Part shown: positions 1-35,501 of the stretch, in pieces
Position numbering within the stretch: the stretch's first letter is position 1
Layout of the letters: every line of letters begins with the position of its first letter
From: Promethearchaeota archaeon
GTDB taxonomy: Archaea; Asgardarchaeota; Lokiarchaeia; Sigyniarchaeales; SOKP01
Direction of reading: 5' to 3'
Assembly: GCA_014730165.1 (NCBI GenBank)
Contig: WJIS01000368.1
Location: forward strand, 1-35,501
Length of the DNA stretch: 35,501 nucleotides
Notes under the pieces: generated by a model
The model's database searches: none
The model's input: only the letters and a program-made list of their open reading frames with translations
Told to the model about the DNA's origin: nothing
Position numbers and translations under genes: made by a program

Positions 1-172
1 AATCCTCTCCCTTTGCCATTGCCTTATGTACATTATCAATAGTACTATTTACAGCTTGAAAGAATTTTGGAAAGAGATTTTTATCGATATGATTTTCTTG
101 AAATTCCTTAAATGTTGATTCCAAAAGTGATATACCGTTTTTCCCATCTATAAAGTAGATTTTATAAATCAA
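1..172 (-). CDS. Longin-like protein, N-terminal fragment (cut by left edge)
   Basis: An open frame on the minus strand runs from a TTG at 172-170 off the left edge, giving 57 codons. The peptide begins M-I-Y-K-I-Y-F-I-D-G-K-N-G-I and then has a helix-rich stretch ending near K-A-M-A-K-G-E-D. A beta strand followed by D-G-K-N-G and then L-L is the usual opening of longin/roadblock-type domains common in Asgard archaea, and the later L-F-x-x-F-F-x-A-V-N helix fits too. The start is tentative: an in-frame stop lies just upstream, no ATG is available in frame before the conserved strand, and no clear ribosome-binding site is seen. Function is unknown. If the domain call is right it would be a binding platform or regulator for small GTPases such as those encoded nearby. 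Confidence 0.5.
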   Translation of the reverse strand, partial: MIYKIYFIDGKNGISLLESTFKEFQENHIDKNLFPKFFQAVNSTIDNVHKAMAKGED

Positions 173-260
173 AGTTAAACATAGAATTTGAAATTAAGAT
201 AATAACATAATAAAAATTCAACCTTATAATTAGATAGGAATAATCATATTTTAGAAAGGG

Positions 261-270
261 GTATATAAAA
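261..270 (+). promoter_or_regulatory. TATA-box-like element upstream of the transglutaminase gene
   Basis: GTATATAAAA preceded by a purine-rich GAAAGGG stretch resembles an archaeal TATA box with a BRE. A transcript would start near 290-295 and serve the plus-strand gene beginning at 368 or 449. A second candidate lies at 401-410. Confidence 0.35.
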
Positions 271-400
271 AATTGAATAATATAATTTTTGGATGCTTCA
301 ATAATGAAGAACTTGATTTGTAATAGATATTATCAATAATTCAAGACTTCACTTAAAAGTTTAATTGATGTATTTAATTGTGCGTAAGATTATTAAAGCG

Positions 401-410
401 TATTTATATA
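401..410 (+). promoter_or_regulatory. Alternative TATA-box-like element close to the transglutaminase start
   Basis: TATTTATATA lies about 43 bases before the ATG at 449, which would place transcription start near 431 with a leader of about 18 bases. This supports the shorter start of the downstream gene. The sequence is AT-rich throughout, so the site may be chance. Confidence 0.3.
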
Positions 411-448
411 GGTTTATTAAAAAAAATATTTGGATTTCTACATTAATT

Positions 449-1705
449 ATGAAAAATAAAAAAGATAATCTCGTCCTTTTATCAATAGTTTTTCTAATAT
501 CAATTACTTATTCATTCTCACCATTCTTCTCATCATATTATTCCAACCAAGGCTTAAGAACCTCAAGTATGCCTTCAAATTATCAGGTTAATAATTTTGT
601 AAAATATCAAGTTGAGATTAATCTAACTCTACAGCAAACTTCAAGTGGTTCTGACAATTTTCATTTTAAACTATCACGATTAGATAATAGATCTCCAAAT
701 TCTACTAATTGGGGAGATTGTCCGCCCTTTCAAGAGAGTGAACTATTATACAGTAAGATTACTAACTCTAATGATGCACCTTTCTTGCAAGTTGATAAAT
801 TTAATAATTCATATGATCTTTTTAATGCAACATTAACAAATGGAGAGTCGGTATCACTTAGTCAAAAATACAATATAACTCTCAATGATATCAGTTTTCC
901 CAACATAAATCCCACGGATATAAAGCCCTATGATGATTCAAATAAAATATTCGATCTGTATTGTAATAATTCAGAAAAATACTATAACAGAACGGATCCA
1001 GATTTGATATATGCATCTAATAATTTGACCGGTATAACTCCTTCCGACAATCCAGTTGAAAAAGCTGAGAAGATTTGTAATTGGGTAAGTCAGTATCTCA
1101 ATTATGATGGAACATTACCTTCAGAAGAGAAGGGAGCATCTTGGGCATATAATAATAAAAAAGGAGATTGCTCTGAATTTTCTTCATTAATGATAACTCT
1201 ATTGAGAATTCAAAATATTCCCGCAAGAAAGATTACAGGGTATGTTATTAGTAATTCAGGTAATTTTATTCCGGTCCCCGGGCAATCGTGGACATTTTCC
1301 ACATCTCCCGGATCTGGGGAAACCGAATTCTTAGGACATGCATGGGTTGAATATTATGTTGAGGGAATTGGATGGCTTGCGTGTGACCCGACATGGCAGC
1401 AAGTATATCCCGAATATTTCAATAGAATTGATGCTCAAAGATTCAATCTAAATGCTGGAGCTTGGTTTTCAATACCAAATTTTCTAAATGATTCAAGTGA
1501 ATTTCCAAATCCTTGTATCGTGTATTCATTATCATCATCTTTCGATTCAGACTATGATGTTAAAGTCACAGTTCTAAAAACGGATATAACACAACCTGAT
1601 TTTTTACCGTTGATAATATTGGGGGTTGAATTACTTTCCATATTTGCGTTAGGAGCTCTCTTAAGAAGAAGAGAATTAAACAAAATGAGATTAGATTATT
1701 ATTAA
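449..1705 (+). CDS. Membrane-anchored, secreted transglutaminase-like protein
   Basis: From the ATG at 449 the product is 418 residues. It opens with a signal-peptide-like segment (M-K-N-K-K-D-N then a hydrophobic run), has an extracellular-looking, Asn/Ser/Thr-rich region with many N-x-S/T sites, a transglutaminase/protease core, and a C-terminal hydrophobic helix (about residues 385-405) followed by R-R-R-E. The catalytic Cys is in G-D-C-S-E-F (C241), the His in G-H-A-W-V-E (H297) and the Asp in C-D-P-T-W (D313). Such domains cross-link, cleave or otherwise remodel proteins; the target is unknown. The frame stays open to 365, and an ATG at 368 would add 27 residues, but the signal-peptide logic and a nearby TATA-like box favour 449. 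The gene ends 7 bases from the convergent GTPase gene. Confidence 0.85.
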   Translation: MKNKKDNLVLLSIVFLISITYSFSPFFSSYYSNQGLRTSSMPSNYQVNNFVKYQVEINLTLQQTSSGSDNFHFKLSRLDNRSPNSTNWGDCPPFQESELLYSKITNSNDAPFLQVDKFNNSYDLFNATLTNGESVSLSQKYNITLNDISFPNINPTDIKPYDDSNKIFDLYCNNSEKYYNRTDPDLIYASNNLTGITPSDNPVEKAEKICNWVSQYLNYDGTLPSEEKGASWAYNNKKGDCSEFSSLMITLLRIQNIPARKITGYVISNSGNFIPVPGQSWTFSTSPGSGETEFLGHAWVEYYVEGIGWLACDPTWQQVYPEYFNRIDAQRFNLNAGAWFSIPNFLNDSSEFPNPCIVYSLSSSFDSDYDVKVTVLKTDITQPDFLPLIILGVELLSIFALGALLRRRELNKMRLDYY

Positions 1706-1712
1706 TCTTTTT

Positions 1713-3125
1713 TTATATATATGTATTAATTAAGTCAACTAAATTAGATGAGAGGGACGGTAAATTATTCTCTATTGTTTGAATCTTAACCTGATCATTA
1801 ATTAGCAAGAGTAGATATAGATTATATTTATCGACTTTGATTCTTTTAAAGATAAGATTTTTCGAATCGTCTGTAATTCCTGATGATATTATAAAATCTT
1901 CTTTTAATAATTTAAATTCTTTAAAAGTTTTATATAAAGTTTGGAAATGAGGCGCGGAAATTTCAAAAACTTTTTCGGAAACAGCATCGGTGGAAAAATT
2001 AGATAAGATTATACCATTCTCATTTAAAAGAAGTAATGCATCAGTGTTAGTTTTTTGAGCGAATCCTCTTAATTGGTGTTTAAATAGTTCGCGATTGGGA
2101 CTCAATTGAGATAATCCATAAGAATAGGCAGAGATTAAGGACCAATGTGCGAAGATAGAGGTTTTAAATATTTTTACAAAATAATTATTTGCTATTTGTG
2201 GTATTTTTTCAGTAAAGTATTCAACATTCTTATTGATTTCTTCTGTTTCTTTAATATCTGGATCATATTTATTCAGACATACAACTATGGGTGGAAATTC
2301 GTCTAATTCTCTCAATGTCATTATTATCCTTCGTAAAAGTGAGAGAGCTTCATTTGATCTTTTAGTATCTTGGATATCTATGAAAAAGAAGAGTAAATCA
2401 ACATTATAAAGATATATCTTACTTTGATTGAAATATCGTTCAAGATATCGTTTTTGCCCACCTAAATCCCACACGATAATCTTTGACAGATCTTCTGAGA
2501 TAATATCCTCTTTAGATCGATTTACTCCTTTTGTTGGCAAAGTTTTTATAATTTCAGAATACTTTTTTTTTACACCCAATAGAAATGAGCTCTTTCCCGC
2601 TTTGTCGAGCCCAGCAAAAATAATCTTTATCGTTCTTTTTGTAGAAAACGGATCTTTAAGTTCGCTTGCGAAATTGAATAGCTCTTCTTTTAGATCTACT
2701 AATATTTCATTGTATTTCTCTCGTTCTACTCCTTCTTGGATTCTTGTTGCTGCCCTATCAATAATAACCCTTAAATATTTCATATTTTCGTAGAAAAATG
2801 ATTTATTATTTTCATCCACAAGAACCGTAATTGTTGCCGCTTTCGCATTTCCTCTCGCATTTGGATCTGCAATTAAAAAGAAATAAGTCATTCCATTTAG
2901 ATTTAAATCAGGAAATGGGATGATGCCAAAATAATTAATTCCTTCAACGCCAAAACTGTCTTGATATGTTGAGTCCCCCATCAATAGACTGATTGTCTTT
3001 ATAGCGATATTCATTTGTGCCATTTGTTCAAGAGATTCTGGCCAAAAAGATATTGGATTTGGACCATCATTATCAAAAATACTTAGCACCAATGCTTGGA
3101 TGATATTTTCATTGTTAATTTTCAT
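1713..3125 (-). CDS. Arf/Rag-like GTPase with N-terminal longin-like and C-terminal roadblock-like domains (GTPase A)
   Basis: This 470-residue protein carries a central Ras-superfamily G domain of Arf/Rag character. The P-loop is G-L-D-K-A-G-K-S (172-179), the switch I Thr is in P-T-K-G (T198), switch II is W-D-L-G-G-Q (219-224, with the Arf-like Gln), the base-recognition motif is N-K-Y-D (285-288), and K-T-S-I (321-324) fits G5. Residues 1-150 form an alpha/beta domain resembling longin domains. Residues 350-470, with T-D-A-L-L-L-L-N-E-N-G-I-I-L-S, resemble a roadblock domain. It is paralogous to the proteins at 5358-6308 and 14081-15586. Domain flanking on both sides suggests self-contained regulation or dimerisation. 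The longin and roadblock assignments are by pattern and need structure prediction; the GTPase call is firm. Confidence 0.88.
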   Translation of the reverse strand: MKINNENIIQALVLSIFDNDGPNPISFWPESLEQMAQMNIAIKTISLLMGDSTYQDSFGVEGINYFGIIPFPDLNLNGMTYFFLIADPNARGNAKAATITVLVDENNKSFFYENMKYLRVIIDRAATRIQEGVEREKYNEILVDLKEELFNFASELKDPFSTKRTIKIIFAGLDKAGKSSFLLGVKKKYSEIIKTLPTKGVNRSKEDIISEDLSKIIVWDLGGQKRYLERYFNQSKIYLYNVDLLFFFIDIQDTKRSNEALSLLRRIIMTLRELDEFPPIVVCLNKYDPDIKETEEINKNVEYFTEKIPQIANNYFVKIFKTSIFAHWSLISAYSYGLSQLSPNRELFKHQLRGFAQKTNTDALLLLNENGIILSNFSTDAVSEKVFEISAPHFQTLYKTFKEFKLLKEDFIISSGITDDSKNLIFKRIKVDKYNLYLLLLINDQVKIQTIENNLPSLSSNLVDLINTYI

Positions 3126-3320
3126 GATTCAATCAAATAATAGGCCGATTAGGTTTTTTTGAAATTACTACTATTTAGATATTTAGTAATTGAATTGATC
3201 CATTTTTCTATATTAAGAATATATTATTGTAATAAAAATCTAGCTCAGTAGATAAGATTTTATATTAACTATTTTATGAATTTTCAGTAATTAAATTAAT
3301 AGATCATAAGACTCCCTTTC

Positions 3321-3328
3321 TTTAAATA
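3321..3328 (+). promoter_or_regulatory. TATA box for the nuclease-like gene, probably leaderless
   Basis: TTTAAATA is centred about 26 bases before the ATG at 3351, the normal distance from an archaeal TATA box to the transcription start. This predicts a leaderless transcript, in line with the absence of a ribosome-binding site before that ATG. A pyrimidine-rich CCCTTTC precedes it rather than a clear BRE. Confidence 0.45.
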
Positions 3329-3350
3329 AACGTTTTTATTTCTTAACCTA

Positions 3351-4139
3351 ATGAGAAATAATAGTTCGAAAATGAATTTAACTCAATTTTTTCGAGAACT
3401 TTTTAAGATCTTAAAAGAGCAAAATGTTGAAATTATAGAACCATGGATAAAAATTTTTGAGATCCCTTTTTTAACTAAGTTTAATGAATATGATTTAGAT
3501 TATTTTATAGATTCCTTCGATTTTATCAAAAAGGAGAAATGGAATCACATATCTGTGAACAAGATACAATTTATATTTGAATCAATGAAATACATACATC
3601 CAGATATTAAAAATCTCTCAAAATTATTAGATTTTAGATGTTTTGAAAAATTGGTAAAATCCATTTTACAATTAAATGGATATAATGCATTAAATAATTT
3701 TTATTTTTCAGATAAATCAGAGTTAAAGAGAAAAACGAACCAGAAAAGGTATGAGATTGATGTAATAGGAGTAAAAAACAGACACTTGTTATTAATCGAT
3801 GCAAAACAATGGAAAAAACGAGAACCATATCAAGCTTTAAATAATGCAGCGAATACGCAACTCCAAAGAACTATTGCCTTGAATAACAATCGAAATATTC
3901 TTTCAAGTATTATTTTTGACTTAACTAATGGGAAAGTGAATCTTAAAAAAATGCTTCCTCTTAATTTAATCCCTCTCATGGTCACATTAGAGGAAAACAG
4001 ACTTAGGATTAATGATAATCAAATTCCTCTTGTTTCTATATACAAATTTAATTCATTTCTTCAAGAGTTGGAACTGAATCTTCAAAATTTTAACATAATA
4101 AAGATAAATAATCTTTCTATTCAAAAAACATTATCCTAA
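3351..4139 (+). CDS. PD-(D/E)XK nuclease-like protein (Mrr/Holliday-resolvase type core)
   Basis: The 262-residue product has a divergent N-terminal half followed by a restriction-endonuclease-like core. The signature is F-E-K-L-V (E99), then E-I-D-V-I-G (D137), then L-L-L-I-D-A-K-Q-W (D150, K152), which matches the E...D...D-x-K metal-binding and catalytic arrangement of Mrr-like and related nucleases. A helix with N-T-Q-L-Q-R-T follows the core, as is usual. Substrate is unknown: it could be a solitary restriction or repair nuclease. No methylase gene lies nearby. It is divergently transcribed from GTPase A. The call rests on motif order only; the N-terminal 90 residues are not recognised. 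Confidence 0.65.
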   Translation: MRNNSSKMNLTQFFRELFKILKEQNVEIIEPWIKIFEIPFLTKFNEYDLDYFIDSFDFIKKEKWNHISVNKIQFIFESMKYIHPDIKNLSKLLDFRCFEKLVKSILQLNGYNALNNFYFSDKSELKRKTNQKRYEIDVIGVKNRHLLLIDAKQWKKREPYQALNNAANTQLQRTIALNNNRNILSSIIFDLTNGKVNLKKMLPLNLIPLMVTLEENRLRINDNQIPLVSIYKFNSFLQELELNLQNFNIIKINNLSIQKTLS

Positions 4140-4151
4140 TTTAGCTTAGAA

Positions 4152-5171
4152 TTATAAACCTAAGTATTGTTTAATTTGCTTTCTCACATGATAAATAGCG
4201 ATATTAATAATCCCACTTTTAACCTTTGGATGCGAAAAAATAATTAAAATCATATTCTTCAGTGAATCTGTTTTGGTGTCTATTGGAGCAAGATCGAGTA
4301 CTCCCTCCGTTCCTTTTACAGATATTGATTTTAATGTTCCAGCATTCAACCCTTCAATAATATCTGTCCCGATCATAGACAAATTTTGCCCTATTGTTGC
4401 AAATAGTGAATCTGAAATACGATCGGAAATTGCTGATGCAAGAATAGTTCCATCTGTTTTTATTATCGCTGAAGCTTCTATTTGAATATCAATATTAAGT
4501 AGTTGGCTCAAAATTTCGTTCATACTTTCTGGTTTGATCTCTTCTTTAACTGAGTCAGCTTCTTCTCTTGATTCTGCAGTTTTGGATTCATATTTCGGGA
4601 GGTCTAATTTTTTTGAGAGAACGGATAAAACATTTAGCATATCTTCTTCCAATTGTCGTTTCTTATTATGTGGAGTTGTTCTTGATTGAGTATTTACATC
4701 TTGAGCCTTTTCGCTAATAATTGGATCGTCTTGTCGTTTTTTTTGTTGTTTTGAGCTTGAAGAATAATTTGTAGACATAACAAATCCATCATATGGGCTT
4801 GGTTCAATTTCTTCTAAAGTTTTTTTATTATAACTCTCTCGAAAATCATCTTGATCATGTAATTCGTTATTAATTTCTTCACTATTAGATTCTTCCAAAG
4901 GAATATCTTGCAAATCTAAATCAGCTTTCTCCTCTTTAGTTTTTTTTTGAGAAAAGAATGATGCTTCAGCATAAGCTTCGGGGATATTATTATTATTATT
5001 TTTTTGTTCTTTTGACGTATTTTTCGATTCTGATTTGTTTTTTTTTTCTTTTTTAGTTGGAGAAACTCTCAATCTAGGAGGTCTGGATGATATTGGTAGC
5101 AGTGCACCACATTTACGACAAATTTTTGTCGTTTCATCATTTGTAGAGCCACAATTTGGACAAATTATCAT
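4152..5171 (-). CDS. Zinc-ribbon protein with C-terminal roadblock/LC7 domain
   Basis: The start is taken as the ATG at 5171-5169 because GGAGAG sits 9 bases upstream and the product then begins directly with a zinc ribbon, M-I-I-C-P-N-C-G, with the second pair C-R-K-C-G; the frame is open to an ATG at 5216. The 339-residue product has a long acidic and Lys/Ser-rich linker (about residues 30-200, probably disordered) and a C-terminal domain of about 120 residues that looks like roadblock/LC7: I-E-A-S-A-I-I-K-T-D-G-T-I-L-A-S and later I-S-V-K-G-T-E-G-V-L-D-L-A. Roadblock domains dimerise and act as platforms or GTPase-activating factors for MglA/Rag/Arf-type GTPases. The upstream co-oriented gene is GTPase B, 186 bases away, a plausible partner by inference. 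Confidence 0.8.
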   Translation of the reverse strand: MIICPNCGSTNDETTKICRKCGALLPISSRPPRLRVSPTKKEKKNKSESKNTSKEQKNNNNNIPEAYAEASFFSQKKTKEEKADLDLQDIPLEESNSEEINNELHDQDDFRESYNKKTLEEIEPSPYDGFVMSTNYSSSSKQQKKRQDDPIISEKAQDVNTQSRTTPHNKKRQLEEDMLNVLSVLSKKLDLPKYESKTAESREEADSVKEEIKPESMNEILSQLLNIDIQIEASAIIKTDGTILASAISDRISDSLFATIGQNLSMIGTDIIEGLNAGTLKSISVKGTEGVLDLAPIDTKTDSLKNMILIIFSHPKVKSGIINIAIYHVRKQIKQYLGL

Positions 5172-5357
5172 TTTCCATATCTCTCCTTTACATTCGCGAA
5201 AGTCTACTAAAATCAATAGAAATTACAATTCTTCTTGTTAATAAAATTTATTGATTGTTTTCAATATAGTATAAAGAATATATAAAAATCCCAGTATTTA
5301 TTAGTTTTTGTTAAATCATAAAGATTTCGATTCATATACAATTTTAGAATAATAGAT

Positions 5358-6308
5358 CTACTTATATAGAAGTTCTCGTAAGAGATTGCTGAGTGAATTG
5401 ATATCTCCCTTATCAAAATCTGGTTTTTCTTTCACAAGTAGTAAATAATAGGGAGGTATATCTTCATGTAAAAATATTTGTTTAAATATGAAATATCTCC
5501 CGTCCCTCTGAACCATTACATGGTTTTTAATTCTTTCATTCGCAGTGAGATTTTTATCAACAACATGAAAACTATCATGCAAAGTTAAGAAATAGGGCAT
5601 TGAGGCGTTAAGGATGTTCTTTGTAAACTCATTTTTATAATAAGAGCCAATCAACAAAGAATTATCATCTAAAATCGCGACGCCATCACTCTTAACCTTT
5701 CGTGCAAATTCAGTAATTGTTTTATCTATTAAATCTGCTTTAGGATAAAGTGAAAGTAAAATTTCTGACATAGCTTTTATAAGAGTAGGAAATTCATAAA
5801 CAGAGGTATTGTAAAAGTATAATTCTTCATGATCTATAGAGTTTTTTATTTCTTGTTTAAGATTTACGATTAAATCAGAATATTCACTATAGGCACTTTT
5901 AGATAATACAGGATCAAATTTATGAAAGAATATATAAATAGGAGGAGCAATTTCAAGTTCATCTAATTTCTTCATTACATCTTTTAAATAACTTAGAGAT
6001 TCATTTTTCCTATCTTTATCTTGGATATCAATAACATAAATCAATATTTCTGTATTATCAAAATATTTATTTGGATTCTTTAAATATGAGATACGATAAG
6101 ATTTTTGACCACCTAAATCCCATTCACTAATATTTTTTCCTAAGAATTCGAAAATTCTTCTTTGTGCTCCTCTTGTAGGAGATAAAATGGCTATTTTTGA
6201 GAATTCTCTTTGAAGAGCCATTATTATTGAAGTTTTACCCGCTGTATCGAGACCTGTAAATAGAATTTTTTGAGCTTCATGGTCTTCATCGTTTAGATAA
6301 TTAATCAT
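5358..6308 (-). CDS. Arf/Rag-like GTPase with C-terminal roadblock-like domain (GTPase B)
   Basis: This 316-residue paralogue of GTPases A and C starts almost at the G domain and lacks their N-terminal longin-like domain. Motifs are G-L-D-T-A-G-K-T (19-26), P-T-R-G with switch I Thr (T45), W-D-L-G-G-Q (63-68), H-K-F-D (129-132) in place of N-K-x-D, and N-T-S-V (167-170). The last 120 residues contain D-G-V-A-I-L-D-D-N-S-L-L-I-G-S, matching the C-terminal domain of its paralogues. The start is supported by GGTGA 6 bases upstream. The Asn-to-His change in the base-recognition motif may alter nucleotide affinity. It lies just upstream of the zinc-ribbon/roadblock gene in the same orientation. 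Confidence 0.87.
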   Translation of the reverse strand: MINYLNDEDHEAQKILFTGLDTAGKTSIIMALQREFSKIAILSPTRGAQRRIFEFLGKNISEWDLGGQKSYRISYLKNPNKYFDNTEILIYVIDIQDKDRKNESLSYLKDVMKKLDELEIAPPIYIFFHKFDPVLSKSAYSEYSDLIVNLKQEIKNSIDHEELYFYNTSVYEFPTLIKAMSEILLSLYPKADLIDKTITEFARKVKSDGVAILDDNSLLIGSYYKNEFTKNILNASMPYFLTLHDSFHVVDKNLTANERIKNHVMVQRDGRYFIFKQIFLHEDIPPYYLLLVKEKPDFDKGDINSLSNLLRELLYK

Positions 6309-6396
6309 AGATTTTCACCATTTCCATAAATAAAGCATTCAAACCTTTATTAGATAATAATTAAGATCTCTATGATGATATATTAATTTTTGTTCA

Positions 6397-7746
6397 TTAA
6401 TAATTGTTTAACAAAAATGTCTTAAAATCATCATAAGAAGTAATAATGAGAGAATTCCGGATTTCTTTAGATTTCTTTATTTTTTCCAATGTAGAAGGTA
6501 ACTTGGGTTTAATACTTATTAAATTAATTATTTCAGTTGGAAATTTTGCAGGATCAGCTGTTTCAAAAGTTATCGATTTAACATTATTCTGACGAACTTT
6601 ATCACCAAAATAATTTTGAAGCCCCTTCCATCCGACAGCTCCATGTGGTTCTATTATTTTTTGATAATTTTCGTAGAAATTTTTAATAGTTTTTTTTGTT
6701 TCTTCATCACTTATCGAGTAAGACGCTATTAATTCACGAATGTTATCCATATCTGGTTTTTTTATTATCCTACCTTCCTCATCCATATGTCCTCCAAACA
6801 AATCAATTAATCTTGCTAAATTGGACGGATTGCCGACATTCATCGCATTTGAAATACAGTTCCTGGAAGGTTCAACTTTTTCATACTTTCCTGTATTAAG
6901 GAAATTTGGAAACTCATCATTTTCATTTACAGCTGCAATAAATTTTTTAACCGGAAGACCCATTTTATGAGCGATAAGTCCACCCATCAGATTTCCAAAA
7001 TTACCTGACGGAACCGAATAAATAACTTCTTCTCCCTTAAATTCAACAATCCTTGAATAACTCCAGAAATAATATATCGTCTGAGGAAGTAATCGTCCAA
7101 AATTAATAGAATTAGCAGAAGATAAATTGAGATGATTTAAATCCTCATCAGCAAATGCCTTTTTAATATATTTCTGACAATCATCAAATTTTCCTTGTAT
7201 TCCAATTGAGACAACATTCCCACCTAAAGTTGTCATCTGTTTTCTTTGTAATTCTGAGATCTCGTTTTCTGGATAAAGAATTACAACTTTTAAGTTGGAT
7301 CTATTATGAAATGCTTGAGCTACGGCACCTCCGGTATCACCTGAAGTAGCAGTTAAAATGATAGCTTCTTTATTCTCTTCATTTAAAAAATATTCCATAA
7401 TTCTAGCAAGAGTACGCGCCCCAAAATCCTTAAAACTGCAAGTAGGGCCTCGATCTAAATAACATATATAATTATTTTGGTTAATTTTTTCTACTGGTAC
7501 TTTAAAATTCAATGCATCCTCAATTATAGATTCAAATCTTTTTTTTGGAATTGATTCTCCGACAATAAGAGACAAAACATTTTTAGCTAATTGGGGAAGG
7601 TCAAATTTTTTAAAATTAAAAATTACTTGCGCATCTAACCTTGGAATTTGATTGAGCATATACAAACCTCTATCCAAGGCTTGGCCTCTAAGGATAGCAG
7701 TCTTGAAATTCACTTCGTTGGAATTAAAGTTAGTAGAATGAAACAT
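6397..7746 (-). CDS. thrC: Threonine synthase
   Basis: This 449-residue protein is a PLP-dependent threonine synthase, converting O-phosphohomoserine to threonine. The PLP-binding Lys is in P-T-C-S-F-K-D-F-G-A-R (K106), and the phosphate-contacting loop T-S-G-D-T-G-G is at 134-140. Further family motifs are G-x-x-G-N-V-V-S-I-G-I-Q-G and S-G-N-F-G-N-L. The short N-terminal region with Y-M-L-N-Q-I-P fits the bacterial-type thrC form with an N-terminal extension. It follows a small conserved gene by 11 bases on the same strand, so the two are probably co-transcribed. Homoserine dehydrogenase, the enzyme two steps earlier, is encoded about 3 kb away. Confidence 0.95.
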   Translation of the reverse strand: MFHSTNFNSNEVNFKTAILRGQALDRGLYMLNQIPRLDAQVIFNFKKFDLPQLAKNVLSLIVGESIPKKRFESIIEDALNFKVPVEKINQNNYICYLDRGPTCSFKDFGARTLARIMEYFLNEENKEAIILTATSGDTGGAVAQAFHNRSNLKVVILYPENEISELQRKQMTTLGGNVVSIGIQGKFDDCQKYIKKAFADEDLNHLNLSSANSINFGRLLPQTIYYFWSYSRIVEFKGEEVIYSVPSGNFGNLMGGLIAHKMGLPVKKFIAAVNENDEFPNFLNTGKYEKVEPSRNCISNAMNVGNPSNLARLIDLFGGHMDEEGRIIKKPDMDNIRELIASYSISDEETKKTIKNFYENYQKIIEPHGAVGWKGLQNYFGDKVRQNNVKSITFETADPAKFPTEIINLISIKPKLPSTLEKIKKSKEIRNSLIITSYDDFKTFLLNNY

Positions 7747-7757
7747 TGATTAACTAA

Positions 7758-8003
7758 TTAAAATTTCCCAAAAAAATTTGTTATTTCGAAATAAAGCTTT
7801 TTTTCTTCATTATCAACTTTTAAAGTTAAAAAATCATATATCTTATCACATTCTTTTATAAGCATTTGCTTAAGCAACTTGTATTCTCCGAATCGCTTTT
7901 TGATTACATTATATTCTTCATGAACTCCAACAGAATTATCACAGTCCTCAATTATTATTGCCTTTTCCAAACACGATCCATCTCCTCCTGAAACGCGTAC
8001 CAT
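7758..8003 (-). CDS. Small conserved protein of unknown function with S-G-G-D-G-S motif
   Basis: The 81-residue product begins M-V-R-V-S-G-G-D-G-S-C-L-E-K-A-I and ends with I-T-N-F-F-G-K-F. The order S-G-G-D-G-S, a central E-E-Y-N-V-I-K-K-R-F-G segment, a Y-D-F-L-T-L strand and a terminal F-x-I-x-x-F-F-G-K resembles a small uncharacterised family seen in diverse prokaryotes, but I cannot name it. The length looks complete. A TATA-like element at 8031-8040 predicts a very short leader. It lies 11 bases upstream of thrC, so it is likely the first gene of a two-gene unit; a role in threonine synthesis is not implied by its sequence. Confidence 0.7.
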   Translation of the reverse strand: MVRVSGGDGSCLEKAIIIEDCDNSVGVHEEYNVIKKRFGEYKLLKQMLIKECDKIYDFLTLKVDNEEKKLYFEITNFFGKF

Positions 8004-8030
8004 TTATTTCTCATCCCATATATTAATGAA

Positions 8031-8040
8031 TATAAAAATA
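8031..8040 (-). promoter_or_regulatory. TATA box for the small gene and thrC unit
   Basis: On the minus strand this reads TATTTTTATA, centred about 32 bases before the ATG at 8003, which predicts a leader of about 7 bases. There is no other candidate closer to the start. Confidence 0.4.
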
Positions 8041-8265
8041 TTCTAACCAAATATATTGATACATGAACTTTAATTTATATTTTGTTATTTAATTTATGAA
8101 TCTAAAATTATATTGCAAATTAACTTAAAAATACTAAGAATTGAGGAAGAAATCATCTATGAGTTATCTTATCCTTTATTAAGGTTTTCTCAATTTTAAC
8201 AATTGGTAAAAGCATTTATGATCGAATTATTGTATCCTAATATGATTTTTAATACATAAAAAGAA

Positions 8266-8275
8266 TATTTAAAAA
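8266..8275 (+). promoter_or_regulatory. TATA box for the Cys-rich small protein gene
   Basis: TATTTAAAAA lies about 59 bases before the ATG at 8330. Transcription would start near 8296, leaving a leader of about 34 bases that contains the ribosome-binding site AGGTGA at 8318-8323. Confidence 0.4.
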
Positions 8276-8329
8276 TAATTATACTTCATACCTAATAACA
8301 CTAATTTAAAATTATTAGGTGAAATCAAT

Positions 8330-8485
8330 ATGGTTAGTTGTGAAGAACTTAAGAAGGGAGATACTTTTGTTTGTGAAGACTGTGGTTTAGAACTTACTGT
8401 AACTGAAGCTTGTGATTGTGCTGAAGAAGCTTCATGTTCAGAAGAAGGTTTTGCCTGCTGTGGAAACCAGATGCATAAAAAATAA
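8330..8485 (+). CDS. Desulforedoxin-like small Cys-rich metal-binding protein
   Basis: A 51-codon gene starts at ATG 8330 with AGGTGA six bases upstream and ends at TAA 8483-8485. The peptide starts M-V-S-C-E-E-L-K-K-G-D-T-F-V-C-E-D-C-G-L and ends F-A-C-C-G-N-Q-M-H-K-K. The C-x-x-C (C15, C18) and the adjacent C-C-G (C43, C44) copy the iron-binding pattern of desulforedoxin and of the N-terminal domain of desulfoferrodoxin, so a mononuclear Fe or Zn tetracysteinyl site is likely. It has four extra Cys (C4, C28, C30, C36) that desulforedoxin lacks, enough for a second site. The role is probably electron transfer or oxidative-stress defence, by inference. A T run follows at 8514-8526. Confidence 0.75.
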   Translation: MVSCEELKKGDTFVCEDCGLELTVTEACDCAEEASCSEEGFACCGNQMHKK

Positions 8486-8513
8486 ATCTCATATTTCAAG
8501 CTTTTAAATTAAA

Positions 8514-8526
8514 TTTTTTTTTTTTT
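8514..8526 (+). terminator. Oligo-T terminator after the Cys-rich small gene
   Basis: An uninterrupted run of 13 T lies 28 bases after the stop at 8485, just before the convergent ClC gene. Archaeal transcription commonly ends at such T runs without a hairpin. Confidence 0.45.
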
Positions 8527-8590
8527 AGATTTCTACACTCTTATTTTTGCTTTAGCTCAACTATACCTCAAATAAATCAAGTTTAAAATT

Positions 8591-9931
8591 TTACATATAT
8601 CTTTGTTCGGGGATAATGGAGGATGGACCGCTAAATATGTATGCAAAAATGGTTGTAATTCCCGCGGGAATAAATAAAAAAGGAACCCATGTCATTTCAA
8701 TGATAATAAAAATAGCTGTAATTGGATTATTGGTTGCTGCTCCTAAAACGGCAGAAATTCCTAGAATAATGAATAATTCATAATTAGAGGGATAAACTAA
8801 AAAGCCAAACGCCCCTCCTAGTAAAGTTCCTAATAATATTAATGGAAGTATAATTCCAGCTGAATTAAAAGTACCAATTGAAAGGAATATCGCTATAACG
8901 AATATTAAAGTGAAAAACAAAATCAAATACCAGGATACATCTGCTGTCTGGAAACGTTCCACTAAAATGGTTAGAAAATCGGAATCAGCATGCAAAATAA
9001 TATTATGGAAATCAGAGTCAATGAATGGGAGAACAATTACTAAGAATATTGAATATCCAACAGCTCCAAGGAATGGTAGAAGCCAGAAAATCCGCTTTTT
9101 ATTCAAATATCGACTGAGGGTGTTTTTGTATCCTCGTAATAAACCCATAAATATCAAAACTATTAAACCAACAATGATCCCAAATATTGCTGTAATAGGA
9201 AGTAGATAAAGGTAATTAATATCATTAGGATTTAATGATTGATGTAGTTCTAAGAAGGGAGTATAACCAAAGAATAATGAAAAAATCAAGTAAGCTACAG
9301 TTGAGGCAATTATTGAAGGAATTAAGGATTGATACTTAATGTGATTATTATATGGTAATTCCGCACAGAATAGCGCTCCACTAATAGGAGCTTTCAATAT
9401 TGCTCCAGTACAAGCACTTGCTCCAATAAAGAATGAATCCTTTCTTTCTAACTGGAACCTGTCAGATTTATATAACAAATAACCTAAATTTCCTCCAATT
9501 AATAGACCAGGTCCTTCCAAACCACATATCATTCCCGAACCGAAAGTCCATGATGTACTTAAGGTTTTTGCAATAAGATTCTTAAATCGTCCGTATTTGT
9601 CTTCTGCTATTGGAAAATTCTCTACTTCTAGCAAGTTAATGTCCTCTACGAATTCTGAAGCTCCCGTTCCCATTATTCTATTTAATTTTCCAAATTTTAC
9701 TAAAAGACTTGTAGCAATACCAGCTATAATAGGGGGAATATAAAAAGGTAGAAATGAAAAACTCAATTCAAATAAAGACAAAAGATAATTAAATACAACC
9801 ATTACTAATCCACAAATTGCGCCTAAAACGATTGAAACAAGAATAACATCAAAAGATTTTCTTAACCAAAATTTTTGAAGTCGGAAAAAATCTTTAAGAT
9901 GTTTAATATTTCGTGCATCACTTTCTGTCAT
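8591..9931 (-). CDS. ClC-family chloride channel or chloride/proton antiporter
   Basis: The 446-residue polytopic membrane protein shows the three ClC selectivity signatures: G-T-G-A-S-E (88-93, matching G-S-G-I-P), G-L-E-G-P-G (137-142, containing the gating Glu, E139), and G-T-F-N-S-A-G-I-I-L-P (353-363, matching G-x-F-x-P). Another typical stretch is G-A-S-A-C-T-G-A-I-L-K-A-P (170-182), followed by F-C-A-E. No C-terminal CBS domains are present, so it is the short form. It should move chloride across the cytoplasmic membrane; channel versus antiporter cannot be settled by reading alone. It is the last gene of a minus-strand run, 23 bases after the LOG-family gene. Confidence 0.92.
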   Translation of the reverse strand: MTESDARNIKHLKDFFRLQKFWLRKSFDVILVSIVLGAICGLVMVVFNYLLSLFELSFSFLPFYIPPIIAGIATSLLVKFGKLNRIMGTGASEFVEDINLLEVENFPIAEDKYGRFKNLIAKTLSTSWTFGSGMICGLEGPGLLIGGNLGYLLYKSDRFQLERKDSFFIGASACTGAILKAPISGALFCAELPYNNHIKYQSLIPSIIASTVAYLIFSLFFGYTPFLELHQSLNPNDINYLYLLPITAIFGIIVGLIVLIFMGLLRGYKNTLSRYLNKKRIFWLLPFLGAVGYSIFLVIVLPFIDSDFHNIILHADSDFLTILVERFQTADVSWYLILFFTLIFVIAIFLSIGTFNSAGIILPLILLGTLLGGAFGFLVYPSNYELFIILGISAVLGAATNNPITAIFIIIEMTWVPFLFIPAGITTIFAYIFSGPSSIIPEQRYM

Positions 9932-9954
9932 TTGAGAAACCTTTCTATTAAATT

Positions 9955-10518
9955 CTAGAATTTATCTATAAAATCAAGATTGGTTTTAGAAGAAAAACCA
10001 ACTTTCAATAACTCGTTTAAATATCGAATTACATCTTGAGGTGTTTTAGCATCATAGATTTTGTCACTTCTTCTCTCATCTATTTTTTTATCAGCTAATT
10101 TATTAGACCAACCCTCAACGCTAGAAAGAGCAATGATTGGTTTTTGATAGATCCAAGCAAAACATATTTCAGATAGTGTTCCTGCTTTTCCACCTATTGC
10201 AACACAAGCATCTCCAGTGAGAACTACAATTAAGTTTCTAGCTTGAGAAAACGGGACGGGTATAGCAATATCAACATACTTATTAGCAACAGATTTCTTT
10301 TTGCTTGGGACAATTCCAACAGTAAATCCATTTTCTTGCTTCGCTCCTTTGCAAACTGCCTCCATACCTCCAAAGAGCCCTCCACAAGCAATAGCAAAAT
10401 TATTTTTAGCTAGCAATTTTCCAATTTCTACTGCTTTTTTTTCAGTATTTTTATCAATTTCGCTCCCACAGATTACGGAAATAATTGCTTTAAACTGTTC
10501 TTTAAATTGAAAAGCCAT
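9955..10518 (-). CDS. LOG-family (TIGR00725-type) Rossmann-fold protein
   Basis: The 187-residue product has the nucleotide-binding layout of the LOG/TIGR00725 group: S-V-I-C-G-S near the N terminus, A-I-A-C-G-G-L-F-G-G-M-E-A-V (43-56), and G-G-K-A-G-T-L-S-E (109-117). The plant and bacterial LOG enzymes release cytokinin bases from their riboside monophosphates, with a P-G-G-x-G-T-x-x-E motif; here it is G-G-K-A-G-T-L-S-E, as in the TIGR00725 branch, whose substrate is not well defined. It sits between homoserine dehydrogenase (39 bases upstream) and ClC (23 bases downstream), likely in the same transcript, with no obvious functional link. Confidence 0.85.
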   Translation of the reverse strand: MAFQFKEQFKAIISVICGSEIDKNTEKKAVEIGKLLAKNNFAIACGGLFGGMEAVCKGAKQENGFTVGIVPSKKKSVANKYVDIAIPVPFSQARNLIVVLTGDACVAIGGKAGTLSEICFAWIYQKPIIALSSVEGWSNKLADKKIDERRSDKIYDAKTPQDVIRYLNELLKVGFSSKTNLDFIDKF

Positions 10519-10557
10519 GTATTTATCAAATTATTAATTTGTTTAAAAATTTAAGAA

Positions 10558-11577
10558 TTAGATATTATCATCCTTTTTTAAGAAATCGCATATATAAAAT
10601 AAATCATTTAAGATTGCGGATGCGGCTTCATAACCCCCAGCACCTCGACCCATAAGTACAATTGAACCCATATATTCTGTTTTTAATTCAATTACATTGA
10701 GTGTACCACTAATGTTTAAAGCAGAATAATTCTCAATTAGCCGAGGTTCCACAATAAGAGAATTGTTTTCTGCGATTGCTAAATGCTTAATGATATATCC
10801 GTCTGATTTTGCTAATTCTATTGCTTGAGGGGTAATTTTTGATATTCCTCTGATTTTAACATCTTGGATTGATTTGGACCAACCCAGTAGCTCGTTCGCT
10901 AATATTACTAATTTACCTGCAGCATCATATCCTTCAATATCAAGTGTAGGATCTGCTTCAGCGTAGCCTAACTCTTGAGCTTCTTTTAAGGCGATTGAGA
11001 AATCTATTCCCTCTGAAGCCATTCGACTGAGAATATAATTAGATGTTCCATTTAATATTGCTCTTATAGCTTTAATCTTACTTGCTCCTAAGCTTTTCTT
11101 TATCGAAAGAATAGGGACTCCAGAAGCTACAGTAGCTTCATATTGAATCAGACACGCATTTTTATTCGCCAATTCTTTGATTTCTTTATATTTTAGATAG
11201 AATGGGCCTTTATTGGAAGCAATAATATGTATTCCATTTTTTATAGCTGCTTTAATATGACTTAAAGCGGGCTCTCCAGTTTCTGGGTTAGTAGGAGTTG
11301 TTTCGATACAGATATCAACATCTATTTTAGAAATCAAATCAAGGGGATTGATATTAAATTTCCAATCATTAAGCTTACGAAAATCTTTATCCATTTCAAT
11401 AACCTTTCTAATATTAAGACCACTTTTATTAACTAAACCTCCATCTATTTCAAAAATACCAACTATAACTATATCAATGTCAAATTTATGCTTAAAAATT
11501 GGTAATTTTTTATTTAGGAGTTCTAAAAAACACTTTCCTACTGTACCTTTTCCTATTAAGCAAATTTTTACTTTCAT
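10558..11577 (-). CDS. hom: Homoserine dehydrogenase
   Basis: The 339-residue enzyme reduces aspartate semialdehyde to homoserine. It has an N-terminal NAD(P)-binding motif, G-K-G-T-V-G-K (9-15), the I-A-S-N-K-G-P-F segment with K123, and the catalytic domain signature E-A-D-P-T-L-D-I-E-G-Y-D-A-A-G-K (207-222), which contains the Asp and Lys used in catalysis. L-N-G-T-S-N-Y-I-L-S (175-184) is also conserved. It lacks the C-terminal ACT domain of many bacterial enzymes, and a separate double-ACT protein is encoded just upstream (113-base gap), which probably supplies feedback control. Together with thrC it forms part of threonine synthesis; no homoserine kinase gene is seen in the window. Confidence 0.95.
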   Translation of the reverse strand: MKVKICLIGKGTVGKCFLELLNKKLPIFKHKFDIDIVIVGIFEIDGGLVNKSGLNIRKVIEMDKDFRKLNDWKFNINPLDLISKIDVDICIETTPTNPETGEPALSHIKAAIKNGIHIIASNKGPFYLKYKEIKELANKNACLIQYEATVASGVPILSIKKSLGASKIKAIRAILNGTSNYILSRMASEGIDFSIALKEAQELGYAEADPTLDIEGYDAAGKLVILANELLGWSKSIQDVKIRGISKITPQAIELAKSDGYIIKHLAIAENNSLIVEPRLIENYSALNISGTLNVIELKTEYMGSIVLMGRGAGGYEAASAILNDLFYICDFLKKDDNI

Positions 11578-11690
11578 TATTTATTCATTTTGATTTCACA
11601 TATATCTGAATAGTATTAAGCTATCTTCCTTAAGTAAAAAATAAAATAAAATATTATCTGAAAAGCTATCTAATGGTTTAAAAAATCTGA

Positions 11691-12182
11691 TTATACTCGT
11701 ATCATCATTAAATTCTTTTCTTCACATATTTTATTCATTTCGTTAATCAAATTCTTTTCGGAAATTGATTCTGGTAACTCTAAACTAAATTTAACCGTAC
11801 TTATATCATCAACTTCAGTAAATCTAGCTTCTAATCCCGTTACAATAATTTTCTTTTTTGCAAGTCGCTTTATCGTATCCACAACGTCAGTGTCAAATAC
11901 ATGACCGGTTAGCAATATGGTTAAATGTCTTTTTTCTGTTCCAAGGGAAATCCTATCAATTTGAATGTTTTCTTTCCGTAGTTCGCTTTTTATACTTTCT
12001 AACGCTTTTTCTCTGAGCTCTTCTGGAAGCTCAAAGGTTAAATCTACCGGGATTAAGTTGTTTATTTTTTTATCATGATGATGAAGGATTCCAAATATAT
12101 TTCCACCATTATTTGAAATTGGTTTAATTAGTTCGATTAAGGTTCCAGGAGTATCTGGTATTTTAACTTCTAAATTTATCAT
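11691..12182 (-). CDS. Double ACT-domain protein, probable regulator of homoserine dehydrogenase
   Basis: The 163-residue product contains two ACT-like repeats. The first begins I-N-L-E-V-K-I-P-D-T-P-G-T-L-I-E-L, with the typical D-x-P-G-x-L turn that binds amino acids, and N-I-F-G-I-L-H-H-H-D after it. The second begins R-H-L-T-I-L-L-T-G-H-V and ends near V-K-F-S-L-E-L-P, with a less typical ligand turn. ACT domains bind amino acids and control enzymes allosterically. Its place next to a homoserine dehydrogenase that lacks an ACT domain suggests it senses threonine for that enzyme, a pairing seen in other archaea. That partnership is inferred from position. Confidence 0.82.
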   Translation of the reverse strand: MINLEVKIPDTPGTLIELIKPISNNGGNIFGILHHHDKKINNLIPVDLTFELPEELREKALESIKSELRKENIQIDRISLGTEKRHLTILLTGHVFDTDVVDTIKRLAKKKIIVTGLEARFTEVDDISTVKFSLELPESISEKNLINEMNKICEEKNLMMIRV

Positions 12183-12216
12183 AATTATAAGGATGTAATT
12201 GAGTATTATCTATGGT

Positions 12217-12945
12217 TTATAAAGGCGATGATGAATCGGGATTATACCGCAAAAACTCGGGTATTCTCTCTCCACATTCGGGACAGAAGCTAAGTCCTTC
12301 TGGTATAACATTACGGCATTTTGGGCACTGAATCTTACCCGATGGTAGACCCTCAATACTTTCATAAGACTCCGGTTCTGTCGGAGATATATATGATTTA
12401 TTCCCACCAGATTTTTCACTTCGCGCAAGAATTACAATAAAAAGAATTGCTAAAATACCAATCATTATAAACATCATCAGATATCCCATTCCTAAAATAG
12501 AATAGTAAGTTTGATTAAAGGAAATTATTCCATTGATATTTAAGTTAAAAAAGTAAGGACCTGGAAGAGTTAGTAGTTTGGGTGCTATTCTGACGGTGAA
12601 GGATTGAGTTTCATTAGAACTGACTAGAGTGAATGTTTGGTTCGTTTTTGAAAATAGAGTCTGTGTTAAAGATTCTTCTAATGAAATATGAATTGATCCG
12701 GATTGATTTGATTTTATATACACTTTAAATTGTGCTTCTAGCCAGATAAATTTGGGAGGTGCTATATTTACACTAAAATTTGCTCCGTTTTGAGAAGACC
12801 TCAAATCATTGGAAATAAATCCTTCATTTTCTTTAAATTGCGAAACTTGAAAGCTAGGATTGAAACTAACAAGGAAAACGGTGAACATTGAAAAAATAAA
12901 TAGCATGAATGTAAAATTTCTTGAGGATTTCATATTAATTTTCAT
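12217..12945 (-). CDS. Membrane protein with extracytoplasmic domain and C-terminal zinc ribbon
   Basis: The 242-residue product has a signal or first membrane segment at about residues 11-28, an extracytoplasmic beta-rich region (31-150) with many N-x-S/T sites, one transmembrane helix (151-174) and a cytosolic tail ending in a zinc ribbon: C-P-K-C (207, 210) and C-P-E-C-G (221, 224). The topology places the zinc ribbon inside the cell. No enzymatic motif is visible. Proteins of this type are common in Asgard and other archaeal genomes, but their role is not known. It lies 22 bases after the AIR-synthase-like gene and 34 bases before the ACT gene, probably in the same transcript. Confidence 0.75.
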   Translation of the reverse strand: MKINMKSSRNFTFMLFIFSMFTVFLVSFNPSFQVSQFKENEGFISNDLRSSQNGANFSVNIAPPKFIWLEAQFKVYIKSNQSGSIHISLEESLTQTLFSKTNQTFTLVSSNETQSFTVRIAPKLLTLPGPYFFNLNINGIISFNQTYYSILGMGYLMMFIMIGILAILFIVILARSEKSGGNKSYISPTEPESYESIEGLPSGKIQCPKCRNVIPEGLSFCPECGERIPEFLRYNPDSSSPL

Positions 12946-12967
12946 TAGTAACTATGTATTTACAAAT

Positions 12968-13948
12968 TTAAAATTTTATTACATCTATAGATTTGTTATC
13001 ATCATGAATTCTTAAAAGATTTTCTTCATCAATTATCTTACCTATTATATTTGCATTCATTCCATATTCTTTGAATGTATGAATCATTTTTTTAGTGTTT
13101 TTTTCCGAAACGGTTAGAATGAAAGACGTTGTTAAATACATTTTTGAGTATAGTTCAAGGGTATATTTGAGTTTCTGAAGAATTGGAGGGATTATTATTT
13201 GGTTTACATTTATATCGATGCCTACTCCAGAATACTTGATTAATTGTAAAGTAGTTCCAAATATTCCACCATTTGATATATCTTTCGCTGCTGTTGCGAG
13301 TTTGAGTTTTGCTATTCGATTCATTGATCTTCTACGTTTCAAAACTGTCTCAGAAGGTTTGAATGTTGTTGTATCAAAAAATAATTTGCTAGCTTTTCCA
13401 ACTCTTCCATCAAAATCTACAGCCAAGATTAGTTTATCTCCAACTTGGGCGCCTCCTGCTGAAATGTAATATTCTTTTTTAATCTCTCCGATCAAAGTCG
13501 AACTAAGTTCATAACATTGTCCATTAGGATTCGTATGGCCTCTAACAATTGGTATTTGAAATTTATTTGAAGCTTCGCTTATACCTTCTAATATTTTTTC
13601 ACCGACATTTGTATTTTTATATGAAAGAATTATACTAGCTGCAAGAGGATTGCCTCCGCAAGCATATATGTCATCCACACTCACTAAAATTGAGCTAAAT
13701 CCAGCTCCAAAGGGATAGTTTTCAATAAATGAGGTGATAATTCTATCAGTTGTTACTAAAATATATGTATCCTTATTTTTAATAGCAGCAGAATCTTCAC
13801 CGAGAGCTGAGAAGATTCTGGAACTTTTGAAAGTATTTGAATCAATATATTTAATAATTGGATTTATTTCTTTTTTTTCCAGAATATTTTTATTCTTTCG
13901 AATTGAACCAGCAATTTTATCTAACATCTTGAATACAAAAAAATCCAA
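12968..13948 (-). CDS. AIR synthase (PurM)-superfamily protein
   Basis: The 326-residue product belongs to the PurM/HypE/ThiL/SelD ATP-binding superfamily. It has A-L-G-E-D-S-A-A-I early on (the acidic Mg-ATP loop), T-T-D-R-I, then a hydrophobic helix with S-V-D-D-I-Y-A-C-G-G-N-P-L-A (PurM-like D-x-x-A-x-G-G-x-P), and G-A-Q-V-G-D-K-L-I-L before the C-terminal domain with D-I-S-N-G-G-I-F-G-T. This order is closest to AIR-synthase-related proteins such as methanogenesis marker 2 and the sll0787 group rather than to purine PurM. Substrate is unknown. The frame allows an inner ATG at 13927. It is the first gene of a six-gene minus-strand run and is divergent from GTPase C. Confidence 0.8.
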   Translation of the reverse strand: MDFFVFKMLDKIAGSIRKNKNILEKKEINPIIKYIDSNTFKSSRIFSALGEDSAAIKNKDTYILVTTDRIITSFIENYPFGAGFSSILVSVDDIYACGGNPLAASIILSYKNTNVGEKILEGISEASNKFQIPIVRGHTNPNGQCYELSSTLIGEIKKEYYISAGGAQVGDKLILAVDFDGRVGKASKLFFDTTTFKPSETVLKRRRSMNRIAKLKLATAAKDISNGGIFGTTLQLIKYSGVGIDINVNQIIIPPILQKLKYTLELYSKMYLTTSFILTVSEKNTKKMIHTFKEYGMNANIIGKIIDEENLLRIHDDNKSIDVIKF

Positions 13949-13975
13949 TTTTATTATAATATATTTATTAAAAGA

Positions 13976-13983
13976 CTTATAAA
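13976..13983 (-). promoter_or_regulatory. TATA box for the AIR-synthase-like gene
   Basis: The minus strand reads TTTATAAG, centred about 31 bases before the ATG at 13948, so the leader would be only a few bases. It lies in the 132-base region shared with the divergent GTPase C gene. Confidence 0.4.
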
Positions 13984-14080
13984 TAGTAATTCAATTAAAT
14001 TCAGCTTAAATAAACTTATTAATGCAAATTATTACTTTCAATAATATAATAACAGAGTTCAAGATATATATTGATTATAA

Positions 14081-15586
14081 ATGGAAAAATTACTTAAGAA
14101 CTCCCTAATCAAAGGATTCCTTTTTAGCATCCATGATGATCTGGGTCCACAAAACTTATATGCGTATCCTTCTCTCATTCAAGAAAGCGAAGAAAGAAAT
14201 ATAGATAGAAACAACTCAAGTTCTCTTAGATTAACTTTTCGAGATGCAATGCAAATTTCCATTAAAAATTTGAGTCTATTAATGAGAGATATGACATGTC
14301 AAGATGATGAAGATTTGGAGAATTTCAAATACTTTGCAATTATACCTTATCCTGATTTTTCATTAACCTCTCTAACATATTTTCATTATATTTCAATTAG
14401 AGAAGATTGTACTCCAATAGAAACTGCTTTTTCTATTCTTATAGATGAGAATAAAAGACATTTTTTATATAATAACCATAATAGCTTAAAGTTAATTTTA
14501 AACGACTTTTTTATCAATTTTGATACGCTTCATCAAGATGAGTTTAAGGAAGAATCAGAAGTAACTCAGGAGTTTGAAAAGCTAATCAAAAAAATAATTA
14601 AGCTCGAAACACATCCAAAAAATCCTATTACAGCTCAACGCAAGATGAAAATTTTATTTTCAGGATTGGATGATTCAGGAAAGTCTTCATTTTTGTTAGC
14701 ATTGGATAGAAAGTTTTCAAAACTTATGGATTTAAAACCAACACGAGGTGCTTCTGTTCAATCAATCCAAGCTTTAGGTGCGAATCTTTTTATTTGGGAT
14801 CTCGGTGGTCAGTCCAAATTTCGAGAAAAGTATATCTCAAAATCAAATATCTATTTATACGAATCCGATTTAATCTTTTATTTCATTGATATCAGAAACT
14901 CTAATAGATTTAATGAAAGTTTAGAGTATCTAAGAACAATCATCGATATTTTGGAATACAAATTAAATCAAAAAACATCTATCATCTTTATACTCTCTAA
15001 AGGAGACTTGGATGTAATAAACAAACCAAACATTAAAGATAATGTAATGTATATTGAGTCTCAAATTAAAGAAATTGTCAAAAAAAAGGATATAGATTCA
15101 TATATTACGAGTATTTTTGAAATAACAACGATTTTGAGAGCCTTCAGCGCGGGTATAGCTACACTTAGCCCAAATCGAGATTTAATAAATTATAATTTGA
15201 AAGGATTCTCAAAAAAAACAAATGTATTCATAACTCTCTTATTAAGTGAAGAAGGACTGGTCCTAGCAAATTTTTATTCCAAAAAAGCATTTAAATTAAT
15301 GCAATCTGACCAGTCTCCTGATGAATTTCAAGATATTTTTGAAATTACAGCACCTCAATTTGCTATGTTATTTAAAATCTTTTCTAAGTTTAAAGCTATT
15401 AAAAAAAGTGAAGCGGTTTTCAACTTTGTGGATTCTTATATCCTTATTAAAAGATTGGAGCTATTTAGCACGCCGATATTTGTTTTATTTCTCATGGATA
15501 ATTTAAATAAAAGGAAAAAAATTGATAAAGAACTACCAAAATTTACAGAAAAATTGAAAGATTTGCTGATAACATATATTTCATAG
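14081..15586 (+). CDS. Arf/Rag-like GTPase with N-terminal longin-like and C-terminal roadblock-like domains (GTPase C)
   Basis: This 501-residue paralogue of GTPase A has the same three-part layout. Residues 1-180 match the A N-terminal domain (shared F-S-I-x-D-D, F-A-I-I-P-Y-P-D-F, and F-S-I-L-I-D-E-N-K). The G domain has G-L-D-D-S-G-K-S (195-202), P-T-R-G (220-223, T221), W-D-L-G-G-Q (239-244), and S-K-G-D (306-309) where N-K-x-D is usual, then T-S-I-F. Residues from about 370 contain I-T-L-L-L-S-E-E-G-L-V-L-A-N-F, the shared C-terminal roadblock-like domain. The shared L-S-P-N-R-D/E segment precedes it. It is monocistronic and convergent with the MtrH-like gene, ending 7 bases from it. 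The longin and roadblock labels are pattern-based. Confidence 0.87.
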   Translation: MEKLLKNSLIKGFLFSIHDDLGPQNLYAYPSLIQESEERNIDRNNSSSLRLTFRDAMQISIKNLSLLMRDMTCQDDEDLENFKYFAIIPYPDFSLTSLTYFHYISIREDCTPIETAFSILIDENKRHFLYNNHNSLKLILNDFFINFDTLHQDEFKEESEVTQEFEKLIKKIIKLETHPKNPITAQRKMKILFSGLDDSGKSSFLLALDRKFSKLMDLKPTRGASVQSIQALGANLFIWDLGGQSKFREKYISKSNIYLYESDLIFYFIDIRNSNRFNESLEYLRTIIDILEYKLNQKTSIIFILSKGDLDVINKPNIKDNVMYIESQIKEIVKKKDIDSYITSIFEITTILRAFSAGIATLSPNRDLINYNLKGFSKKTNVFITLLLSEEGLVLANFYSKKAFKLMQSDQSPDEFQDIFEITAPQFAMLFKIFSKFKAIKKSEAVFNFVDSYILIKRLELFSTPIFVLFLMDNLNKRKKIDKELPKFTEKLKDLLITYIS

Positions 15587-15593
15587 GAAAATA

Positions 15594-16496
15594 TTAAAAT
15601 ATTTTTTTCAATGGATTCCGTTCTGAGGTTTTTTTCCTGAGTATGCGTTTTCTATAATATGCTCTGGAGGCTTCAATTAATGCTAATGATGGAATAACAC
15701 ATTTTGCATATTTTATTGGACCATAAAGAATAAAATCAGCTCCAGAATCAAGACAATTTACCATAATAGAGGAAATAGCCCCACATCTAGATATATCACC
15801 AAATTTCTTAACATAATTCCATCCATAGATTGCATTTGCGGGCGCATACCCTACCGGCAAGCCGAGTTCATCCTTAACCAAACTACTAGTTTCATAATTA
15901 ATAGAAATTGAGGGCAAGTCAAGAACAGCGGTATCGACGATATAGTTTTCAATACCAGCTTTTTCTACTTTCGGAATTAGTTCATTCTTTAACATATCTA
16001 ATTTTTTATCGGGATATATATATTTTACACCAAAAGTCAATAAAACAGAATTTTTAACACCAATTTCTTTTAGTTTTTGTATTGTTTCTTCTGAAGTACT
16101 TTCATCAATACTATTTAAAATTGCTCTATCTAACAGACCTATTTCTTTTAAACCTTCCATTGCCGGGATCCTGATTTCATCATTTAATCCATCAACTAAA
16201 AACGGAACGTCCACCAAATCCGCAACATACTCGCATTCCTTAATTAATGCATCAGGATAGGCTCCTACAACATCAATAATCGCTTGTAGATTGGTTTCAT
16301 CAATTAATGTTAAAAAGTCGTTTATTTCTTGTTCTACGATTTCTTTATCGAATTTTCCTTCTTTTTCATCCAATAAAGCCGGATGTTTAGAATAAAAAAC
16401 GCTTCCCACTGCAGCTACTGGATTTTCACCGATTTCCCCACCTAATTTAACGTCTCCAATTTCAACAATTTTTTGTTCTGCTTTATATCCATTCAT
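15594..16496 (-). CDS. mtrH: MtrH-family methyltransferase
   Basis: The 300-residue protein resembles subunit H of tetrahydromethanopterin S-methyltransferase, a TIM-barrel methyltransferase that passes methyl groups between H4MPT and a corrinoid. Family features are the opening Q-K-I-V-E-I-G-D-V-K-L-G-G, G-E-N-P (23-26), G-S-V-F-Y-S-K-H (31-38), D-V-V-G (75-78), A-I-L-N-S-I (125-130), and A-N-A-I-Y-G-W-N near the C terminus. The other Mtr subunits and a corrinoid protein are absent from this window, so it is a stand-alone homologue, as in non-methanogenic archaea, where such proteins feed methyl groups from methylated compounds or folate-like carriers into the Wood-Ljungdahl pathway. The methyl donor cannot be told from sequence. 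A TATA box lies at 16533-16542. Confidence 0.85.
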   Translation of the reverse strand: MNGYKAEQKIVEIGDVKLGGEIGENPVAAVGSVFYSKHPALLDEKEGKFDKEIVEQEINDFLTLIDETNLQAIIDVVGAYPDALIKECEYVADLVDVPFLVDGLNDEIRIPAMEGLKEIGLLDRAILNSIDESTSEETIQKLKEIGVKNSVLLTFGVKYIYPDKKLDMLKNELIPKVEKAGIENYIVDTAVLDLPSISINYETSSLVKDELGLPVGYAPANAIYGWNYVKKFGDISRCGAISSIMVNCLDSGADFILYGPIKYAKCVIPSLALIEASRAYYRKRILRKKTSERNPLKKIF

Positions 16497-16532
16497 ATCT
16501 AATATCTATTTTCTTTGAAATTTAAAATATAT

Positions 16533-16542
16533 CTTTATAAGA
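16533..16542 (-). promoter_or_regulatory. TATA box for the MtrH-like gene
   Basis: The minus strand reads TCTTATAAAG, centred about 41 bases before the ATG at 16496, giving a leader of about 15 bases. It lies in the 71-base gap after the membrane-protein gene, so the methyltransferase gene can be transcribed on its own. Confidence 0.45.
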
Positions 16543-16567
16543 GATTTAATTCTTTTGTTTTTATCTC

Positions 16568-17218
16568 TTACTCAACATTATATACTTCTGATTCAATTTC
16601 TCTTGAAACGCTTAATTTATCTTTCATTACAGGTATGATTTTATCAACTATTATAAAAGCGTATGGTACTCCTTGATTAGTCAATATGAGAGTATCATAA
16701 ATTAATATATCTAATCCGCTGGGCCTAATGGCAAAGATCATTAAGGGAAATTCCATCATAAATGTTAACATCGAGCCAATCCAAAAGATATATAATAATT
16801 GCTTAAATTTATAACCTAAAATAATTAATAGTGAATATCCACATATAACGACAACAATCTCGAGAATTCTTAGGGTATTCATATGTCTAACCGTCATAAT
16901 CTGAAGATCTATCAGCGGTAACCATTGTGAAATCATTCCAACCAATAGCCATCCCCCAAAAACTAAGGATGTCCATTTTATAATATTTATATGATTTGAG
17001 GGATCTGACGTAAACATAATGTAAACCCAACTAAATGCTACGACGCCATAACTAAACGTCATCATGAAATCAACTAAATACTTAGAAGGAATCGTACTCC
17101 AATAGCCAAACATCTCCCTAACACCAGAATTCCACCAAAAGATCCCATCAATAATAAAAAAGAAAATTCCGCATAAAATACCTGTATAAAGCGCTTGAAT
17201 TTTCTGATATTTAATCAA
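16568..17218 (-). CDS. Multi-pass membrane protein of unknown function
   Basis: The 216-residue product is strongly hydrophobic with five or six predicted membrane helices, at about residues 10-30, 47-70, 80-100, 118-138, 142-165 and 172-192. Trp residues are frequent at the helix ends. The charged C-terminal tail (I-P-V-M-K-D-K-L-S-V-S-R-E-I-E-S-E) is probably cytosolic. I recognise no transporter or enzyme motif. It precedes the MtrH-like gene by 71 bases in the same orientation, but that gene has its own TATA box, so a functional link is only possible. No other gene overlaps or adjoins its 5' side closely; 191 bases without a gene follow upstream. Confidence 0.65.
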   Translation of the reverse strand: MIKYQKIQALYTGILCGIFFFIIDGIFWWNSGVREMFGYWSTIPSKYLVDFMMTFSYGVVAFSWVYIMFTSDPSNHINIIKWTSLVFGGWLLVGMISQWLPLIDLQIMTVRHMNTLRILEIVVVICGYSLLIILGYKFKQLLYIFWIGSMLTFMMEFPLMIFAIRPSGLDILIYDTLILTNQGVPYAFIIVDKIIPVMKDKLSVSREIESEVYNVE

Positions 17219-17409
17219 AATTGAGACAAATACTAATAAGAAGATGAAATCACATAGGATATAATCAATATGAAAGATTCTCTTAATGTCGTAAGAAATA
17301 TTTATAATACAATTTTCACTTCCTTTTTTTCTTAGAAATTTGGTGTAAAACCTACTAATTTCCTAATTATGAAAAAAAATATGAAATTATATAAAAATCT
17401 TTTAAATTT

Positions 17410-18435
17410 TTAAACATTTGAAAATGATAAAATTGTTTCCTTCAAGTATAATGCTTCTTCGGATTTAGGTTTAACATCGAGTGCCATATTCAGATACTTC
17501 AAAGCTATTTTAAAATTATAAAGATAGAAATGTGAAATAGCTATACCAAATAAATAGACATATTTATGTCCGTCTTTCTCAAGTAAAATTTCATAAATCT
17601 CAAGAGAATCTTCATAGTTTTCATTTTCAAAATAAGTTTTACCTAAAAATCTCGAAGCTTCAATATTATGGGGATCTAATTCAATAACAATATTAAATGC
17701 CTCTATCGCTTTTTGATATTTCTTAATAGCACTATATGCAACTCCTAGATTATACCAAGCATCAACAAAATCATTTTTATAGTCTATTACTCTTTTTAAT
17801 ACTTCTATCGCAGTTTCATATTCCTCCTTATGGATGTAGATTATCGCAAGAGAATTTAATGCCTTTAAGTCATCAACCGATATAGTCAAAATCTTCTGAC
17901 AAATTGCGTTAAGTTCATTATATTTCTCCGTTATTTGAAATACATAGCGTATATTATGCAATATTTCTAGGTTATCTGGTTCATACGTAAGTGCTTGTTG
18001 ATAATATTTAATCGATTTCGAATATAATTCTTGATTTTCATAGGTTATACCTATCAAATAATAAAGGTTTGCGTTTTCAGGATATTCATTTAATAAATCT
18101 AAAAATATATCAAGAGCTTTATGATATTTTTTCATGTTATTATATGCAATTCCTAAAGATGTAGAAACAACTATAACAAATTCATCAATATTTTCTAAAT
18201 GCTCAATAATAAATTCGCTAATATCAATAACATATTTATATTTTTTTAATTCAGTCAATTTTACAATTAATTCTAATATAAAATCAATTGTTTTAGTTGA
18301 AAGATTATTTTTTTGATTTTTAAGATAGGATTTTAAGTACTTTATTGATAAAGAATAGGAGTTTTCATAAAAAGAATTTATACTTTTGATTAACAATTTA
18401 CTTGAAGAAAACTTTTTAGAGTTGCTCTCTTTCAT
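17410..18435 (-). CDS. TPR-repeat protein
   Basis: The 341-residue soluble protein consists mostly of tetratricopeptide repeats. About seven are visible from residue 95 on, with the W/Y...G...A...Y...A pattern: examples are A-N-L-Y-Y-L-I-G-I-T-Y, D-A-W-Y-N-L-G-V-A-Y-S, A-S-R-F-L-G-K-T-Y and V-Y-L-F-G-I-A-I-S-H. The first 90 residues are also helical and may be degenerate repeats. It has no signal peptide or catalytic motif. Such proteins act as scaffolds for protein complexes. The gene follows the archaeosortase gene by 10 bases on the same strand, so the two are very likely co-transcribed, and this protein may help organise the sorting or export machinery at the cytosolic face; that is inference. 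Confidence 0.85.
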   Translation of the reverse strand: MKESNSKKFSSSKLLIKSINSFYENSYSLSIKYLKSYLKNQKNNLSTKTIDFILELIVKLTELKKYKYVIDISEFIIEHLENIDEFVIVVSTSLGIAYNNMKKYHKALDIFLDLLNEYPENANLYYLIGITYENQELYSKSIKYYQQALTYEPDNLEILHNIRYVFQITEKYNELNAICQKILTISVDDLKALNSLAIIYIHKEEYETAIEVLKRVIDYKNDFVDAWYNLGVAYSAIKKYQKAIEAFNIVIELDPHNIEASRFLGKTYFENENYEDSLEIYEILLEKDGHKYVYLFGIAISHFYLYNFKIALKYLNMALDVKPKSEEALYLKETILSFSNV

Positions 18436-18445
18436 AGGAATAATT

Positions 18446-19570
18446 TTAATTCTTATTTTTATCCCGCTTTGCTTTTGCGTCTATTTTGGAATTCGATTTT
18501 AATTTTTTCTTAATAAAAGTCTTAATAAGGGTATATGTATAAATTAAGCTTATTATAAATTCCGGAATCCATTTATGCATTAGTAAAACTATTATCGCAG
18601 CAATAAAGGAGCTTGCAGCGCTAATAGAATAATGGATGTCTGCCCATCTATAGCCTATAAAATATAGGTATATTTGTATAAGCATACGAATGACATTAAC
18701 CACATAAAATATGACCGAAGACACTATCAAGGATTTAGTCTTCCTCCAAATAATGTCCCTTTTAGTCAGAGGATCTTTTGAATGGGGCGTAAATATTATT
18801 ATTCCAGCAAATACACAGATTGCTTGAATACCTGTACAAAAGGTCTCAAAATAAATGGAGGCTCTCCCAGGAATAATGAAATTCCAGTGATATTTTCCAG
18901 CTATTAAATATTGAGTTTCCGCTCCCATGTCAAATAGAAGATTTAAAAACAGTGTAGTTTGTTTCACTACGATTTCATGAAGCCAGTAATTGATTTTTAG
19001 GTCAAAGAAGAAGTAAATTATTACTGTGAGTAAAGGAGCTCCAACAAATAACAATATCAGAGAATTAAGCGAAAATAAATATTTCTTCCCCTCAAATTCT
19101 ATAATTGGTCTATTTTTGGGATTTAAAAGAGCTTCACTTTCTTTCTTATTTGGATCCATTACCTCTTTATCTAAATAATTATCATATCGCAGCATGGTAA
19201 TGTAATTTAAGATTATGAGCAATGGGATCATCACTATTCCAAAATTAAAACGACTAACTGACTCCATTATTGGAATTGTTAATCCAATAGAAAATGCGAA
19301 TAATAAATTTATTGAAATGAAAGTAAAGATCATAAATTTTCTTTTAAAGATGGAATTAAAGCGTTTCTCTCTTTGGTAGAATTGGACGAGAAAATAATTA
19401 ATGATAAGTGTAAATGGAATTATTATCAATCCAATTAGATTATAAATTATTGATTCATTTAATGATATTAGATAACCAATTGAATAAGCTATAAAAAGAT
19501 TTATAGAAAAAGCAATGAAAAAGCTTATCCTTCGTATAATAATATACCTATTTTTAGCAATTGAACTCAT
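18446..19570 (-). CDS. Archaeosortase/exosortase-family transpeptidase
   Basis: The 374-residue polytopic membrane protein carries the exosortase/archaeosortase catalytic triad: Cys in F-C-T-G-I-Q-A (C245), Arg in N-V-I-R-M (R295), and His in A-D-I-H-Y-S (H313). These enzymes cut the C-terminal sorting signal of surface proteins and join them to a lipid. The first 150 residues hold about four additional hydrophobic helices before a hydrophilic linker (130-165) and the catalytic part, so the protein is longer than the core domain alone. No target with a recognisable PGF-type C terminus is encoded in this window. The TPR gene follows 10 bases downstream. Confidence 0.87.
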   Translation of the reverse strand: MSSIAKNRYIIIRRISFFIAFSINLFIAYSIGYLISLNESIIYNLIGLIIIPFTLIINYFLVQFYQREKRFNSIFKRKFMIFTFISINLLFAFSIGLTIPIMESVSRFNFGIVMIPLLIILNYITMLRYDNYLDKEVMDPNKKESEALLNPKNRPIIEFEGKKYLFSLNSLILLFVGAPLLTVIIYFFFDLKINYWLHEIVVKQTTLFLNLLFDMGAETQYLIAGKYHWNFIIPGRASIYFETFCTGIQAICVFAGIIIFTPHSKDPLTKRDIIWRKTKSLIVSSVIFYVVNVIRMLIQIYLYFIGYRWADIHYSISAASSFIAAIIVLLMHKWIPEFIISLIYTYTLIKTFIKKKLKSNSKIDAKAKRDKNKN

Positions 19571-19749
19571 TCTGAATTAATAAATTTTCTTTTAAATAAA
19601 TGATTTTCTCTTAAATTTAATTATAACTTGATTTTAATTAAATGTATTATCATTTTTTTTAAGGCTAAGAATTCTGTAGGATGGTAGTAAGTAATATTAT
19701 ATACTAAAAAAGCATAATATTTAATAATCAATCTAAAAACTACACTATT

Positions 19750-19755
19750 GGAGGT
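19750..19755 (+). promoter_or_regulatory. Strong ribosome-binding site of the TBP gene
   Basis: GGAGGT lies nine bases before the ATG at 19765, the clearest Shine-Dalgarno sequence in the window. Most other genes here have weak sites or none. Confidence 0.55.
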
Positions 19756-19764
19756 CCGTTATAC

Positions 19765-20361
19765 ATGGAATTACAAGGATTACCAGAGAGTGGTACAGAT
19801 TCTCTGACATATACTATCCAAAACATCGTCGTGAAGTCAAATTTAGGAGAGAAAGTCAATCTTGATAAAATACATAAGAGTTTAGAATCAGTAAACTATA
19901 ATTCTAATACTTTTCCTGGTCTTTTTTTAAGATATGAAGATCCTAAGTGTGTAATTATCATGTTCCAGAGTGGAAAATTTATATTAACGGGTTTGTTAAA
20001 ATTTGAGTTCATTTCAGTTGTATTACAAAAATTGGTCGAAAAATTAAATAAAAGGAAGATATGTTCAAAGGTTATTAATTCTCAAGAAATCCCCACTGAA
20101 ATTGTCAACATTGTCGTAACTGCTAATTATTTTAAGCGTATCGACCTAAATTTAGCCGCTTTAAGGCTTCAGAACGCTATGTACGAACCAGAAATATTTC
20201 CCGGAATAATCTATAAAGTATTTAATGATGTAAGTTCAGTTTATTTAATATTCAGCACCGGGAAGGTTGTATTAACGGGTATTAAAGAAAAAAGTCTTAT
20301 AGAAAAGCTATTGATTAATTTGGGAAAAGTGTTAAAGAAATTTAATTTATTTTTGGATTAA
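19765..20361 (+). CDS. tbp: TATA-box-binding protein
   Basis: The 198-residue product is TBP, the archaeal general transcription factor that binds the TATA box and recruits TFB and RNA polymerase. It shows the two direct repeats of the saddle fold: the first from about residue 15 with I-Q-N-I-V-V-K-S, F-P-G-L-F-L-R-Y-E-D-P-K and I-M-F-Q-S-G-K; the second from about 110 with I-V-N-I-V-V-T-A, F-P-G-I-I-Y-K-V and L-I-F-S-T-G-K. The DNA-intercalating Phe pairs are F50/F67 and F145/F163; the second pair is one residue farther apart than usual. There is no acidic tail. The sequence is rather divergent, so it may be one of several TBP copies. A TATA-like ATTATATAC lies near 19695. Confidence 0.92.
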   Translation: MELQGLPESGTDSLTYTIQNIVVKSNLGEKVNLDKIHKSLESVNYNSNTFPGLFLRYEDPKCVIIMFQSGKFILTGLLKFEFISVVLQKLVEKLNKRKICSKVINSQEIPTEIVNIVVTANYFKRIDLNLAALRLQNAMYEPEIFPGIIYKVFNDVSSVYLIFSTGKVVLTGIKEKSLIEKLLINLGKVLKKFNLFLD

Positions 20362-20499
20362 AAACGCATTATTCTAATTCTTTCAATAATGTATCTTTAT
20401 AATTCTTAAAAATAAAGCTTTTTTTTCCTAATACATTTAGGTATATAATTACACTTTCTATTAAACATTAAAGAAAAAATATGAAAGTAATGATTCAAA

Positions 20500-21201
20500 A
20501 TGTCTGAAAAAGAAGAAGAAAGTCCAGTAAAAAAGGATCAAAAGGAAGAGCAATCAAAACCAGAGAAGAAAAAAGCGAAATTTACTTTCAAATGCACAAG
20601 ATGCGATTCTTGTTGTTTATCTCGAGGACCAATTCCAATTACACTATTTGATTTAGAGATGTGGGCCAGAAATGGCGTTCTTGCAAATTTTCTGCCATAT
20701 CTTCAGATATATACTAAACCAGATGGCGGAATGGATCTAATCATCAAACCACTTGCTTCCCAAGACCAAGAAGAAAATAAAAAACCAGAAGATGCACTAA
20801 AAACAACTCCAGTTGAAAATTTACTAGAAGAAAAATGTCCACTGTACAATAAGGAGAAAAAAGAATGTTTAATTTACAAAAATCGTCCTTTAAGCTGCAG
20901 AACTTATCCATTAGAATATGATGGAAAAAATTTTAGTGTAGTTGATGTAGAATGTCCTGGAATTGGTGAAGAAGGTATGACAAAAGAGGAATTAAAAGAA
21001 ATGCGGGAAACGGCAAAACAAATGAATTATGAACTAACTCGAATCCGAATTGGATTACCAGTACTAAACCAAATTATATCTCAAAAAGTCATAATGGATT
21101 TGATGAAGCAGAATATGGAAGCGATGAGTAAAATGAGTGATGAAGATCGGCAGAAACTAGACGAGATATTTGGTAAATCTCAAAAAACTGAAGGCGGTTA
21201 A
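20500..21201 (+). CDS. YkgJ-family cysteine-cluster protein
   Basis: The 233-residue protein has a charged N-terminal stretch (residues 1-28) and then the YkgJ Cys cluster: C-T-R-C-D-S-C-C (C32, C35, C38, C39), C-P-L-Y (C113), E-C-L-I-Y-K-N-R-P-L-S-C-R-T-Y-P (C123, C133), and E-C-P-G (C152). Eight Cys fit a zinc or iron-sulfur site. The family is widespread and is annotated as Fe-S oxidoreductase, with no proven reaction. The C-terminal 80 residues are helical and Met-rich, with no further motif. It follows the TBP gene by 138 bases on the same strand. Confidence 0.85.
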   Translation: MSEKEEESPVKKDQKEEQSKPEKKKAKFTFKCTRCDSCCLSRGPIPITLFDLEMWARNGVLANFLPYLQIYTKPDGGMDLIIKPLASQDQEENKKPEDALKTTPVENLLEEKCPLYNKEKKECLIYKNRPLSCRTYPLEYDGKNFSVVDVECPGIGEEGMTKEELKEMRETAKQMNYELTRIRIGLPVLNQIISQKVIMDLMKQNMEAMSKMSDEDRQKLDEIFGKSQKTEGG

Positions 21202-21328
21202 ATCGTAAAAATCTTCCCAGTATAATTAGTTCATTTGGATTTTCTTTTTATTCAATTTTTTATTAACTATCCGGTGTTTTTATTATTATCGATATAGTAT
21301 ATAATTACTACATTATAGTATATTTATC

Positions 21329-21844
21329 ATGAAAGAACTAAAGATTAAAAACTCATTAATTAAATTAGTGCAAGGTGATATTACTGAGCAAGATGTTGAT
21401 GTAATTGTTAACGCTGCGAATTCTCAACTAGTTATGGGAGGTGGAGTTGCTGGTGCAATCCGTAGGAAAGGAGGAGCTAACATTCAAAAAGAAGCATCTG
21501 AAAAAGCTCCCATTTCTGTTGGTGAAGCTGTAATCACAAATGGAGGCAATTTGAAAGCAAACTATGTCATCCATGCGGTTGGACCAAGAATGGGAGAAGG
21601 AAATGAAGATGAGAAATTAAAAAATGCAACACTAAGTAGTTTGAAAGTTATGGATGAAAATAATCTTCAAAGTATCGCCTTTCCAGCAATATCAACGGGA
21701 ATTTTTGGGTATCCCATCGAAAAATGTGCTAAAATAATGATTCAAATCAGTAAAGATTATCTGAGCAAGGAAACTGGAATTCGAGAAGTAATTTTTTGTC
21801 TATTTACGAAAAGCGATTTTGAAATATTTGAAACGTATCTCTAA
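21329..21844 (+). CDS. Macrodomain protein (ADP-ribose binding or hydrolysing)
   Basis: The 171-residue single-domain product is a macrodomain. It shows Q-G-D-I-T (15-19), V-N-A-A-N (27-31), G-G-G-V-A-G-A-I (37-44), which together bind ADP-ribose, then V-I-H-A-V-G-P, and P-A-I-S-T-G-I-F-G-Y-P (112-122) in the distal loop. Such proteins remove or bind mono-ADP-ribose or deacetylate O-acetyl-ADP-ribose; the close match to the MacroD-like signature favours a hydrolase, though activity is not provable from reading. Length fits a full single-domain protein. It stands alone, 127 bases after the YkgJ-family gene. Confidence 0.9.
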   Translation: MKELKIKNSLIKLVQGDITEQDVDVIVNAANSQLVMGGGVAGAIRRKGGANIQKEASEKAPISVGEAVITNGGNLKANYVIHAVGPRMGEGNEDEKLKNATLSSLKVMDENNLQSIAFPAISTGIFGYPIEKCAKIMIQISKDYLSKETGIREVIFCLFTKSDFEIFETYL

Positions 21845-22043
21845 AAAATCTTTCTCTAAAAATATTTTTTTCATTATTTAACTAAACTATATCATTATTC
21901 AATATTGGAGGAAGATTCAGGATTAAATCAATGGAAATTTGATAAACGAACCAAGAAGTTGAGCATTAGGTTAAAATTTGATACTTCCTCAACAAAAATT
22001 AGTAAGCTATTGAATTGAATACTTTTGAATGAATTTAAACACT

Positions 22044-23129
22044 CTATTTAAGATTCTGAGGAGGGAGTTTAGCTAATTCTAGGTTTTCTTTAACATGTTG
22101 GGACTGCTTTTGTCCGATTAATGGTGCAATTAATGGCATTCCATAGGATCTAACATATTGAATTATCCCTTGTGCTGTTGTTTTTAAGTTCCATTTATTT
22201 TTTAATTCTTTACTTTTATTATGATTTAATAATCTTCCTTGAAGTAAAGGAACTGCCGTAAAAACACCAATATCTAATTCATTAGCTTTTTCAAAAAATG
22301 TTTTTCCATTTTGATTTTTCAATGTGGCAGCTTCAGACATAGCAAGATTAAAAGGAAGCATTATGAATTTGAATCCAGATTTTGTCTTTCCCATTTCTTC
22401 TGCAGCTGTTTGAGCTAAAGAGGTTATTTTGGATAAATCAACATATTCTGGAGAAATTTCCTTTACTCTAAAGCAATCCCAAGTAGCCATTCCATAGAAT
22501 TTTAATTTATTATCAGCTCTCTTACTCTCAAGAAATTCAAAAGATCTCATCATCATCTCATAGAATTTTTGTTCCCCTAAAATAGATTTCTGGGATTCAG
22601 CAACGTTATGTAGATAAAGTAAATCAATTGAATCAACTTTAAGATTCTTTAAACTTTGATTAAATTGATGTTCTAAGTAGGGAATACTCATACAATTAAA
22701 ATTAATAATCTCCTTTTTAGATACTAAACCACCATTAATTAAAATTTCATCTATATACTCCTTAGGACTTAGATTTCGATCGGCATCACCCGGAATATAG
22801 CCGATTTTAGAGCTAATAAAGAACTGATTTTTATTAAATCTAGATTGTTCCAATTTTCTTAGAGCATTTCCAATGGCTCGTTCAGACTTTTGCCGCCGAT
22901 AATTAATAGCGGTATCTATAACATTAATCCCATTTTCAATTGACTCTATTACTGCATTCTCTACCAATTTATCTGTTTCTATGTTAGGTTTACCGAGATA
23001 AGTCCCCATCCCTAAGCTGGTGAAATTTAGATCTTCAAATTCACGAAAATGACTTTCGGGGAGATTCTTCTTTGTAATCATATATTCCTTATATTCATTT
23101 GTTCCTTTAGAATTCGCAAATGACGACAT
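22044..23129 (-). CDS. Aldo/keto reductase
   Basis: The 361-residue NAD(P)H-dependent oxidoreductase has the AKR catalytic tetrad: Asp in I-D-T-A-I-N-Y (D72), Tyr in N-Y-R-R-Q-K-S-E (Y77), Lys in S-S-K-I-G-Y (K108), and His in L-L-Y-L-H-N (H174). The start S-L-G-M-G-T-Y-L-G is typical. A 40-residue insertion between the Lys and His segments and a loop with G-D-A-D-R-N make it larger than a minimal AKR. The C-terminal cofactor-binding segment is P-L-I-G-Q-K-Q-S-Q-H-V-K-E-N. The substrate cannot be read from the sequence. It is flanked by intergenic gaps of 199 and 172 bases and is probably monocistronic. Confidence 0.9.
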   Translation of the reverse strand: MSSFANSKGTNEYKEYMITKKNLPESHFREFEDLNFTSLGMGTYLGKPNIETDKLVENAVIESIENGINVIDTAINYRRQKSERAIGNALRKLEQSRFNKNQFFISSKIGYIPGDADRNLSPKEYIDEILINGGLVSKKEIINFNCMSIPYLEHQFNQSLKNLKVDSIDLLYLHNVAESQKSILGEQKFYEMMMRSFEFLESKRADNKLKFYGMATWDCFRVKEISPEYVDLSKITSLAQTAAEEMGKTKSGFKFIMLPFNLAMSEAATLKNQNGKTFFEKANELDIGVFTAVPLLQGRLLNHNKSKELKNKWNLKTTAQGIIQYVRSYGMPLIAPLIGQKQSQHVKENLELAKLPPQNLK

Positions 23130-23301
23130 AATGAAAAAATTGGTTAAATTAAGGTTTATATCTTAAACCTTTTTCAAACTTAAAATCTTAGTCTTTATAG
23201 TTTATTAGGGTTGAGAAATTTTAATAAATTTAGAAATAATAAAAAGTCTCTCGGTTGTTTCTTATTTGTTTAGAGGTTTAATAATGTATGGGATAATAAA
23301 A

Positions 23302-24177
23302 TTACTCTATTTTGATATCTTGCTCTGAATCGGAGGTTTTCTTATGATCATATCCTAACTTAGCATTAGTTAGCAAGAGTAAGATTATAACAAAAACAAA
23401 AAGAATAGTAACTTGAATGGATAACAAGATGATATAGGTGGGTCCAAAAACTATGACATCAGCAAATGGAATTAAGTGAACGGTGGCAGCATTAAAACCT
23501 CCATGTAATATCATCATTAGAAGAATACTTTTTGTATGGTTATAAATCCATGTATAGAAAAATGAATATAATATGATCCCGAATGCCGTTAGGAAGATCA
23601 TCAGACTTAATACCCATGGATTTGTAATCCCATGAGAGGACCGCGGGTCAATAAAGAACACGGGTAAATGCCAAAAAGCCCAAACTGTGCCTAATATGAG
23701 TGTGGATTTAAGAGGATTATATTTCTTCTCTATTTGAGGGAGTGCTAATCCACGCCATCCTGGTTCCTCTCCTAACCCTGCCATAAGAGTACTCCCTAAT
23801 AAACTAGGAAAATATGCGATCAATGAACTTATAAGTTGTGATAATTCAATTTGAAAGCCCAATAAGGCAAAAAAGAAGCTAGTTATAGTAAAAATTGAGA
23901 TCGGGACAAATATCGTAATGAGCCACCAATATAAAGGTACTTTCCATTTAATAATACGCATAAACCAATCTTTTAAAGAATCTTTAGAAGGAAGTATTAC
24001 AATAATCGCAGAAATTGTAGGACCAAATTGTGCAATTAATAAACTAAATTGAACAAAAAATCCCACAGAACCTAACAATGAGGGAAGAAATCCCAACCAA
24101 GAGATGAAATAAGTAAGAACAAAAAAAGTACCTACTTTATGATTAACTATGAAATTTCTAAGACTAAATCTTTCCAT
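23302..24177 (-). CDS. CPBP-family intramembrane metalloprotease
   Basis: The 291-residue polytopic membrane protein has the three CPBP/Abi motifs: E-E-P-G-W-R-G (E137, E138, R142), F-W-H-L-P (H170), and L-H-G-G-F-N-A (H225). These build a zinc site inside the membrane, as in Rce1-type proteases, which trim prenylated or other C-terminal or membrane substrates. About eight hydrophobic helices are visible. Substrate is unknown; in bacteria relatives also serve in bacteriocin immunity. The C-terminal tail is charged (K-K-T-S-D-S-E-Q-D). It stands alone between 172 and 255 base gaps. Confidence 0.9.
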   Translation of the reverse strand: MERFSLRNFIVNHKVGTFFVLTYFISWLGFLPSLLGSVGFFVQFSLLIAQFGPTISAIIVILPSKDSLKDWFMRIIKWKVPLYWWLITIFVPISIFTITSFFFALLGFQIELSQLISSLIAYFPSLLGSTLMAGLGEEPGWRGLALPQIEKKYNPLKSTLILGTVWAFWHLPVFFIDPRSSHGITNPWVLSLMIFLTAFGIILYSFFYTWIYNHTKSILLMMILHGGFNAATVHLIPFADVIVFGPTYIILLSIQVTILFVFVIILLLLTNAKLGYDHKKTSDSEQDIKIE

Positions 24178-24432
24178 AGATGGTAAAGATATCTATACAA
24201 TATAAAATTCAGATTTAATTTTCATAAATAGATTCAAAATCCAAATCTAAGATACACAAATTCATCTACGTAAAACTTATTTTAAGTACGTACTTTAACT
24301 AATCTTATTCTAAATGATTGTAATTGTCGTGAATCAATAAAATAGCTTGTAATCCAGAAGCTTTTTTTTATTTATATAGTAGAGATCCGTCAAATGATAA
24401 AAGTTATTTATTTTAAATAATTATTAGATGTT

Positions 24433-25527
24433 ATGAATGAGCGAATTGAGAAAAGTTTTAATGTGGGAATAGTAGGGGAAAATCAAGATATCCTTAAGCT
24501 AATTGGGCAAAGCTTTGGGGCTCCTGGAACAAGATCAGACTTACAGTTTTATAATCGATTGGATGAAGGCATTGGTTATACCTTTTGTGCGATTACTCCT
24601 TTAGATTATCCTAATAAAATAAAACCTCTTTTACAAACTCTTGAAATGACAGATATTTACATTTTAGTAATAGATTTGAATATAGGTCTAAATTCTGCTA
24701 TTGGTGAGCTTTTAATAGCTATTGAGGTTTTTAATCGTTTATATAACAAGGGTGTCATTATAACATTGAGTAATATTCAAAATAACGAGTGGAAAGTTGA
24801 CTCCATATCTAACAAACTGGATAAAATATTAAAAACAACCAGTCTTGTCCAAATTAATATCATTAATTTAAGAGATAAAGCTGATTATCAAATCTTAAAA
24901 GAAAAAGTAGTCGAATTAGGTTTAGAATTGATTGAGCACCAGAAATTAGAAGAAAATAATACCTATACAAAGATCTTAATTGACCACATATTCCCAGTTA
25001 AAGGTATTGGCACTGTAGCACTCTCAATAGTCAAAAGGGGTACCCTAAAAAAAGGGCAACTTCTTGAATTAGTAGGGTTTAACGGAGCATCAAAAAAAGT
25101 CTTAATTAAGAATATTCAAAAACATGATAGAGATTTTAATATTGCTTATGAAAATGATAGAGTTGGATTAGCCTTAAAAGGAGTAAAACATACCGATGTT
25201 TCTAGATATAATCTTATTGCTACTCAGAATATATTTAGAAGTGAATCTGTAATCAATGCTGACTTATTTCTGAGTGAATTGTATATTCCGAAAAAAGGAA
25301 AAATTAGTTCTGATACTGAAAAGGAATTTCACTTAATTGTGAACCTAGGGATTTCTCCCGTTAAATTTCTTGAAACTGAGGAAATTTCCCCTGGAAAGTC
25401 GGGTAAAGTTAAAGTTTCTTTGAAAAAACCATTATTTCATGATGGTTCCGGAATAAGCGGAATTTTAATTGATATGAACAAATTCGAAGGTAAAAATCGA
25501 ATTGTAGGCACCCTAACACAAATTTAG
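24433..25527 (+). CDS. EF-Tu/SelB-like protein with degenerate G domain
   Basis: The 364-residue protein has the shape of a translation GTPase: an N-terminal G-domain-like region (1-180), a beta-barrel domain II (185-270) with V-K-G-I-G-T-V-A-L-S-I-V-K-R-G-T-L-K-K-G-Q, and a domain III-like end with F-L-E-T-E-E-I-S-P-G-K-S-G-K-V-K-V. The nucleotide motifs are lost: the P-loop position reads G-I-V-G-E-N-Q-D-I-L-K, no D-x-x-G is seen, and N-K-x-D is absent. It therefore probably cannot hydrolyse GTP like EF-1A. Related EF-Tu-domain-2 proteins without a working G domain occur in archaea; their role is undetermined. Domains II and III could still bind tRNA or a ribosomal factor. Confidence 0.75.
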   Translation: MNERIEKSFNVGIVGENQDILKLIGQSFGAPGTRSDLQFYNRLDEGIGYTFCAITPLDYPNKIKPLLQTLEMTDIYILVIDLNIGLNSAIGELLIAIEVFNRLYNKGVIITLSNIQNNEWKVDSISNKLDKILKTTSLVQINIINLRDKADYQILKEKVVELGLELIEHQKLEENNTYTKILIDHIFPVKGIGTVALSIVKRGTLKKGQLLELVGFNGASKKVLIKNIQKHDRDFNIAYENDRVGLALKGVKHTDVSRYNLIATQNIFRSESVINADLFLSELYIPKKGKISSDTEKEFHLIVNLGISPVKFLETEEISPGKSGKVKVSLKKPLFHDGSGISGILIDMNKFEGKNRIVGTLTQI

Positions 25528-25888
25528 TATTATATTGACTATTATACTTTTTCATGTAAAATTTGAGTTCAATAAACAATATTTATTATCCCAATACTTT
25601 TTTATCTCATTATCTTTACAATAGAGGATTATTATATATGCTCGAATAATATCAATGCTGTCGGAAAAGAATTATCTAACCAATTTAGTAAAATTCTATT
25701 CATATAATACTCTCAGGATCTCTTGTTTTGGTATATCTTAGTAGAAAAATTGAGTTTGAGCGTTAAATGTTTGAATATAAAAATGTTCAGATAAATACTT
25801 ACTTTTTTTTAAAAAGTTTAATTCATAGTTTATAATTATTAAAATGATAAGTTTTATATTAAACAATATCTAATCTGAGAATTATACT
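25528..25888. other. Intergenic region before PEP synthase
   Basis: The 361 bases between 25527 and 25889 are AT-rich. A TATA-like element lies near the end. A 28-codon frame at 25655-25741 is not supported by motif, ribosome-binding site or composition. I see no tRNA or repeat. Confidence 0.55.
25851..25860 (+). promoter_or_regulatory. TATA box for PEP synthase
   Basis: GTTTTATATT lies about 33 bases before the ATG at 25889, which would give a leader of only a few bases; no ribosome-binding site is seen there, as expected for a near-leaderless transcript. Confidence 0.4.
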
Positions 25889-28801
25889 ATGACTCAAGAT
25901 TCATATCACTATATAAAATTCTTTGATGATTTAAGAGCGAATGATGTGGATATCGTTGGCGGAAAGAATGCCTCTCTGGGAGAGCTTTTATCTTTTGGAA
26001 TTCCTGTTCCATTAGGATTCGCCGTAACGGCAAATGCGTTTGATTATGTTTTAGAGAGTAATGATCTCCTCCATAATGGAGAACTTATATCCCTTAAAGA
26101 ATATATACGTCAACAAATAAAGAAAATATCCGAAGAACTAAGAAAAGAAGATATCAAATCAATAAAAACTGTTGATAAAATATGTGCAAACATTAGAACA
26201 CACATCGAGCAAGCAAAAATGCCTGATAGTCTCAGAGATGAGATAATCGAAGCATATAATATCTTATTAGATCGAATCGGAGATAAAACTACGTTTGCGG
26301 TCAGGAGTTCCGCTACCGCAGAAGATCTACCTGATGCTTCATTTGCAGGGCAGCAAGACACTCACTTAAATATTAATGGAGAAAAGGAAATTGTAGATTA
26401 TATCTTAAGAGATATGGCTTCCGTATTCACAACTAGAGCTACAGCATATCGAGAAAGAGCGGGATTTGATCATTTTTCTGTCAAGTTAAGTGTTGGGGTT
26501 CAGGAGATGGCGGGAGGTCTAGGAGGTGTTAAGGCATCAGGAGTGATGTTTACCGAGGATCCAGATTCTGGAAACTCTAATGTAATTATAATTCGAGGTA
26601 CATGGGGACTTGGAGAATTAATTGTCCAAGGGGTTGAAAAAGGCGATGAATTCATCGTTTTCAAACATAGTCCAGATAAAATGAAAATCATAAGTAAAAC
26701 CGCTGCGTTGAAATCAAAAACAATGCAATTTGATGAAAATAAGCAAGGAACGGTAACTATTTCTCTTCCCGAAGAAAAACAGCGGATTTTCTGCCTAACT
26801 GAAGAACAAGTCTTATTACTAGCAGAATATGCTAAGAAAATAAGGAAACATTATCAAAAGCGTATGGATATCGAGTGGGCATTAGGAAATAATGACAAAG
26901 TTTATATCGTGCAAGCACGCCCAGAAACAGTACATAGTCAAAAAGGAGATAAAGAAGAGATATTTTACTTAATAGAAGACCCAGAGGAATTAAAGAACAA
27001 AGGAATCTTTATCGAAAATTCTGGAACCGCAATAGGAAGACGAATAGGATATGGAAAATTAAAAATAATTGAGTCAATCAATCAAGCTTACCTTTTAGAA
27101 GATGGGGACATCTTAGTTACTGAAGAAACAAACCCCGATTGGACATCATATATGCAAAACCTTGGAGGTGTAATAACAGAGCGAGGAGGTCCAACTTGTC
27201 ATGCTGCTATCGTATCTAGGGAACTCAATATCGCCGGAATTGTTGGTGCTGATAATATAATCGCTACACTTAAAGAACGACAACGTGAAAGGGATTTATC
27301 AAGCTTAACAATTGATTGCAGTGAAGGAGAAGCCCGTATTTGGGCAAAAGAAGTTGAATATGATTTCGATACCATTGAATTTTCCCAATTACCAAGAACT
27401 GATACACAAGTCCTGGTAAATTTGGGCATACCTAAAGGAGCCTTATCCGCAGGTAAATATCCTGATGGAACGGGTTTAGCAAGATTAGAATTTATAATTA
27501 ATGATGAAATTCAAGTTCATCCTAATGCTCTGATAAATTATGAATCACTTCTTATGAGATATGATATATTATTAGAGCAGAGAAAGAAAATTGAACGCAT
27601 TAAAAAAAGTGAACTTCATTATAAAGATCCATTTAATAAAGAAATTAGAAAACTAAAAGAAACATTGGCTGAGATTGAAGATATAGCATATGGATATGAT
27701 GATAAGGAAGAATTTTATGTGGAAAAACTCGCAGAAGGAATCGCAACAATAGCTGCGGGAGTTTGGAAAGAATTACCAGACGGAAGTATTGCACCGTGTA
27801 TAGTTCGGCTCTCGGATTTTAAAACTAACGAATATGCTAATTTATTAGGGGGATGGATTTATGAAGGTGATGAATCTAATCCAATGATGGGATTTAGAGG
27901 ATGTTCTCGATATGTTCATGAGGATTTTCAAAATGCTTTCATTTTAGAATTAAGAGCAATCATGATGGCACGTAATTGGGGATTGACAAATATAATCCCG
28001 ATGCTTCCATTTTGCCGATCTCCTTCTGAAGCTCAGAGAATAGAAGAATTAATGATAAGTGAAGGACTGGTAAGGGGAAGAGATGGGTTAAAAGTGTTTT
28101 GTATGGCTGAAATTCCAAGTAATATCCTACTAGCTGATATCTTTTGTAAATATTTCGATGGATTTTCAATAGGCAGCAACGATCTTACTCAACTTACTTA
28201 TGGTGTGGGAAGAGATAACGAAAAGTTGATTCCTCTTTCCGAGAAGTTTGGGTACACAGCAAATAGTGAAGCAATTAAAAGAGCTATTTCCGAATTAATC
28301 AAAACGGCACATGAAAATGGAAAAAAGGTTGGCATTTGCGGGCAAGCACCGAGCGATTTTCCCGATTTCTTAAGATTCTTGGTTCGAGAATCAATAGATT
28401 CTATCTCACTAAATTTTGATACGTTTGCTCGTGGAAGAATTAATACGTGGAGGACTGAGATTATCGAAGATCAGCTCAAAGATAAGAATAAAGAAACTGC
28501 GTACAAATTCTTAGCAGAATGCGATGATATAATTGACCGAATGAGAATTCCACGCGGTAAACTGCGTAATATGGTAAGAAAAAAACGGAAAGAAGTGGAA
28601 CCAAAGCTTTTGGAGTGCAGAGATCAATTTGATGAGATTTTTTCTGAAACTCAAACAATCTCTTATGAATTTGTGAACGAAATTAATAGTGGTGTTGATA
28701 ATTTCGAGGATTTCTTCAAAGATTATAATTCGAAAATCAAGGAATATGGTAAAACGATTCCGTCACTACAAAGAAAAATACGCGAGTTTGGAATTTTTTA
28801 A
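25889..28801 (+). CDS. ppsA: Phosphoenolpyruvate synthase
   Basis: The 970-residue enzyme makes PEP from pyruvate and ATP for gluconeogenesis. Domains in order: ATP-grasp region with V-G-G-K-N-A-S-L-G-E (23-32), F-A-V-R-S-S-A-T-A-E-D (136-146) and S-F-A-G-Q-Q-D-T; the phosphohistidine domain with G-G-P-T-C-H-A-A-I-V-S-R-E-L-N-I (H438); and the PEP/pyruvate TIM barrel with G-S-N-D-L-T-Q-L-T-Y-G-V-G-R-D and G-I-C-G-Q-A-P-S, holding the active-site Cys. The usual PpsA is 750-820 residues; here about 100 extra residues follow the barrel (from about 868), charged and helical, probably a coiled coil. The gene is probably transcribed alone. UPF0147 lies downstream. Confidence 0.95.
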   Translation: MTQDSYHYIKFFDDLRANDVDIVGGKNASLGELLSFGIPVPLGFAVTANAFDYVLESNDLLHNGELISLKEYIRQQIKKISEELRKEDIKSIKTVDKICANIRTHIEQAKMPDSLRDEIIEAYNILLDRIGDKTTFAVRSSATAEDLPDASFAGQQDTHLNINGEKEIVDYILRDMASVFTTRATAYRERAGFDHFSVKLSVGVQEMAGGLGGVKASGVMFTEDPDSGNSNVIIIRGTWGLGELIVQGVEKGDEFIVFKHSPDKMKIISKTAALKSKTMQFDENKQGTVTISLPEEKQRIFCLTEEQVLLLAEYAKKIRKHYQKRMDIEWALGNNDKVYIVQARPETVHSQKGDKEEIFYLIEDPEELKNKGIFIENSGTAIGRRIGYGKLKIIESINQAYLLEDGDILVTEETNPDWTSYMQNLGGVITERGGPTCHAAIVSRELNIAGIVGADNIIATLKERQRERDLSSLTIDCSEGEARIWAKEVEYDFDTIEFSQLPRTDTQVLVNLGIPKGALSAGKYPDGTGLARLEFIINDEIQVHPNALINYESLLMRYDILLEQRKKIERIKKSELHYKDPFNKEIRKLKETLAEIEDIAYGYDDKEEFYVEKLAEGIATIAAGVWKELPDGSIAPCIVRLSDFKTNEYANLLGGWIYEGDESNPMMGFRGCSRYVHEDFQNAFILELRAIMMARNWGLTNIIPMLPFCRSPSEAQRIEELMISEGLVRGRDGLKVFCMAEIPSNILLADIFCKYFDGFSIGSNDLTQLTYGVGRDNEKLIPLSEKFGYTANSEAIKRAISELIKTAHENGKKVGICGQAPSDFPDFLRFLVRESIDSISLNFDTFARGRINTWRTEIIEDQLKDKNKETAYKFLAECDDIIDRMRIPRGKLRNMVRKKRKEVEPKLLECRDQFDEIFSETQTISYEFVNEINSGVDNFEDFFKDYNSKIKEYGKTIPSLQRKIREFGIF

Positions 28802-28949
28802 ATCGCAGGTATTTTACCTTCTCATTATTTTATTGTTAAACTTTTAAGTTTTTAAAAATACAAAAAAATATATTTTAGGATTAATTTTACTAATAAGTCT
28901 TATAATCACAATTATCAATTCAAAACTACTTTATTTGAGGTATTCAATT

Positions 28950-29228
28950 TTGTCGGGAGAAGAATTTACTGATGAGATATTAAAAGCTTTCGAAAATGTC
29001 GAGAAATTACTTTCAGGTATGGAAAAAGATAGATCTGTGCCACGAAATATCAAAAGAATTGCGCAAGAAGGAATTAAAGAACTCCAAAAAAGAGATGAAA
29101 CCCCCGGAGTTATTGCTAGTAATGTGATCTATATGGTGGATGATTTAAGCCAAGACCCGAATATTCCATTTCATGCAAGAACAACTATCTACAGGATTCT
29201 CTCCCTCCTTGAGAATATAAAAGATTAA
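28950..29228 (+). CDS. UPF0147-family small helical protein
   Basis: The start is the TTG at 28950, because GAGGT at 28937-28941 lies eight bases before it and the product then begins M-S-G-E-E-F-T-D-E-I; an earlier in-frame TTG at 28935 has no such site and would overlap it. The 92-residue product is all-helical, with the family signature R-N-I-K-R-I-A-Q-E-G-I-K-E-L, V-I-A-S-N-V-I-Y-M-V-D-D-L and D-P-N-I-P-F-H-A-R-T. UPF0147 is an archaeal family of unknown function. It is 148 bases after PEP synthase and 111 bases before the tRNA gene. Confidence 0.88.
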   Translation: MSGEEFTDEILKAFENVEKLLSGMEKDRSVPRNIKRIAQEGIKELQKRDETPGVIASNVIYMVDDLSQDPNIPFHARTTIYRILSLLENIKD

Positions 29229-29339
29229 ATAGACGTGTCGGAGAGTACCAATCAATAAATAGAGGAATAAATATTCTCTAAGTTCTGAGGATTCTTTTTC
29301 TCATAACTAATACACTTTTTTTGGATTTCATAAAAATTT

Positions 29340-29446
29340 GGGAAGGTAGTCTAGCTTGGTATGATTCTTGGTTCGGAACCAAGAGGTCCGGAGTTCAACG
29401 CCTGAAAGATTTCTTTTTTGTTGAATAAATCCCCGCCTTCCCACCA
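29340..29446 (+). tRNA. tRNA-Pro (anticodon CGG) with a 30-base intron in the T loop and encoded CCA
   Basis: The acceptor stem GGGAAGG (29340-29346) pairs with CCTTCCC (29436-29442), followed by A and an encoded CCA. The anticodon stem CTTGG/CCAAG (29367-29371, 29379-29383) encloses TTCGGAA, so the anticodon is CGG, for proline CCG codons. The T arm is interrupted: CGGAG then TTCAA (29389-29398), an insertion of 30 bases, then AT CCCCG (29429-29435). Removing 29399-29428 gives the normal seven-base T loop TTCAAAT. The T stem keeps one A-C mismatch after splicing. The D arm GTCT...TGAT is short but normal for archaeal tRNA-Pro. The acceptor and anticodon arms are sure; the splice point rests on fold logic. 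Confidence 0.85.
29399..29428 (+). other. Noncanonical tRNA intron (between T-loop positions 58 and 59)
   Basis: Exon-end bases GTTC (29393-29396) pair with GAAT near the 3' end of the insertion (29423-29426), with AAC and AAA as three-base bulges, the pattern cut by archaeal splicing endonuclease (bulge-helix-bulge). TTCAAC and GTTGAA (29394-29399, 29420-29425) can also form a continuous helix, so the structure is not a strict motif. Confidence 0.6.
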
Positions 29447-29646
29447 TTTACCTTTCTTATTAATAAAGGTTATTAAGGATGATTTTAATGGCGCGATTTC
29501 TTTTTCAATTTGAAACCGGTAAAGGAGATTATGCACAAGATCGATCGTGTTGAAAAAATGGTTATGATACATATTATTTTATAAAAATCCAAATTACAAT
29601 AAATCGACTTACTCCGATAATTTATACTTTTTTTTTATTTAAATAC

Positions 29647-29656
29647 GTATAAAAAG
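29647..29656 (+). promoter_or_regulatory. TATA box for the gene at 29702
   Basis: GTATAAAAAG lies about 50 bases before the ATG, which places transcription start near 29676 and leaves a leader holding GGGAG at 29688-29692, nine bases before the ATG. Confidence 0.45.
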
Positions 29657-29701
29657 ATCCTAATATAAACTAATAATAATTTATCTTGGGAGAAAAATCC
29701 T

Positions 29702-30457
29702 ATGACAAATTCACATAATTATTCCTTTTTTGGAAAGAAATCTGCTGTGATCGTGAAAAGTTCTTCTAAAAATGATCCTTTTATATTTATTCAATGCTTA
29801 AAAACTGATGACAATGGAGTATGGGAGAAGCCTTCTCAAGGGGAAGGTAAAATAATCAAGCTCTCCTTGGAAGAAATGATAATGATTTTAGAAGTTCTCC
29901 AAAAAAAGCAAAACAAATGGTCAGCGTATCATAGTTTTAATGATAATGATACGCAGATTAATGTTAATTGGGATAGTAATAGAGAAAAAGTGTGGTTTAA
30001 TATTGGGGAATATCGAAAGAGCTTAAATATTGCTCAATTTGAGATTTTAAAAATGTTGCTTAAACATTTTTTGAAAGAGAAAATTGAATTTGCCACAACT
30101 CGTCAAGAAAAGACAATCAAAACAACAAGAAAATCTAAGAGCCCAACTTCTAACTCAAATAATTCATATCATAACAAAACTGAAAGAATTGAGAGATATA
30201 AAAAACCACAAAAAGAAAAAACAATATTAAAAGAAGAAATAATCCAAAATAAACCTCAAAACTATGAAAATAACGGAAAAATTCATATTAACGGAAAGGT
30301 AAAAAGGGAAACACCCAAAGCTTTATTAATACTTTTTCCGAATCAAAATGAAATATGGGTTCCAAAATCTAAAATTTATAATAATTTTGATACGAGTTCA
30401 GATGACCAACAAGAATTTATTATTGAGAAATGGATTATTGAAAAGAATTTGAATTAG
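29702..30457 (+). CDS. Unknown protein, possibly nucleic-acid binding (PC4/Whirly-like N-terminal part)
   Basis: The 251-residue product has three parts. Residues 1-75 have a strand-rich stretch with F-I-F-I-Q-C-L-K, then W-E-K-P-S-Q-G-E-G-K-I-I-K-L-S-L-E-E-M, which resembles the W-x-P-x-x-x-G-x-x-L-x-x-E-x-W pattern of PC4/Whirly single-strand DNA-binding folds. A second such unit may follow (80-140). A Lys/Ser/Asn-rich linker runs from about 140 to 195. The C-terminal 55 residues have H-I-N-G-K-V-K-R-E-T-P-K-A-L-L-I-L-F and E-I-W-V-P-K-S-K-I, a motif seen in small proteins of many prokaryotes and phages. The nucleic-acid link is an inference from pattern only. The ATG has GGGAG nine bases upstream. 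Confidence 0.6.
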   Translation: MTNSHNYSFFGKKSAVIVKSSSKNDPFIFIQCLKTDDNGVWEKPSQGEGKIIKLSLEEMIMILEVLQKKQNKWSAYHSFNDNDTQINVNWDSNREKVWFNIGEYRKSLNIAQFEILKMLLKHFLKEKIEFATTRQEKTIKTTRKSKSPTSNSNNSYHNKTERIERYKKPQKEKTILKEEIIQNKPQNYENNGKIHINGKVKRETPKALLILFPNQNEIWVPKSKIYNNFDTSSDDQQEFIIEKWIIEKNLN

Positions 30458-30491
30458 AAGGAATTGCCATATAAATCACTCTTTCTATATT

Positions 30492-31661
30492 TTATCTAAT
30501 TTTGCTTTCTATTTTATCAAGAAGATCAAAAATCCATTTCTTATAATCTTGAAAATTTTCAATAGAAGGAATTTTCACCAAAATCTTATTTTCTTTCTCT
30601 TCAGCTTGTCTACAATTTAATCTACCAGATACTTCTTTGTCTTGATCTTTGAAAGATTTATCGTTTTGAATACTTGCTAATAGGTTCTGAATTTTTTTTT
30701 TATCAATCTGTAAGTAATCCAATATCCATTCAAAATCTATCTTATCTTGTTGGTTTAATTCATGATTTGTTTGCTCCATTTGAATCCATTCTTCTAAAGT
30801 TTCATAGGGGATTCCATTTTTCCAATGATGCTGTCTCAGATAATTGTATAAGTCTAGTGGTTCATAAAGTTCGTTTAATTCTAAATTACTTGGATTTACA
30901 TTTTCAATACGGAATTTATGAAGAATTTGTATAAATTCCTGTCCAATTTTCCTATTATTCGTAATTATGTATTCATATTCCTCTTCAAAATTTAAACCAT
31001 TAGTTGAAGTAGGTCGAAATAGTGGTTTCTCTATATCTTTAGCTTTGGGAAAATTAATATTATAATAATTCTTTGTAAATTTCAATATTTTTTCCCAATA
31101 TTGTTGATCATAATATTTGAGATATCTTGAAATATTAAAGTTTCCTTTATCATTGTTTATATGTGAATATATTTGATTTGCACAATTCTTAATTTTTAGA
31201 AGCTCATCTCGCAACATCAATTTATTTTTTGCTAATGAGAGAATCATATTTTCAAAATCTAAATCCTTATTCTCAAAATTATAATTCAGGAATTTGTGCG
31301 TTTTTTTATTATAAAATATAAAATCGGATCCTATTGCTAACTCAGAGACATTTTGATTTACATTTAGTATTAAGCGAAAGTTTTTGAGCTGTAAAAGTTC
31401 CTTCAACCGTCTTTTATCGAGATTATAAATCAAATATAGATCAGGAACCGATGAGTAGGACATATCATCATTTTCCTCTAATATTTTCACAATATCATGA
31501 AGGGCTGTGGATTCTAAATCAACAACATTATGACCAAGACAAAATACTTCGAGTATTTTCAAATGTTTTAAATCAGTATGCGGAAAAACAACTATATTTT
31601 TTTGCTTAAAAAACAACAAATTTAAGAATTCGGCAGATATAAAGTCATATTCAGTATCCAT
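30492..31661 (-). CDS. Unknown protein encoded next to an MglA/MglB-like pair
   Basis: The 389-residue soluble protein has no recognised motif. The first 130 residues alternate short strands and helices (K-N-I-V-V-F-P-H-T, D-L-Y-L-I-Y-N-L-D, R-L-I-L-N-V-N) and look like an alpha/beta domain with no P-loop; residues 150-300 are helical and Tyr/Asn-rich, with R-Q-H-H-W-K-N-G-I-P-Y; the C-terminal part is charged. It follows the MglA-like GTPase by 62 bases on the same strand, after the MglB-like gene, so it may be transcribed with them and be an effector or adaptor. That role is purely positional. Confidence 0.65.
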   Translation of the reverse strand: MDTEYDFISAEFLNLLFFKQKNIVVFPHTDLKHLKILEVFCLGHNVVDLESTALHDIVKILEENDDMSYSSVPDLYLIYNLDKRRLKELLQLKNFRLILNVNQNVSELAIGSDFIFYNKKTHKFLNYNFENKDLDFENMILSLAKNKLMLRDELLKIKNCANQIYSHINNDKGNFNISRYLKYYDQQYWEKILKFTKNYYNINFPKAKDIEKPLFRPTSTNGLNFEEEYEYIITNNRKIGQEFIQILHKFRIENVNPSNLELNELYEPLDLYNYLRQHHWKNGIPYETLEEWIQMEQTNHELNQQDKIDFEWILDYLQIDKKKIQNLLASIQNDKSFKDQDKEVSGRLNCRQAEEKENKILVKIPSIENFQDYKKWIFDLLDKIESKIR

Positions 31662-31723
31662 TGTCTTTTTTCGATCTATTTTGATTTATTTTATAAGATT
31701 TCTGGAATCAAGGTTATCTAATT

Positions 31724-32359
31724 TCAAGAGTAGAATACATTAAATAACACTTGACCTAGTAAGTCCCTAAAGCATTCAACTACGTTTTCTCCCGTTAAGG
31801 CAATTACTGGATAAACAACGAGAGAACCATCGGAATACTCATCCTCCTCTGGTAAATCCAAATGACGCTTGAATGCTCCTATTGCAATTTTATCATGAAG
31901 ATCTCGCTTATTTAACTGAATTACATATGGAATATTTCGAGGACGAGAGAAGCTTTGTAATTCTCTATAACTTCGCTTATTTTGCTCCAATAAAGCGGGC
32001 TGAGAGTCAGCAACAAAAATTACACCATCAGCTCCTTCAAGAACATATTCTCTTGTAGATAAAAACCGTTCTTGACCTGTACAAGTTACGATATGAACAA
32101 TAATGTTATATTCTTGTCTATTGATAGTAGCTTCAAATGAGAGAAAAAGTGAATCTTGCCATAATGTTCTTCCATCGTTAGTTTCTATGGAATAACCTTT
32201 TGTAATCTTTTCCTCTGAAAACTTTTCTTTAAGTCTTAAAAAATTTGTGGTTTTTCCTGATTCTCCTGGTCCCCAATATACTATTTTTAATTGAATTAAA
32301 TTATTTAATAGTACTCTATTGTTATCTTCCTCAATCTGCGGTTCTGGATGCTTTATCAT
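31724..32359 (-). CDS. MglA-like small GTPase
   Basis: The 211-residue single-domain GTPase has G-P-G-E-S-G-K-T (30-37), T-G-Q-E-R-F (94-99) where Ras has D-x-x-G-Q, N-K-R-D (150-153), and A-L-T-G-E-N-V at the G5 position. The switch II sequence without the usual Asp and the V-Y-W-G-P-G-E-S-G-K-T opening are typical of MglA-like GTPases of archaea and bacteria, which control polarity in Myxococcus. A gene for an MglB-like roadblock protein, the usual GTPase-activating partner, ends 49 bases upstream on the same strand. It thus forms a probable MglA/MglB pair. No lipid-anchor signal is seen. Confidence 0.9.
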   Translation of the reverse strand: MIKHPEPQIEEDNNRVLLNNLIQLKIVYWGPGESGKTTNFLRLKEKFSEEKITKGYSIETNDGRTLWQDSLFLSFEATINRQEYNIIVHIVTCTGQERFLSTREYVLEGADGVIFVADSQPALLEQNKRSYRELQSFSRPRNIPYVIQLNKRDLHDKIAIGAFKRHLDLPEEDEYSDGSLVVYPVIALTGENVVECFRDLLGQVLFNVFYS

Positions 32360-32408
32360 ATTTAATATCCTCTTTTGGTAAATTTACATATATTTTTTAT
32401 TAAATAAT

Positions 32409-32957
32409 CTAATCTGAAATTCTTAATTTTTTTCCAAAAATCTCTTTTTTAAGAGTCTTTATATGTGCTTTCAATTCTTTTTCATTCATCTTGAGAGTAC
32501 TCTTGATTGTTTTAGAACTTTCGATTTCTTGTTTCATTAGTTGAGAATATCTTTGCATTTGTAAAACCATTACCCCAATATTCACGTTTTTATCAGTTAA
32601 TAAAACGATAAGGATTTCTCTAAATTCATTTGGTTTTACTTGTACATCTGCAATTGATTTAACAAAGAGTCTCATATTATTATAGATTATTGATGCACGG
32701 TCAAGAGAATCTGCTTCAAAAAAGTCTTGTCCTTGTTTTGCAACTCCATAAAGAGCAGCTCCAATAGAACTAAGATCCCAGTAATTCAAATTCCGATCGA
32801 ATCTTGAATCGACTGCTATAATTTTTGCGTCTTGATCAACTGCTATAATTCCATAAATGTATCCTCTTCGAGATAATTTTCCATAATTATCACGTATTTC
32901 ATCAAGGATATCAGATATTCGATTTTTATATAATATTTTTGGGATAGCAACTGTCAT
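32409..32957 (-). CDS. MglB-like roadblock protein
   Basis: The 182-residue protein has an N-terminal roadblock-like domain of about 125 residues: I-S-D-I-L-D-E-I-R, I-I-A-V-D-Q-D-A-K-I-I-A-V-D-S, a helix with L-S-S-I-G-A-A-L-Y-G-V-A-K-Q-G, then strands I-I-Y-N-N-M-R-L-F-V-K-S-I and E-I-L-I-V-L-L-T-D-K-N-V-N-I-G. A C-terminal helix rich in Lys and Glu (from about 135) follows. Roadblock proteins of the MglB type dimerise and accelerate GTP hydrolysis by MglA. The MglA-like gene lies 49 bases downstream, which makes the pair very likely functional. A short AT-rich gap without genes lies upstream. Confidence 0.82.
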   Translation of the reverse strand: MTVAIPKILYKNRISDILDEIRDNYGKLSRRGYIYGIIAVDQDAKIIAVDSRFDRNLNYWDLSSIGAALYGVAKQGQDFFEADSLDRASIIYNNMRLFVKSIADVQVKPNEFREILIVLLTDKNVNIGVMVLQMQRYSQLMKQEIESSKTIKSTLKMNEKELKAHIKTLKKEIFGKKLRISD

Positions 32958-33125
32958 ATTATTAACTTCTTACCTCACATTTACTAATTTGATTTATCTA
33001 TATAATCATATATCTATATTTAAAGGAAAAAACAATGAAAGTTTAAAGACTATCTTAAGATATTCTTTGAAGTCTAATTTCTTGCTTGATATAATTCTAA
33101 AAAAATAGATTATGATTAGCAAAAC

Positions 33126-34064
33126 TTACAAAAATTCAATAACAGTTTTTTTAGTAAATCTAATTTCCTTTGATTCTAAATAGTCATTTCTTTCTACTAA
33201 AAAATTAAAAATTTTAACATTCATACCATTTTGAATTATTTTTAAGATTTCAATTGCTTGCATCCCCCATATCTTTACTTTTATTTCACCCGTTTCATCA
33301 TATAGAGTCAGTTTAAGTAAGAATGACTTCTCTCTATTATTTTTAGTAAATTCTTTTAATTCCACAATCTTAATTGTCCCTGAAATTGAAGTTATAAACC
33401 CTTCCATATTGTATAGATCTTCTATTTTATCAGGATTTCGTGAAGTATTATTAATTTCACGGGAGTTATGCCTTTTATCGGAGATTTTTATATTTTTTAA
33501 TTTATTTATAACACTTTTGTTAATGTCTTGAGGGGCTAAAATAACTTTACTCTTCTTAGAAAAATGAATTTCCACCCTGTCTTTTAAACCTTTTTTCGCA
33601 TAGCCATTTATGCATTGGACGATTTTCCCGACTTTAAAAAATTCATTTCTTAAAATTTCAGCTTTTTTTCCCCACAAAACCACTTTTATTGTGCCTGTCG
33701 AATCGGTAAGTAAAAATGAAGCAACTTTTCCAGGAGTTCCATCCTTCCTTTGAAATTTATTGATTTTAAAAATTTCACTTATTATTCCAACAGCTACAAT
33801 ATTGATCATATCTTTATGAATAGATGCGATATCTACTATAAATTCCCCATAATCAATATTATACTCCGCCTCATCATAAATTGCTGGATCTAATTCTCTA
33901 GAATACACTTCTAAGCCCTTTTCCTTCGCTATGAGGAACAATGCTCCTTGCTTAGTAATAAAACCATGAAATTGAAGAAGTTTTTGCTTTAATTCTTCTT
34001 CGAGATCCTCTTCCGATATCCCGAGCTTTAATAGTGTCTCAAAAATATCATGTGCTTCACTCAT
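33126..34064 (-). CDS. rpa: RPA-like single-strand DNA-binding protein
   Basis: The start is taken at the ATG at 34064, giving 312 residues; the frame is open to 34085, but this ATG overlaps the end of the upstream gene by eight bases, as in coupled archaeal genes. Residues 1-60 form a helical region with F-H-G-F-I-T-K-Q-G-A-L-F-L-I-A-K-E, typical of archaeal RPA. An OB fold follows with I-V-A-V-G-I-I-S-E-I, F-L-L-T-D-S-T-G-T-I-K-V-V-L-W-G, and after a Lys/Asn-rich linker a second one with L-K-L-T-L-Y-D-E-T-G-E-I-K-V-K-I-W-G. No zinc finger is visible. It protects single-stranded DNA during replication and repair. The partly unrecognised 202-residue product just upstream may be its partner. 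Confidence 0.85.
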   Translation of the reverse strand: MSEAHDIFETLLKLGISEEDLEEELKQKLLQFHGFITKQGALFLIAKEKGLEVYSRELDPAIYDEAEYNIDYGEFIVDIASIHKDMINIVAVGIISEIFKINKFQRKDGTPGKVASFLLTDSTGTIKVVLWGKKAEILRNEFFKVGKIVQCINGYAKKGLKDRVEIHFSKKSKVILAPQDINKSVINKLKNIKISDKRHNSREINNTSRNPDKIEDLYNMEGFITSISGTIKIVELKEFTKNNREKSFLLKLTLYDETGEIKVKIWGMQAIEILKIIQNGMNVKIFNFLVERNDYLESKEIRFTKKTVIEFL

Positions 34065-34665
34065 CCTTAGCAAGAACACCCTCATCTATTAAAATATTCC
34101 TTAAATTATAGAAAGCATAAGCAGAACAATTCGTTATGATTCTAATGTTTATATTTTGTAGTTTTTCTATTTCATTAATGTTATTTTTATCCGTGATATA
34201 AATTACTAATGCTAATTGGGTAGTTATACGAGGCCATCTACTTGTTTGATGACAAAATCTCTGAAGACTTTTTAAATTGATTATCGCCTTAGAATAATCA
34301 AATACAGGAGCGATACGATGAAGTTTATGAAGATAAATTCTAGATGTACGATATGCTGAAGATTTGGATGGACCATATCGAATATTGCATCTATTTAAAA
34401 ACTTGGTAAAGTTGTCAATATCTTTCAAAAATTTAGATATTGTCTTTCTGATTATGTTTAAAGGAATGAAATGTGTTTTGTTAATAATGAGAGAAACTTT
34501 ATCTGAAATGTTTGTTATAAAATGAGTTCCATGTTTATTTATAGCGATGGAGCGTGTACGCAAAAGGGTATTTGTAATTTTTTGATATACTTCTGAAATT
34601 TCGATTATATATTTTAGATTATTACCTTGTAGATCTTTAATTGCTACTGAAAATGTATTTGCCAT
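34057..34665 (-). CDS. Unknown basic protein overlapping RPA gene
   Basis: The 202-residue product is Lys/Arg/Ile/Asn-rich and strongly basic. It opens M-A-N-T-F-S-V-A-I-K-D-L-Q-G-N-N-L-K-Y, and has a central R-Y-G-P-S-K-S-S-A-Y-R-T-S-R-I-Y and a C-terminal Rossmann-like strand pair (L-A-L-V-I-Y-I-T-D-K-N-N-I-N, then I-R-I-I-T-N-C-S-A-Y). No motif is recognised. The stop TGA overlaps the ATG of the RPA gene in ATGAGTGA fashion, so translation is probably coupled and the product may act with RPA at single-stranded DNA. Basic charge would fit DNA contact; this is inference. Confidence 0.65.
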   Translation of the reverse strand: MANTFSVAIKDLQGNNLKYIIEISEVYQKITNTLLRTRSIAINKHGTHFITNISDKVSLIINKTHFIPLNIIRKTISKFLKDIDNFTKFLNRCNIRYGPSKSSAYRTSRIYLHKLHRIAPVFDYSKAIINLKSLQRFCHQTSRWPRITTQLALVIYITDKNNINEIEKLQNINIRIITNCSAYAFYNLRNILIDEGVLAKDE

Positions 34666-34844
34666 CTTCTAAATCCGTTTTTTTTATAGAGTTAATAATG
34701 GATCTAATGGGAATATTTAAATGAAAAATTAGAGTTTTAAATTAATGTAGTTTAATTCTGGAAAAAGAATTCTTATTAGCATCATAATTCCATTTTAAAT
34801 TAGTTTAAAATAAAGGATTTTAATTTAATTCTGTTAGAAAAAGT

Positions 34845-35501
34845 TTAGGAAAAGACCATATCTAGTGTTTTTTGAACTGATTTAGGTTGATTAAGTACAA
34901 ATTGGAAATGCTTAAGTGTTTTATAGAAATTATCAATTACTTTATTAATATTTGATTTCACACGCTCTTTATTAAGGTTATGATCATTGCACATCAAATA
35001 GAAGATTCTATTTCTATCAGGAGGATTCCACATCAAATCATCAAAAGAGTCTATGACTTCAGGTAAAAGATATATTTTTCGAATTTTTGCAATTAAATCT
35101 GGATTAATTTCTGAGAAATTATATTCTTTTCTTTCTTTTCTCATAATGGTTTCGATATTATTATGTTTTTTGATTAAATTTAAAGCTGTTTTTGGTCCTA
35201 TTCCTTTAACTCCCGAAAAATAATCCGTTTTAAGTAATAGCACCAAATCTACAAGTTGGAATTGGTTGATTTCAAGACGATTTAAATTTTCCTTTAGATC
35301 TATTAATAGTGGATCTATCTTCTTGTAAGTCCATCGACCATGATTTTTTCGCCTTAAAGATTTTGAAAGGTTTTGGATTAAATATGGGCAACCAAAGACC
35401 ATAGAATCGAAATCTTGCGAGTTGGAATAATCTGAAATACCGTTTCTGACTAAATAAGCACATTGTGATTCTGCAGATGCAGGGGATTCAATTATAGGAA
35501 T
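34845..35501 (-). CDS. fen: FEN1/XPG-family flap nuclease, C-terminal part (cut by right edge)
   Basis: The frame runs from TAA at 34845 to the right edge without a stop, giving the last 218 residues. It matches the XPG-I region and the helix-hairpin-helix domain of flap endonuclease 1: E-S-P-A-S-A-E-S-Q-C-A-Y-L, then S-Q-D-F-D-S-M-V-F-G, L-L-L-K-T-D-Y-F-S-G-V-K-G-I-G-P-K-T-A-L. The metal-binding Asp pair (Q-D-F-D) and the later D (K-T-D-Y) are kept, and A-E-S keeps one Glu, but the first Glu of the usual E-G-E or E-A-E is Ser. The end Q-K-T-L-D-M-V-F resembles a PCNA-binding PIP box with Val for the first aromatic residue. The missing N-terminal part holds other catalytic Asp. Confidence 0.88.
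   Translation of the reverse strand: MPIIESPASAESQCAYLVRNGISDYSNSQDFDSMVFGCPYLIQNLSKSLRRKNHGRWTYKKIDPLLIDLKENLNRLEINQFQLVDLVLLLKTDYFSGVKGIGPKTALNLIKKHNNIETIMRKERKEYNFSEINPDLIAKIRKIYLLPEVIDSFDDLMWNPPDRNRIFYLMCNDHNLNKERVKSNINKVIDNFYKTLKHFQFVLNQPKSVQKTLDMVFS

Follow-up and report, generated by a model that had tools for sequence, protein, structure and literature searches.

Introduction

Rag/Gtr proteins normally dimerise through a C-terminal roadblock domain, and human folliculin (FLCN) uses an arginine loop to switch Rag proteins off. In FLCN the catalytic arginine finger is Arg164, and Arg78 of NPRL2 lies in the same loop (PMC7464330). Arg147 of SMCR8 has been observed to point into the active site of ARF1 (PMC8213707), and the finger of Avl9-type GAPs is placed 'between strands beta4 and beta5' (PMC12803157). 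In each of the pairs FLCN-FNIP, NPRL2-NPRL3 (GATOR1) and SMCR8-C9orf72, only one of the two longins has the arginine in its beta4-beta5 loop, and for the first two the substrates are Rag proteins. These eukaryotic GAPs carry the longin on a chain distinct from the GTPase, with a DENN domain after it. An arginine in a longin fused to a Rag-type GTPase bears on where the GAPs of the eukaryotic Rag GTPases came from.

A Rag-like architecture of longin, GTPase and roadblock has already been published for the archaeon MK-D1 on the basis of AF2 models (Tran et al. 2024, PMC10933270). The same paper calls the matching of Asgard GTPases to their GAPs from the genome difficult, and we found in it no arginine loop or longin arginine finger, no asymmetry of the kind described below and no conserved locus. 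A second point of reference is LokiRagO (PDB 8YL2), deposited as a homotetramer of a RagA-like small GTPase; we found no mention of LokiRag in the open-access literature, a scope outside which most subscription papers and bioRxiv preprints fall.

The window analysed here, 35,501 nucleotides of contig WJIS01000368.1 from a Promethearchaeota archaeon, encodes three GTPases, which we call A, C and B (Table 1). As far as we checked, what is new is the putative arginine-finger loop of A, the loss of this loop from B and the conservation of the A/C/B locus, the architecture itself being the published one. The MK-D1 proteins have the same domain order, come from the same order of Lokiarchaeia and are probably orthologs of A and B; orthologs are also present in MAGs of Prometheoarchaeum sp. 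The Asgard setting proposed in the earlier note was borne out, the closest named records being Lokiarchaeota MAGs.

Table 1. Coordinates of the features discussed, in positions of the window.
Feature	Position	Strand	Evidence
Protein A, 470 aa: longin, Rag-type G domain, roadblock	1713..3125	-	Pfam, AF2, Foldseek, orthologs
A longin domain, residues 1-158	2652..3125	-	AF2 topology, profile match to 8YQG, Pfam Folliculin
A Arg91 codon, beta4-beta5 loop DPNARG, putative longin-GAP arginine finger	2853..2855	-	42/42 orthologs, alignment to FLCN Arg164
A G domain, residues 164-343: GLDKAGKS, PTKG, WDLGGQ, NKYD	2097..2636	-	Pfam, ortholog alignments
A roadblock C-terminal domain, residues 344-470	1716..2096	-	AF2 topology; Foldseek alignment spans Rag C-domain
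Zinc ribbon and C-terminal roadblock protein	4152..5216	-	Zn_Ribbon_1, Robl_LC7, synteny
Protein C, 316 aa: Rag-type G domain and C-terminal roadblock; LokiRagO (8YL2) ortholog	5358..6308	-	phmmer, tree, HKFD motif
Protein B, 501 aa: Arg-less longin, Rag-type G domain, roadblock; sister of A	14081..15586	+	Pfam, AF2, Foldseek, tree
B longin domain, about residues 1-178	14081..14614	+	AF2 topology; 30% identity to A longin
B beta4-beta5 loop without A-R-G motif, around IREDCT	14393..14416	+	AF2, ortholog alignments
B G domain: GLDDSGKS, PTRG, WDLGGQ, SKGD	14636..15172	+	Pfam, ortholog alignments
B roadblock C-terminal domain	15176..15583	+	AF2 topology, Foldseek

Results and discussion

Domain architecture of A, B and C

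The ORFs of all three proteins were confirmed, and with them the earlier observation that A and B share an N-terminal domain which C does not have, while WDLGGQ occurs in all three. There is very little doubt about the architecture: A and B consist of a longin, a G domain and a roadblock, and C of a G domain and a roadblock only. AF2 models of A and B, built from alignments of the window proteins with fetched relatives, reached a mean pLDDT of 80.7 and 82.3, respectively. In the model of A, the N-terminal domain has the topology b-b-a-b-b-b-a-a of a longin and the C-terminal domain the topology a-bb-a-bbb-a of a roadblock, and B is built alike. The flanks that had been suspected of being longin-like and roadblock-like are thus what they seemed, the longin being recognised also by a profile of the N-terminal domain, which matched the PDB entry 8YQG, 'Longin domain' (4.7e-4). 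The roadblock of C was assigned through orthology to 8YL2.

Against Pfam, the longin of A matched Folliculin (4.6e-5) with 23.7 bits, barely above the gathering cut-off of 23.3, over a region comprising β4, the following loop, β5 and α2. The same family matched 36 of the 52 A/B orthologs (best 1.1e-5) and nothing in 14 control genomes. A phmmer search of the PDB with the A longin alone returned nothing relevant. No DENN module follows the longin in A or B, its place being taken by the G domain and roadblock.

A, B and C belong to the Rag family

For all three proteins Gtr1_RagA was the best Pfam family, above Arf (A 9e-23, C 2.7e-27, B 1.3e-19), and its profile matched 52/52 A/B orthologs. In Foldseek searches with A and B, about 300 residues, comprising both the G domain and the C-terminal domain, aligned with LokiRagO 8YL2, RagA, Gtr1 and RagC, whereas Arfs aligned over only about 180 residues, that is, the G domain alone. 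Of the label 'Arf/Rag-like' that the proteins had been given, the Rag half therefore stands; membership of the Arf family was rejected, as its scores are lower and its structural match is confined to the G domain.

The three are not equally related. In a G-domain tree A and B are sisters (support 95/97), and C falls in a separate clade together with 8YL2 and two further paralogs of the same genome, which rules out a specially close kinship with the other two. Thus, the earlier description of three paralogs holds for A and B but only loosely for C. The phmmer match of C to 8YL2 is strong (1.5e-82) and 8YL2 is nested within the C clade, so that C is, by its sequence, the ortholog of the solved LokiRagO; neither has a longin, and A and B form a clade apart from them. 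Within the source genome we counted 18 matches to A.

Alignments of orthologs of A, B and C show in each a P-loop, a switch I of the form PTxG and WDLGGQ, followed by a fourth motif that reads NKYD in A, SKGD in B and HKFD in C. The likeness to the Rag/Gtr pairs (RagA-RagC, Gtr1-Gtr2) lies in the G domain with a roadblock directly after it, in a WDxGGQ switch II as in RagA and, for C, in HKxD; the differences are the N-terminal longin of A and B and the NKYD of the window's A. The idea in the earlier note that one chain replaces both Ragulator and GATOR-type partners survives only in part: the roadblock is a normal component of a Rag protein and no stand-in for Ragulator, but with the longin, the only addition, a self-contained module is still plausible.

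An arginine loop in the longin of A

In the AF2 model of A, the loop between strands β4 (76-86) and β5 (94-104) reads D-P-N-A-R-G, with Arg91 as its arginine. Every A ortholog (42/42), including those of only about 38% identity, has arginine at this position. The corresponding loop of FLCN reads D-S-L-A-R-G, and Arg91 aligns with its arginine, which is residue 164 in the numbering of 6ULG chain L; the FLCN fragment used as query is identical to that chain letter for letter. D-x-x-A-R-G shows no variation when eight Asgard longins are aligned with human FLCN. When the profile of the A longin was compared directly, by hhalign, with only the fragment of FLCN, the match was weak (P 0.029) and was set aside as support. 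The other comparisons indicate that the A longin is most likely of the longin-domain-GAP type, with Arg91 as the probable counterpart of FLCN Arg164. The earlier note had overlooked both this loop and its absence from B.

The loop is not a peculiarity of A. Arginine was found at the same position in 21/22 sampled Asgard longin-Ras/Rab proteins and in 17 of 23 rows of other sampled longins, and an x-R-G loop is present also in Asgard longins whose chain has no GTPase. It is thus a common feature of Asgard longins from which the B clade and a few others depart, and, being so widespread, it could be structural. This bears on an alternative which we consider unlikely, though the least so of the competing explanations: that the longin is a mere platform for dimerisation or membrane scaffolding, as in SNARE or adaptor proteins, with A-R-G kept for folding or partner binding and without a catalytic role. 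Besides the occurrence of the loop in longins with no GTPase attached, it is in keeping with this idea that longins often serve as platforms (PMC10933270). However, in a set of 86 non-B longins with an effective number of about 41, Gly92 and Arg91 rank second and sixth in conservation among the 158 positions, and the loop that is catalytic in three eukaryotic longin GAPs is here among the best-conserved features. Protein B, discussed below, also speaks against it.

The fused longin might, on the other hand, be a GEF or a sensor of the nucleotide state of the attached G domain. The longin-containing complexes TRAPP and Mon1-Ccz1 are indeed GEFs (PMC9481161; PMC10933270), yet the arginine loop is typical of GAP-class longins (PMC8213707, PMC12803157), and Pfam searches with A, B and their orthologs found Folliculin and no GEF longin family. 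A GEF-type role thus appears improbable.

The longin of B lacks the arginine

All B orthologs that we saw are without A-R-G, while the other strongly conserved positions of the longin (G21, P22, K43, P70, P72 and D73) are retained. As B folds as the same longin without the loop and keeps these positions, the A-R-G loop seems to be dispensable for the fold, which weakens the case for a purely structural loop. Two B proteins of family f2 have arginines nearby (SEVRKRF), in a loop shorter by one residue. With a putative finger in one longin and none in the other, A and B are asymmetric in the same way as FLCN/FNIP, NPRL2/NPRL3 and SMCR8/C9orf72.

B is less conserved than A (mean column identity 59% vs 68%), and in the f2 proteins its switches are decaying. 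Their switch II, WDIPGQ, looks RagC-like, but a sequence search preferred LokiRagO, followed by LokiRagM and Sar1/Arf, with RagC unlisted at E<=0.001; kinship with RagC was rejected and we treat the motif as convergence or decay.

Conservation of the locus

In family f1, the window's own, the conserved gene order is A, the 3351 gene, the zinc-ribbon roadblock gene, C, the 9955 gene, the 12968 gene and B, usually with a transglutaminase gene (365) beyond A. The zinc-ribbon roadblock gene, the neighbour of C, encodes a protein that matches Zn_Ribbon_1 in 10/10 orthologs and Robl_LC7 in 8/10 (E<=0.5, best 3.2e-4). Two f2 genomes (Prometheoarchaeum sp.) keep the f1 order with the zinc-ribbon gene missing; two more keep the C-B linkage, one of them, G042, with A at a distance of about 80 kb. 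Within both families the three GTPase genes are collinear. Since the whole block is collinear, linkage alone is weak evidence and is not specific to the GTPases. Threonine synthase, homoserine dehydrogenase and ACT protein genes lie near the locus in the source genome, and we discarded them as evidence of nutrient sensing, for several relatives have none of them at the locus. In a scan for promoters and terminators, based on bacterial patterns, sites were no more frequent than in shuffled sequence.

Among the 36 f1 genomes counted, A and B occur together in 25, A alone in one, B alone in three (incomplete genomes) and neither in seven. The genome G007 is 99% complete, and B has been cleanly deleted from it, with the flanking genes and A intact; an obligatory A/B heterodimer is thereby ruled out. 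No B was found in families f3 and f4. In three f4 genomes, A is adjoined instead by a standalone Arg-less longin of 169 aa, transcribed divergently to A, of which G043 shows only a partial ORF at the contig end. An Arg-less partner beside A is thus usual, but not obligatory.

These losses, along with the lower conservation of B and the decay of its f2 switches, would suit a scenario in which A works entirely in cis or as a homodimer and B is a redundant, decaying paralog. We regard this scenario as rather unlikely, somewhat more so than a platform role of the longin, as B is kept with A in the 25 f1 genomes and an Arg-less longin adjoins A in the f4 genomes that have no B. A further argument comes from G040, an f2 genome in which switch I and the GGQ of switch II (WDYKPK) are gone from A and the P-loop from B. 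Provided that the loss of switch II is genuine, A cannot serve as its own substrate there. The arginine loop of this A is nevertheless kept (D-E-L-A-R-G), which suggests, for one genome, that the arginine may be retained apart from A's own hydrolysis. In G040, C is intact (WDLGGQ, HKLD) and lies on one strand with the zinc-ribbon roadblock gene and A, in this order and with short gaps. Retention of the arginine beside a G domain that probably cannot hydrolyse GTP would favour action in trans, with C as a candidate substrate.

A proposed longin-GAP mechanism

The reading that we favour, with a probability of roughly one half, is that A provides a Rag-type G domain with an arginine finger of the longin-GAP kind and that B is a non-catalytic partner. 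A and B are Rag-family GTPases, each a G domain with a roadblock dimerisation domain, to which a longin has been fused at the N-terminus. A would pair with B, longin to longin and roadblock to roadblock, or form a homodimer in genomes that have no B, the roadblocks dimerising as they do in Rags. Arg91 of A would then complete the active site of a Rag-type G domain and speed GTP hydrolysis, the candidate substrates being the G domain of B, that of A itself or of its partner, and the linked LokiRagO ortholog C. The B longin would be the non-catalytic half, in a role like that of FNIP, NPRL3 or C9orf72. Beyond the observed architecture, G-domain family, arginine and gene linkage, we infer dimerisation, GAP activity and the substrates, as well as any nutrient role.

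An arginine at the catalytic position of a Rag-fused longin turns the idea of a 'GATOR-type partner' into a test of a single residue. The finding also ties together the origins of Rag GTPases, of FLCN/GATOR1 and of the longin fold. In a broader interpretation, which we advance more tentatively than the mechanism itself, Asgard archaea may hold ancestral longin-domain GAPs, and both the FLCN/NPRL2-type finger and the asymmetric combination of a finger-bearing longin with an Arg-less one may predate eukaryotes. In Lokiarchaeia the GAP would have been fused to its Rag GTPase, and A and B would be a single-chain forerunner of the FLCN-FNIP-Rag complex, acting on itself or on LokiRagO. This suggests that this part of nutrient signalling may have begun in archaea, with the switch and its off-switch fused.

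Variation around the locus

The gene beside A (the longin-Rag-roadblock protein with the A-R-G arginine loop) that encodes a transglutaminase-like membrane protein was found at the same place in most genomes of the window's own family, f1, and in f2 genomes too. The metabolic and channel genes lying between C (the LokiRagO ortholog) and B (the Arg-less sister of A) are not at the locus in several relatives. In genome G040, C is intact and the arginine loop of A is kept, although the G domains of A and B are degenerate.

Features of the window and of related loci
Feature	Position	Remarks
Transglutaminase-like membrane protein	365-1705	adjoins A
Threonine synthase, ClC-like channel, homoserine dehydrogenase-like and ACT-like genes	6397-12182	between C and B
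Protein with EF-Tu domain 2 as sole domain match	24433-25527	
Small GTPase, no strong family call	31724-32359	adjoins 182-aa protein
182-aa protein	32409-32957	
Degenerate G domains of A and B	L164:11797-13158; L181:1363-2904	G040
B cleanly deleted, flanking genes conserved	L188:7417-8133	G007
Arg-less standalone longin, adjoining A in divergent orientation	L158:6581-7582; L159:9476-9982; L161:3-524	three f4 genomes
Folliculin-type longin proteins	L128:1360-2595; L129:1243-2586; L147:1285-2616; relatives	f20, G113-G121
A-R-G longin proteins, Folliculin match	L142, L143, L154	f18
A-R-G longin proteins, Folliculin match	L132, L135, L144	f10

Other GTPase genes and pairings

The 182-aa protein is roadblock-like by eye, without Pfam support; together with the adjoining small GTPase it possibly forms an MglA/MglB-like pair. 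Clear GTPase motifs are missing from the G-like N-terminal part of the EF-Tu-matching protein. Elsewhere in the window's own genome (L005, G000:C333), a second RagO-type GTPase adjoins, in divergent orientation, a longin-Ras GTPase bearing an R-R-G loop, which is one more pairing of these two protein types.

Folliculin-type longin proteins

The f20 proteins, of about 385-450 aa, carry a Folliculin-type longin (Pfam match up to 8.7e-8) with the A-R-G loop kept, and GTPase motifs are absent from them. Their C-terminal part looks DENN-like, and Pfam gave no match for it. The f18 and f10 longin proteins make up two additional families of 370-440 aa, with C-terminal parts besides the longin. It is possible that the f20 proteins are free-standing Asgard proteins resembling folliculin (FLCN), a longin-domain GAP with an arginine finger and a DENN domain.
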